Shown here: positions 1 through 64,000 of the stretch, one piece after another
How positions within the stretch are numbered: position 1 is the stretch's first letter
How the letters are laid out: every line of letters begins with the position of its first letter
NCBI GenBank assembly: GCA_034231615.1
Contig: CM067311.1
Location: forward strand, 14,851,360-14,915,359
Reading direction: 5' to 3'
Length of the DNA: 64,000 nucleotides
From: Meghimatium bilineatum
Lineage: Eukaryota > Mollusca > Gastropoda > Stylommatophora > Philomycidae
Made by a program: the position numbers and the translations under genes
Notes under the pieces: generated by a model
Databases searched by the model: none
What the model was told of the DNA's origin: nothing
What the model saw: the letters and a program-made list of their open reading frames with translations, nothing else

Positions 1-390
1 ACAATTAGAAGACAGAGTTGGTGTCTATGAGATGTGGATATATAGAAGAATAGGGAGAACATCATGGAAGATAGAACAAAACAATCAAAGAGGTTCTATC
101 AGCACTTAGAATGAAGAAAGAATTATTGAAAGAAATAAAGATCAAGCTAATAAAATATTTTTACACATTAAAAGACATGACACCTTATTGAAGACCTTAC
201 TTGAGAGTAAAGTCGAGGGGAGGCGAACAAGAAGTGGGCAAAGATACAAGTGGGAGAGTAACATCACAAGATGGACATGTTACAGTCTAGCAGAGTGCAC
301 CACCAAAACAAAAGATGGGATGTTGGAGGTCTGTTGCAGCCAACCTTCGGTTGCGGAGACGGCAGTTTATGATGAAGACCAGAACCGTAT
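1..390 (+). mobile_element. LINE C-terminal fragment, family with (GAT)n tail
   Basis: Translation gives the tail end of a non-LTR retrotransposon polyprotein. A YRRIGRTSWK-like motif follows the reverse transcriptase, then a run of basic residues (EGRRTRSGQRYKWESNITRW) and a VAANLR-type ending. Stops and frameshifts interrupt it, for example after the KDMTPY stretch near position 190, so it is a dead copy. It starts outside the window and ends in ATGATGAAG, a short form of the tail seen in the related copies at 17,982 (minus) and 45,800. The 83-aa open frame at 188-439 is the longest intact piece and is not a host gene. Confidence 0.8.
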
Positions 391-842
391 ATATGACTTT
401 GCTAAAGGAAGTTGGAGGGATGGGGGATTGTTCATTTAAAAAAAATATAATGGCTCTACTTTTGTAGGATTTCAGCGAAAATCTGGTTAAAACGATGGAG
501 GGGGTTCGGCAATTTTTTTTTTAAACTTGTTTGTACTGAATGTCATGTACAATTGTCCCAAGAGTTTGATAAATGGACGACTAAAATCTCTTGCCGAGGC
601 ACGATCCTTTCAAACCTAAGATCCGAGTCTATGTTGGTTATATCAGGCCGTGTTGGGTTTTATCTTTGTGTGTCCTTGTGGTCTGTGACAATTAAATATC
701 CGTGCATCTAAAGAAAATCTATAGTGCCAAACGTCTTCTGTGGGAAGAGTTCCTTTGCTCAAGTGGATTTGGGGGGGGGGGGTGGAAATTCTGAAAAAAG
801 AGTAGAAGTCCTGAGAAGGACTAACATAAATGAGAATGACTC

Positions 843-950
843 TTTGACCCTATATGAGAAGGGACTACCAACCCCACTCCCCAAAAGCCTCCTTAGTCAC
901 CGGTTACGACATGCATGGAAGATAAACAATTCCGAGAAGAACTGAAACTC
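843..950 (-). mobile_element. SINE-A partial copy
   Basis: This matches the middle of the dispersed SINE-A family on the minus strand: CCTCCTTAGTC, then a degenerate acgacatgcatggaagataaaca. Both ends are missing. Confidence 0.6.
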
Positions 951-1039
951 TTTGCAAAAAATACGTGGAAATCTTGATATTGACTAGAATAGAAGTAAGA
1001 AACATCGTTTATGTGACTTGAGTCCCATAAAAGGCTGAG

Positions 1040-1155
1040 GAAAGTCCATGGGGCCCTGGATAGGTAACTAAGGCAATTAAAGGGTAATCAAGGTAACCTG
1101 GAAAGGTCACTAAGGTAACTAAAGGGTAATTAAGGTAAACTAGAAAGGTAACTTA
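1040..1155. repeat. Short degenerate tandem repeat
   Basis: Irregular repetition of the phrase aaggtaactaaagggtaat, with units of about 20-30 bp and several variants. It is non-coding. Confidence 0.6.
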
Positions 1156-1189
1156 GAGGGGATAATGTTGGCTCTAAGAGGATATGGAC

Positions 1190-1325
1190 AATAAAGATTT
1201 AGAAACAGGTTTAGAGTTTTCATGAGATTTAGAAACTCAGGTTTAGAGTTTTCATGAGATTTAGAAACTCAGGTTTAGAGTTTTCATGAGATTTAGAAAC
1301 TCAGGTTTAGAGTTTTCATGAGATC
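1190..1325. repeat. 32-bp minisatellite, about 4 copies
   Basis: The unit begins gatttagaaactcaggttt and ends gagttttcatga. Copies are almost identical and the first is truncated. Confidence 0.85.
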
Positions 1326-1507
1326 GACTGTTGCATGTCTTCTCATATCTCAGTCTGGAAACATTGTAACAACAAAAAAGGTTGTGTTCGACCCATCCGC
1401 TAGAGAGTGGTTATCTGTAGATACGGGAAAGGAAAGATTGTAGAATTAAAACCCTTTCCTTCTTTATAACGTATTTTAGTAAAACAGAACACTTAATACT
1501 ACAATAT

Positions 1508-1780
1508 CGCCCGTGTGTTGCCTGGGCCCGAAAGGGGAGCAAAGAATAGCAACACTGTTTACCTTCCACGCATGTCGTAAAAGGCGACTAAGGAGGTTAT
1601 GGGAGGGAGTTGGCTGTCCCATCCCATATAGGACCAGTGACCCAAACCCATGATGAAGTCGGATGTGTCAGGCCGAAAGGCGCAGATATTGCAGCAATGC
1701 TGTAAACCATGATACAAATCATTCCGTTCTCCGGACTACATCCTGCTAATCGACAAGAGTTTGAGAACGAAGAAGAAGAC
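1508..1780 (+). mobile_element. SINE-A, full-length copy with 10-bp target duplication
   Basis: A complete member of the window's commonest interspersed repeat. It starts at CGCCCGTGTGTTG, contains GTCGTAAAAGGCGACTAAGG, a ggatgg...tcccatccca partial palindrome and CCGGACTACATCCTGCTAAT, and ends in GAGTTTGAGAACGAAGAAGAAG. The direct repeat ACTACAATAT at 1498-1507 and 1781-1790 flanks it exactly, which shows insertion by target-primed reverse transcription. No clear tRNA A and B boxes are visible, so the origin of the head is unresolved. The 73-aa reverse-strand frame inside it is not a gene. Confidence 0.88.
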
Positions 1781-1799
1781 ACTACAATATAAAACAAGT

Positions 1800-2335
1800 G
1801 AAAGGGTTCAAAAGACACGGAAGACTAAATAATAAACAAATACATCGTTCTATACAGATTTTCCCCATATAACTCCGATCATCCCCACAAATCAGCCCGC
1901 CTGCCATGGTTACCACTCACAGCACGTAACTCCGTAGCTTTAAGCGATGATATTCAGATTATAATGGAAAAAAATTTGGTACAGTACAAGTAGATGCCAC
2001 CATATGTTTAATTATTTCCCTTGTCTATGTTTATAAATTTCATGTTCATCATTTAATAATTGAAATATTTATTTATTTAGAGTTGGGGTTAAGATTAGTT
2101 ATGGAAAACAGAACTACCCTAACCCAAACCCTAAAATAAGTAAATACTGTATTTACATCATTAAATGATGAACATGAAATTTACATAGACAAGGAAATAA
2201 TTCGACTGTGTGGTGACATCTACTGGTACAGTACCAAAAGTTCTCTTGTAAATAAAAAAAAGTTCTTTTGGTCATCGCGGCCATATAACGTACCCACGAC
2301 CTCTTGAACATTACATTACAAAACAATTCTTCTGC
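1800..2335. other. AT-rich stretch, no gene seen
   Basis: It contains an inverted pair of about 40 bp. cttgtctatgtttataaatttcatgttcatcatttaat near 2,020-2,060 is mirrored by attaaatgatgaacatgaaatttacatagacaag near 2,158-2,192, with aagtagatgccacca/tggtgacatctact further out. That gives a hairpin of about 200-240 bp and could be a decayed MITE. No coding signal was seen. Confidence 0.5.
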
Positions 2336-2612
2336 GTTCGTTTTCAAACTCCTGTAGTTTAGCAGGATGTAGATCGGAGAATGAAATGCGTTGTGTCATG
2401 GTTTACAGCTTAACTACGATATTTGTTCCATTCTACCTGACATATCCGATTTAATCCAATGGATTCTTCGTCCCTTTCACCCTATATGAGATGGGACAAC
2501 CAACCCCACCTAAAAAATCTCCTTAGTCGCTTCTTATGATATGCATGGAAGATAACCAGTGTTGCTATTCTTTGATCCGCTTTAAGGACTTAGAAACACA
2601 CGAGCGTTAAAA
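2336..2612 (-). mobile_element. SINE-A copy, diverged
   Basis: Minus-strand copy beginning at its tail (ttctgcgttcgttttcaaactcctg) and ending near aaacacacgagcg. Several substitutions and small deletions separate it from the 1,508 copy. Confidence 0.8.
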
Positions 2613-3239
2613 AAAAATTGAAAGTATGAGAAACCCCTTCCTTGGCAGATTTTTTCTTAAAATATCATACAAAATAAAGTGAGATTTTGTGTGCAGCCAT
2701 CTTAGAGGAAACATATCGACGACCAGGAGGTGGATACCCTGGTTCACGCTAGGAGAAAGTCGTTACCATGTACGTGCTGAAGCTACACTAGAAAGGTGGT
2801 TTCTAATCAACCACTAGCTGAGCATTCAGGTTAAAACCGCGTGCTGTGACGTTAATTAGTAACAAAAATTACCATTGTGTTCTTTTTTACCCTTGTGATG
2901 TAAACAGAAATAATATACTTATATATACATAGTTCCCAACCTCCTGATGACAGACACAGAACCACTGAGTTTGACAAAATTGTAGTGATGTTGGTTCTAT
3001 TAATAGCCAATCAATACCCATGTCTATATATAGATCTTGACATAATTGGGCGAATGTCTGCTGAATAAGAGGCATTACATTGACAGGTTAAGAACCACTG
3101 ATATCGGATTATCAACACACGAACGCGATATGAAACATGATTACGATGTTACACGATTAAGGTCATGGTCACATAAATGGACTCCTTTTATGTTAAATGT
3201 GAAGGATATACAAAGTAATGTTTCTAATAAAATATAACC
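2613..3239. other. No recognisable feature
   Basis: Only short open frames of 62-63 aa lie here, without homology I recognise or plausible splice context. Confidence 0.4.
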
Positions 3240-3738
3240 ACCTACAAGCTAATATGGGTTCTGCTGCCGTCTCATAGAAGATATAAACACATAAAGCCTA
3301 CAAGTTATTATGGGCTCGGTTGTCGTCTCGTAGAAGGTATAAACACTTAGAGCTTACAAGCTAAATATGGGCACGGCTGCCGTCTCATAGAAGATATAAA
3401 CACATAGAGCATACAAGTTATTATGGGCACGGTTGTCGTCTCGTAGAAGGTATAAACACTTAGAGCTTACAAGCTAATATGGGTTCTGCTGCCGTCTCAT
3501 ATAAGATATAAACACATAGAGCCTACAAGTTATTATGGGCTCGGTTGTCGTCTCGTAGAAGGTATAAACACTTAGAGCTTACAAGCTAATATGGGTTCTG
3601 CTGCCGTCTCATAGAAGATATAAACACATAGAGCCTACAAGTTATTATGGGCTCGGTTGTCGTCTCGTAGAAGGTATAAACACTTAGAGCTTACAAGCTA
3701 AATATGGGCACGGCTACCGTCTCATAGAAGATATAATC
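3240..3738. repeat. Minisatellite, 56/57-bp half-units in a 113-bp higher-order repeat
   Basis: Two half-units alternate. One carries tatgggttctgctgccgtct and the other tatgggctcggttgtcgtct. Each ends in tataaacac(a/t)tagagc(c/t). About nine half-units are present, and the alternation shows amplification as a dimer. Confidence 0.88.
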
Positions 3739-3973
3739 TTGGGGTGTTACCTTTCTCTGAACGATCATACATGGATACCTAGCCACTATCAATAATCTCG
3801 ACACGGAAAGAAGAATGAAAAGCTAAACAAATTAGTTTCGCATGAGGGATGATGTAACTCAAAGAAGTACTAACGTGTCACTCTTGACCCCAATGCCAGT
3901 ACTTCTGTTGTATTATTTTTGATGAGGAGGTTTCCAGAGAGTTTACAAGTTTTATTTGGTTCACTCAATGTGG

Positions 3974-4112
3974 CTGTAAGATGCAATAATGTGTGCTGGT
4001 CAGTCATCAACTCTGTAAGATGCAATAATATGAGCTGGTCAGTCTTCAACTCCGTAAGATGCAATAATATGAGCTGGTCAGTCATCAACTATGTAAGATG
4101 CAATAATATGAT
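3974..4112. repeat. 38-bp minisatellite, about 3.5 copies
   Basis: The unit begins gtaagatgcaataatatgag and ends ctggtcagtcatcaactc. Open frames on both strands here are by-products of the repeat. Confidence 0.85.
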
Positions 4113-4114
4113 CA

Positions 4115-4300
4115 CAGTCTCGGTGTATGCTTCATGTCGTCACAGTCTCGGGGTCATGTTATAACAGTCTTGGGCTATACTTCATGTCATCACAGTCTCG
4201 GGGTATGCTTCAGGTACAATCTTGGGACATGTTGCAGATAAAGGATTTATTACCTTCCAGCGTGCCATCACAATCTCGATGCATGCTGCAAATAAAAAAT
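4115..4300. repeat. Degenerate repeat of about 30 bp around cacagtctcgggg
   Basis: The phrases cacagtctcggtgtatgcttcatgt, cacagtctcggggtcatg and cacagtctcggggtatgctt recur irregularly. The 114-aa frame crossing this region is therefore not a credible gene. Confidence 0.6.
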
Positions 4301-4624
4301 GACATCTGCACCCCAGACGACTGCCCAAAAACCCCAGATCTAGTGGGGGGGGGGACCGCAGCTGTGGCATCTCTGGACACGTGTGTGAACGCTCACGACT
4401 TCCCAATTCAAAATTATTTCCTTCTCGTGACTGTGATCTCATCGATTGTATTGTTATCACTGAGCATGTGACCGTAGCGTAACAGTAGTTGGTTTATTTC
4501 TTTGTAAATGTGTTTCTCACTTCATTAGGCTGATGTACTCCTTTTTTTTCAACCCAAGTTTGGTTGCCTCCTTGGTTATATGAGATTGTTCGGGGACTTT
4601 TCAAAATCTTGTAACTTAGATGTT

Positions 4625-4892
4625 TGGTTTGTTCTATAATTGTGTGGCGCAGCCAGGTTGTCGGTGTAACTTAGATGTTTAGTTTGTTCTATAATTGTAT
4701 GGCGCAGCCAAGTTGTCGATGTAACTTAGATGTTTGGTTTGTTCTATAATTGTATGGCGCAGCCAAGTTGTCGATGTAACTTAGATGTTTGGTTTGTTCT
4801 ATAATTGTATGGCGCAGCCAAGTTGTCGATGTAACTTAGATGTTTGGTTTGTTCTATAACTGTATGGCGCAGCCAGATTGTCGATGTAACTT
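4625..4892. repeat. 55-bp minisatellite, about 5 copies
   Basis: The unit begins gtaacttagatgtttggttt, continues gttctataattgtatggcgc and ends agccaagttgtcgat. Neighbouring copies differ by one to three bases. Confidence 0.88.
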
Positions 4893-7560
4893 CTAGACTT
4901 CAAGATGCAATCTTAAGAAGAACTTTATTATGACCTGTTTTGTCCAGCAGAACGTTGGCCTCACTTATATTCAAACTCTACCTAGTGTCGTCGGGCTCGC
5001 AGGGGAGAACAATACTAGTAGCATTGCTAGTAATACCCGAGATAACTATGGAGTTTCTTTTGAAGGATTAATTACTGCATCATGAAGAAAAAAACTTGTC
5101 TTGTCTTGTCCTACCCCCACTTTAACTTCTGTAATCATATAGCAAAAATACCTTCATTACTTAGTGGCTTGACTCTGTAATATCTACTTATGGTAATATC
5201 GATAGTCTACTTTGGAATATCTTTAGTTAGTTAATTATTCCTCGCGAACCAAAGACTGCACATATGGCGAATGTCATAGATTTCTATGTCTCTCGTTTCA
5301 TTGCAATTTGCTTTAGATCTTCATTGTTTCTGATACCGATGGTGAAACGTTTTCTTGTAATAGTTCTACGTAAAGATTCTTTTGGCCTTCCTCGTTTTTT
5401 TCTTGCCCTTTGGTGACCACATCAAAGCTTGACAGGGGAGTCTTTCGGTATCCATTCGTAGCGCGTGTCCGATGTAATTCCAGATAGTCTTCTCGCCCAA
5501 AAGAAATTATCTTACTGCATGGTGGCTGTGTCATGTTTATCTGTATTTTCTCTTTTCACAGTACCTATCCCAGGAAAAGAGCCACCGTTTTGAGAGCAAA
5601 TTGACCAGATCTAGAGAGCCCGGCTCTCCAAATACTATCACACTGTCAACCTCTCAAGGTAAGTAAGGAATTTACCTCTCCCTAGGAGAGGCGCGCTACT
5701 TTCAACCAGTGGACAATGTCCAAGTAAACCATACCATGACGCACAACCAAAAAGTACTAGACGTCACAAAGACCTCTAAAGTATAACATCTAGTAACATA
5801 CTGTTATCCCAGCCCTTCAACTGAATATGTTTCCTTCTTTATTTTTAAAAACAACTGTCATACTGTATTTTTTTCCGTTAGGGAGTATCCTCCTTTATAC
5901 ATGTTCCTAATCTAAAGCACGTGATAGCATTTAATTCCTGACATCGTACGTTCCACAATCAATTCACTATATTTTCTCTTCAAGACTTTCACACATCTCG
6001 GTCATGAACTTTCTCCAACTCACCGAGTCAGCGGATAACTAGTAACTACAATGAAAATGTTGACTTTGAAGTGTTCTAACTAAAGAACATGCAACTGGCA
6101 TTGACATTTATGATGGCGACATAAAAGTAAATAAAAGTAACTGAGTAAATACGAATAAATGCCTTTGGTCATTTCCGTGGATCAACACCTCGATGTAACA
6201 ATTACGTAAGCAGGCGTGAGTTAATTACTTTCGTCCCTGTTGTGTACACTGAACAATCTACATTTAATACACCTAATAATAAGTTGTCACAAGCAAACTC
6301 GAATAATGCAATCTCCTTTCTTATAATTGATTAGTTTCGGTCTCCATCGATCAAATTGTAATGTCAACAGATCAATTTCTTCACGCGTATGTCGATCTTA
6401 GATAAATACTTTCTTTGATACGCTCGTCACTGTCTCGACTCCAAGAGAGGCTTGATATTGAATGCATTGGGTAGTTAATGAGTTTGCTTCTCTTTTGGAG
6501 AGGCGTGCACCTTTCAACCATCGGACAAAGTCCAATTAGGTTATATCAGGACCCACACTACCATAAAATATTAGAGATAACAAAGACCCCGTGTAAGTAT
6601 AAGGTATATTGAATGCATTAAGTGGACAGGACATGCTAAATACCTGTCAATAACAATGACCACACAAATCACTCTACCGTATTTTTTTCTCTCGTTAGTA
6701 AAAGGTTAAAAGAAAGGCTGTCTGTCATAATATCGAAGATCAAAACAGCGGCTACCCTATTTACTCCTCCCCTTGTATGACATGGCCCTTTGTATGATAT
6801 ATCAATTCACACGCCTCCTTTCACTCGGTTACACACCCTGGATAACATACTGCTAGCCGCTGGGAATTTGAGGACGAATTTAGAAGACACTAATTTTAAC
6901 ATGATTTTCCACAACGCAATATTCTCCTCTGATCACCATGAGAATATTGTTTGTGAAGTTATATTACGCTTGACTAAATTTTGTTCCTTGTATGAGGTTG
7001 TGCAGTATCATGTGTCGTGTTATTTTACGAAACCTAAAACGCATCTAACTTTAGGGGTTACTACTGTACTTACGTTACAAGAAACTAATGGGGGAGAAAA
7101 GTATATAGTGACACTGTAACCTACCAGGCATATCGTTAAGAGGCAACATAGAAGGCTTGAGTGATATAGTTGACTGTCTATATAGAATTGTTTTTCAAAG
7201 TGGGACATATGCCACTCTCCTGAGGGCCATGGAGACATGGAGGAAAGAGGGGACACGGAGCAACAAATTTAATTTGAGCGTGGGAGGGGGCGGAACACAA
7301 ATCTGTCTAGGAGAGCTACCTGTTAATTATTTAGAACAAATTTGAGTACGATATATACACGCGTTATCGGCAGTAGAAGACTGTTCTCTGAAATAATTCG
7401 AAATTCATTCGTTCCTTTTATTGATTATTCCCGTGTTTTCCGTTGGTCAATATTTACATACTTAGAATCGCATTCCAAAAATATCCAAGGCTACTCCTAG
7501 TATATAAATAGTAACCAAAGGAAAGCGTGACAATAATCAGAAACGCCCCGAATGAAGGCC
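4893..7560. other. Long stretch without recognisable genes
   Basis: No frame longer than 109 aa and no domain I recognise. Two related segments occur at about 5,685-5,780 and 6,495-6,600. Both read ggagaggcg(c/t)gc, then tttcaacca, then ggacaa(t/a)gtcca, then tatcaggac or cataccatgac. They look like two copies of an unclassified dispersed repeat. Confidence 0.5.
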
Positions 7561-7677
7561 GGTTTACTTTTTGCAGTTAGGTCTTATAGTACTGTCAATT
7601 ATCACGTTATATGTCAATAAAGTTGATAAATATTCACCAAAGTCAACAACATTAAAGCTCATTTCTGTCAAGGCACT

Positions 7678-8540
7678 TCACGCCCAGTTCGTTTATTGTG
7701 GGCGTGGAAAGGCCCCATTTCACACTCAGTTCGTTTATTATGTACATGGAAAGACCTCACTTCACGCCCAGTTCGTTTATTATGGACATGGAAAGACCTC
7801 ACTTCACGTCCAGTTCGTTTATTATGGACATGGAAAGACCTCACTTCACGCCCAGTTCGTTTATTATGTACATGGAAAGACCTCACTTCACGCCCAGTTC
7901 GTTTATTATGGACATGGAAAGACCTCACTTCACGCCCAGTTCGTTTATTATGGACATGGAAAGACCTCACTTCACGCCCAGTTCGTTTATTATGGACATG
8001 GAAAGACCTCACTTCACGCCCAGTTCGTTTATTATGGACATGGAAAGACCTCACTTCACGCCCAGTTCGTTTATTATGTACATGGAAAGACCTCACTTCA
8101 CGCCCAGTTCGTTTATTATGGACATGGAAAGACCTCACTTCACGCCCAGTTCGTTTATTATGTACATGGAAAGACCTCACTTCACGCCCAGTTCGTTTAT
8201 TATGGACATGGAAAGACCTCACTTCACGCCCAGTTCGTTTATTATGGACATAGAAATGCCTCAGTTTACGCCCAGTTCGTTTATTATGTACATGGAAAGA
8301 CCTCACTTCACGCCCAGTTCGTTTATTATGTACATGGAAAGACCTCACTTCACGCCCAGTTCGTTTATTATGTACATGGAAAGACCTCACTTCACGCCCA
8401 GTTCGTTTATTATGGACATGGAAAGACCTCACTTCACGCCCAGTTCGTTTATTATGGACATAGAAATGCCTCAGTTTACGCCCAGTTCGTTTATTATGTA
8501 CATGGAAAGACCTCACTTCACGCCCAGTTAGTTTACTTTT
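7678..8540. repeat. 42-bp minisatellite, about 20 copies
   Basis: The unit is cacgcccagttcgtttatta followed by tggacatggaaagacctcactt. Variants alternate tatggacatgg with tatgtacatgg. A distinct variant (catagaaatgcctcagttta) occurs twice, about 210 bp apart, which shows block duplication. Because 42 is a multiple of three and the unit lacks stops in several frames, long open frames arise on both strands (up to 323 aa). They track the repeat exactly and are not taken as genes. Confidence 0.95.
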
Positions 8541-8645
8541 GACATGGAAAGGGACAAAAAAGTTGAAAGTCACAACCATTCTACTCTGAGTAGAGAAGGG
8601 GAGAGGGCGGAGGGGTGGCGGGGTCAGCAGTGTTTTGGATATTCG

Positions 8646-8810
8646 GATTTATTTCTACATTAGTTCTCAAATTCCAGCAGATTCGCAGGATGCAGTCCAG
8701 AAAAGAGAATGCGCTATGTCATGGTTTACAGTTTGGCTACGATATCTGCTCATTTTTGTCTGACACATCCGACTTCAGCATGGCATAGGGATTACTTTGA
8801 CACTGGAATG
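8646..8810 (-). mobile_element. SINE-A partial copy
   Basis: Holds the tail half of SINE-A: tctcaaattccagcagatt, atgtcatggtttacag, gacacatccgacttcagcatgg. The head half is missing and unrelated sequence follows. Confidence 0.75.
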
Positions 8811-8942
8811 AGACTGGAAAGGGGATGCTTGTCCTAAATCTCACTTTTTTCCCAGAAGAAAATCATGTTTTTTCCCTTTGTATTAGGACGGGGGTAGTCC
8901 CCTACAAACATTACCCTTCCCCAATCCTTCATATCTACATAA

Positions 8943-9234
8943 CGCCCGTGTGTTCCCGGGGCCCGAATGGGAGCAAAGAATAGCAACACTGTTTACCTTC
9001 TACGCATGTCGTAAAAGGCGACTAAGGAGGTTATGGGATGGAGTTGGCTGTCCCATCCCATATAGGGTCAGTGACCCAAAGCCAAGCTGAAGTCGGATGT
9101 GTCAGGCCGAAAGGCGCGGATATCGCAGCAATGCTGTAAACCATGACACAACGCATTCCGCTCTCCGGACTACATCCTGCTAATCTGCAGGAGTTTGAGA
9201 ATGAACGCAGAAGAAGAAGAAGAAGAAGAGGAAG
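8943..9234 (+). mobile_element. SINE-A, full-length copy with 11-bp target duplication
   Basis: Starts at CGCCCGTGTGTT and ends in a long (GAA)n tail after gagtttgagaatgaacgcag. TATCTACATAA occurs immediately before it (8932-8942) and after it (9235-9245). The young-looking tail and intact duplication suggest relatively recent insertion. Confidence 0.9.
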
Positions 9235-9548
9235 TATCTACATAAGAGTTCCCACGTAACAAGGTTATAAACACAACATAAAAATAGAAATCTCGGGGCT
9301 AAAATCATAATGAAAAAACCCCGATCAAATGTAAATAATAAATGTGTGGTGCTAACCTTCTGGTTCACTGCATATAGGTCTATATGTATGGTCTGTTATA
9401 TTTATTAAATCATGTACGAAAAGAACTTCAAACATTCATAACAGAAGAGGTTCTAATTGTATTCATTCAGAAGTTTACCATTCAGCAACAAATACCAGCT
9501 ACACTGGTACTAACATTTCCTAATATATGTTGCTGGTTGATAAGCTTT

Positions 9549-9780
9549 CCCATGACTTATAACAGTGTTTCTCAACACTAAGCCAGCGCCGCATTTTCAA
9601 GATAAGCAGATAAGCTTCCCATGACTTATAACAGTGCTTCTCAACACTAACAGAGCCAGCGCCCCATTTTCAAGTACAATGTTTTTAAAAGTCCACATCT
9701 CTCCAAACAGCTCTCCTCGTTCCTCGTAAGCACATTGTGTTCGTAAGCACATTGTGCCCGTAAGCACATTAATTGGGTTT
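9549..9780. repeat. Tandem duplication, two copies of about 70 bp, plus a short repeat
   Basis: cccatgacttataacagtg, ttctcaacacta and agccagcgcc appear twice, about 70 bp apart. The motif gtaagcacattgtg or a close variant then appears three times near 9,727-9,775. Confidence 0.75.
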
Positions 9781-9984
9781 AGAATAATAACTCCCACCCA
9801 ATTTAAATGAACTAAGTTATGGTTTTTAAAAATCTGGAAACGTAGTATACATCCTAAAAGCTGCCCCCTCTCCCACCCAAAATATACTGTTTAAAAAAAA
9901 AAAAAAACGAAACGCAACTTTGCTGGAGTTACTTTTATAAAAGATATTAGCTGAGTAAAAGATCATAGTTTGCAAAATGAGATA

Positions 9985-10425
9985 TTTGAAGAAAGCTATA
10001 AATGTCACGATAAGAGACCGCCAGAAAAATGGAGATATCAGGAAAGTAGTAAAACTTATCTCAAGTAACGATTACATCGATATGCAGCAAACAGATGGCT
10101 TAGTCACGTCATGAGAATGGAACCTTTACAACCAGCCCTTCGTGCAGAAGAATGTCGGGCTGCAAGCCACGAGGAAGACGAAGAACTAGATGGGCAGAGA
10201 CAATCAAAGAAACATTAAATAGACACAGGCTTACCATAGGCAATGCAACTCAAATGTCTAAAGACAAAAAACTCCGAATTCCCATCGGCAAAAATCGGCT
10301 TAACGGCACAAATAGAAAGGACAATAGACAGACAGACAGACAGACAGACAGGCAGGCAGGCAGGCAGACAGACAGACAGACAGATAGACAGATAGATAGA
10401 TAGATAGATAGATAGATAGGTTAGC
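9985..10425 (+). mobile_element. LINE C-terminal fragment with tetranucleotide tail
   Basis: Frames around 10,000-10,310 read as the end of a non-LTR retrotransposon: VTIRDRQKNGDIRKVVKLIS, then a LSHVMRMEPLQPALR-like region, then a basic GRRRTRWAETIKETLNRHRL segment. The last part is in a frame open from 10,152. Frames shift between these segments, so the copy is inactive. A (GACA)n-(GGCA)n-(GATA)n array at 10,321-10,420 follows directly and probably represents its 3' tail, since two other LINE ends in the window (39,588 and 46,200) also finish in GATA repeats. Confidence 0.75.
10321..10420. repeat. (GACA)n/(GGCA)n/(GATA)n microsatellite
   Basis: A compound tetranucleotide repeat of about 100 bp that switches motif three times. 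Confidence 0.95.
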
Positions 10426-10844
10426 TGATTGGACATCATTTAACCTATCGACTGTGTCCACCTGGTCGTTAATTTCTCGTGGCTACCTTAATTGTACTCA
10501 CTTCTTGATTCGTGGGGTCTTGAAAGAGGTGACGGTCAAAATAACATTTTTGGCAATAACTCATCACTGGTTCGTGAATATCCAGTGAAACATGATGAAC
10601 ACAAAACTCTCTAACCATATTATTGAATGTCTATAAAGGATTGACAGTCCTCGAATAAATTCAGTTAAAAATTTAATGCGTAAGTATGTTTCATTTCACT
10701 ACAGAACGATACATCATCATTGAACGTTTACAGACTGGACAATCACAAAGTCCAGACAACCAGACAATGTAATGTGGTTAGAAGCATCATTAGTCGCCGT
10801 TGGAGGTGATTTGAACAAACTGGCTCTGTTGCAGACCAGCCGCG

Positions 10845-11125
10845 CCGGGGAAGACCCGGAGTCACAACTCCTGCCGAAGACAGCTTCATACGGCTGCGTC
10901 ACTGCAGGACGAAGTCACAACTCCTGCCGAAGACAGCTTCATACGGCTGTGTCACTGCAGGACGGAGTCACAGCTCCTGCCGAAGACAGCTTCATACGGC
11001 TGTGTCACTGCAGGACGGAGTCACAACTCCTGCCGAAGACAGCTTCATACGGCTGTGTCACTGCAGGACGGAGTCACAACTCCTGCCGAAGACCGCTTCA
11101 TACAGCTGTGTCACTTCAAGAATCT
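10845..11125. repeat. 53-bp minisatellite, about 5 copies
   Basis: The unit begins gtcacaactcctgccgaaga and continues cagcttcatacggctgtgtc then actgcaggacgga. Spacing between gtcacaa phrases is 53 bp (10,861 to 10,914). Because 53 is not a multiple of three, successive copies are read in different frames by the 133-aa frame here. Confidence 0.9.
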
Positions 11126-11177
11126 ATTTGCATCTGTTTCCTCTACAGTCCACTCACTGCCAGTAGCCAGTAGCTCG

Positions 11178-11515
11178 TCGAATTTCAGATCAAATGGTCA
11201 AAAACCGACTTTACCGATGCTGGTCTTTGGGCTAGAATACCCTACAGAAGCCCGTTTCGTACGGCCCGGCATCGCCAGAATCGAATGCAGTGGGCGAACG
11301 AGCATTGTCAATGGGCCAACTGGAGACGGGTTTGGTTTAGTGATGAATCATTTTAGTGTACTCCAGCGACACGATAGACAGAGAAGAGTTTACCGCAGAG
11401 TCCGTGCGCGCTACGCCCAGAACAGCGTTGCTAACGCACAACTTCTCTTTATCTATGACATGAAGATTGCTGATCCAGCTGTCCATGATCTCATGCCCTT
11501 GGACACAATGACATG
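11178..11515 (+). pseudogene. Tc1/mariner-type transposase fragment
   Basis: One frame reads a Tc1-like core: AGLWARIPYRSPF, then HRQNRMQWANEHCQW, then WRRVWFSDESF, where the aspartate of FSDES is the second catalytic residue of the DDE transposase. A stop follows and the frame shifts; the continuation RHDRQRRVYRRVRARYAQNS is read in another frame. The helix-turn-helix N-terminus and the last catalytic residue are not visible, and no terminal inverted repeats could be placed. This is an inactive DNA-transposon fossil. The call rests on the HR...R..WA...W..V.FSDES pattern typical of the family. Confidence 0.8.
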
Positions 11516-11667
11516 AAGAGAAAATTGACAGAGAAACATGTAACCAGGATTGCCACTTTTGGCCACATTTCTAATACTTAGTAATTTTTAAAGGTCGCTG
11601 GTAATATAATTTATGTTATCTTCTTGGCCTTTTAAAATAAACATTCTTTCATATATTTTATTGTTTT

Positions 11668-11965
11668 TTCTTCTTCTTCTGTGTTCGTTCTCAAACTTGT
11701 GCAGATTTAGCAAGATTCAGTCCTAAGAACGGAATGCGTTGAGTCTTAGTTGGCAAGGTAAATATATTTTAGCATCTCGGCCTAACACATCCGACTTCTG
11801 CATGGCTTCTAGATCACTTTAACGATACATCGGATAAAACTGCCAAGTCCGCTCCTAAACTTCCTTATCCACCCTCTTACGACATGCATAGAAGGTAAAC
11901 AGTGTGGCTATGCTTTGCTCTCCCCCCCCCCTTTACAGGCTCGTAAATACAGGGGCGTTTGCTAT
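11668..11965 (-). mobile_element. SINE-A copy, diverged
   Basis: Begins with the tail complement ttcttcttcttctgtgttcg and runs through acacatccgacttctgcatgg and tccttatccaccctcttacg to a poly-C-altered head near aatacaggggcg. Confidence 0.8.
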
Positions 11966-13060
11966 CCGTGTTTAAATTTTGCTTTAAAATGAACGGTGGG
12001 TTCTTTTGTGAATATTAACTAATTTATAAACATTGTCGCGTGAGGAAGGTCTGAAGATATCTGTATTAGCCTATCAGACCAACTACTATGCAACAATAAG
12101 ATCTCAGTAGAAGCCGTGTTGTGTTGGGATTTCCTTCTTATGGAAGCCTCCACATAACTTCACCTGTAAAATTGTTTCCCTTTGTTCTGCAACATTCTGA
12201 GAACTCAGCCTTGCACATTGCAGCGGGGTAGCCAAATGAGTTCCAGGTTTGACTATGACCTACCTGCGAACATGTACGTGGTGTACCGGCCATGAACAGG
12301 TAGCACATGAGGTGTGGTGAAATGAAATTAAGTGCACGGCGTGACGATTTCCTGGGAGAGACTAGCATCAGATAAATAGCTGTTAGCTCTACATAATTGC
12401 AGACACCCCCCTCCTCCTTGGAGAGCAGGAAGGCACAACCTGCTAGCACAACAATTCTAGTAACCATGTGTCCAGAGCTGGGTTGTTATGGGTATCTCTG
12501 ATAGGAAATAATGCTTCTCTGCTGTAACTCATGATTCAATTATGCATGCTTCGGAAAGCTGGAAAGTCATAAAACCTATACTTTTTTTAATGCGAAATTT
12601 ATCCGCTCTGTGAAGGAGTTCCTTGAGGTCCCAGGTTCAATCCACGGTTAGGACAGGCTTTTTTCTTTCGAAGGTACAATCAAAACCCTTTCTGTACATG
12701 TCGCGGCGTTGGCTATGGCAAATCGGCCTTTATTTCCACAGCCCATAGAAAATCTCCCTGCACTCCTTCACAGGAAAACATGCAGTAACGAAAGATTTCT
12801 GAAGGAGACCTCACATAGCATTGAACACCGCTGAGCACAGTAATCTGCAGGTAAAGTCAGGAACAGGGTAATGATTCGAAATAAAAATAGAATAAAGTTT
12901 TGCTAATCACTGGAGATTCACATAATAATACACAATTCGACGTTTCGACCACAAGGCCTTTATACAAATCTTTTGTAATCTGCCGAGTATGAAATAAAGC
13001 TCTGAAGAAATCACGCCATTGTAAATACAAAGTAAGAACTAATCGCTCGGAGAATTCTTT
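11966..13060. other. No recognisable gene
   Basis: Includes a reverse-strand 109-aa frame (12,138-12,467) with no recognisable domain and an isolated B-box-like GGTTCAATCC near 12,645. Nothing here is supported as a gene. Confidence 0.4.
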
Positions 13061-13077
13061 GGGATTGAGCAGCAGCA

Positions 13078-13262
13078 CCTACAACAACAACAACAACATC
13101 AGCAATATTAACAACAGCAGGAATATTAACAATAACAGCAACACCATCAACAGCAATATCAACATAAACAGCAATATCAGCAACATCAACATAAACAGCA
13201 ATATCAACAGCAGCAACAGCAGCAGCAACAACAACCGCAGCAGCGATACAGACAACAGCTAT
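13078..13262. repeat. AAC/AGC-rich microsatellite
   Basis: Degenerate (AAC)n, (AGC)n and (AAT)n runs. They create an Asn/Ser-rich open frame that is not a gene. It abuts the 3' side of the minus-strand repeat fragment at 13,285. Confidence 0.85.
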
Positions 13263-13284
13263 TCCTTCATCCGTGAATAAAAAT

Positions 13285-13640
13285 GTCCCTTTATTTGTTA
13301 GTTAGTCGTTGGATCATCGTCATTGCACTCTGGACAAGTCCATATGTGCTCAGATCTTCCCTTGAGTGTATCCGCCATTACACGTTGACTGACGGTCCAA
13401 GTTAGTCGTTGATTGACCATCATTCTTTCTCGCCCACGTAAACTCTCGTCCCCTCTTTCTCGTAAACTCTCCTTTCTAGCGACACCACATTTCAAACCTT
13501 TATTTGTACGTTTACGGTAATAACTGTGGCTTACTGTTAAACGTTTACTATGGCTTTTTGAAGAGACACAATGACCCTTCGGAGTACCGCCTATATTGAG
13601 CACATGACCCTCTTGTGTCAATATTTGTGAAGTCACAAAT
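13285..13640 (-). mobile_element. Dispersed-element coding fragment with a CPxC zinc-binding end, copy 1
   Basis: The minus-strand frame ends KCGVARKES, then RMMVNQRLTWTVSQRVMADT, then WTCPECNDDDPTTN. A second copy at 62,760-63,115 shares KCGVAR, RMMVN, VMADTLK.RSE and WTCP.C..DDPTTN, so this is a protein-coding repeat, not a unique gene. The spaced cysteines suggest a zinc-binding end. I suspect a first-ORF protein of a LINE, but have no sequence proof of that. Confidence 0.6.
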
Positions 13641-14286
13641 CTGAGCTATATTTGTCAACAGCTTGTACTAGTCTGGCTTACTGTCAGCCATGTAAGTGGT
13701 TTCTCCTCCATTTTGTTAAGTAAGCTTTTCTAATCGTGATATAAGGGCATATTTCCGATTGTGTAGACAATTTATAAACGAGCATGCAGATTATTGTCAA
13801 GTTCTTTTTCTGAATAATAATGTGCGCAGATCATGTGAGCATCGTCACTTATCTTGGCTGATGCTACTGATCGTTGGCCACTTTGCGGGTATTTTCTGTT
13901 GCCAGCCAAATAAAAGTAAGGAAAGGGTCGATTAATCTAAGATAAGTGACGCCATTTGATACCTGCGAAAAGTACGTTCTCCTTAGTCACCTCGTCGGAC
14001 ATGCGTGGCAGATAACAATGTCATCATTCTTTGCTTCACAGGCGAGGTACCTTATTCACTTGCAACCGCAGGCAGTCATGTATCTGGACTGTTCAGAAAG
14101 CAATGACAACCTACTTAAGGTTGATATTACCTGCAAAGTCACCACATCAAAGGGAAAAAATGCTATGTTAAAAATCTATTTGGAATATGATATTTAGTCC
14201 GCAACCTTTTTGTCTTTCCAGACGATAGTATTATTTTTGAGTTTCGTTTATTGACTGCTACTGTACACTCTATTTACAGCATATTT

Positions 14287-14985
14287 TTTTAGTCATATGC
14301 TCTGTCATCCTGGACTGTCTATGCGAGACACGCTCGACAGCTTAATTCTTCTCATTTTCGGTGCCTTCGAAACCTCATGGGAGTACGTTGGCACAATCGT
14401 GTACCAGATACAGAAATTCTTCAGAAGTCCCGTATGCAAAGCATCCATGCAATGCTGACTAGGTCCCAACTCCTCTGGACTGGGCACATCATCCGTATGC
14501 CAGACAAGCGTCTTCCAAAGAGATTATTCTATGGGGAGCTATGCGAAGGTAACGTTCAAGTGGAGGGCAGAAAAAGTGCTTGTAGGATTACCTAAAAAGC
14601 TCTCTCAAGCACTGCAGCATCGATCCTAGCTCCTGGAAGACTACAGCACTTGACCGCTCAGCCTGGCACACCCAGATCACTGCTGGCATCACGAAATTTG
14701 AAAAAGAAAGAACACTGCGGGCAATCCACAAGCGCAAAGAAGTGGAACGACAAATCTGTAAATTCTCCTACCCCGAACCTTCAGCACTCCTGCATGCACT
14801 GCAATAGAACTTTCCGTGCTCGAATCGGACCCATCAGGTATCTACGAACTCACAAACCAAATTAATTAACTACCAATTTTAATTATTATTTATTTTTTTT
14901 ATTTTTATTTTCCATCGCATTTAATGTTGTTCATGTCATGCTCATCTTCGCTTGCGAAGGAGGAACACCATCATCATCATATTTT
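14287..14985 (+). mobile_element. LINE C-terminal region with terminal zinc finger and (CAT)n tail
   Basis: Reads as the end of a non-LTR retrotransposon polyprotein: VRWHNRVPDTEIL, GHIIRMPDKRLPKRLFYGEL, and a final CMHCNRTFRARIG...H zinc finger, closing at 14,865. At least one stop (after SACRIT, near 14,595) and frame changes show it is inactive. The 3' untranslated part contains cttcgcttgcgaag, able to form a short hairpin, followed by CATCATCATCAT. The same 3' end, truncated, recurs at 40,400-40,478. A related but separate copy lies at 21,040-22,100. Confidence 0.85.
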
Positions 14986-14989
14986 TTTC

Positions 14990-15545
14990 GAAATTTGTTC
15001 TAGCTCCAATTACCCTTTGAAACAAACATGGTGTGAAAGAATCAACATCTTATTGGCCCAGTAGTTTCCTAGATTAAGACGGGCGTTAGTCTATCAATGA
15101 CACCTACAGTTTCTCTCATTATCACAGATAGCCTGTGGCGCCCTTTGTCTACGCCAAGTCACAAGGACTGATAACTCGTAACTGTCATATGATTTCATTC
15201 CCAAACACATTAAGGCCAGGGATGGAGAAATATCACAACACAACACAACTTTGCTGAAATACAGAGATAATGTGTTTACCCTTGCAGCATGTCTCTCTCT
15301 CTCCCTCTCTCTGTGCCTACTTTGTTAACTCCAAAGAGTAGGTAGCATCAATACATTTGTAACAAGGCAGCTGTGGGTGTTACCGGATAAACAGAGCTGT
15401 ACTTTATCTGTCAGCATATCGTTGCTCCCAAATTTGACCAGCTGCCAACCAAGGCTAAGGGTCTGGTTTGTTCTGCCACACAATTTGGGTTTAGGTTTAA
15501 TTTTCTCATCACACTTAATGCTTATATATTCGTACTTGTGCTCCT
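14990..15545. other. No recognisable feature
   Basis: No open frame of note; a short CT-rich run occurs near 15,293-15,312. Confidence 0.4.
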
Positions 15546-15551
15546 AAGACT

Positions 15552-16592
15552 TTGACACAATGTGGGTTGATAGGTCACCCGAAGACACAATGTGGGTTGA
15601 TAGGACATCCGAAGACACAATGTGCGTTGATAGGACACCCGAAGACACAATGTGGGTTGATAGGACACCCGAAGACACAATGTGGGTTGATAGGACACCC
15701 GAAGACACAATGTGGGTTGATAGGACACCCGAAGACACAATGTGGGTTGATAGGACACCCGAAGACACAATGTGGGTTGATAGGACACCCGAAGACACAA
15801 TGTGGGTTGATAGGACACCCGAAGACACAATGTGGTTTGATAGGACACCCGAAGACACAATGTGGGTTGATAGGACACCCGAAGACACAATATAGGTTGA
15901 TAGGACACCCGAAGACACAATGTGGGTTGATAGGACATCCGAAGACACAATGTGCGTTGATAGGACACCCGAAGACACAATGTGGGTTGATAGGTCACCC
16001 GAAGACACAATGTGGGTTGATAGGTCACCCGAAGACACAATGTGGGTTGATAGGTCACCCGAAGACACAATGTGGGTTGATAGGACACCCGAAGACACAA
16101 TGTGGGTTGATAGGACACCCGAAGACACAATGTGGGTTGATAGGACACCCGAAGACACAATGTGGTTTGCTAGGACACCCGAAGACACAATGTGGGTTGA
16201 TAGGACACCCGAAGACACAATGTGCGTTGATAGGACACCCGAAGACACAATGTGGTTTGCTAGGACACCCGAAGACACAATCTGGGTTGATGGGACACCC
16301 GAAGACACAATGTGGGTTGATAGGACACCCAAAGACACAATGTGGGTTGATATGACACCCGAAGACACAATGTGGTTTGATAGGTCACCCGAAGACACAA
16401 TGTGGGTTGATAGGTCACCCGAAGACACAATGTGGGTTGATAGGACACCCGAAGACACAATGTGGGTTGATAGGACACCCGAAGACACAATGTGGGTTGA
16501 TAGGACACCCAAAGACACAATGTGGGTTGATATGACACCCGAAGACATAATGTGGGTTGATAGGACACCCGAAAACATAATGTGGGTTGCTA
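15552..16592. repeat. 30-bp minisatellite, about 35 copies
   Basis: The unit is acaatgtgggttgataggac followed by acccgaagac. Recurrent variants (tgtgcgttga, ggtcaccc, tgtggtttgc, acccaaag, tatgacaccc) appear in the same order in separate blocks, which shows higher-order duplication. The 30-bp period lacks stops in most frames, so long frames exist on both strands (up to 344 aa). All are products of the array. Confidence 0.97.
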
Positions 16593-16668
16593 GGATAGGT
16601 AGACGCTACCCAATTTACTGCGTTAACAGATACATATTGTTCCGACTATTGTCATATGGTAGTCAGCT

Positions 16669-16957
16669 ATGATCAGCGGTGCATTGATGGGAAAGATCAT
16701 GCATGGGAACATCATACTATGATCAGCGGTGCATTGATGGGAAAGATCATGCATGGGAACATCATACTATGATCAGCGGTGCATTGATGGGAAAGATCAT
16801 GCATGGGAACATCATACTATGATCAACGTTGCATTGATGGGAAAGATCAGGCGTGGGAACATCATACTATGATCAGCGGTGCATTGATGGGAAAGATCAT
16901 GCATGGGAACATCATACTATGATCAGCGGTGCATTGATGGGAAAGATCAGGAATGAT
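16669..16957. repeat. 50-bp minisatellite, 6 copies
   Basis: The unit begins atgatcagcggtgcattgat and continues gggaaagatcatgcatggga then acatcatact. Copy 4 differs by gatcaacgtt and caggcgtggg. Confidence 0.93.
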
Positions 16958-17620
16958 TAAGTGTAAAGTGAAATTCGAAAGCGATAAGAAATAATTCAAG
17001 GGTCATGTAAAGACACAGTGATACAAGTGTGTCTGTGATTTCTTATATATAATGTGAAATACTCTGTGGCTCTGATTAGACCTGTGAGTCACATCCATCA
17101 CCATCTTGAATCGTAGATTATATTTCTTACTGTCTATCGTATTCTAGCGTGGTATCGTGAGTTTCTTGGCATTGCATACGTCTCAGTAGTAGCCATTGCT
17201 TTCTGATCCGGTTCTCGTCGCTTATAGGTTACTGTCCTCGATGCGACCCCAATATTTCAAACTCCCGCCTTCGAAGCTGCTGTAGATAACACGAACTTTC
17301 ACCGTCTCCGCCAGCAGTTGTGTGTACATTAGGGGAGAACGTCCCCTTGTTGAGTAGCTTCACGTAGTATAGCCGGCTTACAAACATCGTTGCTCCGGGG
17401 TTGGCGCTGCTGTACACAAGCAGACACGTGAAGCCATACGTGAGCTTCCATGAGGAGTGGGGAAAACAAATAGGATCCTGGCCTTTCCTAGCTGAAGTAG
17501 CTGCCACTTATCGTGAGGTGCTATCTCTTACACACTTCTGGCCTACCCCCCCCCCCCTAAAAATGGTTGCATATCCTATTCATGACGTAGCCATCAACTC
17601 AGAATTTTGTAGTTGTAGTA
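16958..17620. other. No recognisable gene
   Basis: Two partly overlapping frames of about 92 aa occur on opposite strands (17,229-17,507 and 17,401-17,682). Neither shows a domain or splice context. Confidence 0.4.
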
Positions 17621-17627
17621 TTTTTCT

Positions 17628-17690
17628 AGGCAGTGGGTTGATAGGCACAAAGTGGGTTGATAGGACACCCGAAGTGGGTTGATATTTTTC
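17628..17690. repeat. Stray copies of the 30-bp minisatellite unit
   Basis: gtgggttgatagg occurs twice and ataggacacccgaagtgggttgat once, about 1 kb downstream of the main array. Confidence 0.85.
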
Positions 17691-17783
17691 TGACCTTGCA
17701 TCTGTATGTATTACAATAGGATGTGAGGTCCTGTCCAATTTTAACAGTTTCTCTGCAGCTGTACAAATAGCTTTGACTTCAGA
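17686..17783 (-). mobile_element. RNase H LINE fragment, short copy
   Basis: Nearly identical to 18,888-18,985: tgaccttgcatctgtatgta, then ggtcctgtccaattttaaca. It encodes the KLLKLDRTSDPIVIHTDAR-like segment on the minus strand. Confidence 0.85.
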
Positions 17784-17799
17784 GTCCTATTCTTCTGCC

Positions 17800-17925
17800 T
17801 AGAAATACGTTCAGTAGTTTGCCATTTTTCTGAACGGTCCGGATGCACAACTGCCTGTGGCAGTATTCGAACCCGCTACCTTGACCACCACAGATGTGAC
17901 TACCACGCTGCCAGAGTCGGACACC
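17800..17925 (-). mobile_element. tRNA-derived SINE head
   Basis: The minus strand carries TGGCAGCGTGG (17,903-17,913), close to the polymerase III A box, and GGTTCGAATAC (17,863-17,873), nearly a perfect B box, at normal tRNA spacing. The surrounding sequence does not fold as a usable tRNA, so this is a SINE head and not a tRNA gene. Confidence 0.6.
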
Positions 17926-17981
17926 TCCCACATATAGCACACCAATAATATTATGGTCTGAAACGACGAAAATGTGCCTAC

Positions 17982-18321
17982 TCATCATCATTAAGTGCCG
18001 TCTCCGCAACGAAGGTTGGCTGCAACGGATCTCCAACATCCCCTGTCTCTTGTCTTGGTGTGGTGGTGCACTCTGCTAGACTGTAACCTGTCCATAGTGT
18101 GATGTTACTCTCCCACTTGTATCTCTGCCTACCTCTTCTCATCTTCCTTTGACTTTGCCCTCAAGTAAGGTCTTCAATAAGGTGCCATGTCTTTTAATGT
18201 GACCAAAATATTTTATTTGCCTGATCTTTATTTCTCTTAGTAGTTCTTTCTTCATATTAAGTGTCTTTAGCACCTCTGTATTTGTTTTCTTGTCTTTTCA
18301 TGATGTTCTCCCTATTCTTCT
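17982..18321 (-). mobile_element. LINE C-terminal end, (GAT)n-tail family, distal part
   Basis: The reverse complement of this stretch matches the fragments at position 1 and 45,800: AGAATAGGGAGAACATCATG, then GTCACATTAAAAGACATGGC, then the RYKWES and GYSLAE regions, ending in AATGATGATGAG. It is separated from its upstream part (18,992-19,300) by the inserted RNase H LINE. Confidence 0.85.
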
Positions 18322-18980
18322 TCTTCTTCTTTCGTTCGCTAATAATGTCTATATCTGCAGTGTTGTTTCTTGTATAAATTGGACAGTGTTTTCCATTTCT
18401 TGTTTTGTACCATACAGTTTAATATTCATTGGTGTATCAGAAGGCCAGTATGTGCATCTTAATGTGTCATAGTTTGCATATTCTTGAAGGATATGTTCTG
18501 AAGTCTGGTTGGCTTGTCCACAATTACACTTTGCTGTTGTGTCAATTTTAAATTCTGTATACATATGGCTGTTTAGTCTATTGTGTTCAATTCTGAGTCG
18601 AAATATGATGACCTGTTCTTGTCTGTTAAGTAGGTGGTAGTCGTCCCGTGGAGGTAAGTTAGGCTTTCGTTGTACCTTTATCATGGATTTCTTTTGGTGA
18701 TAGCTGACTGGTACATCTGGTTGCTGCATGTTAGCACCTTCCTTGGCGAGTTGATCAGCTCTCTCATTTCCAGCTATTCCACAGTGTGATGGAATCCATT
18801 GCAGTATAACTCTACACCTATTTTGTACTATGGACAATACCTCTTTTAACTCTGAAAGTTTATTGGATTGTAGTGTCTCTAGTACTGACCTTGCATCTGT
18901 ATGTATTACAATAGGATCTGAGGTCCTGTCCAATTTTAACAGTTTCTCTGCAGCTGTACAAATAGATTTGACTTCAGAGT
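18322..18980 (-). mobile_element. LINE with RNase H domain, 5'-truncated, nested insertion
   Basis: The open frame 18,349-18,933 (194 aa, minus strand) is the RNase H domain and C-terminus of a non-LTR retrotransposon. IHTDARSVLETLQ carries a catalytic Asp, LQWIPSHCGIAGNERADQLA is the HxxxxGNExAD motif, and a CNCGQ...SEHIL knuckle follows. This arrangement is typical of I/Jockey-group LINEs. After the stop come about 15 bases and then GCGAACGAAAGAAGAAGAAGAA, its 3' tail. It sits inside another LINE, whose two halves resume at 18,321 and 18,981. CCTATTCTTCT flanks it at 18,311-18,321 and 18,981-18,991, but the short copy at 17,686 carries the same 11 bases, so this may be shared sequence rather than a true target duplication. 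Confidence 0.88.
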
Positions 18981-18991
18981 CCTATTCTTCT

Positions 18992-19300
18992 ATATACCCA
19001 CATCTCAAAGGCATCAATTCTGTCTTCTAATTGTTTATTTAGTGTCCATGTTTCTGAGCCATACATTAATATAGAGTAGATATAGCATTTTATAATTCTC
19101 ATTTTTAATTTGTTTGTAATTTGTTTAGATGTTAATATTTTCCTCATGTCATTGAAGGTACATTTAGCCATTCCTATTCTCCTTTTAACTTCTGTTTCAC
19201 ATCTGCCATCATTTGTGACTATGTGTCCAAGATAATGATAATGTTTTACTTGTTGTAGTTTCTCTCCCTGTATGTTTATGTTTAGCTCTTGTTGTTCTGT
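18992..19300 (-). mobile_element. LINE reverse-transcriptase C-terminal part, (GAT)n-tail family, proximal part
   Basis: The minus-strand frame reads TSKQITNKLKMRIIKCYIYS, then GSETWTLNKQLEDRIDAFEM, then WVYRR. This is the standard segment after the reverse-transcriptase palm. It continues at 18,321 once the nested insertion is removed. Confidence 0.88.
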
Positions 19301-20180
19301 CTACTACTTGCCTGTAATACCGAGGTGGTGTTACTGACTCATGCACAGGCAGGCTGTACCACAGTTAACTGGCAATGTTACCACTGAGTTATCAGAAATA
19401 ACATCAGATCGCACTGTTAAAAAACCCAGATAACACCGGACCATATAATTCAATATCAATAAGGCCAGGGGAGTAGGTAATATACGGAAAAAATGTCATT
19501 GCCCCATTTTCTCATGCAATTTCATCGTTATCATGAGGCTCTGTAAGCCACTGTGAGCTACAAAAAAAAAACAGTGAGTTTTATTAAGGAGACAGAATTC
19601 CAGATATAGACATGTTTCTAGTGAACGAAAGAAGAAGAAAAATCGTTATCATGAGACTTTTCATAAACCAGTGTTTGAAAGTCTGTAGTATTTACCAGTA
19701 TTTTGGCTATCAATTATTGAGATTCCTGCAAAAAAATATAGATTAGTCCATATTTGATCTAAATAACCTCACACCGAGTCCAAAACTTCAAATGTAGTGG
19801 AAAAACTCCAGTTGTGGCATCGCTGTTCATGAGTCACCGTCGATCTATCTTGGTGACAGTTGCTCTAGGCGGCAACTTATTGTTAGAGTTCAAGGTTGTA
19901 GCTTTACTGCTTCCGTCTAAACTAGTTTTTCTCAAATGCCACACCGCTTTTGTATAGATTATATACGCAGGCGTTCTTTCACCCACCATATTCCCATATT
20001 GTTATTTTGTTATTATATATTATTATATGAATTTTTTAAATAATGTTGCGCATGATACCGAACAGATAAAACATTATGAAGTTATCCACATAGGGGTCTC
20101 ACTAAAAAAGCTGAACATTGACACTAAAGATTTAAAAATTAAGTGATCGGAAGACTGCATACAATGGTGTGTTTGTTCGC
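19301..20180. other. Mostly unrecognised; contains one LINE 3' tail
   Basis: Around 19,590-19,645 (+ strand) the sequence attccagatatagacatg followed by gtgaacgaaagaagaagaaa matches the 3' end of the RNase H LINE at 18.3 kb, so a 5'-truncated copy of about 55 bp lies here. Nothing else is recognised. Confidence 0.6.
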
Positions 20181-20269
20181 CTCCTTTCTTGATGAAGACC
20201 TTTTTGTCCACACGTCCATCCTGTGTATTGCTCAACGTAAAAGTTATATCTCACACTTTTATACTCAGT

Positions 20270-20600
20270 AAAGATATACGATTAAGAAAGAACATATGTT
20301 CACAACAAACAACAGCTTTACTAGTGAACGATCAAACTGAATCCTTTCAACAAATAAAACAAGGTGTGAGACAAGGATGCACTTTTGTGAGACATGTTCT
20401 CTATATACGACGTAAACATGTTACAAGCAAGCGATAATGCTCCCAGAACATTGGTGGATGGGCATAACATGTTTTTAAAACTTGAGATATGAAGATGACA
20501 TTGTTCTTATTGGCAAATTTGAGAAAGACTACAAGAGCTAATCAACATAGTGACAGCCAAAAGCAATGACTAAGACCTTTTCTTAAATAATAGAAAGTCA
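20270..20600 (+). mobile_element. LINE reverse-transcriptase fragment
   Basis: Decayed reverse-transcriptase motifs on the plus strand: QIKQGVRQGC (the KGVRQGC block), then a LRYEDDIVLIG segment corresponding to the catalytic YADD box with Ala replaced by Glu, then TAKSND-like and RKSEVV sequence. Stops occur between them. Confidence 0.8.
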
Positions 20601-20852
20601 GAAGTTGTTATATAAAGAAGTCAGAAGTTGTTATATAAAGAAGTCAGAAGTTGTTATATAAAGAAGTCAGAAGTTGTTATATAAAGAAGTCAGAAGTTGT
20701 TATATAAAGAAGTCAGAATGTGTTTTATAAAGAAGTCAGAAGTTGTTATATAAAGAAGTCAGAAGGTGTTTTATAAAGAAGTCAGAAGGTGTTTTATAAA
20801 GAAGTCAGAAGGTGTTTTATAAAGAAGTCAAAAGGTGTTTTATGTAAGAAAC
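20588..20852. repeat. 23-bp minisatellite, 11 copies, grown from LINE coding sequence
   Basis: The unit is agaagtcagaagttgttatataa, with a gtgttttataa variant in later copies. The first copy is the RT codons for K-S-E-V-V, so the array arose by local expansion inside the LINE fragment. Confidence 0.9.
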
Positions 20853-20864
20853 ACAATCCTCCAG

Positions 20865-20943
20865 CATAAAAGTTCAAAGTGAATGACGCAATACTAAGTC
20901 AGGTCCGTTTTTAATGTTGCGTCATTCACTTCGAACTTTTATG
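20865..20943. repeat. 26-bp inverted repeat (hairpin)
   Basis: Left arm 20,865-20,890 and right arm 20,918-20,943 pair over 26 bases with a single mismatch, around a 27-base loop. It lies between two parts of LINE coding sequence. Confidence 0.85.
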
Positions 20944-22100
20944 GAAAAGTTAAACGGTTTCACATACTTTCAGATATGCAACAAGCATAAATTGTATAAA
21001 CTCAAATGGAACTGCCAACCCTGAAATAATCATCGAGGCAAATTCTCTACTGCCCATCGCATGAAAGATATTTGCTAGAATTCTTTTGAACTGTCTTAGT
21101 GAAGGATTATTACCCAAAAGACAATGTTATTTCAGAAAATAACGTGGAACAACTGATATGGTCGTTGCTGAAAGAAAGCTTCAAGAACAGCATTGTGACT
21201 TGTACATAGTATTCGTAGACTTAACAAAAGCAGTCGATGCAGTAAGTAGAGATGGTCTGTCGAGGATTATTTTAGATAAATATGGTTTTCTACAGAAATT
21301 TATCACAAAGGTGTAGATGGCATAGAAATGGCACTAACCTCCATACTAAGTGCTTCCAGTGCTGCTATATACCCTAGTGAAACATAGACTGTGTAGATAT
21401 GGTAAATGAGAAGCTCAATTACTTTCACATAACTTGCTTCGGAAAAGTTATGAACATCAGATGGGAAGCCCTTGGCTCCGGACACCATTTTCTTTAAGAG
21501 ATTTGGTATTTCTAAAATTGACACTATTCTGATGCAGACACAGATTCGCTGGGCAGGTCATGTGGAGCGTATGCTAGACCATCACCTGCCAAAGACACTT
21601 ATTTATGGTGAGTTGCAGAAAGACTCCGAAAGATATGTTCTCCGGGTTGACAAAGTAATATCTACAATGAGTCGCCAAAAACTTCACTGAAAATCTTTGA
21701 AATATACCAAGATGCATGCGAAGAACTTGTACAAAACTTCGTGGCGTTATAAAATAAAATAAAAAGGCGCAGCATCTTATTAAACGATGAGAAATGCTAG
21801 AGCAGAGCAGTGAATGCGAAAACGGATGTACTGGGCTGTAATACGCAAAATAACGCAGCTGCTGTAAAACCAGCAGCAACGTACTTCACGCTCCCTGTGG
21901 AAAGTGCATGAACTTTCGTGCTGGTTATCAGAGGCCGAACGCAGAAGAAGAAAAACAGCAGAGGGTAGCTAGAAAGTCACGGGTATATCAAAATTCATTT
22001 ATATTGGTCATCACTTGCCGGAACTGTCCAAGGACAATTACGGACAGAATAGGGCTTAATAGTCATCAACGGACTCATAGTCAAGGACGTAACTCTAACT
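20944..22100 (+). mobile_element. LINE reverse-transcriptase pseudogene with terminal zinc finger
   Basis: Fragments in shifting frames: a KIFARILLNCLSEGLLP block, RGTTDMVVAERKLQEQHCDL, then YIVFVDLTKAVDAVSRDGL (the motif-A Asp). A deletion follows. The C-terminal RWAGHVERMLDHHLPKTLIY segment and a CRNC...H zinc finger (frame 21,908-22,102) close the copy. Many stops occur, so it is inactive. Embedded at 21,825-21,950 is a SINE-B-like segment ending cgaacgcagaagaag. Confidence 0.82.
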
Positions 22101-22339
22101 GAATTTCAAAAGAGAATGTAAACAAATGGTAACTATCAGTGATAGTATCACTTGTAATGTACAAACAGCAACAAAACAGGTTTGTTGTTTTCATTTCAAG
22201 CTCCAAATTCAAGTATTTAGGAGCAACGATACGATCGGATGGAAGAAGAAGACATATGGTGTACACATAGAACAACATCATCATCGGGTATCACATGCTG
22301 AACAGGATGTAGCAGTCATCACAGCCTTTGGAAACTTCT

Positions 22340-22535
22340 GTCGATCTTGAGCCAGTCTTCCTGCTTCTGTTACTGTCATGTACATGTTGTTTTTGATGTT
22401 TTGCGTCCTTCCTCTTTTTGGTCTGCCTCTTGTTCGCACCCCCCCCCCCCCCCATTCCAGGTATCATCCCCCTTCATTGTGGTCTTCTCTAGGCTGTCAT
22501 GGTGTTTTATTTGGCCAAAATGTAGTTGGGAAGTG
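22340..22535 (-). mobile_element. LINE 3' end fragment
   Basis: The minus strand reads FGQIKHHDSLEKTTMKG, then RTRGRPKRG and MTVTEAGRLAQDRQKF. It is the same family as the plus-strand copy at 53,000-53,705. A C15 run at 22,440 lies within it. Confidence 0.75.
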
Positions 22536-22779
22536 AACAATGTAAGTAAAGACGGTATTCTGAAATAGGAATAGTTTATTGAGTAATATCTCCCAGTTAT
22601 TAGGGTGAGGAGGAGAGATATTCAGAGCTACTAACACTTATTCTAACATATGGTCGGATGTGAGTTGTATACAATCACGACCACCTGTCGATGGTCAAGA
22701 TACAATAAACAAATAGGATAGTGGAGGAATAGAGGTAATAAATTAGTATATCGTCTTTTCTGTGCTTCTGCTGTGAGGC

Positions 22780-23010
22780 GTTGCAGGGTTGAATGACTAT
22801 CGGTTTTCGGACTATTGCACGTTTGGTCGCTTGATACGTAGTAATACTGTGTGCTGTGTCAGAACGTTGGTAATTCAGTCAATCCACCTTCTTCCTGGTC
22901 TTCCTCTGCATCTTACTGTTTCCATTGTCATGTTGTATACTCTTGCAGCTGGCGAATAATGGTTCATTCTCATTAAGTGACCGAACTACTTCAATCTCTA
23001 TTTTTCAATA
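22780..23010 (-). mobile_element. LINE C-terminal fragment
   Basis: The minus strand encodes FGHLMRMNHYSPAARVYNMT, then a RCRGRPGRRWID basic segment typical of LINE C-termini. Confidence 0.65.
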
Positions 23011-23339
23011 TATTGACCACTGATGCTGTTCCAAATAAAGATGTGGCGGCTTCAATTATATAAATAATGTCGAATGAATAGTCCGACAATAATCTAAAAC
23101 GTACCGAATGAAGGACTGTTTACTTTTTGCAGTTAGGTCTTTAGTTGCGTAGGTGGCCATGATTTGAACCAGGTCCGTTCTGATGTCACAGAATCATCGT
23201 GCAACTTGAAACAGCACGTTTTCCGTCTTCGACCACATCCCATCTGTTTAGAGTTGTTACTTTAAATGTTACTGTACGTATGGTGCCCAATGTGTGCGCA
23301 GTCTCTAAATGCAGCTCCATCCAAAAATCTCCTTATTTT

Positions 23340-23445
23340 CCTCTTACGAGATAGACTACATTCTAGCAGATTGTATCACCAAAGCAAGACATGGGGGATG
23401 TTGGAGGTTCGTTGCAGTCAACCTTCACTTGATGATGAATAGAAA
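23340..23445 (+). mobile_element. Tiny LINE fragment, (GAT)n-tail family
   Basis: ctagcagattgtatcaccaa, atgttggaggttcgttgcag and caaccttcacttgatgatga match the last 90 bp of the copies at positions 1 and 45,800. Confidence 0.7.
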
Positions 23446-23489
23446 TGGCTGATCCTATATAGAGGTAAAGTGACATAGAAGCTATGCTG

Positions 23490-23830
23490 CAGTCGAACTT
23501 GTTAGACAGAAAAGCGCAGCAAAGTTGAAAACCATAGTACAACACACTCTTCACTCCAGTCTACATCCGGATGACGTCCAGGATTTTGAGAATGAACACA
23601 AGAAGAGCGCAGAAGAAGAACTGCTTCTGCTGTGCTTTGTTTTACAGTACAGGGTCTAGTGCAAGATCTTCGCCGAAGATGGATGTGTCGGGCATTGGCG
23701 CAAATAAAACGGCGACACAACGCATTTCCATTCTCTGGACTACATCCTGCTGGAAATCTAATAGGACCATGGCTCTGCTACAAGGGAGATCTAGCAGAAG
23801 TTTGAGAATGAACTCTGAAGAAGAAGAAGA
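23490..23830 (+). mobile_element. Two diverged SINE-A-related 3' halves in tandem
   Basis: The first (about 23,490-23,615) ends gattttgagaatgaacacaagaag. The second (about 23,655-23,830) carries gatggatgtgtcgggc, tctggactacatcctgctgg and an extra segment catggctctgctacaaggga before the gaagaagaag tail. The second form recurs at 40,131, 59,195 and 63,925, so it is a subfamily. Confidence 0.65.
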
Positions 23831-24084
23831 ACATGGTCTAAGAACTGTCAATAAAGTGCATCACATTTTTTTGTCAATGTTTGACACTTCCCCCAATGTC
23901 AATAATCAATAACTGTAAAGAGTTCATTGGTTCCCCGCCTGATTAATTAAGTGAAAAACACACTATAATTCTCCAATAATTTTGTAACAGAAAAAGTTCT
24001 AAAAATATATTTGTTTCACTTTTTAGAACCATGTTACAATTCAAATAATTTAATTGGTGCATTAAAAACAGCATCGTTGACGAT

Positions 24085-24240
24085 ATCAAGAGGTTGGGAG
24101 AGATACAAGTGGGAGAGCAGTATCACGAGATGGATAGGTTACAGTCTAGCAGATTGTACCACCAAGGCAAGAGACAGGGAATGTTGGGGGCCTGTTGCGG
24201 CCAACCTTCGTCGGCTTTCGATGATTATGAAATAACTAGT
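24085..24240 (+). mobile_element. LINE C-terminal fragment, (GAT)n-tail family
   Basis: The frame reads RYKWESSITRWIGYSLADCT, then a VAANLRR end and ATGATTATGAA. It matches 46,035-46,175. Confidence 0.8.
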
Positions 24241-24310
24241 ACTGTCATAATTTTCTCTTAAAACAACTCTCTTGTTTATAATTTTGTCAAAACATCAAGC
24301 AATCAAGTGC

Positions 24311-24316
24311 CGTGTC
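24311..24316. repeat. Target-site duplication, left (CGTGTC)
   Basis: Directly abuts the left end of the palindromic element and is identical to 37,785-37,790. Confidence 0.85.
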
Positions 24317-27300
24317 AGTAGTTATATAGGGATGACTTGATGCGTAGTGCTCACCAATGCTCACCATTTAGATGGCTCAAAGAAGAAAGTATTAGTGAGC
24401 TGCTCACCATTGCTCACCATTGCTCACCATATGTGCCCGAATGTGCTAATATAGCTCATATAACAATATACTCGGTCTGACGAGGTCGTGCAGGTCGTGC
24501 AGAGGTCGTGGAGAGGTCGTGCAGGGCGTGCAAAGGTCGTGCAGCGGTCGTGCAGGGCATGCAAAGGTCGTGCCATGTTACTTATCTGTACAATATGACG
24601 AGGTCGTGGGCGTGCAAAGGTCGTGCAGGTCGTCCAAAGGTCGTGCCATGTTACTTATCTGTACAATATGACGAGGTCGTGCAAAGGTCGTGGCGAATGT
24701 GCCCGAATGTGCTAATATAGCTCATATAACAATATACTTGATCTGGAGAGGTCGTCCAAAGGGCGTGTCGAATGTGTCGAGTGTGCTTTATTATAGCCCA
24801 TATAGCATTATACTCGACCTGGAGAGGTGGTGTAAATGGGCGTCATGTTACGCCATGTTACATAACCGGATACTACTTAACTCATATAACAATATACTGG
24901 ATACGGAGAGGTCGTGCAAAGGTGGCACCATGCCCCGTGCTGTTACATAACGGGCTTTAATATAGCCCAAATAACAATAAACGTGTCATACAAAAGTCGG
25001 GTAAAGGTCGTCACCTGGTACATATCCGGCTAATATATACCTCATATAACAATAATGAGATGTGAATTGTCGAGTGTGCGGCTGAATGTACTGAGTGTGC
25101 CCGCACATCCCATATGATGGCAGTCGAAACCGGCCGAACCGACCGGTGGCGAGGTGTGATCCGGAGCGATACCCGGTCGCTGTGGCCGAATCTGGTCAAA
25201 TTGTGTATCTAATGATGCGAATGTGTGTGGGGTGGGTCTGGTATTTGGTAGTGGAATTGTCCCTTTATTTGTTTTGCTGATACAAGGAGCTAGGCTCGTG
25301 ATAAAGACTTCCACTGCGCCTTCCAGTGATTGAGGTCTACATAACCCCATCTCTCCCCCTTGTGTCGGTGGGACTGCATTTGGTGAGTATTAACATGTTA
25401 TAACTGTATCTGATTAGTGGGTATGTTGTGGTTTTTCTACTGAAATTTATTTATGACACTATCTTTTATATAAAACGATCCAATTTTAAACCACATGTGA
25501 AAGATCATGCAAAGTTCAGATTGTAAAACTGCCAAATGCAATATAATTACAGTCATGATAAAGAGCATGTCCACTGCCACTTCCAGTGAATGAGGTTAGC
25601 ATAACCCCACCTACTCCCACTTATGCCGGTGGGGGTGATTTTGCTGGGTATTAACATTAACATGACCTTATTTGTTTAGTGGGTATGTTTGGGATTTCCG
25701 CTTACATTCAAGTGGTTCTCAAATTGTAAAATACTGACCATAACAATGTAAACCCCCGAGACATATAGACACCACAAAAACTAATATTCTGCAAACATAC
25801 TTCTGTGCCTTTGACCAACGGTTCTCATTATTTCATACTTATATTCAAGTGGTTCTCAAATTGTAAAATCTTGACCATGCAATGTAAAACCCTGACATAT
25901 AGACACAACAAAAGCTATATTCTCCAAACATTCTTCTGTGCCTTTGGCCAATGATTATCATTATTTTATGCTTATATTCAAGTGGTTATCACATTGTGAA
26001 AACCTGACCATGAGAATGTAAAACTCGTAACATTGACACCACAAAAGAAAATATTCTGCAAACATTATTCTGTGCCTTTGGCCAATAGTTCTCATTATTT
26101 TATGGTTATGTTAAAGTGGTTCTCACATTGGCCAATCCTGACCATACAAATGTAAAACCCATGTCATATATACACCACAAAAGCTAATATTCTCCAAACA
26201 GTCTTCTCTCATGCCACGCTTCAGCCATGGTCGCTTGATGGTCTCTGTATGCTCTTTAACTATGTTCAACCATATTATCATTATGGTCTCACTAACTTCT
26301 AACAGGGTCTACTTTGGGCCAATATATTCTTAGTATATTTTCGCTAGAGTCTTAAACTAGGTTCTCATGTGCAGCTTCAATTATGTTCTCTCTGTGTTTT
26401 GAGTTATTTTTCTCTACTAAAAGGTTTCTTATTAACATATTTCATTAGCGCAAACGGCGTGTTTATCAGATGTCGAAATTAACAAGTCACACGAAAACAC
26501 ATTTCAGCCCTTTCTCACTAACAACATAGTACATTTGAGAAGTTTTATTTGTATAAACTTAACATTTATTGGTGTTTTTTCACAACTAGATAAGCCACTT
26601 ATACGGATTTTCGATGTTTTATTAGTTGTCTAAATTGTCATACGAAAATACATTTCAGTATTTTTGCAGTAACAACATGACAAATTTTATCGTGTTTGTA
26701 TTTTGTGTGACTGTACAATGTACCATTTTTCCACAATTAACCAATCTGCTTTTAGTGATTTTCATTATGTTTTATCATTTGTCTAAATTATCATACCACA
26801 CGAAATATATTTCAGTACTTTTACACAAACATTATAACACATTTTTTTTATTTGTGTAAGTACATCATTTACAATTTTTTCACAAGTAACCAACCCACTT
26901 TTACTATGTTATCATACTAAAAGAACCCATTTTTCAGTACGTGGCCACTAACAACATAACGCATTTTGCCATGTTTTTATTTGTGGGCCTGCGGCATTTA
27001 TCAATTTTAGTGATGTTCGTTATGTTTTATCAGTAGTTATCTAAATTAGATACCATACAAACCCATATTTCAGTACTTTTGCACAAACATCATAACACAT
27101 TTACCATGTTTTATTTATTCGCTTTCAACAGTTATTACTATTTTTGCAATTACACAAGCCGAATTGGGTGATTTTCGTTATGTTTTATCAGATGTCTAAG
27201 TTATGATACCATACGAAGCTATTGTTCCTTACGTTGCCATTAACAACATAACAACTTTTGACATGTTTTTATCTGTTGGACAATCACTTATCACTTTTTC

Positions 27301-29290
27301 ACAACTAGGCAAGTTGGTGGTAGCGCCTTTCAGTGTGATCAGACAGTATTTATCTCTTTTCTATACTTACAGTTGCGCATTTCACGACATTTAGATACAA
27401 AACACGGTTCCAATGAACTTATTTTCATATGGTAAACTGCATGTTTTAGCTGTTTTCAAAATTATTATCCCATCCGAAATAACATGCCAACACTTCTCAC
27501 TAACCTCATACACCATTTTGACAAACTTCTGTATATGAAACAGCATCGTTGATCACTACTCATAGACAATACCAACACATTTCACACATAGACCCTGTCA
27601 ATATCCCGTACTGATAGTCCGTGCTTATCCCCCGTGCTTATACCGCGTTCTGATATCCCGTGCTGATATCACCTGTCAAAATCCACTGCTGATATCCGCT
27701 GTCAAGATCCGCGGCTATCGATTGTCAAAATCCGCTGCTATCATCGGGCAAGAACCGCTGTTGATATCTGCTGTCGAAATTCACTACTGATATCCCCTGT
27801 CAAAATCCGCTGGTGATATCCGTTGTCAAAATCCGCTGCTGATATCCGCTGTCAAGAGCCGCTACTGATAGCTCTAGTCAAGAACTGATGCTGACATCCC
27901 GTGTTGACAATCGACGTGTTGCATCCCTTTTCACAACTAGGCAAACGGCTTATAACACTTTTTGCTATAATCGAAAGCATTAGGCGTTGATTTTCTAAAC
28001 ATACAAGGTAAATGTTTCTATTTGTATGTACCAACGTCTCATATTACATATTTCCATATGACAAATTACCTGTTTAGCCCTTTTAACAGCTAGGCAAATC
28101 GCTTTTAACACATTTACATATGATAAACGGCATGTTTTTTCACTTGTCACAGCCGCTTTTAACGCATTACCATTTGACAAACGGTATGTTTTATCAGTTA
28201 TCACACCATATGAAAACCTATTACAAGGCGTTTACACTAAAAACACAACACATTTATCACTTTTCACAGCTAGACATGCTGCTTTTCGTAGTTTTCACAA
28301 TGAGTAAAGTCACTATTTCACCAGTGTCTAGACTTACAAGGACAAATTACATTGGTTTTATGTACCAACATGTTTAATATTACATATAGCCAAATGACAG
28401 AAGTCATGTTTATCACTTTTCACAACTAGGCAAAGCCCTTTTAACACATTTTGCTATAATCAAAGACATTGGGTGGGGCCTTTCTAGACTTACAATGCAA
28501 ATTTCCTTATTTGTATGTACCAACAAGGTTCATATTACGTATTTCCATAGGACAACTTTCATGTTTTATCACTGTTCACAACTAGGCAAACCGCTTTTAA
28601 CAATTTTTGGTATTACCAAAAGCTATGTGTGGTGGTTCTCTAGACTTACACTGTAAATTTTCCTATTTTTATGCACCAACCGGTTTCATATTGCATATTT
28701 CCAAACGACAAAGTTCATGTTTTATCACTTTTCACAGCTAGCCAAAACGATTTTTAAATTCTTTTCATATGACAAACGACATGTTTTATTAGTTTTCTAA
28801 ATTATCAGGTTATATGAAACCACATTACAATACGTTTACACTAAAAAACATAACGCATTTAAGTACTTTTCACAGCTAGACACATCACGTTTCGAAGTTT
28901 TCGCAATGAGCAAAGACATTATTTTGCTCGTTGCTAGACTTACAAAGGCAAATTACCATACTTTTATGTACCAACAAGGTTCATATTATATATGTCCATA
29001 TGACAAGCTTCAGGTTTATCGCTTTTCACAATTAGGCAAACCGCGTTTCGCAAACCCCTAGCTATAACCCGGGTGATATCACATGACATTAGCCAAGGCC
29101 GATAGCCCCTGGTGATACCCAGGACACACCTACCAACTGCCTACGGGTAATGTTAGTGCCTATAAGAGTGAAGTGTATTATAGGGTTTGTGTGCCGCCTT
29201 CAACATTTAACCGCTACCAGTAATAATCTGCCGAACTAGCTAAACTCACCTGCACCGCATAAACAATAGCTAAACATATAGGGTAGCTTG

Positions 29291-29486
29291 TTATGGGGTG
29301 GTACCTGAGCAATACGTAGTGAAAATTTTATTAATGTGTAACCTATACATAAAGGATGAAAAAAGGCTAACCTTCGTCATTGTCTTAAACATGCGCACCT
29401 CTGGGAATGACATCTCAGCACGGGCTATAAATACGAAAGCATGTGATTCTGATACTAACAAACGAGCAAACACCTAGTTTTATATA
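29291..29486 (-). promoter_or_regulatory. Candidate TATA promoter and short frame in left arm
   Basis: The minus strand shows TATATAAAA (29,478-29,486) followed by a frame containing MSFPEVRMFKTMTKVSLFSS and ending at 29,291. AAGGTTAGC inside it could be a splice donor, so this may be a first exon. I do not recognise the product. The same sequence is mirrored at 32,615-32,810. Confidence 0.3.
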
Positions 29487-29889
29487 CGAACCAGCTACAC
29501 CAATCGACTGTATTGCACTTTTAAAGCACAACCGAATAGGCAATACAGGTTTGGTACTGTGCACACACTCGGAGTAACCCATTCATCCCATTGGGTGATG
29601 TGTGTATATTTGTATTACCAAACATTTAAAAAAGCACACGTTATCAGCACTTACTAATAGTTACTACCGGAACTTTGTCATTTTGAAGAATGACTTATGT
29701 AAGTAATGTTGTTAATATCTGAATAGGTTGTTTGTTATTCTAACAGGATTTTCGATCACAGTCTTGTTTTTGTCTCTTCTTCAGACAGGCGTTAACGGGC
29801 ACATTCTCTACCTTTTCTATGATATTTTGATGTTAAATTTAATGTCTGACATGTGTGAAATTCTATAGGGTCTTGGTTGTTGGTCCGTT

Positions 29890-30078
29890 TTGGTAGTTGC
29901 CACCATGTGGGCGTGGAAACAAGTTGGTGTAAATGTGAATACATTTGTGTATTTTTTTGGTGTGTATAGATACACTAACATCCCGGTGATATATTGGGGT
30001 CTTATTTATTACTATTGTTGTGGTCGTTGTTTATGTATATTGTTTGAGTTGTGTATGTATAGCCTGAATATGAGTTAG
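29890..30078 (+). CDS. Small hydrophobic frame upstream of the zinc-finger gene (62 aa), doubtful
   Basis: ATG to TAG, rich in Tyr, Val, Ile and Cys, with one probable membrane-spanning stretch (NIPVIYWGLIYYYC). It stops 8 bp before the zinc-finger frame. It could be a real small protein, an upstream ORF or intron sequence. The mirrored copy is at 32,023-32,211 (minus strand). Confidence 0.25.
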   Translation: MVVATMWAWKQVGVNVNTFVYFFGVYRYTNIPVIYWGLIYYYCCGRCLCILFELCMYSLNMS

Positions 30079-30086
30079 GGCTAACT

Positions 30087-30800
30087 ATGTTAGGTATCTG
30101 CTTGGGAATTGGATTATTTACGCAGTCCATCTATTCTCCACAGACCAAGACGTCCACCAAAACCTACCGGTGTGTTCAATGCTTGAAACCATTTAGTCGC
30201 CTTTACACACTGCAAAGACATAAACAAGATCTTCACCTTAAAAAAAGACATAACTGTAATTTGTGTGTTAATGTTTACACAGACGCTTCAACATTAAGAC
30301 AGCACAGGCAAAAGTGTCATACGCCCCAATTAGTAACAACGGATGGAACTTTTAACCCTAGCGAGGGGCATCATAGTAATTTAACACCAACCAAGAACAT
30401 GATACTAGTTGATCCCCAGGTGGTCGACGCCTTGCTGTATAAAACAGTCTATAAACCACCTGATTCTTTAACTGATTCTATGGGTGAGTTGGACCAAGAA
30501 ATGCGGGCGGTTTTAGTTCGTGGTGATTTAACCAATCACGAAAAATCTAGACTATACCAAAAAACATTACAACAGTATTTGAATCGACTCAGTCAATACA
30601 AAAACACACCTCTGAAGCTATTAGAGAGCACGCAGTGTTCGGTACCAAGTGCCTCAATACAGAAAGATGAAGAACCCACTGAGAAAATTCCAGAGAAAGT
30701 CGAAGTGATGCCTAAGACGCCACGGCTTAAACATAGGCGGGCATCTAAAAGAACAAAAAGTAAAACAATGGCCAAAAGTCTGATTTGGGATAAGTGGTAG
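30087..30800 (+). CDS. Two-finger C2H2 protein of the palindromic element, left copy
   Basis: This is the only convincing coding sequence of the element: 237 aa. Residues about 28-51 form one C2H2 finger (C-x2-C-x12-H-x4-H, starting YRCVQCLKPF) and residues about 55-78 a second (CNLC...H...H). A middle domain (about residues 110-175) contains LDQEMRAVL, LTNHEKSRLYQKTLQQYL and is predicted helical. The C-terminus is very basic (RLKHRRASKRTKSKT). DNA binding is a reasonable inference from the fingers; I cannot name the middle domain. My impression that such LDxEM...EK..LY...LQ.YL segments recur in Polinton-type elements is unverified. The first 18 residues are hydrophobic and may be intronic, with acceptors possible at ttacgcag and tctccacag. 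AATAAA at 30,889 could serve as poly(A) signal. It converges with its identical twin across the centre. Confidence 0.7.
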   Translation: MLGICLGIGLFTQSIYSPQTKTSTKTYRCVQCLKPFSRLYTLQRHKQDLHLKKRHNCNLCVNVYTDASTLRQHRQKCHTPQLVTTDGTFNPSEGHHSNLTPTKNMILVDPQVVDALLYKTVYKPPDSLTDSMGELDQEMRAVLVRGDLTNHEKSRLYQKTLQQYLNRLSQYKNTPLKLLESTQCSVPSASIQKDEEPTEKIPEKVEVMPKTPRLKHRRASKRTKSKTMAKSLIWDKW

Positions 30801-30934
30801 AAAAAATTGTAGAAGGCAACGCACCATTACACAACAAATTGTCAACTGTTTAAACAAATATGATACTTATATAACATTAATAAACAAAATAAAATAATAA
30901 AATCACAACGATGTTGTTGTATTTTATCTTTATT

Positions 30935-30962
30935 TGTGTATGTGTGTGTGTGTGTGTGTGAC
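30935..30962. repeat. (TG)n tract beside the palindrome centre
   Basis: gtgtatgtgtgtgtgtgtgt continuing to tgac; mirrored as (CA)n at 31,139-31,166. It lies 3' of both zinc-finger genes. Confidence 0.9.
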
Positions 30963-31026
30963 TATATGTAAAATAAAGATTGCTCATAAACATAAAAAAC
31001 TAGGTCGATTTCCCTCCTAGCACGGG

Positions 31027-31074
31027 CCCGTGTAGGTCCAAGATGATAAAACAGGATCTCGTGTTACACGGGAT
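31027..31074. repeat. 48-bp central spacer with an offset internal inverted repeat
   Basis: The arms end in CACGGG and resume in CCCGTG. Inside the spacer CCCGTGTA (31,027-31,034) pairs with TACACGGG (31,065-31,072) on an axis shifted by one base from the main axis, leaving two unpaired bases (AT, 31,073-31,074) and a 30-base loop. The centre is thus an imperfect hairpin, not an exact fold-back. Confidence 0.9.
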
Positions 31075-31300
31075 CCCGTGCTAGGAGGGAAATCGACCTA
31101 GTTTTTTATGTTTATGAGCAATCTTTATTTTACATATAGTCACACACACACACACACACATACACAAATAAAGATAAAATACAACAACATCGTTGTGATT
31201 TTATTATTTTATTTTGTTTATTAATGTTATATAAGTATCATATTTGTTTAAACAGTTGACAATTTGTTGTGTAATGGTGCGTTGCCTTCTACAATTTTTT

Positions 31301-32014
31301 CTACCACTTATCCCAAATCAGACTTTTGGCCATTGTTTTACTTTTTGTTCTTTTAGATGCCCGCCTATGTTTAAGCCGTGGCGTCTTAGGCATCACTTCG
31401 ACTTTCTCTGGAATTTTCTCAGTGGGTTCTTCATCTTTCTGTATTGAGGCACTTGGTACCGAACACTGCGTGCTCTCTAATAGCTTCAGAGGTGTGTTTT
31501 TGTATTGACTGAGTCGATTCAAATACTGTTGTAATGTTTTTTGGTATAGTCTAGATTTTTCGTGATTGGTTAAATCACCACGAACTAAAACCGCCCGCAT
31601 TTCTTGGTCCAACTCACCCATAGAATCAGTTAAAGAATCAGGTGGTTTATAGACTGTTTTATACAGCAAGGCGTCGACCACCTGGGGATCAACTAGTATC
31701 ATGTTCTTGGTTGGTGTTAAATTACTATGATGCCCCTCGCTAGGGTTAAAAGTTCCATCCGTTGTTACTAATTGGGGCGTATGACACTTTTGCCTGTGCT
31801 GTCTTAATGTTGAAGCGTCTGTGTAAACATTAACACACAAATTACAGTTATGTCTTTTTTTAAGGTGAAGATCTTGTTTATGTCTTTGCAGTGTGTAAAG
31901 GCGACTAAATGGTTTCAAGCATTGAACACACCGGTAGGTTTTGGTGGACGTCTTGGTCTGTGGAGAATAGATGGACTGCGTAAATAATCCAATTCCCAAG
32001 CAGATACCTAACAT
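31301..32014 (-). CDS. Two-finger C2H2 protein of the palindromic element, right copy
   Basis: Mirror image of the gene at 30,087-30,800 and identical in all 237 residues. The two stop codons are about 500 bp apart, tail to tail. Identity at protein level with no frameshift in either copy suggests a young duplication or gene conversion between arms. Confidence 0.7.
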   Translation of the reverse strand: MLGICLGIGLFTQSIYSPQTKTSTKTYRCVQCLKPFSRLYTLQRHKQDLHLKKRHNCNLCVNVYTDASTLRQHRQKCHTPQLVTTDGTFNPSEGHHSNLTPTKNMILVDPQVVDALLYKTVYKPPDSLTDSMGELDQEMRAVLVRGDLTNHEKSRLYQKTLQQYLNRLSQYKNTPLKLLESTQCSVPSASIQKDEEPTEKIPEKVEVMPKTPRLKHRRASKRTKSKTMAKSLIWDKW

Positions 32015-32022
32015 AGTTAGCC

Positions 32023-32211
32023 CTAACTCATATTCAGGCTATACATACACAACTCAAACAATATACATAAACAACGACCACAACAATAGTAATAAATAAG
32101 ACCCCAATATATCACCGGGATGTTAGTGTATCTATACACACCAAAAAAATACACAAATGTATTCACATTTACACCAACTTGTTTCCACGCCCACATGGTG
32201 GCAACTACCAA
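32023..32211 (-). CDS. Small hydrophobic frame, right-arm copy (62 aa), doubtful
   Basis: Mirror of 29,890-30,078 and identical in translation. The same doubts apply. Confidence 0.25.
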   Translation of the reverse strand: MVVATMWAWKQVGVNVNTFVYFFGVYRYTNIPVIYWGLIYYYCCGRCLCILFELCMYSLNMS

Positions 32212-35200
32212 AACGGACCAACAACCAAGACCCTATAGAATTTCACACATGTCAGACATTAAATTTAACATCAAAATATCATAGAAAAGGTAGAGAATGT
32301 GCCCGTTAACGCCTGTCTGAAGAAGAGACAAAAACAAGACTGTGATCGAAAATCCTGTTAGAATAACAAACAACCTATTCAGATATTAACAACATTACTT
32401 ACATAAGTCATTCTTCAAAATGACAAAGTTCCGGTAGTAACTATTAGTAAGTGCTGATAACGTGTGCTTTTTTAAATGTTTGGTAATACAAATATACACA
32501 CATCACCCAATGGGATGAATGGGTTACTCCGAGTGTGTGCACAGTACCAAACCTGTATTGCCTATTCGGTTGTGCTTTAAAAGTGCAATACAGTCGATTG
32601 GTGTAGCTGGTTCGTATATAAAACTAGGTGTTTGCTCGTTTGTTAGTATCAGAATCACATGCTTTCGTATTTATAGCCCGTGCTGAGATGTCATTCCCAG
32701 AGGTGCGCATGTTTAAGACAATGACGAAGGTTAGCCTTTTTTCATCCTTTATGTATAGGTTACACATTAATAAAATTTTCACTACGTATTGCTCAGGTAC
32801 CACCCCATAACAAGCTACCCTATATGTTTAGCTATTGTTTATGCGGTGCAGGTGAGTTTAGCTAGTTCGGCAGATTATTACTGGTAGCGGTTAAATGTTG
32901 AAGGCGGCACACAAACCCTATAATACACTTCACTCTTATAGGCACTAACATTACCCGTAGGCAGTTGGTAGGTGTGTCCTGGGTATCACCAGGGGCTATC
33001 GGCCTTGGCTAATGTCATGTGATATCACCCGGGTTATAGCTAGGGGTTTGCGAAACGCGGTTTGCCTAATTGTGAAAAGCGATAAACCTGAAGCTTGTCA
33101 TATGGACATATATAATATGAACCTTGTTGGTACATAAAAGTATGGTAATTTGCCTTTGTAAGTCTAGCAACGAGCAAAATAATGTCTTTGCTCATTGCGA
33201 AAACTTCGAAACGTGATGTGTCTAGCTGTGAAAAGTACTTAAATGCGTTATGTTTTTTAGTGTAAACGTATTGTAATGTGGTTTCATATAACCTGATAAT
33301 TTAGAAAACTAATAAAACATGTCGTTTGTCATATGAAAAGAATTTAAAAATCGTTTTGGCTAGCTGTGAAAAGTGATAAAACATGAACTTTGTCGTTTGG
33401 AAATATGCAATATGAAACCGGTTGGTGCATAAAAATAGGAAAATTTACAGTGTAAGTCTAGAGAACCACCACACATAGCTTTTGGTAATACCAAAAATTG
33501 TTAAAAGCGGTTTGCCTAGTTGTGAACAGTGATAAAACATGAAAGTTGTCCTATGGAAATACGTAATATGAACCTTGTTGGTACATACAAATAAGGAAAT
33601 TTGCATTGTAAGTCTAGAAAGGCCCCACCCAATGTCTTTGATTATAGCAAAATGTGTTAAAAGGGCTTTGCCTAGTTGTGAAAAGTGATAAACATGACTT
33701 CTGTCATTTGGCTATATGTAATATTAAACATGTTGGTACATAAAACCAATGTAATTTGTCCTTGTAAGTCTAGACACTGGTGAAATAGTGACTTTACTCA
33801 TTGTGAAAACTACGAAAAGCAGCATGTCTAGCTGTGAAAAGTGATAAATGTGTTGTGTTTTTAGTGTAAACGCCTTGTAATAGGTTTTCATATGGTGTGA
33901 TAACTGATAAAACATACCGTTTGTCAAATGGTAATGCGTTAAAAGCGGCTGTGACAAGTGAAAAAACATGCCGTTTATCATATGTAAATGTGTTAAAAGC
34001 GATTTGCCTAGCTGTTAAAAGGGCTAAACAGGTAATTTGTCATATGGAAATATGTAATATGAGACGTTGGTACATACAAATAGAAACATTTACCTTGTAT
34101 GTTTAGAAAATCAACGCCTAATGCTTTCGATTATAGCAAAAAGTGTTATAAGCCGTTTGCCTAGTTGTGAAAAGGGATGCAACACGTCGATTGTCAACAC
34201 GGGATGTCAGCATCAGTTCTTGACTAGAGCTATCAGTAGCGGCTCTTGACAGCGGATATCAGCAGCGGATTTTGACAACGGATATCACCAGCGGATTTTG
34301 ACAGGGGATATCAGTAGTGAATTTCGACAGCAGATATCAACAGCGGTTCTTGCCCGATGATAGCAGCGGATTTTGACAATCGATAGCCGCGGATCTTGAC
34401 AGCGGATATCAGCAGTGGATTTTGACAGGTGATATCAGCACGGGATATCAGAACGCGGTATAAGCACGGGGGATAAGCACGGACTATCAGTACGGGATAT
34501 TGACAGGGTCTATGTGTGAAATGTGTTGGTATTGTCTATGAGTAGTGATCAACGATGCTGTTTCATATACAGAAGTTTGTCAAAATGGTGTATGAGGTTA
34601 GTGAGAAGTGTTGGCATGTTATTTCGGATGGGATAATAATTTTGAAAACAGCTAAAACATGCAGTTTACCATATGAAAATAAGTTCATTGGAACCGTGTT
34701 TTGTATCTAAATGTCGTGAAATGCGCAACTGTAAGTATAGAAAAGAGATAAATACTGTCTGATCACACTGAAAGGCGCTACCACCAACTTGCCTAGTTGT
34801 GAAAAAGTGATAAGTGATTGTCCAACAGATAAAAACATGTCAAAAGTTGTTATGTTGTTAATGGCAACGTAAGGAACAATAGCTTCGTATGGTATCATAA
34901 CTTAGACATCTGATAAAACATAACGAAAATCACCCAATTCGGCTTGTGTAATTGCAAAAATAGTAATAACTGTTGAAAGCGAATAAATAAAACATGGTAA
35001 ATGTGTTATGATGTTTGTGCAAAAGTACTGAAATATGGGTTTGTATGGTATCTAATTTAGATAACTACTGATAAAACATAACGAACATCACTAAAATTGA
35101 TAAATGCCGCAGGCCCACAAATAAAAACATGGCAAAATGCGTTATGTTGTTAGTGGCCACGTACTGAAAAATGGGTTCTTTTAGTATGATAACATAGTAA

Positions 35201-37784
35201 AAGTGGGTTGGTTACTTGTGAAAAAATTGTAAATGATGTACTTACACAAATAAAAAAAATGTGTTATAATGTTTGTGTAAAAGTACTGAAATATATTTCG
35301 TGTGGTATGATAATTTAGACAAATGATAAAACATAATGAAAATCACTAAAAGCAGATTGGTTAATTGTGGAAAAATGGTACATTGTACAGTCACACAAAA
35401 TACAAACACGATAAAATTTGTCATGTTGTTACTGCAAAAATACTGAAATGTATTTTCGTATGACAATTTAGACAACTAATAAAACATCGAAAATCCGTAT
35501 AAGTGGCTTATCTAGTTGTGAAAAAACACCAATAAATGTTAAGTTTATACAAATAAAACTTCTCAAATGTACTATGTTGTTAGTGAGAAAGGGCTGAAAT
35601 GTGTTTTCGTGTGACTTGTTAATTTCGACATCTGATAAACACGCCGTTTGCGCTAATGAAATATGTTAATAAGAAACCTTTTAGTAGAGAAAAATAACTC
35701 AAAACACAGAGAGAACATAATTGAAGCTGCACATGAGAACCTAGTTTAAGACTCTAGCGAAAATATACTAAGAATATATTGGCCCAAAGTAGACCCTGTT
35801 AGAAGTTAGTGAGACCATAATGATAATATGGTTGAACATAGTTAAAGAGCATACAGAGACCATCAAGCGACCATGGCTGAAGCGTGGCATGAGAGAAGAC
35901 TGTTTGGAGAATATTAGCTTTTGTGGTGTATATATGACATGGGTTTTACATTTGTATGGTCAGGATTGGCCAATGTGAGAACCACTTTAACATAACCATA
36001 AAATAATGAGAACTATTGGCCAAAGGCACAGAATAATGTTTGCAGAATATTTTCTTTTGTGGTGTCAATGTTACGAGTTTTACATTCTCATGGTCAGGTT
36101 TTCACAATGTGATAACCACTTGAATATAAGCATAAAATAATGATAATCATTGGCCAAAGGCACAGAAGAATGTTTGGAGAATATAGCTTTTGTTGTGTCT
36201 ATATGTCAGGGTTTTACATTGCATGGTCAAGATTTTACAATTTGAGAACCACTTGAATATAAGTATGAAATAATGAGAACCGTTGGTCAAAGGCACAGAA
36301 GTATGTTTGCAGAATATTAGTTTTTGTGGTGTCTATATGTCTCGGGGGTTTACATTGTTATGGTCAGTATTTTACAATTTGAGAACCACTTGAATGTAAG
36401 CGGAAATCCCAAACATACCCACTAAACAAATAAGGTCATGTTAATGTTAATACCCAGCAAAATCACCCCCACCGGCATAAGTGGGAGTAGGTGGGGTTAT
36501 GCTAACCTCATTCACTGGAAGTGGCAGTGGACATGCTCTTTATCATGACTGTAATTATATTGCATTTGGCAGTTTTACAATCTGAACTTTGCGTGATCTT
36601 TCACATGTGGTTTAAAATTGGATCGTTTTATATAAAAGATAGTGTCATAAATAAATTTCAGTAGAAAAACCACAACATACCCACTAATCAGATACAGTTA
36701 TAACATGTTAATACTCACCAAATGCAGTCCCACCGACACAAGGGGGAGAGATGGGGTTATGTAGACCTCAATCACTGGAAGGCGCAGTGGAAGTCTTTAT
36801 CACGAGCCTAGCTCCTTGTATCAGCAAAACAAATAAAGGGACAATTCCACTACCAAATACCAGACCCACCCCACACACATTCGCATCATTAGATACACAA
36901 TTTGACCAGATTCGGCCACAGCGACCGGGTATCGCTCCGGATCACACCTCGCCACCGGTCGGTTCGGCCGGTTTCGACTGCCATCATATGGGATGTGCGG
37001 GCACACTCAGTACATTCAGCCGCACACTCGACAATTCACATCTCATTATTGTTATATGAGGTATATATTAGCCGGATATGTACCAGGTGACGACCTTTAC
37101 CCGACTTTTGTATGACACGTTTATTGTTATTTGGGCTATATTAAAGCCCGTTATGTAACAGCACGGGGCATGGTGCCACCTTTGCACGACCTCTCCGTAT
37201 CCAGTATATTGTTATATGAGTTAAGTAGTATCCGGTTATGTAACATGGCGTAACATGACGCCCATTTACACCACCTCTCCAGGTCGAGTATAATGCTATA
37301 TGGGCTATAATAAAGCACACTCGACACATTCGACACGCCCTTTGGACGACCTCTCCAGATCAAGTATATTGTTATATGAGCTATATTAGCACATTCGGGC
37401 ACATTCGCCACGACCTTTGCACGACCTCGTCATATTGTACAGATAAGTAACATGGCACGACCTTTGGACGACCTGCACGACCTTTGCACGCCCACGACCT
37501 CGTCATATTGTACAGATAAGTAACATGGCACGACCTTTGCATGCCCTGCACGACCGCTGCACGACCTTTGCACGCCCTGCACGACCTCTCCACGACCTCT
37601 GCACGACCTGCACGACCTCGTCAGACCGAGTATATTGTTATATGAGCTATATTAGCACATTCGGGCACATATGGTGAGCAATGGTGAGCAATGGTGAGCA
37701 GCTCACTAATACTTTCTTCTTTGAGCCATCTAAATGGTGAGCATTGGTGAGCACTACGCATCAAGTCATCCCTATATAACTACT

Positions 37785-37790
37785 CGTGTC
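37785..37790. repeat. Target-site duplication, right (CGTGTC)
   Basis: Directly abuts the right end of the palindromic element. The next base on each side differs, so the duplication is exactly 6 bp. Confidence 0.85.
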
Positions 37791-37980
37791 GATAGCGTTG
37801 CGAAATGTTTTTCCACAACTCTTTGTTCTGCCTCGGCAGGAGAATTATAGCTTCGTTTAGAGGGACGGGGTACATATGGGAGTAACCTGAGTACAATGAT
37901 GTAATTCATCTACGCCTTTACAACTTTTTTTCTCTTTAACATGTCCTTCTCCAGCATAGTCATTTTCACCCATTCCAAAT

Positions 37981-38263
37981 CTTCTTCTTCTTCTGCGTTC
38001 ATTCTCAAACTCCTGCAGATTAGCAGGATGTAGTCCAGAGAAAGGAATGCGTTGTGTCATGGTTTACAGCATTGCTGCGATATCCGCGCCTTTCGGCCTG
38101 ACACATCCGACTTCAGCATGGCTTTGGGTCACTGACCCTATATGGGATGGGACAGCCAACTCCATCCCATAACCTCCTTAGTCGTCTTTTACGACATGCG
38201 TGGAAGGTAAACAGTGTTGCTATTCTTTGCTACCATTCGGGCCCCGGGAACACACGGGCGGCC
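37981..38263 (-). mobile_element. SINE-A, full-length copy with 12-bp target duplication
   Basis: Runs from the (TTC)n tail complement to cccgggaacacacgggcg. CCCATTCCAAAT flanks it at 37,969-37,980 and 38,264-38,275. It is close to the family consensus and lies 196 bp outside the palindromic element. Confidence 0.92.
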
Positions 38264-38960
38264 CCCATTCCAAATAATCTCAATTGTTTTGGCTGATCAT
38301 ACTTTTCCCTTACTGTTCATTGGCTTATTGGGTAAAATAAACAGGTAACACATGATCAATAGTATCGGCCAAGATAATAAGCGGCGCAGTTTATGATCAG
38401 CGCGTTGGGCTTGTTTGTAAACGTGTTTTAGATTATTGATTCCACTGGATTTGAAGTTGGGCCGTATGTATCAACTGACGGGCCTTGTCAATAAACTAAG
38501 AAATTAGAGAACAGCGTGGTGTGCGGGGGGGGGGGGGGGGAGGAATAAGCGATCCGTGTGACTAGGTATAATATATTAAACGGTTTACAAAGGGAGAATA
38601 CATACAGCTTAAAAAATTAAAACAGGGAGTAAAAAATGAACAGAATAAAACCAATGTATAAACAGTATAGGCCCCTATTGATTCAAATAAACTAAAATAC
38701 AAGTACAAATAAACAACTTCCATAAATAGAATGCTGGGTTGGCCTGACATTGAGATTCCTTCTCCCAAACTTTCCATGAAGATCAGAAGGTATATAGATT
38801 AATCGGATTCAGAAACCGTATTGACTCAAATGTCAAAGCGAATAGGTGTCAACTGAACGGTCCTGGTTTAAATCTTAACTTGTCTTTAGTTATCATCTGA
38901 CGGTTAAAACGAAAAGCAGTGACGAGGAGGTCAACTGTCAAATACCGCATTTTTCCCGTT
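38264..38960. other. No recognisable gene; poly(G) tract
   Basis: A run of 16 G lies near 38,525-38,540. Other frames are short and unsupported. Confidence 0.4.
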
Positions 38961-38964
38961 AAGG

Positions 38965-39330
38965 AGGTGCAGGGGATGATTTTGTAGCTGTGTGATAAAG
39001 GCCGCATGCTCTTGCTGTCGCCACGTCATGAACAGGGTGATGATAGTGAGGTGACGTTATGAATATATACGTTTCGATTGGAGGATAAGAGGCGAAATTC
39101 GAAAACGTGAACAGGAAATGGAAATGAATATGAATAAGGGTATTTAGTGATATGATACAAATAAGCCGAGATTTCTCCATTGGGGTGCAGAGATGTTGAA
39201 GCGAGCACAGAACCAGGACTCATACTGATTCAGACCTTGATACTCCTCCTCGTGGAGTACCCCGGGCAACAGAGCAATCTGGCTAAGCTATCAAGGATCG
39301 AACGATTTCCAGCTGAGGTGGGAACCTGCT
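38965..39330 (-). mobile_element. tRNA-like SINE, second family
   Basis: The minus strand has an A-box-like TAGCTTAGCCAG near 39,290 and downstream gacagcaagagcatgcggcc followed by tttatcacacagctac. The last part matches 61,945-61,980 (gcatgcgg(a/c)ctttatcacacagctac), where another A-box-like TGGCTGAAAGG lies upstream. Two copies with the same order support a SINE family. Confidence 0.5.
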
Positions 39331-39587
39331 GTGGACTTGGAAACTTCCAAGAGAGAATCAACTCTTCTTATTTGCAGTACGTCCCGGGATTAAAAGCAAG
39401 CTTCAGCAAACTTTCGTCAGCCTTTTCGTCATTTTCGCTAAGAGTCAAGTACTTTTCGTCAGTTCCCTGTCCGCACCAAGCTTCGTGATACAACCACAAA
39501 TTCCTTCTTAGGACTAGGTTGAAAGCGACGTGACTAGGCATCCCGAGATGGCCTAGTCGAATCCAGCACTCAACAAACAAACAAACA

Positions 39588-39785
39588 TTTCTATATCTAT
39601 CTATCTATACGCTGTGTCCCTTGTTTGCCTTGCAGCGTCAGGGGTGGAAGAGTTCTCTGGAGATGGCCTTCTTGTGCGCTGTTTGTAAGCTTGTTCCCGT
39701 GGCTTCTTTGATTTCTGTGATCCATCTTTTACATGGTCTGCCTCTGGCCTTATAACCGTTATGTCTATGTGTCATGGCCATATTT
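39588..39785 (-). mobile_element. LINE C-terminal fragment with (GATA)n tail
   Basis: The minus strand encodes NGYKARGRPCKRWITEIKEA, then a TAHKKAISRE region and a stop, followed by cagcgtatagatagatagat. It is nearly identical to the plus-strand copy at 46,200-46,458. Its 5' end is at 39,785. Confidence 0.88.
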
Positions 39786-39821
39786 AGTCGTCTCCTGAAA
39801 AAATATGGCCATGACACATAG
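39765..39821. repeat. Perfect 21-bp inverted repeat at the LINE 5' junction
   Basis: 39,765-39,785 and 39,801-39,821 are exact reverse complements (ctatgtgtcatggccatatt and its mirror) around a 15-base loop. The right arm duplicates, in inverted orientation, the truncated 5' end of the adjacent LINE. Confidence 0.9.
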
Positions 39822-39936
39822 AAACAAACATTTCTCCATTCACTAAAGTACATTAGCAATGTCTGCAGCAGGAAGTTGGCTGTGATAAATCTCGTAAACT
39901 TTCTCATTTTCGCAAACTTTTTTTTTTTTAGGTTGT

Positions 39937-40275
39937 ACCCAAACTCCTGCAGATTAGCAGGATGTAGTTCGGAGAAAGGTATGCATTGTGTTATAACTTA
40001 CAGCTTTCCTGCGATGTATGCGTCTTCTTTATGACACATCCACATTGAGCATAGACTCGTAGACAAGGCCACATATTGCATGTCGACGTCGTATAGAAAA
40101 GTTGCAGTGGTTGGATAATTATTACTATTATCAAGAGTGCATTCTCAAACTCCTGCTGGTTCTCTCTTATAGCAGGACAGTGGTCCATCTAAATTTCCAG
40201 CAGAATGTACTCCAGAGAACGGAGAAGAAATGTACATTATTTGTGCCAATGTTCCGACACACGCGACTTCTGCGG
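39937..40275 (-). mobile_element. SINE-A fragments (two partial copies)
   Basis: 39,937-40,050 holds aaactcctgcagattagcag and related tail sequence. 40,131-40,275 holds attctcaaactcctgctggt plus the tagcaggacagtggtcca subfamily segment, also seen at 23,655, 59,195 and 63,925. Confidence 0.65.
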
Positions 40276-40394
40276 AATGGTTATTTATTAATTGTGAAAT
40301 TGTGAACCGACATCGTTGCACTCCAGACAGACTCCCACCCCAACAAATTTAGAAGGGTATCAATGCTACTAGTTCCCGTAGCTCACTGGTTAAA

Positions 40395-40478
40395 TACGTT
40401 TCTTGTTCTATTTATTGTTTTTCATGCCATGCTCATCTTCGCTTGCGAAGGAGGAACACCATTATCATCATCACGTTT
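40395..40478 (+). mobile_element. 5'-truncated LINE 3' end, (CAT)n-tail family
   Basis: catgctcatcttcgcttgcg and aaggaggaacaccattatca match 14,936-14,980, including the cttcgcttgcgaag hairpin and the CAT-type tail. Confidence 0.8.
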
Positions 40479-40491
40479 CTCATACCACAGC

Positions 40492-40650
40492 ACAGGAGTC
40501 CAGTTTCTTATTCCACCTCACAGGAGTCCAGTTTCTTATTCCACATCACAGGAGTCCAGTTTCTTATTCCACCTCACAGAAGTCCAGTTTCTTATTCCAC
40601 CTCACAGAAGTCCAGTTTCTCATTCCATCTCACAGGAGTCCAGTTTTATT
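40492..40650. repeat. 28-bp minisatellite, about 5.5 copies
   Basis: The unit is tccagtttcttattccacct followed by cacaggag, with aga/agg variants. Frames of 124-143 aa across it arise from the repeat. Confidence 0.9.
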
Positions 40651-40679
40651 AGTTTCATACGAAATCTTGTCTTCTTTCT

Positions 40680-40966
40680 TTTCGTCTTATACCCCTTTAT
40701 GCATTGCAGCGTCAGGGGTAGAAAAGTTCTCTGGAGATGGAGTTTTTGTGTGCTTCATATATGTTTGTTTTCGGTGACTCTTTTATTTATGTAATCCATC
40801 TTTTGCATGGTCTGTTCCTGTCTTTGTGTCTGTTTAGTAATTCTTTTCTGAGGGTATCTGAATGTAATCTGGAAGCATACGAAAACCAGTTAATCTGTTG
40901 TCGACTGATGTAATCCAGAATTGTTTTTGTTTTTGTTAGTCTTCTGATGTTTTCATTTCTGATTCT
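40680..40966 (-). mobile_element. LINE C-terminal fragment interrupted by a SINE
   Basis: The minus strand shows the decayed CKRWIT-like segment (aatccatcttttgcatggtc) and gcagcgtcaggggtagaaaa, shared with 39,640 and 60,180. It resumes beyond the SINE at 41,241 (tctgattctctactttattg). Confidence 0.75.
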
Positions 40967-41240
40967 ACCCGTGTGTTACCGGGGACCGAAATGGGAGAAA
41001 ATAATAGAAAACACTGTTTACCTTCCATACATGTCGTAAGAGGCGACTAAGGATATTATGGGATGTAGTGCGTTGTCTCATCCCATTTAGGGTCAGCATG
41101 ACCCAAAGCCATGCTAAAGCCGGATGTGTCATGTAGAAAGGTGCATATATCGCAGCATTTCTGTAAACCATGACGCAACGCATTCCGTTCTCTGGACTAC
41201 ATCCTGCTAATCTGAGAACGAACGCAGAAGAAGAAGAATA
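40967..41240 (+). mobile_element. SINE-A copy nested in a LINE
   Basis: Begins at acccgtgtgttac and ends in agaagaagaagaata. The 9-bp direct repeat TCTGATTCT lies at 40,958-40,966 and 41,241-41,249, and the host LINE sequence continues on both sides. Confidence 0.85.
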
Positions 41241-41589
41241 TCTGATTCTCTACTTTATTGTTTCTCCAAGAATTAGATGCAGACAATTCTATGAAATCAT
41301 ACGTTTAATATCAAATTCTCTGAAGCTCCGTTGAGATTCTGTTGATAGCATTTTAGGAGTTATCCATTCGTCATAACACTCTGGGCATCGCATATGATAC
41401 ATACATGTTCTGTTTCCATTAGCAAGTGATAATTCATACACATGAGGCAATTCATACGTGTTTTATTTTTAAGAATGATGAAAATCCTATGCACAGCCAA
41501 GAACATTAATGTAGAGGTCCTCATCTATACTGGAGTAAAACGACAAATTATAGCCAAGATTAGAAGCAGAAAATCTAGGGACCAAACCC

Positions 41590-41785
41590 GAAATAAAGGA
41601 ATGACGAAAACGGATGTGCTGGACCTCGGACGTTCTGACCACAAGTGGCCAACTGGGGGGCAAATAATCACAATTCTACTGTGGAACTTGCAGCACAACG
41701 TACTTCACGCTCCTGGGCGGAAATCACACGAAATATTCGTTGTGGTTATATGAGAGCGAACGCCGAAGAAGAAGAAGAAGAAGCA
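41590..41785 (+). mobile_element. SINE-B-like element sharing the GAA tail
   Basis: cgaaaacggatgtgctggac, caacgtacttcacgctcctg and a gagcgaacgccgaagaagaa end match 21,825-21,950, with an internal length difference. Head and body differ from SINE-A, but the last 20 bases are nearly the same. Confidence 0.65.
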
Positions 41786-41806
41786 GAAAATCAAGATCTA
41801 TTAGGG

Positions 41807-42217
41807 CACGGGTCGGGAACCCATGGCTCGTGGGCCAGATGTGGCTCTATTGATGGCTGCATCTGGCTCGCAGGCAAATGTTCGATTATGAAAAAAAAAT
41901 GTTTCTTTAGACTCCTGTGATCTACATTTTAATTGTATATCAATATTTCATTCTACAAATGAGCTAAAGTTTACTGCAGCTCAGCATCAGAAGTCGCATT
42001 AATGGTAAGAAATACTCATTATTGATTATTAACAGCATAACAATGTTATTAAAAAGAATTCAGAGACATACTTATTGTACTTTTATAGTTGAAATTATAC
42101 AAGATGCACACATTTACTTGAATTTTTAGTTTTAAACATAATGTATGGTTCTCACATAATTACTTTTCAAAATATGTGGTGTCCATGGCTCTCAGACAAA
42201 AAATTTCTCGACCGCTG
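41807..42217. mobile_element. hAT-like MITE
   Basis: Left end CACGGGTCGGGAAC and right end (reverse complement) CAGCGGTCGAGAA are similar inverted termini of hAT type. Inside, catggctcgtgggccag is echoed by gtgtccatggctct near the other end. Flanking octamers TATTAGGG and TTTTATGG match at 6 of 8 positions, consistent with a decayed 8-bp target duplication. Confidence 0.6.
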
Positions 42218-45200
42218 TTTTATGGCATATTATGAGAAAAGCAAAACTAGAATATTTAATAAATACCGGAAAGATCAAGGGGAGAAGAGACGGGTAAAGA
42301 GAGAAATTGCTAGATGGGTTGTCACTGTGACACACAAACGGTCAAATGTCATCAACTGAACTTATTAATAACACAAGAGACAGAGAGTTATGGGGAAACA
42401 TGATTGCCGACGGCACTCGGCATGGCATTTGATTATTGATTGATTTAATTGATATGCGTGCTAATGATCTCAGTGCTTGGTTTGGAAACTCAACTCTGTC
42501 CAGCGTAACCACTCACTATTTACACAATTTCCATTTCCGAAACAACATAAAGCCCAGATCGTAAATATATATTTTCTAGGCAATATAAATACACCTCAGT
42601 ATCTTGGTCGTCACAGACGCGCTCTGTACCACTTCGCCGGACATATATCCGGATATATTTATATATTATAAATGTGCTTTTTGTGCTTTCCCCCAAGTTC
42701 GTAGATAAATATGAGGTTCAATCCTCCCCCCCTTTCCAGCAAATCAGAAAACAATTTTTTAGTACTAGGAATATGGCCAAAAGGTGGATACACTTTCACT
42801 ATAGCGATTGTCTGCAAAAAGAACATTACATGTCTCATCAGAAAGAGGGAATAAAACACGAAAACATGCGAATAATGTATCTATTTTTGTAGTAGAACTC
42901 CCCCCCTCCTATCTATGACCCTGTCTTTTCCCCAAGACCTATCCCCGTATGTGTGAAAAGGTCCCATCAAATCGTTCAGTTAGATCTTAAAATGTTGATA
43001 TGCCAGACAAATGTTAAAATCAATTTAAAAGTAGTGAAATAAATTAACTTCGGTAGCCATTCGTGATTGATTAACATCTGAATATAAATACAAGCCATTC
43101 TGTTCATTCGATAACGAGTAGGCTTGTACGTCAATTAATATAATGTTACCCGCGAAGTTGGAATTATCTATAGATGTCATCATTCATATTCATACCGTTC
43201 GGTTTTGGATACTTCGAAGCATGGAATGAGAGTCAGACACAGTAACTGCCTTGGTAAATAAAGTCGCAGAGTGCCATTTAGGGAGGCTGCAGCAATCTCA
43301 AAATTCATGCTGTTGACGTGTATGCCCTGCTATACTTGTGAAACATTGATCAACAACTACTGAAGTATTTACCGACAACATTATCATCATTTTAAGAAAT
43401 AAAAAAAAATCCGATTCTTGAAAAAAAAAAACCCCAAATTCTTGGTTTAATGCTGCTCGAAAAAGCCCAGGTCTTAAGGAAGAAACCCAGGAGTGGTAAC
43501 GCCGAGTCTGCCCTGTGGGTACGATCCTATGTGTGTCATGTTTTACGCTAAATTTATCTTCAGGTGTTCATAAAATAAACATATTTGTAATTGTATTAAT
43601 ATGCAGTTTACAGTATTAAGCAAGCAATTTAAAAGTTCAATGATTTTGACAGAAGCGTGAAATCCATATCTATTTCCTTATATACACCAAACAGCAATAT
43701 GTTTCTACAAAATTGGAAGAAAAACCATGGACTAATATTTGACATGTGCTTTAAAAATGAATAAAAATAGATTGCCCCTAAAAGCAGGAGGACGGGTTCT
43801 AGATGGCAAAAGAGAGAGAGTGACCAAAAGAAACAATTTGGAGAACAATCACCAAAGAGAGGGGTGCATAGAGGAGATGCAAAGGTTTCCACATTACTTT
43901 CGCGTGAATCCCAGAGTTTGCAGATGAACAAGATCATAAAAGTGCATTATCGGGATGTATGCCGGTAATAGAAGTACCACGGTTCGTGTGGTGGTTCTGG
44001 CTGACACTTTTAGGCATCGTGTCCGTATAGGCTATAAATATAATGAGAATTGATTGCAATGCGACAAGCAATACCTCCGACATCTATCAGCCGACACAGT
44101 AAGCGACTCTGACGCCACACAATAATAAGACATCCTGTCTCGGACAGCTGGACTGCAGGAGCATTGGAGAGGCTGTTAGTCTTTGAGCAACCCATGTCTA
44201 ACTCTGTCGTCGTTGGCGAACACGGGTTATACAGAGAAAGTTGAACTACAGTGGGCAGTGATGTCGTCTTTCTTATACGAGATCTGTTCACCTGTTTCAA
44301 AGTTACTAATCTGAGATAGCGTAATCCATCAACTTCTTTTGGGTGATAAACGCAATGGACAAGAATCGTAACACACAGACCGTAATTAAAGATGAATTAG
44401 TAGGCTATCACATGTGCACGAGCGAGTGAGTGGAAAATGCAAACGTCAAATCCCCGACTCCGGATATGTTTGGCGACGTTGCAGAAACAAAGAAACCTCG
44501 TCTATGAAGACAAAAGAACGCAAATCTCGACTGGCGCCGTTGCCCAACACGGTACATACTGAAGAAATTTTTTATGGACACTAAGGACTATGACGTCGTC
44601 TTTCTGCACAGGAAATGGTTCGTCAACTTTGCAGCGCCTCGTCCGAAGAAAGATGCACGTTGATAAATACAATGCTCAGGCAAAATACAAGCTCGTCTCA
44701 TAACATGGACACCTTCAAATAGAAGGCTTCTTAATGGAGATTGCATTAAGCCGAAGTTGCCTAGATAAAAATAAAAATATCTCTGAGAAACCATTCCACG
44801 ACGCATAGGAAGTAAGAGTAAAAAGCTCGTAATTCCGTGGGATTGACAAGACTATGGATCTCAACAATATACACGAACTACACACAATAGCATCACATCG
44901 CTCAAATTGGAGAGCATGGGTTTCTGCCCTATGCATCTCATTCGGTGCTGAAGGAACATTTCGGGTAGATAGATTTCATCATCATCATCAAGTGGCATAT
45001 TCTTTCCAGAACGTAGTCTTTCCTATGAATCTCTTGAATTCTCCGCGGTCTTGAGCAAGTTGCCCTGCATCTTCCATCGACAAAGCAGAAATTCTCTTGT
45101 TACAAATGCCAGGAGTGCTTGCGAGTGAAAAGAAGGCCACCTCACAAAAAACACCCTACCTCCATCCTTAGCCACTGCATGTTCTCATTATTCATAATAC

Positions 45201-45600
45201 CCCCCCCCTCTTTCATTATATTTACATGATTCTAAATGCAAACACATCCGCTATTTGTTAATTATTGTCAGGGGAAGTCATAAATGACCATAGCAAGAAC
45301 ACACTTTTTTGTCTCCATCACCACGAAGTGGTGGGACATGTACTAGCGTTAGATTTATTCTATATCTAACCTTGCATCCCTCCTCCCAGGGTCCTAAAAT
45401 GTAGCAGTCATACACTACCAATGAACATGCACAAACCATCATACACTACCAATGAACATTTGCATTGAATCTTGTTTCGTTCACATCCCGCTAAAATAAC
45501 GAAGTATGCTAGTCGTCCCCTGAACACTCTTCATTTTCTATGAGCAGTGTGTTTCGTTGCTGTCGATTTGCTAGATCTGTCACAGCGTTGTTTCAGAGTT
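42218..45600. other. No recognisable gene
   Basis: The longest frames are about 100 aa (43,629-43,937 and 44,010-44,300, both minus strand) without domains I recognise. Short homopolymer and CAT runs occur. Unique exons of an unknown gene cannot be excluded by eye. Confidence 0.4.
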
Positions 45601-45799
45601 TCTAAATGGTTAAACTGTGTTCTAATCTATCACATTCAGATGTAGAAATCACATATTCCATCAAAAATACACTGAAACACCGAAAACTACTACCCGGTCT
45701 AGAGTCTGGCCGAACGTGCCCGCCAATATAACCAGTATCCAACGTGCCCGCCATCCTGACTGGACCGATAATATCAGACAGATAACCAAAACAAGACAA

Positions 45800-46175
45800 A
45801 ATTAGAAGACAAAATTGATGCCTTTGATATGTGGGTATATAGAAGAATAGGGAGAACATCATGGAAAGAGAAGAAAACAAATAAAGAGGTGCTAAAAACA
45901 CTTAATATGAAGAAAGAACTACTAAGAGAAATAAAGATCAGGCAAATAAAATACTTTGGACACATTAAAAGACATGACACCCTATTGAAGACCTTACTTG
46001 AGGGTAAAGTCAAAGGGAAGCGAACAAGAGGTAGGCAGAGATACAAGTGGGAGAGTAACATTACACGATGGACAGGTTACAGTCTAGCAGAGTGCACCAC
46101 CAAGACAAGAGACAGGAGATGTTGGAGATACGTTGCAGCCAACCTTCGTTGCGGAGACGGCACTTGATGATGATG
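45800..46175 (+). mobile_element. LINE C-terminal end, (GAT)n-tail family, best copy
   Basis: The open frame 45,829-46,167 reads MWVYRRIGRTSWKEKKTNKE, then KYFGHIKRHDTLLKTLLEGK, then RTRGRQRYKWES and RRCWRYVAANLR. It ends in cacttgatgatgatgaacc. It is the cleanest member of the family also found at 1, 17,982/18,992, 23,340 and 24,085. Confidence 0.88.
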
Positions 46176-46189
46176 AACCAAAACAATAC

Positions 46190-46458
46190 CAGTATTGGAA
46201 CACACCAAAAGACAACAGATCAAGTGGTTTTCACACGCTTCCAGACTACCGACATATAGCATGCCACAAATGGTCATGACACATAGATATAACGGTTATA
46301 AAGCCAGAGGCAGACCATGTAAAAGATGGATTACAGAAATCAAAGAAGCCACAGGAACAAGCTTACAAACAGCGCACAAGAAGGCCATCTCAAGAGAACA
46401 CTTCCACCCATGACGCCGCAAGGCAAACAAGGGACACAGCGTATAGATAGATAGATAG
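46190..46458 (+). mobile_element. LINE C-terminal fragment with (GATA)n tail
   Basis: The frame 46,195-46,413 reads QQIKWFSHASRLPTYSMPQM, then GYKARGRPCKRWITEIKEAT, and stops. The stop is followed by gggacacagcgtatagatag and further GATA units. It matches 39,588-39,785 closely. Confidence 0.88.
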
Positions 46459-46761
46459 GAGAATGCTTTGCGTTTATAGAACATCAAAGGATACTGTGAA
46501 TATAGGCCTACTATTTTACTGTATGGTATATATTTAAAAAAAAATAAAAATATAGGGCCTATTGTGCGAATTAGACATGTTTTAGTTTCAGACAATTTTA
46601 TTAATATGCCTATATCTGAAATTGTTACAATTGAAATTGATAAGTGAAAATGTTTTTAAATGAGTCTAGAATACAACCTTGAGAACCAGTGTATACAATT
46701 TTATCAGTCAGTACCAGTTTTAAAATAAAACTAATAAAGCAACGGTCTATTCTTAACTCTG

Positions 46762-46769
46762 TGACGTCA
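46762..46769. promoter_or_regulatory. CRE-type palindrome TGACGTCA upstream of the Mondo-like gene
   Basis: A perfect cAMP-response-element core about 240 bp upstream of the candidate TATA box. Another TGACGTCA lies at 47,521-47,528 in intron 1. Function is inferred only. Confidence 0.4.
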
Positions 46770-46974
46770 TGTCTGTCTCTCAACCAATGATTTGTTTGTA
46801 TGGTATTCCCTTCCTTCTGCATGGATATCTGATGAGAAAAAATTGTCAATGCGCACATCTTTGCGTGAATTAAATAAAATACATAATTTATTAAAAAAAG
46901 GTGGTACTGTGAAACTACATTACTTGTTAAACAAATTATTATTGAAATATTTCAGTCCTCGCGTAAGAATCCGT

Positions 46975-47053
46975 CGCGCAGTGCATTGTGGGATGGAGTA
47001 TAAAACCTTAGGTCACGCTGTAAAATTTGTAGTTCATGGCGGACTGTGTAAGT
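46975..47053 (+). promoter_or_regulatory. Candidate core promoter and first exon of the Mondo-like gene
   Basis: gcgcagtgcattgtgggatg precedes TATAAAA (46,999-47,005). About 30 bp downstream comes ATGGCGGACTGT (47,036-47,047), followed directly by the donor GTAAGT (47,048). ATGGCGG near a start site resembles the YY1/TISU element of genes with very short 5' leaders. Translation from this ATG gives Met-Ala-Asp-Cys and ends in phase 0, the phase of the exon at 51,562. It could therefore be an alternative first coding exon. Confidence 0.45.
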
Positions 47054-47099
47054 AAAATTTTTCTTTAATAATTGTACACGTCAAATCTTCTGCAAAGTA

Positions 47100-50000
47100 A
47101 TGATTGCTGTAGGAGCAGATTCTCTGGAGCCTCAGCTTGATTCATTCTGCGACAATTTCACGGTACCAGCAGGAGATGAGGTGAGTTTTTAAATATTTTT
47201 TTAATAAAAAAATACGTAAACTTAAAAATATAACCAGTACTAATAGGCCTACCTATGTCAAATTTTTAATAATTTTGAGTTACACAAGTAGAAAACTGAC
47301 ATAAAATGAGACTAAATTCTCATTTTTAAGAAGAAAAAAAACCAACCATTGATCATATTAAAAGGACACCTTAAGTAGTGTGCGATTGTTTACATCGTAG
47401 TACTGTGACTGTTTTCATTTTATAGTTTATTTTATTGCGGAGCGGGCTGCCAGTTATGTTTTCGGGAAATGTTGCAAAACCAAATAACGCGCAATTTTGG
47501 TTTATATACAGCGACTGTCGTGACGTCAAGCCAATAGTCCCTGGACATATTTTTGACCAATCCTGAGCCAGAACCAGATCACGCTTGCTCTGCGTGACAG
47601 ATGAGGCTATAGTCCATCTACGTGGCATGGTCAAGGCTGTTATACTTAAAAAAATAAATACTTTTAACAATATATAATATTATATTTTTATATGATGAGG
47701 GTGTCCAACTATTATCTGTCATTTGTGGCTACTGTATGTAGAACAGCTATGAACATGTATTTCAATTATGACTATTCCCAGCAATTCATTGTGCAGGAGA
47801 GGGGGGGGGGCGTCTAAATGTGAAACATGTTAATGTTAACATTGATTATCAAGTTTGCTCAACAATGGGGTGATTGTAACCTGCATTGCTTATTTCAAGA
47901 ATAGGCTAAGTGGGTTACTCTCTGTAGAAGTTTTTAAATAGTAACCCAAAAATGCAATGCTACAAAACAAGTTGAATGTGTTCCGTCCAAAGGTGCAGGA
48001 GCTGTGATCAAGCAGTAAACCACAATCCACACATCATCATTCAATTATCTGGATAGGAGTTTTAAAAGGAATACAGATGAAGTCATTTAAAGTCCATAAT
48101 CTAAAGTTTCTTCAAATCTTCCTGTTACCTAAGGTCTTATTAGGCATCAACTAGCCATATTGATTAACCCCCACCCGAGATTTGGTGTTAATGGGTTAGG
48201 TTCAGTAATTACTACTAATGCGGACATTTTACACATGTTGATGGGCCAAAGAAAAATAAAACAAAATATTTAAGGGGGGGGGGGGCCCTCATACCAGCTC
48301 CACATGCAATTATTTGGGAATTGGTCATTTTACAGACATTTTTATGGAAGTAAAATGTTGAAATACAGATTTATGGAAAATAAGTTGACAGCCTTGGGCC
48401 TATTTGTTTGAAGGACTTAATGTCTAACAGTATGGAAATGATTCATTCATTCATTCATAATTGCCTGTGTGGTCAAAAGTAAGGTAACAATTTTTTGATA
48501 TCTTCAAATTGGTTTAAGGTTATGCTTATAGGCTGCCATAATTCTTGTGCATTCATTCTCAAATTTCTGCAGAAGTTGGACGTGTCAGGATGAAAAATGC
48601 AGATATCACAGCAAAGCTGTAAACCACTACACTACAGCACATTCCCTTCTCTTGATTACATTCTGTTAATCTGCAGAAGTTTGAAAACGAACGCAAAAGA
48701 ATCCCTTTAGCTGTGAGCATGTAGCTTTTGTAACTTTTGACATCACATGGCCTTTCTGATAAAAGCACAGGTTCCTCTTAGTTGTGTAATTGAGGTGACA
48801 CTCGTATATATATATATATATATCTCAAAGGCATGTATGTGTAAAAGAGGGGAGAGGGGGTTGAATGCATGTTTAATCCCCGAAGGGATGCATTACAGTG
48901 CAGCAGCAGTACCACATTCTGTCAAGAGTGCAGTACACACCACTAGGTTAAGTATTCTATCAGATTTATTTGATCAACACTTAGTAATGACACATCTAAC
49001 ATTCCACTTCACCTAGAAGTCTGCCAGAAATGGATAAAGGTGCAATGTCTGCTGGCCTGCATCTCTTTGAAATCCATGAGGATTATTTCTTCTTCTTCTG
49101 CGTTCGTTCTCAAACTCCTGCAGATTAGCAGGATGTACTCTGGAGAATGGAATGCGTTGTCATGGTTTACAGCATTGCTCTGACTTCAGCATGGCTTTGG
49201 GTCACTGACCCTATATGGGATGGGACAGCCAACTCCACCCTCCATCCCATAACCTCCTTAGTCGCCTTTTACGATTTGCGTGGAAGGTAAACTGTTGCTA
49301 TTCTTTGCTCCCCTTTCGGGCCCCGGCAAAACACGAGCTGGAGGATTATTTGATAAAAGGCATAAGCAAGAAATTGAGACAAGATAAGATATTCCCGGTA
49401 ACAATTTCTTCACAGTTGACATGTTGTCAACATATCCCCCAACTTTCCTTAGTCTTCTGTGACATGCCTGGAAAGACAGTGACCCTATTTGCACCATGAA
49501 CTAGAAGTTCAGGCTCTAATTGGAACAACGATGCATAATGAAGGTTCTTTGAAAAATCTGTGCTCTTTTTTTCTGTGGGGTTTTGTATTTACTTTGTATG
49601 TCAAACATTGTCTTTATTATTCTATCACAAGTGATGATTATTTCTCACATCTTCTTGAAATTCCATTAGAGCTGTGTCCTTGTATATAAGTTTGTAGGTT
49701 TCTAATATTAAAGGTATGTCCTTGTCTATGAGTTTGTAGGTTTCTATTATTAAAGTTAAAGGTATGTCCTTCTTTATGATTTTGTAGGTTTCTAATATTA
49801 GAGGTATGTCTTTGTCTATGAGTTTGTAGGTTTCTGATAAACCTGATGGTAATTCCAATGGTCTTTGGGCAGGTTAGGCAGGGATAATCACTTTAGATGG
49901 TATTTGATCTGCCCGTATCTTTTTAGCCATCCTCTTGCTGCTGAACAGCTGCATTTCTCCTTGTTTCACAAAATCCTGCACCATTATTTTATTGCAGAGT

Positions 50001-53000
50001 GCCGCATAGTTCAGTTACATGCAGCATCTTCTATGTATTATAGTTTGACAATGACTTTCAGTAAGGTCTTTAATGAATCCTTGTAGCGTTTATTTTGGCC
50101 ACCTTGAGAGCTCATGCATTTTTTGCATCTCACCATATACGAGTATTTTAAGAGATGTGATCTAGCACACATAACTACATAACCTGCTAATGTGTATGTG
50201 ATGGCATCAGAATAGTATTTTCAAACATCATCATGTTACTGTTACCTTGGTTTTTCTGCCCTTCTCTTTCAACGCATATTTTGTTTCTGTAGATTTGCTT
50301 GTCTTGCCTATTTCTTCATTGAATGTCTCTTGATAGACATCTATAAAGATCTTTTATTTTTCCAGTTGCAACATACGGCTGTGAATCTATTGTCTATCCC
50401 CGGTTATGATGGTAAGAATATACACACATGCCATTTAGGGGTGTTGATTGGGAGCTTTAGCTGTTTATCCAAGGCCAAATGTGCCACATTGGCTGTGTTG
50501 AATCTATATTTTTTCAGTGTTGTCTTGATGTTATCTATCCATCTTGTTCTAGGTCTTCCTCTGATCTTGTATCCGGATCTTCTTGTGTTATATGTTCTTG
50601 TTGGTAGTTAGGTATGGTTCATTCTTGTGTCCAAACCATTTTTTTGGTTTCTCTGTGTATTCTGTGCATGGTCTTACACCGATAATTCTGATTTCATTTA
50701 TAATTTTGTCTATTTTGATCATTCTTGCTGCTGTTCTTAGGCAAGAGAAAAGAGATATATGGCTGTGAAACATAGACTCTTTAAGTAAAACAGCGGCATA
50801 GATCACCTTTGAGATGAAATGCCACTGAAAGATGCTTTAGAATATCAAGGAAGGAAAAAAAAGAGAAATTCAGATATTATAAACACATTGAAGATGCCAG
50901 AGTGTTGGTTATTAAATACAATAGCAAAAAAAACACACCGGTTTGGTCATATAAAAACTGTGTAGAAATATAAATAATGTAGGACAGAGCATCTAGGTGG
51001 AGGAGAAAGGGCAGACCAATAAGACGATGACTGACAACATTAAGGATAACATAAATACGTCGTTGGAAAATGCAAGTCACATGGACCAAGACAGGGGTTC
51101 AGGGAGTTCATTGGGAAGACAACATTCGGGAGAGAATACGCCACAGGACGAGAATAGTATCAATGAGTGATGTTAACTCCATCAAGAGCAGTGGTATTTA
51201 GAATGTTAAGATAAAGAAAATTGTCTATCATGTTATGATTTGATATATTATAGTAATTTCAGTTCTTAAGCTTGTCGTTGAGACATCATATATTACCGGT
51301 ACTTCATTGTGACAGGAGATATTGACAGCTGCAGATGTTACAGTCTAGCATAAAAATTGAGGCTGCTTTATAGCTAACCAACAGATTTAATGTAAGAAGT
51401 GGTTAGCGGTTATTTTAGCTGGAATTCTTATGTTTTTGGAGTAGTAAAACACAGGTTATTTATTGTATTGAATGTGATAAAAATAATGTGTCATTTTAAA
51501 CTTCACCAATCTGAAACCAAATTCTTAATTAGGTTAATATTTTGGTTTCAATTTCTGCCAGTTGCCATCATTAAGCTGTGACTTCGGTGACCTCATCTCC
51601 TCCAGCGACATAGACCAGTTACTCATGCAAAACTTTGATGGCTTAGCCCTCCCATCAGAGCCCTACATGCAGATGGACTTAGGGGCACCAGACAGTGAAT
51701 CCAATTTACCATTACAAACCGCCTGTGAACTTACATCATTCCTTTTTGAACATACACCACGTCCCAGAGATTTAAATCTTATGTTCTTGGAGAAAGATCT
51801 TTCCCTTCCACCCCAGTCTTCATACAACTCCATTCTTCCTGCTAACAATTTTCAAGCTGTGACTCCCCCACACTCAGGTGGTTTGACCCCTACAAACTTG
51901 TCTCGTTCAACTTCTCCGGCATGGAGTGAGAGCAGTGGCAGTATGAGCACCAGCAGCGTACATGGAGGTGTTCTCAAGGAAAGTCCTACATCCAAATGCA
52001 GCAATCCACTTCCAAGACACAAGAGGCCATCCCATAAACGTGCTGAGATCAAACGACGAGATAAGATCAAGGTAAATATATAGCTACCCAAGACACTTAA
52101 AGCAAGTTGATTACAAAGGTCACATTTTTTTGGGTATCATTCAATACATAGCTATTTGTAGATATTAGTTACTTGTGTACATCAAAGTTCCTAAATTCAT
52201 AAATGGTGATTCCTTCTCATTGTTTGAGAATACTATATCTATACACCTTATAGCACAGGTTCTAAACAAACTTCTTTGGTCTTGTTTAATACAACTTTCT
52301 TCCATCTTGTTTAATACAACTTTCTTTCATCTTGTGCTGTCTTTAGCTGTTGCTACCCAGATTTTATGGCTGCCTCTAATTATTCCTTCCAGTTATTTTT
52401 TTTGAGTTCCCTTTTTTACAACGCATTCCCTTAGTCTTCTTTATATGTCATATTCATCATCATTGCTATTTTCTTAGTTCTTCTGCACTGGAGTTTATGT
52501 TCTGTGCATGAAGTCCTCATTGGCAACCAGTATACTGAGTCTGTTAAAATTCAAGTGCTTATATTATGCACCATTCTCACACTTCTACTGTTTAGCAGGA
52601 CATAGTCCGGAGAATGGAATGAGTGGTTCATGGTTTACAGCTTGACTGATATCCTCTGATTATGGTCTGGCATATCTGACTCTAGCATTCTCTTAATATC
52701 ACTTTGAGCTGTAGTATGAGGCAGCCAACTCACCCCGAAACCTCCTTAGTTGCCTCATTTAACATACAAGGCAGGTCACAGTGTTGCTATATTTTTTGTT
52801 CCCTTTCAGGTCCTGGCAGCGCACAGACAAATGTATCATTAATTTCTAGAAATTGGTGCTATCTAGTGAGATCTTGGATCTATCATCAATGTTTTTTCTT
52901 TTGTTGTTCCTTATCCTGCAGTCGATTGTTTTAACCACGTGTGAATTGTTTTAAAACAAAATAGAATTTACTGAGATTAATATGAGGTGTGTATGTATTG

Positions 53001-56000
53001 TTAATTTTACTTGATGATAGAAGATAGGATTTATGCAGAGGAGTGAGGAATGTAAGAAATAACCGACAGAGAAATAACATTTATACACTCACCATCTGAG
53101 GTCATGAGATACCAGAACTAAGATATGATGATGATACATTATTGGCACACAGTCAAGCAGGTATCAAACACACGATTAACTTCATTAAAGAACATAGTGA
53201 AACAAAACTTTATTTCTAAATGGAAACAATATCAAGATTATGACAAGCGACAAAACCACTAGCAAGTTCTCAATCAGTATCAACAACAGCAATTTAGAGT
53301 CACCAGTTTTGAATACCTTGGTTCTCTTATCAACAGTAATGGGATTGCTATGAAGAAGTCAGGAGGTTGGCTATCGTGTCAAAGAAGCTGATACAAATGA
53401 AAAACATGGCTGAGCTGCTACAACACAACAAAATTTACATTCCTAAGAGCTTGCATATTCCCAGTGGCAATATATGGGTGTGAAACCTGGACAATCATTA
53501 ACAAAGTTACGCCTAGAAAAGACCACAATGAAGGGGATGATGCCAGGGAGATGAACAGGAGGCATATCAAGAAGAAGATGGACGCAAGACATCAAAGACC
53601 ATTGAACATGACAGTAACAGAAGCAGACAGACTGGCTCAAGATCAACAGACATTTTCAAAGGCTGTGATGACTGTTACATCCTATTCTGCATATGCTACT
53701 TGATGATAGAAGCAAAGGGAGTGTGTACTTGCTCTTTTTTTAACCTATTCCAGGCAGTGGAGTGTTAATTTTTACCCATAAATTTTGCTACATGCATGTG
53801 CCCTTCATGTCTCCATGTAACTGATGCGTTGCTATTAGCTGGAAAGAAGTCTACTCTGGATGGGATTACTTGGACGTTCTACTCCGGAGGGGACCAACTG
53901 GGCAGTCTACTTGGGGGGGGGGGACCAGCTGGAAAGTCCACTCCGGAGGGGACTAGCTGGGCAGTCTACTTTGGTGACCTTGTAATTTTATCACAGTCTT
54001 CAAGCTGGAGATAAAAGGGTTGATTCTCTAGCAGTATGTCAGACATACTCAGCAGCAGCAGAGATGAGGAAGTTAGTAGTCAGCCACATGCCCAACCATC
54101 TCCTCCTTAGTCGTCCTGTGCTTGGCAGATGGCAGCTCTCTTTTGAGCAGAAGAAACGCATGGGTACAAAATCATTTAAGTGATCTGAGGCTAATCAGAG
54201 GTTGATGGATGGCATATCTCATTCGCAATGAATGACCATTGCATATTTGATAGCAGTTTGGGAGATAAACTATTCTGACAGACAACAGAACCAGTTAGAG
54301 ATCAACTACATCACCATTCTTTGTTCTATATTAATGTTTAAAATAACACATCTATGCTCAGTTAGAGACCTAACTTTACCCTAGGAGAATGTCTTCTATT
54401 TCCAAACTTAAATCTGAACTTGATCTGACAGTTTCAAACTATTAAAAACTTAAGACAGTTTGTATACACACGTGTATGATTACAGCACTACTCCTGGAGA
54501 TAAAATGTTGGGAGTGATGCATGATTACAGTACCACTCCTGGAAATAAATAGGGTTAGGAGTGATACATTATTTCATAAATAAAATGAGAATATCAGGTA
54601 GGAGAGCACCGCAGTAATATTAACAAGAGTGATACATTAATTGGAGGGTGTATTTGGAAACCAGGTTCTGGGTTTCTTTAGAGAGGATCTATAAAGATTT
54701 TAATAAATAAAATAAAAAGTAACCACCCGATATAGACTCTAAGGTTGCAGAGGTTGTGCCTAAGCAAGTGACTTTAATTCCTCATTTAATAACAAATAGA
54801 AGCAATGTACTGGAACTTTGCAAACAAATTGCATATACCCGGGTAGTTGAAACATGTGGTTTAATTAATATACTCATGTCAAAAGTACAGACTTGAAATG
54901 TATGTGGAATGCAGTAGTTGTATTGTATCTTTAGAAAATTGGTTAATATTTCAGACCTCATTGGATGATATCAAAGATTATGTTCCATCATTACGTGACA
55001 AGGGTAAACTTAGTGAATCTGCCATCCTGATCAAAGGTGAGGAAACGCTATGTTTTCCCCAGTTTTTTTTTAAGTTACATTTTTTTCCTGTCCATGTTAT
55101 TATTCTAACTTCAGTTTCATTTTCAGATCCAGAGGTAAGAAAAATTAACTTTCTGTTTTTTTTCTTACTTGAGTTTTGGTCCATGTTGATAAATGGAAGT
55201 GGTCATTGTTGTGAGTATGAGGCGGTGTAGCAGTTATCTATCAGTTCATATTTTAAGTGAAAAATAATCACAGATGCTGTGAAGAGAATTTATAATCTGT
55301 GTAATTATCAGATTTGTACAAAGTAATTGTAAAGAGAAAGTGCACTATAGTTGATGCATTATGTGTGAATGTAGTTGGAAGAGTTGTTTGTCTGTCTTGG
55401 GTGATATCACATGGTCCATGCTGTTAATGTTTATTGTGGTTAAATGTGCCTGCATTAGGGAGGCACTTGACCCTTATTCTGACCAGTCTCCCTCTTTTAG
55501 CGGCTGAATACGTTCACCATCTGAAAGACGAGCATATGGAGCGAGGGAGGAAAGTGGCAGAACTTCGACGAGACATAGAATGCCTGAGCGCTGAAATTCA
55601 GTAAGTTTTGGTGTTGCGCAGGCCAGGCACTGAGAGACCGTGCACACTCCATCAACTCACTCTCCTTGGTGTGTTCCTGCCTGTGTCCTCTTGTCTCGGA
55701 CAGAACCAAAACTCAGGTTGATGGTGTAGTTTTGATGACAAAGAAGAGAACTAGGTCTTAAATAACTGGTAGTGTTTTCTGGGTAACTATGAACGTGCCT
55801 AGTAATCACATACTAAACAACTAATTTTCACAGATTAAGGATTAGGTCTTTCCTTTCACTTTTCTTCTTTTATAACAGGTCAATAAAAGTCAACATTTGT
55901 AAACTTGCTAATCTGCCTTTATTTGTTTTTCTTTCTCTAATAAACTTCATAAAATAGTTGAACATTATTTCCTGACATTAAATACATAAAGTGGGTAAAA

Positions 56001-58441
56001 TTTGGAAGAATAGGTCTGTTCTATTTCTGAAATTTAATAACAGAGGGTGTAGTTGTGTGATGTGCACTTATGTTTTAGAAATAGACTATAAGTTAGGAAT
56101 TTGCAGTTTTGTCTTCTAACCCTGACCTTTACTTCTATTACAGACTAGTTATAAAGATTTAAGTTAAATAATAAATAAAGACACAATATACTGTTATCAC
56201 AAGCTAAGCCCCCCTCACACTATTCTTTTCTGTCACTAGAACATGTAGATTTCTGATCACTAGCTTAATTTACTATTAGAACATATAGATTTGTGTTCAC
56301 TAGCTTAAGTTATTACTAGATCAAATATTTCTGTTCACTAGCTTAATTTATTAGAATATATAGATTTCTGTTTACTTAATTTATTATTAGAACGTATACA
56401 AGTAGAATATTCGCTAGCTTAATTTATTACATTACTTGATATATTAATTCATTACTTGATAAAGCAAATAATTAGTTATTATATAGTTTACTTAATTAAA
56501 TTTGTTAGATTATAGTTAAATTTTATTTTTGGAGGTGTTACAGTTAGACATTTTAAATAAGTAGTAAACATTAGGGTAACATAAAACTAGAGAGATATAG
56601 AACTATAGAGTAATATAGTTTGATAGTTTTGTATTTGATAGTTCTGTCACTTCAGATCTCAGTTTTCAAGATATTATATCAATATAAAAAATAATGAAAA
56701 GTTCTAAAACAGGGGTTGGCAAAATATGGCCTGTCAAGCCTTTTTTTTAAATAACTTGTCCAACAGGCTGATCTACAAAATACTAGCCTCCAAGCTCAGA
56801 AAACACTGCTTGAAGTTTCAATGGTTTAAAAGATCTTTTTTGACCCCCATACTACATGAGAAAATTTTAATCTAGCCCTCTGACTAAAAAATGTTGCCCA
56901 CCTCTGGTCTACCTTAATTAGTCTTATATTTTCTACTTTACAATATTTATTTGTTATATATCTATACTGTACTTTACTAAGGATAAGAAAATATTTATGA
57001 CTTAGTTTATCTTAGAACTTCATATAAGGAGAAGGCTGAGATCTGGAATTGATATCTGCTTTGTCAGCATCTGTCTTACTTAACCTTGATCTTTGCTGAA
57101 ACTAGTCATGGTCAAATGTAAAGCTTGTTTGAATGTTCTTTCTTTCAGCAATTTTCAAGAAAATCTTCCAGCAACTGGTTTGAAAGAAGAGCCTGGACCA
57201 ACTCTAGATGAATTGTACCAGTCATGGACAGCAGAAAAAAGCAAGAGATCTACCAAATTTTTTATTGTATCCATTTTGCATTTTAAGTTAATTGTTTATT
57301 AGTTTGAATAGTAGAAAGAAAATTCATATGTAAACTTATTTGTTGTAGTAAAATCTCATTATAACAACATGGTTCGGGTCTGGACCAATGAAATATGTAT
57401 GTAATAACAGAAACACACTTTATACAGTACAAACAATACAAAATTAATATAATTAGAGGTTCTAATAAGTTTTGATAAATGGGAAAATTTGTAATAAACG
57501 TATGCACTATAGAGGAATTGCATTGTATAATGTTAATAACAATAATTGAACATATCCTGTTTAGGACATTGCTTGTCAATCTTTTGAATGTTTAGATTTC
57601 ACCAATTGCATCACCAGCACAATGTGGAAGATCTGCTGACCAGAGTTGTGTTTGTTAGCTGGGACCACTATTCACTCTACCACCGAGCAGACGTGAGACT
57701 TTTTTTCTGCATTCATTTTCAAACTTGTGCAGATTAGCAGAATGTAGGCCAGAGAAGGGAATGTGTTATGTCTGTGTTCACAGCTTAGCTGCAATATCTT
57801 TGGCTGTTGGCCTGACACATCCAGCTCAGCATGACCTATAGGTTACTTTGACCCTCGATGGGGTGACCAACTCCATCATCAAAGCTTCTTAGTTGCCTTT
57901 TATGACATATATGGCAAGTAAGTCTCTCTAATTTTTGTTTTCTTTTTGGGGCCCGGCAACACAGACTGAGACTAATAGTTACCGTAACCTTCCATTTTTC
58001 TAGCACTTATTACAATGTGCTCATTTGTTGCAATGTGGTTAGCTGTAAAGGATACAGGTCAATTGTGTTTAAGCTGATATAGTTTTTCAGTGTTATATGT
58101 TCCAGGAATTAGCACTTTACTGTACTCATGGGGGTGGACGTCCCGCTTACAGTCAAGGACTTTGTGAAGTCTTCACAACAACCTGTCTTAGTCCAGGTGC
58201 AGCTGATTGCTGTGGAAGCTACTGTCTGGCTGGTACTATGCTTCTTGTAACAAGCATCATGCACTAATGCGCCCATAGCAACACCTTCACGAGGAACCCG
58301 TTTCAAACAAATCTTATAAACACATCTATAAAAACAAAAGATTTCTCGCTGACTCACATAACTTCTTACAGGGTGTTCCAATTAAATACAAAAAAATATT
58401 ATAATCCACTGCATTAGATCATTAGTATAAATAGACACGTA

Positions 58442-58536
<95 letters not shown>

Positions 58537-61500
58537 ACATTAGACATTGCTTGCTACAAATCACCAGCCTCATTGAGATAATCATAGAGAGATTGCGTTA
58601 TTTTATGCTTTTAGAATAGAAAGGTTAACATAATAAGTATGATGAGGAGAGAATACTAAACACTGTAATGGTATAGATGGTTTTAACACTTTGCTCACCA
58701 GCAATCTAGAGCATACTTATCCACCATTACTGAGGGTGCACACAAAATTGTATACATTGATATCGCGTCTTTAAAAATCCGTATAAAATCGATCTAGCGT
58801 GAGAAAGCCTTGAAACTTTCTATGTGTTGTAACGACTGTTTGCACTTTCTGAATAAAGTGAAAAGAGTTATTTCAAGTGAAAAATGCTACTTATCGTAAT
58901 GATAGGCCTAGATTTACATTAATTTCTATATATCATATAATATTACCTTCGAAATCTCCGATATATCATGATTAAAAACTCATCTACGATGTCTATATCG
59001 GTATTCCACACATGCCGTCATTTTTACACAACATAATTTCCCGGAAACGCTATTTTTAGTCACATTTTTGCAATGGGTATTCCCATTTTTCTGATCTATC
59101 ATAGCACATTCGACTATTGTCAAAATTGGTCAGCAAGGTTCTGCAACGGAAATTCGACTATAGTCGAAATTGGTCAGGAAAGTGTTAAATTTATCAGAAC
59201 ACAGCAGAAGTTGGATGTGTAGAACCATTGGTGACACACAATTTCTCTTTGTTCTCTGGACTACATTCTACTGGAAATCTAGCAAGTCCATTGGCCTGCT
59301 ACAAGAGAGTTTGAGAACAAATGCTTGAAAATATTAGTATAACCAGAATTGTTATTGTAGAATTATCCACATCATCAAACTAAATGTAATTTTTCCTTAA
59401 CAAATGTTCAGTTTAGCTCCATAACATCAAAGCTGTTTGAAACTTTCAAGGAAGTTGTGGGACCTGCGACAACATTGTGTGCCTTGGTAACCAGATCTCA
59501 AGAGTGGCAATCAAAGTTCTTAGCACTACCAGTTCTCAGAAAACGTAAGCATGGGAGTGAACTGAGTAATTCTATTGAGATGAGATTGCAGTGAGGTAAC
59601 AAATGAAGAGAGCATGGAGATGTCTGCAGTGATTAAAGCATGCATATATTTTCTTCCTTTATTCTCTCATCTTGTATCATCCTCCATTTTGTCTGCTTTT
59701 GGTCACATGTATTTTCTTCTGCATCTGTGGTCATGTTATATTGTCAGGCTTGTTGCCAGGGCAAAGTCCACTGTCTTCTCCAGGACAGGGCGCTGCGCCA
59801 CAGCTTTTCCTCAAATCTTTATCCTCTGGTCAGGTTTGCTGTCTCTTTTTGTCATAATGACTGCACTTTCTGAATGAATTAAAGCCCCAGAGTTATTTAA
59901 AGTGCACAATCCTACTTATAATAATGCTAGGCCTAGATTTACATTACTTTCTATAATATATAATGCACATAATATATCTTATAATCTCACCGTCCAAAAT
60001 TCTGATTTATGCATGATAAATACTCATGAAATACTCTACTAGGGTAATGAAAACAAATTTTTAAAAATTATTTTCATCAAAAGTAAACTATCTAGGATAA
60101 GTGCACAGATTTATTGGAAGGGAGCAATATAGTTCTTTCTTCTTTTCAAGTTATACCACTTTATGCCTTTCAGCATCAGGGGTAGAAGAGTTCTCTGGAG
60201 ACAGCCGTTTTTTGTGTGCATCATATATGCTTGTTTTCGTTGATTCTTTTATTTCTGTAATCCATCTTTTGCATGGTCTGTATCCATCATGTCTGTATAA
60301 CAATGCTTTTTGAGGGGCACTAACTTATGGTAGTTTGGAAGCATGTGAAAACCACTTAATCTGTTTTCTGATGTAATCCAAGATTGGCATTGTGTTTGTT
60401 AGACTTCTGATATTTTGATTTCTGATTTTGTCTCTTATTGTTACTCTGATAATTCTACATAGTAAAGTCATTCCTGTTGTAACAAGTTTTCTTTTGTTGT
60501 TAGTGTCCACGTTTGACATTGTTAGCATAGTGATATAGTTATTGTAATTATTTGGTGGTATAATATTGCAACGTTAAGAGGTCTGGAGAATATAGTTACA
60601 ACAGGAAAGATTTAAAGGCAAGAGAGATCGAGGACGACAAGGTGAGAAAATATTAGTCTGACATTATGGCATGGCAGGGAGTCAACTACAATCCTGATAA
60701 AATAGTCATTTAAAAAAGTTAAGTATGAGGTCTAGATTTTATGCAAAGTGTTAAGATAAGATGATGATAACACTCAAGGTTGAGGTAACGTTATTTATAT
60801 CTATTACTTTTTTTTTTACTAAGGATATACTGTATATCTCCTCCCCCCCCCCCCCCCCCCCCAGGATAACATATAACATTTTTTTTGCAATTTAGTTATG
60901 TGCGTCACTTTCTAATAAACAAAAACAACAAAAAACTACATGAGGGGAAAAAACCAACATGCAGATGAGAATGTAAGACAACACAATTTTGAATGTATTT
61001 GGTTATATTTTAAAGTAGTTTTGTCTATAATTTTTAACTGACAAGGTCATCTGGATACTGCACCAGTGTAGAAATCAGGTGTAAACGATCTCACGTTAGC
61101 CAATGTCCATAAAATTTATAAAAGGATTTTTGCCCATTTCCAAACAACTGGATATCTAGTTTCCTAGTAGTGACCTTTCCCATTGTAATTTTGCATGCTG
61201 ATCCCAGACAATGTCATTTATCTTAGATGATGAAACTTTTATAATGCTTTTTATTGACCCGCGAATCAAAGTATATGCAAAGTGGCACTGTATCGATCAG
61301 CACACATGATTAATTAGGAGACGGGCGTGCCGTCTCCAGAGCATGTACATATATGTGAATGCTAAATTAGACAGCATTTTGAATGCAGAGTTAAGATTTG
61401 GATCAAACCTTATGTAGAAAGAATCTAGATTCCAGATAATACAGCACAAAAATTTGTGTGTCCATACAGATGAGTTCAGGTAAAAAAGAATGTTTTCTAG

Positions 61501-62330
61501 CCAAATATCAAACTTTTTAAAGGTACATTTCATATATCAACATTTTAATAAATATTTACGTTAGTAATTAATTGTGTGTTTGAGTGTTATTGGAGTGGGG
61601 GTGTTGCTAATTTTTCACAAACTAAGCATATACCCACCTTTTTTTTTTTTTAGAAAAAAAATACTACTTATACCAATTATTATTGTTAAATCTAGTGCAT
61701 GGAACTCTGACACTCTGCAAATCCATGCATTAACATACTTTAGAGAGAACATTTATGCAGGGCAGTTTGTGGGCAAAGTATGCTAAAATCACAGAAACCT
61801 AATTTGTTATATGTAAATGAACATTAAAAAATATTAAATTAAGTGGTTTTTTAATGTACATGGCTGAAAGGTTAGAGCGTTGTTCTCATATTCGAGCGGT
61901 TCAGGGTTGGAGGATAAATTAAAAAGCTCTCCCTGACGAGGTGGCAGCACGGGCATGCGGACTTTATCACACAGCTACTCATACCACCTAAATAATGGGA
62001 AACCTGCAGTATTGATAATTTTTGACAGTATATTAAACAAAGTAGTGGGATGACCAGAAGCTGTGATGGTCGTAGACCACTGCATTATTCATATAGAAAA
62101 TGAAGGATTATTGTGGCTGACAGCTTGATACATTACAAGCATTTCCAGCATTGTATGTCTATTTTTGTAATGTATCATACATTAATAATATATTTTTTAA
62201 ATATATGTCTGCAGAAATTCTCAGCGGTATGCTGGACCTCAGTCGCCAAAGCAGTATTGTGATCAGTAATGATAAGCTCAGAATGGAGTTTGGATTACGT
62301 ACCGATGATTTTCTTGATGGAGATTCATGA
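47100..62330 (+). CDS. Mondo: Mondo-family (MLXIP/MLXIPL-like) bHLH-zipper transcription factor, short form, 7 exons
   Basis: Exons 47100-47180, 51562-52071, 54955-55036, 55501-55600, 57149-57266, 59412-59544 and 62215-62330 join in one frame (1,140 bp, 379 aa). All introns are GT-AG. Residues 178-197 are a basic region with His185, Glu189 and Arg193, the H-E-R pattern that reads CACGTG-type E-boxes. Helix 1, loop and helix 2 follow (to about 235), then a zipper, then LPATG (268-272), KFFIFSSITSKLFETF and LALPVLRK, which align with the Mondo/ChREBP dimerisation and cytoplasmic-localisation domain. Mondo proteins pair with MLX and respond to glucose. The N-terminal Mondo conserved regions are missing, making this far shorter than vertebrate relatives (about 850-920 aa). 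The start at 47,100 (G at -3) is uncertain: acceptors gcaaag/ and gctgtag/ could make this exon internal. Confidence 0.85.
48547..48712 (+). mobile_element. SINE-A partial copy
   Basis: gaagttggacgtgtcagg, gcagatatcacagcaaagct and aatctgcagaagtttgaaaa then cgaacgcaaaagaa. The head is missing. An inverted tail piece precedes it at 48,547-48,570. Confidence 0.7.
49089..49340 (-). mobile_element. SINE-A copy with 11-bp target duplication
   Basis: Runs from cttcttcttctgcgttcg to ccccggcaaaacacgag. GAGGATTATTT flanks it at 49,078-49,088 and 49,341-49,351. About 20 bp of the middle is deleted relative to other copies. Confidence 0.9.
49690..49845. repeat. Minisatellite, units of about 42-49 bp, 4 copies
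   Basis: ggtatgtccttgtctatgag then tttgtaggtttctaatatta, with one longer copy (attaaagttaaa). It lies in intron 1. Confidence 0.8.
50430..50758 (-). mobile_element. LINE C-terminal fragment in intron 1
   Basis: The minus strand encodes the RT thumb/connection remnants and an arginine-rich RSEEDLEQDG*HQDN-like end; stops are frequent. Confidence 0.6.
50755..51185 (+). mobile_element. LINE C-terminal fragment in intron 1, opposite orientation
   Basis: The plus strand reads YGCET, RRKGRPIRR and RWKMQVTWTKTGVQ in broken frames. It abuts the minus-strand fragment head to head. Confidence 0.6.
52570..52835 (-). mobile_element. SINE-A copy, old
   Basis: ttagcaggacatagtccgga, tgaggcagccaactcaccc and cctccttagttgcctcattt identify it. 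It is strongly diverged. Confidence 0.75.
53000..53705 (+). mobile_element. LINE fragment in intron 2
   Basis: Decayed RT and C-terminus: FEYLGSLINSNG, then ACIFPVAIYGCETWTI, then KKMDARHQRPLNMTVTEADR and LAQDQQTFSKAVMT. Several internal deletions. Confidence 0.8.
55037..57148 (+). other. Introns 3 and 4 of the Mondo-like gene, around exon 4
   Basis: Intron 3 (55,037-55,500) and intron 4 (55,601-57,148). Intron 4 holds an AT-rich repeat of about 40 bp (attagaacatatagatttct, gttcactagcttaatttatt) at 56,225-56,470 and the hAT-like MITE at 56,710. Confidence 0.7.
56710..56906. mobile_element. hAT-like MITE in intron 4
   Basis: Termini CAGGGGTTGGCAAAAT and (reverse complement of the right end) CAGAGGTGGGCAACAT match at 13 of 16 positions, a hAT-type inverted repeat. 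No clear 8-bp duplication remains. Confidence 0.65.
57697..57970 (-). mobile_element. SINE-A copy
   Basis: ctgcattcattttcaaactt, tgacacatccagctcagcat and agttgccttttatgacatat, ending ggggcccggcaacacagac. GAGACT on both sides may be the remnant of its target duplication. Confidence 0.75.
58448..58533. repeat. (TA)n microsatellite, about 43 units
   Basis: An uninterrupted TA run of about 85 bp in intron 5. Confidence 0.97.
58687..59184. mobile_element. piggyBac-like MITE flanked by TTAA
   Basis: TTAA at 58,683-58,686 and 59,185-59,188 bound a 498-bp segment. Its ends CACTTTGCTCACCA and (reverse complement) CACTTTCCTGACCA match at 12 of 14 bases. TTAA targets are diagnostic of piggyBac-type transposition. 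The interior (gcactttctgaat, then taggcctagatttacatta) recurs at 59,850-60,010, so a second, partial copy lies in intron 6. Confidence 0.75.
59195..59335 (+). mobile_element. SINE-A subfamily fragment
   Basis: cagaagttggatgtgtaga, tctctggactacattctactgg and cctgctacaagagagtttga match the variant at 23,655-23,830. Confidence 0.65.
60130..60535 (-). mobile_element. LINE C-terminal fragment in intron 6
   Basis: The minus-strand frame reads RIIRVTIRDKIRNQNIRSLT, then RKQIKWFSHASKLP, followed by a decayed CKRW region and gcatcaggggtagaagagtt. It is the same family as 39,588, 40,680 and 46,190. Confidence 0.8.
61858..61990 (+). mobile_element. tRNA-like SINE, second copy
   Basis: TGGCTGAAAGG fits the A-box consensus. 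GGTTCAGGGTT about 30 bp further is a decayed B box. The body gcatgcggactttatcacac matches the minus-strand copy at 38,965-39,330. Confidence 0.5.
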
Positions 62331-62670
62331 CACAAGTTATATTGATCCACTGCCATTGTACCATTGTACATTTCATTAAGTCCCATATATTGTTTGTTTA
62401 TTATTTATGATAAATATGTACATAGATTTAATAAAAAAAACATGTCATGAGCAACTCAAGACAATTCTTTGTACATAGCTATAAATAGAATTACTGATCT
62501 CATTTTCATATAAGATTGTTATACCATGTACAGTTATATGATGCACAACGTAATCATGTCAGTAAATTGTGAAGTATATATATATATTATATATATATAG
62601 TAAATGTGAGCGAAGATGAAACAAAGAAGTGTTTGGAATGTTCTGAATAAAATCATGTTTCAGTGGTATG
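62331..62670 (+). terminator. 3' untranslated region and poly(A) signals of the Mondo-like gene
   Basis: AATAAA at 62,430-62,435 and again at 62,646-62,651; the latter is followed by a GT-rich agtggtatgttttag stretch. Both are plausible cleavage signals. A short (TA)n lies at 62,575-62,600. Confidence 0.6.
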
Positions 62671-62757
62671 TTTTAGAAGTCATTAATTTCATGTTTAAAA
62701 AAAAAAATTTTTTTACTTTAGGTAGGTCTGCAATTATAAAGTGACAAAAGACATTGC

Positions 62758-63115
62758 ATTTATTGTGAATGTTAGTCGTCGGATCATCATCACTGCAAAC
62801 AGGACACGTCCATAGTTGCTCAGATCTCTCCTTGAGTGTATCCGCCATTACACTTCTGCTGGCAGTACTAGTCCTATGCTCGTTGACCATCATTCTTCTG
62901 CGCCCTCCAAAATGTTCATTTCTAGCAACACCGCATTTCAATCCCCTTATCTTTAATCCTGGTCATTGAAAAGGAATCATCATCCACATTAGTCGCACTC
63001 TTGCGTGCTATATCTCTTAAGGAGTTCAAAACGTCAGCGCAATCCACATCGCCCTGTGCCACAATCGTGCATGATGCCAGTTGGTCCTCTTTTATTTCCT
63101 CCAACACCCGCAATG
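62758..63115 (-). mobile_element. Dispersed-element coding fragment with a CPxC zinc-binding end, copy 2
   Basis: Minus-strand frames 62,922-63,113 and 62,660-62,941 join by one frameshift near 62,940. They carry DVLNSLRDIARKSATNVDDD, then KCGVARNEHFGG, RRMMVNEHR, VMADTLKERSEQLWTCPVC and SDDDPTTN. The shared blocks with 13,285-13,640 show this is repetitive. The function is unknown; DNA or RNA binding through a zinc knuckle is a guess. Confidence 0.6.
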
Positions 63116-63829
63116 TCCCAGCACGAAAATAATTGTAACCACTTTTAGCCTCGCCTTTCTCAAGGTCTCAATACACTATTCGCGAATGAGACCCACTTGT
63201 ACCATCCCAATCATACTCATAGTCAGTCAATATGCAGACCTATGTTACTTTCTGTGTGCATACACACTCAAATGCCTTGGTCACCGCCATAGTCTCCATG
63301 GTCATGCTACTCATAGTGACCACAAAGGCACCACTCTCCTTCCTGATCGTTATACCTGCGCACCTAGCTGTGAAGGCCCAATCACTGAACATGTCTAATC
63401 ACAGATTGTGAATTGTGTGATAAATCAATCATCAGATAAGAAGCAAGGGAATATATGTGATGAATTAATCGTCAGACAAGAAGCAATGGAATATGTGATA
63501 AATCAACCATGAGATATTGTACATTTAATAGCAGTATTTTAATGAGCAACATTTAATGAGGTATCAATTCATAACATACCAATTGTTCACATATATGTAT
63601 GGCACATCGTCAACGTAAGAAGGTATTTTAAAGGAATGTAGTTCTATCCATGCTCTGTATATATTACTTTGAAGTAGTGTGATTATGTCTAGATGTGATG
63701 CTGATAAAAAAAACCCAGCATAAATGTACATACAACTTGTTGAGATGCGTATTGTCTGATGTGATATTCCAGAATTATCACAACCTGTTACTGATATCCT
63801 ACATGACTAAGGAGATTTTGGGCGGGGTG
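63116..63829. other. No recognisable gene
   Basis: A 105-aa frame on the plus strand shows no domain. A duplication of about 45 bp (gataaatcaatcatcagata, aagaagcaagggaatatatg) is present 2-2.5 times at 63,415-63,510. Confidence 0.4.
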
Positions 63830-64000
63830 AGATTGACTATCCTGTCCCAGAAGCCTGAATTTTCATTTGTTGGTCCGAAAGGCACTAGTGTAAACCATGA
63901 CACAACACATTTTATTCTCCGGGTCTTCTTTTTCTTCAGTGTTCATTCTCAGACTCCCACTGGATCTTTCTTGTAGCAGGACAATGGTCAATTGGATTTC
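63830..64000. mobile_element. Two SINE-A-related fragments in opposite orientation
   Basis: 63,830-63,925 (+) carries gaaaggcactagtgtaaacc and atgacacaacacatttt. 63,925-64,000 (-) carries gtgttcattctcagactccc and tagcaggacaatggtcaa. The second is cut by the window end. Confidence 0.6.

Follow-up and report, generated by a model that had tools for sequence, protein, structure and literature searches.

An element of 13,468 bp (24317-37784) in the window, the 64,000-nt stretch of Meghimatium bilineatum DNA analysed here, is probably a non-autonomous, fully palindromic derivative of the Polinton/Maverick elements, i.e. a snapback satellite that would be mobilised in trans and would replicate through a hairpin. 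It has (AGT)2 ends and 6-bp target duplications, shares a terminal repeat with a coding Polinton from this genome, and has arms of which one is the inverse of the other. The original prediction, made for 24311-37790 (the element plus both flanking hexamers), had described a giant palindrome; beyond that description, we found that the element belongs to a family, is non-autonomous and has a partly Polinton-derived gene. The features of the element are listed in Table 1.

Table 1. Positions in the window of the palindromic element, its parts and its flanking duplications
Feature	Positions	Strand
Target site duplication CGTGTC, left copy	24311..24316	
Left arm of palindrome, 6,710 bp, starts AGTAGTTATATAGGG	24317..31026	+
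Terminal stretch common to coding Polinton C12:28295861-28315483	24317..24432	+
Subterminal tandem repeats, units 10-76 bp	24401..24843	+
134-bp tandem repeats	25700..26207	+
237-aa ORF	30087..30800	+
48-nt unpaired centre (turnaround)	31027..31074	
Right arm (left arm inverted, one mismatch at 36593)	31075..37784	-
237-aa ORF, mirror copy	31301..32014	-
Target site duplication CGTGTC, right copy	37785..37790	

Recomputing the palindrome reproduced the predicted arms: 6,709 out of 6,710 positions are complementary, the sole mismatch being a T at 25508 against a G at 36593, and an arm of this length excludes a chance origin. The two CGTGTC hexamers are there too, with differing flanks beyond them. 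The predicted unusual length of the terminal inverted repeats (TIRs) holds against the intact vertebrate Mavericks in the available sections of PMC8097293, whose TIRs measure 46-1,447 bp. The core of the 48-nt centre is also present, in either orientation, in other copies of the group to which the window element belongs (group A), and the two 237-aa ORF copies of the window converge on this centre.

A search of the 1.61 Gb genome found further copies, with ends in common and 6-bp duplications in most. AGTAGTTAT starts 22 out of 22 ends in the 11 copies for which both arms were fetched; the duplication is perfect in nine of these copies, matches at five of six bases in one and is lacking in one, and the two imperfect cases (C21a and C23c) are the copies with the most diverged arms. 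Six out of six further end pairs have a perfect duplication (15 out of 17 overall). In two elements whose duplications are intact, one end reads AGTAGTAGT (one extra AGT) while the other reads AGTAGT, a length change that would be expected if an end were re-made by jump-back over a trinucleotide repeat. All 18 further loci have an AGTAGT-pattern end, but AGTAGT was built into the search pattern; only 10 of the 18 have a matching duplication as confirmation.

The palindromy is likewise a property of many members of the family: all 11 copies with both arms fetched are palindromic, and so are four out of four further centres inspected. When the midpoints of other end pairs were sampled (n = 20), nine were palindromic and four undecided (e.g. 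L091, for which the 241 bases read do not reach the right arm); for the remaining seven, palindromy was not shown, three of them matching the coding Polinton and four matching nothing read. The question raised earlier, whether all copies are palindromic, thus has a divided answer: many are, but some elements with the same ends are not. Two gene searches, in which the best 40 of 504 and the best 40 of 144 candidates were scored, gave 36 match pairs (18 each), all inverted around a centre. The turnarounds are of four different kinds, with loop cores of 35-41 nt.

These elements occupy many unrelated sites, which makes an assembly fold-back very unlikely, as the original prediction had argued from the flanks. 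The many independent sites with differing flanks and intact 6-bp duplications, together with arm differences that are specific to each copy, leave an artefact (a fold-back read or a collapsed inverted duplicate) a negligible probability. Palindromic copies in unrelated flanks of the assembly also support the insertion of DNA that was already palindromic.

The assignment to Polintons rests on a non-palindromic Polinton of 19.6 kb (C12:28295861-28315483), which encodes an integrase (rve), an ATPase, a protease and a broken PolB. The window terminus matches it over 116 bp at 94.0% (left end) and 111 bp at 94.6% (right end); its terminal repeat matches the window and C3a copies over 111-116 bp at 94-96%, and C23c over 104 bp at 90%. 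This Polinton has a 76-78% match to units of the 134-bp repeat of the window, 1.58-1.77 kb in from its right end. Its polB gene is split across several frames and was identified through a PF03175-positive relative; the pieces themselves gave nothing useful in Pfam even at an E-value of 10, and one piece had no match among solved structures. The integrase stretch has 230 candidate places in the genome; the 40 that were scored are 97-100% identical, and seven of these 40 sit 1.9-2.2 kb inside one of 100 listed family ends. The terminal repeat shared with this coding Polinton, the (AGT)2 ends and the 6-bp duplications sustain the predicted Polinton/Maverick-type integration, since Mavericks have 5'-(AGT)2//(ACT)2-3' ends and 6-bp duplications (PMC8097293, in part).

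The same evidence bears on whether the element could be a cut-and-paste foldback element from a different superfamily (Galileo/P, MULE or hAT) whose terminal repeats have grown to full length. Galileo, in the portions of PMC4168063 available, measures up to 9,021 bp, its TIRs being 4,246 and 4,680 bp long, and contains internal tandem repeats, as the palindrome arms do. Its duplications, however, are of 7 bp, against 6 bp with (AGT)2 ends here; in place of a P-type transposase, the single full-length relative analysed that has these ends encodes an rve integrase. The occurrence of the terminal repeat in a coding Polinton already largely refutes this explanation, to which we give very little credence.

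Inside the terminal regions the resemblance to the coding Polinton is patchy. Groups A and B share their outer ∼4.8 kb, for which the counterpart found in the one coding copy read (C12) consists only of the terminal repeat, the 134-bp unit and gene pieces, and no coding Polinton was found with an end collinear to the whole palindrome arm. The gene piece in group B has the orientation opposite to that in the C12 Polinton, so group B would not result from one snapback of an end of this kind, and a plain one-step origin from the right end of a Polinton was rejected.

The 237-aa ORF has two C2H2-like zinc fingers (Pfam score 23.0 bits, just missing the cut-off of 25.2), and its C-terminal part shows 42% identity (E-value 2e-27) with a Polinton gene located between the ATPase and the integrase; on this similarity, the one gene of the palindrome is partly Polinton-derived. 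It is intact over its full length in at least one arm of nine out of nine group-A copies and is missing from both group-B copies (among ORFs of at least 110 aa), which carry a 230-aa ORF with homology to the region preceding polB. Its one relative in the protein database, P0001, is 68% identical over 86% of the query, and a scan of viral contigs found no relative. Among the stop-to-stop frames of at least 70 aa in the window arm, the longest (245 aa) is the gene itself, the next (115 aa) has no Pfam match, and the others are below 100 aa. Pfam searches of the two longest arm ORFs gave no match to a polymerase, an rve integrase, or capsid, ATPase or protease genes, and three arms compared by blastn with 19 loci around PolB matches showed no similarity. 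With no PolB found in the arms, and only a polB-side ORF in group B, the element is best placed as a non-autonomous derivative, not as a full member of the Polintons/Mavericks. Near PolB loci, the gene motif has, among the matches listed, one occurrence, inside a protease-like ORF.

Small ssDNA viruses have genomes similar in length to a palindrome arm. The element might accordingly be a self-standing virus or replicon with a hairpin genome (parvovirus- or bidnavirus-like), integrating as a dimer and using the zinc-finger protein for replication, and a full-length ORF in at least one arm of every group-A copy would suit such a virus. The Pfam matches of the ORF, however, are of zinc-finger and other types, all below their cut-offs, its C-terminal part corresponds to a Polinton gene, and the group-B copies have the same ends without this gene among their ORFs of at least 110 aa; we therefore regard a virus of this kind as extremely improbable. 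The group-A ORF has a pN/pS of 0.52. In group B, pN/pS is 0.22-0.51 between C3a and C23c (on 6-8 changes) and 1.54 between the two arms of C23c, and the ORF differs at 1.15% of sites compared with 2.6% in its flanks (Fisher p 0.038). These values lend weak support to selection on the ORFs.

Arms of the same copy differ by 0.015-1.04% (11 copies). In the group-A tree, they are sisters in eight out of nine copies, although some supports are weak (0.745-0.860); the exception is C2 (support 0.736). The arms of C23c are not sisters in a tree of all 22 arms, an alignment that mixes non-homologous inner parts. Across the nine group-A copies, both arms of a single copy share a private state at 79 sites, a single arm has one at 89, and no arm difference is common to more than one copy; in C2, C16, C7 and C3b, the distance within the copy is close to that to the nearest copy.

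Sex-chromosome palindromes have arms that are kept alike by gene conversion. Palindromes copied whole, with arms matched after insertion by chromosomal conversion and no hairpin intermediate, would offer another account of the matched arms: long arms in inverted orientation make suitable partners for conversion, and the absence of arm differences common to copies is predicted here as well. But the mismatches in C21a (55) and C23c (72) are spread along the arm, so conversion has not erased differences in these copies, and their target duplications have decayed too, a pattern that fits arms identical at insertion and drifting later. We consider conversion unlikely, though the most serious of these alternatives.

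Under the preferred reading, a snapback satellite of Polintons, a linear Polinton in protein-primed, strand-displacement replication would have its growing or displaced strand fold back over a loop of ∼35-41 nt and copy itself, and both ends of the product would then be the same; the several different turnarounds argue that this happened more than once. Such a palindromic molecule would have two good origins (AGTAGT ends, with jump-back initiation), while PolB and terminal protein would come from coding relatives. The strand displaced from it would form a hairpin pairing both arms in one duplex, so that arm mismatches would be removed or only one arm inherited. The integrase of a coding Polinton would join the linear product with a 6-bp stagger, after which the arms would drift apart through ordinary mutation, and the difference between them would thus date the copy. 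More tentatively, the hairpin half-genome may be the replicating state, in which every round would copy a single arm around the loop and restore a perfect palindrome; satellites might then have arisen from Polintons repeatedly and have retained or recruited a gene (a zinc-finger protein or a polymerase-side fragment) to compete or interfere with the helper.

Polinton replication has so far been inferred mostly from gene content, and the palindromes may be read as its genetic footprint: the one-AGT changes in end length speak for initiation by protein-primed jump-back, and the likeness of arms within a copy, with no differences common between copies, speaks for a hairpin intermediate. Snapback genomes, usually regarded as defective viral DNA, could give rise to an inherited repeat family of large size. 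Near-perfect ∼13-kb palindromes whose loops measure ∼40 nt are also maintained in an animal genome, where DNA of this kind is expected to be unstable. As speculation, hairpin RNA from the convergent group-A genes might feed small-RNA silencing of Polintons. In the titles and abstract openings listed by searches of the open-licence PMC literature, no palindromic Polinton is described; if the replicating-state reading is true, this would be, in the literature searched, the first inherited multicopy snapback-genome family of a protein-primed DNA virus.

Among known systems, Polintons/Mavericks (PMC8097293, in the sections available) are alike in (AGT)2 ends, 6-bp duplications, terminal repeat, total length and the partly Polinton-derived gene, but the palindrome has no recognised integrase or polymerase gene, its gene content is symmetric and its TIR fills the whole element. 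Galileo/Foldback elements likewise have inverted arms of great length that contain tandem repeats, taking up about the whole element in one Galileo copy, but differ in their P-superfamily transposase and 7-bp duplications, and the longest Galileo copy has arms of unequal length, with insertions and deletions (PMC4168063, portions). Adenovirus has protein-primed ends with jump-back initiation over a trinucleotide repeat (PMC4974454, as excerpted), 3'-GTAGTA there and 5'-AGTAGT here; the palindrome ends vary by one AGT unit, as judged, unlike in adenovirus, from integrated copies only. The snapback genomes of adeno-associated virus, as presented in parts of PMC8235507, are self-complementary, derive from one moiety of the parent and depend on functions of others, a dependence that the palindrome would probably share; the palindrome, too, is self-complementary throughout, and its two termini are the same. 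That virus, however, is a parvovirus with Rep proteins and is not protein-primed, and its snapbacks, as described there, are particles from a virus population, whereas the palindromes are an inherited multicopy family.

The element in the window (13,468 bp, 24317-37784) has arms that pair at 6,709 of 6,710 positions; CGTGTC stands directly outside both ends, and the sequences farther out are unlike each other, as the original prediction had described. Every arm carries tandem repeats, terminal as well as internal, and a single substantial ORF (237 aa), in which two C2H2-like zinc fingers fall slightly below the Pfam cut-off. The two 237-aa genes are both directed at the centre.

Features of the window and of the coding Polinton (C12:28295861-28315483)
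Location	Feature	Position	Description
Window element	left arm	24317-31026	
Window element	centre		48 nt between arms
Window element	right arm	31075-37784	
Window	tandem repeat array	7556-8648	several open frames, repeat unit close to HAQFVYYGHGKTSL
Window	281-bp repeat	8943-9223 and 37980-38260	98% complementary; the latter ~190 bp beyond the element's right end
Window	second tandem repeat array	15519-16672	several open frames, both strands, unit about DRTPEDTMWV
Window	retrotransposon frame	18349-18981 (-)	presumably RNase H-like, by eye
Window	possible exon	51538-52083 (+)	presumably of a bHLH (Mondo/MLX-like) gene, by eye
Coding Polinton	ATPase		adenovirus IVa2-type
Coding Polinton	integrase		rve
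Coding Polinton	protease		adenovirus-type
Coding Polinton	PC4 domain		
Coding Polinton	C2H2 frame		
Coding Polinton	906-aa frame		with DUF1280

The genome (1.61 Gb, 32 contigs) was searched with the terminal 301 bp of the window element, and the 40 of 438 candidates that were scored include ends of many relatives, frequently as inverted pairs ~13-15 kb apart. Both arms of ten end pairs, mostly top-scoring, were fetched as separate pieces; with the window copy this gives 11 copies, all palindromic across their arms (though in C23a the two arms differ in their outermost ~0.6 kb of repeats), and AGTAGTTAT opens all 22 ends. Nine of the 11 have a perfect 6-bp duplication (C23c matches at five of six bases, C21a has none), as do four further pairs of which only the ends were read and, by eye from the flanks, C20a (GACGCC) and C9 (CATATT), whose far ends were located afterwards: 15 out of 17 altogether. 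Centres were also read in C19, C21b, C3c and C1c, and all four are palindromic. Eight more loci, each with one end, have the AGTAGT end that the search pattern itself required. Polinton/Maverick-type integration, proposed from the 6-bp duplication and AG ends, agrees with these duplications, the (AGT)2 ends and a repeat common to a coding Polinton. Whether every copy would be palindromic has a mixed answer: all 11 fetched copies are, but a pair with the same ends on C12 is not.

The pattern AGTAGTTATATAGGGATGA occurs 337 times with up to two mismatches, compared with 37 times for the reversed control. Of these 337 places 100 were listed, 89 of them exact; among the 89, pairing joins 76 ends into 38 inverted pairs that span 4.0-19.6 kb, and 27 pairs measure 12-16 kb. 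Midpoints of 241 bp were sampled for 20 pairs; of the other 18, nine were examined otherwise and one is the coding Polinton. Nine sampled midpoints have a palindromic centre (L084, L085, L089, L090, L095, L099, L100, L101 and L102), four (L086, L091, L093 and L096) match the inner arm, both arms not being visible in the 241 bp, three match the coding Polinton and four resemble no sequence read in this analysis. Five pairs with exact family ends span just 4.0-7.9 kb; the midpoint of one (L083, 7.9 kb) is unlike anything read.

The 11 copies fall into group A (nine copies, with the 237-aa gene) and group B (C3a and C23c), whose inner ~1.8 kb is different and contains a 230-aa ORF. Outside this part C23c is 96% identical to the window arm over 3.9 kb and less similar to it in the first 0.4 kb, and C3a has rearranged matching blocks and additional repeats. 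Searches with the two genes, in which the best 40 of 504 (A) and the best 40 of 144 (B) candidates were scored, gave 41 and 40 matches that form 18 pairs each, all 36 in inverted order; five (A) and four (B) matches are unpaired, C21a among them though it is a known palindrome. At C20:14354995-14371103 (L103) two group-B palindromes ~13.06 kb apart look nested or tandem, and between them an element end without its first A adjoins arm-interior sequence.

The loop core is similar inside each group, in either orientation (~37 nt in A, 35 nt in B), and loops scored in single copies measure 24-58 nt; the values of 158-280 nt computed for C3a, C23a, C2, C7 and C21b, where the axis shifted, are taken as over-estimates. 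Midpoints L090 and L099 have different loops (40 and 41 nt). Given several different turnarounds, the palindromes probably formed on several occasions, and groups A and B later multiplied in palindromic form.

Arm-arm divergence, centre left out, ranges from 0.015% (window copy) to 1.04% (C23c); the window copy differs from its nearest other copy by 0.24%, and in C2, C16, C7 and C3b the within-copy and nearest-copy distances are only slightly apart. In the group-A tree the arms of one copy are sisters in eight out of nine cases (three with support 0.745-0.860), C2 being the sole exception; a tree that takes in all 22 arms, and whose alignment mixes non-homologous inner parts, does not make the C23c arms sisters. 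With gapped columns left out, the nine group-A copies have 79 sites private to both arms of a single copy and 89 private to one arm, and no arm-arm difference is common to two copies. Whole copying of elements with arm differences would leave shared ones, so the arms of each copy appear to derive from one template. Alternatively, the arms could have been matched by conversion after insertion, which would likewise make them alike; however, C21a and C23c retain 55 and 72 differences scattered along the arm, and these are also the two copies with imperfect duplications.

The coding Polinton (19.6 kb) has TATATA on either side, but these hexamers fall within a TA repeat. The window and C3a copies share their terminal 111-116 bp with both its ends at 94-96% identity, and C23c shares 104 bp at 90%. 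Pfam recognised no capsid domain in the pieces submitted; polB is split across several frames, in which Pfam did not recognise it, and these are matched at 31-42% by a PF03175-positive frame elsewhere in the genome (best E 7e-61). For the integrase stretch there are 230 candidate places, of which 40 were scored and are 97-100% identical; seven of the 40 sit 1.9-2.2 kb inside a family end among the 100 ends listed. Two inverted integrase copies at C25:77852325-77862791 (L104) are ~10 kb apart with a non-palindromic midpoint. Two others, directed inward, at C23:68764335-68776387 (L105) have a palindromic centre midway (91% over 409 bp) with an outward piece matching the start of the ATPase region, perhaps a palindrome with integrase in both arms.

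Residues 102-237 of the 237-aa protein share 42% identity with the Polinton gene that lies between those for ATPase and integrase (E 2e-27). The ORF of group B shares 41% with the stretch before polB (E 1e-38), and the similarity of the 237-aa zinc fingers to the C2H2 frame that opens the polB region is only loose (26% over 80 aa). Support for selection on the ORFs is weak. Some features fit the mechanism proposed below poorly: for the outer ~4.8 kb of the palindrome arm the single coding copy examined offers little that corresponds, the group-B gene piece is inverted relative to that copy and the ATPase-region piece of L105 points outward. Two rounds of snapback, or a parent of different arrangement, may be needed.

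Mavericks have (AGT)2 ends and 6-bp duplications (PMC8097293), adenovirus ends are re-made by jump-back over a repeated trinucleotide (PMC4974454) and snapback genomes of adeno-associated virus arise from either moiety of the genome (PMC8235507). In C21b and C1c one end is longer by a single AGT while the 6-bp duplication is exact, the type of variation expected from a jump-back error. On these grounds we infer a hairpin, a helper and an order of events: snapback during protein-primed replication would create the palindrome, hairpin-mediated matching would keep its arms alike and the integrase of coding relatives would insert it. The ends, the duplications, the shared terminal repeat, the palindromy and the absence of arm differences common to several copies are direct observations.

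Among the open-licence papers listed by the literature searches, none was seen to describe a palindromic Polinton. The nearest long-armed element found there (PMC4168063) is a 9,021-bp copy of Galileo, whose arms measure 4,246 and 4,680 bp, compared with 6,710 bp here.
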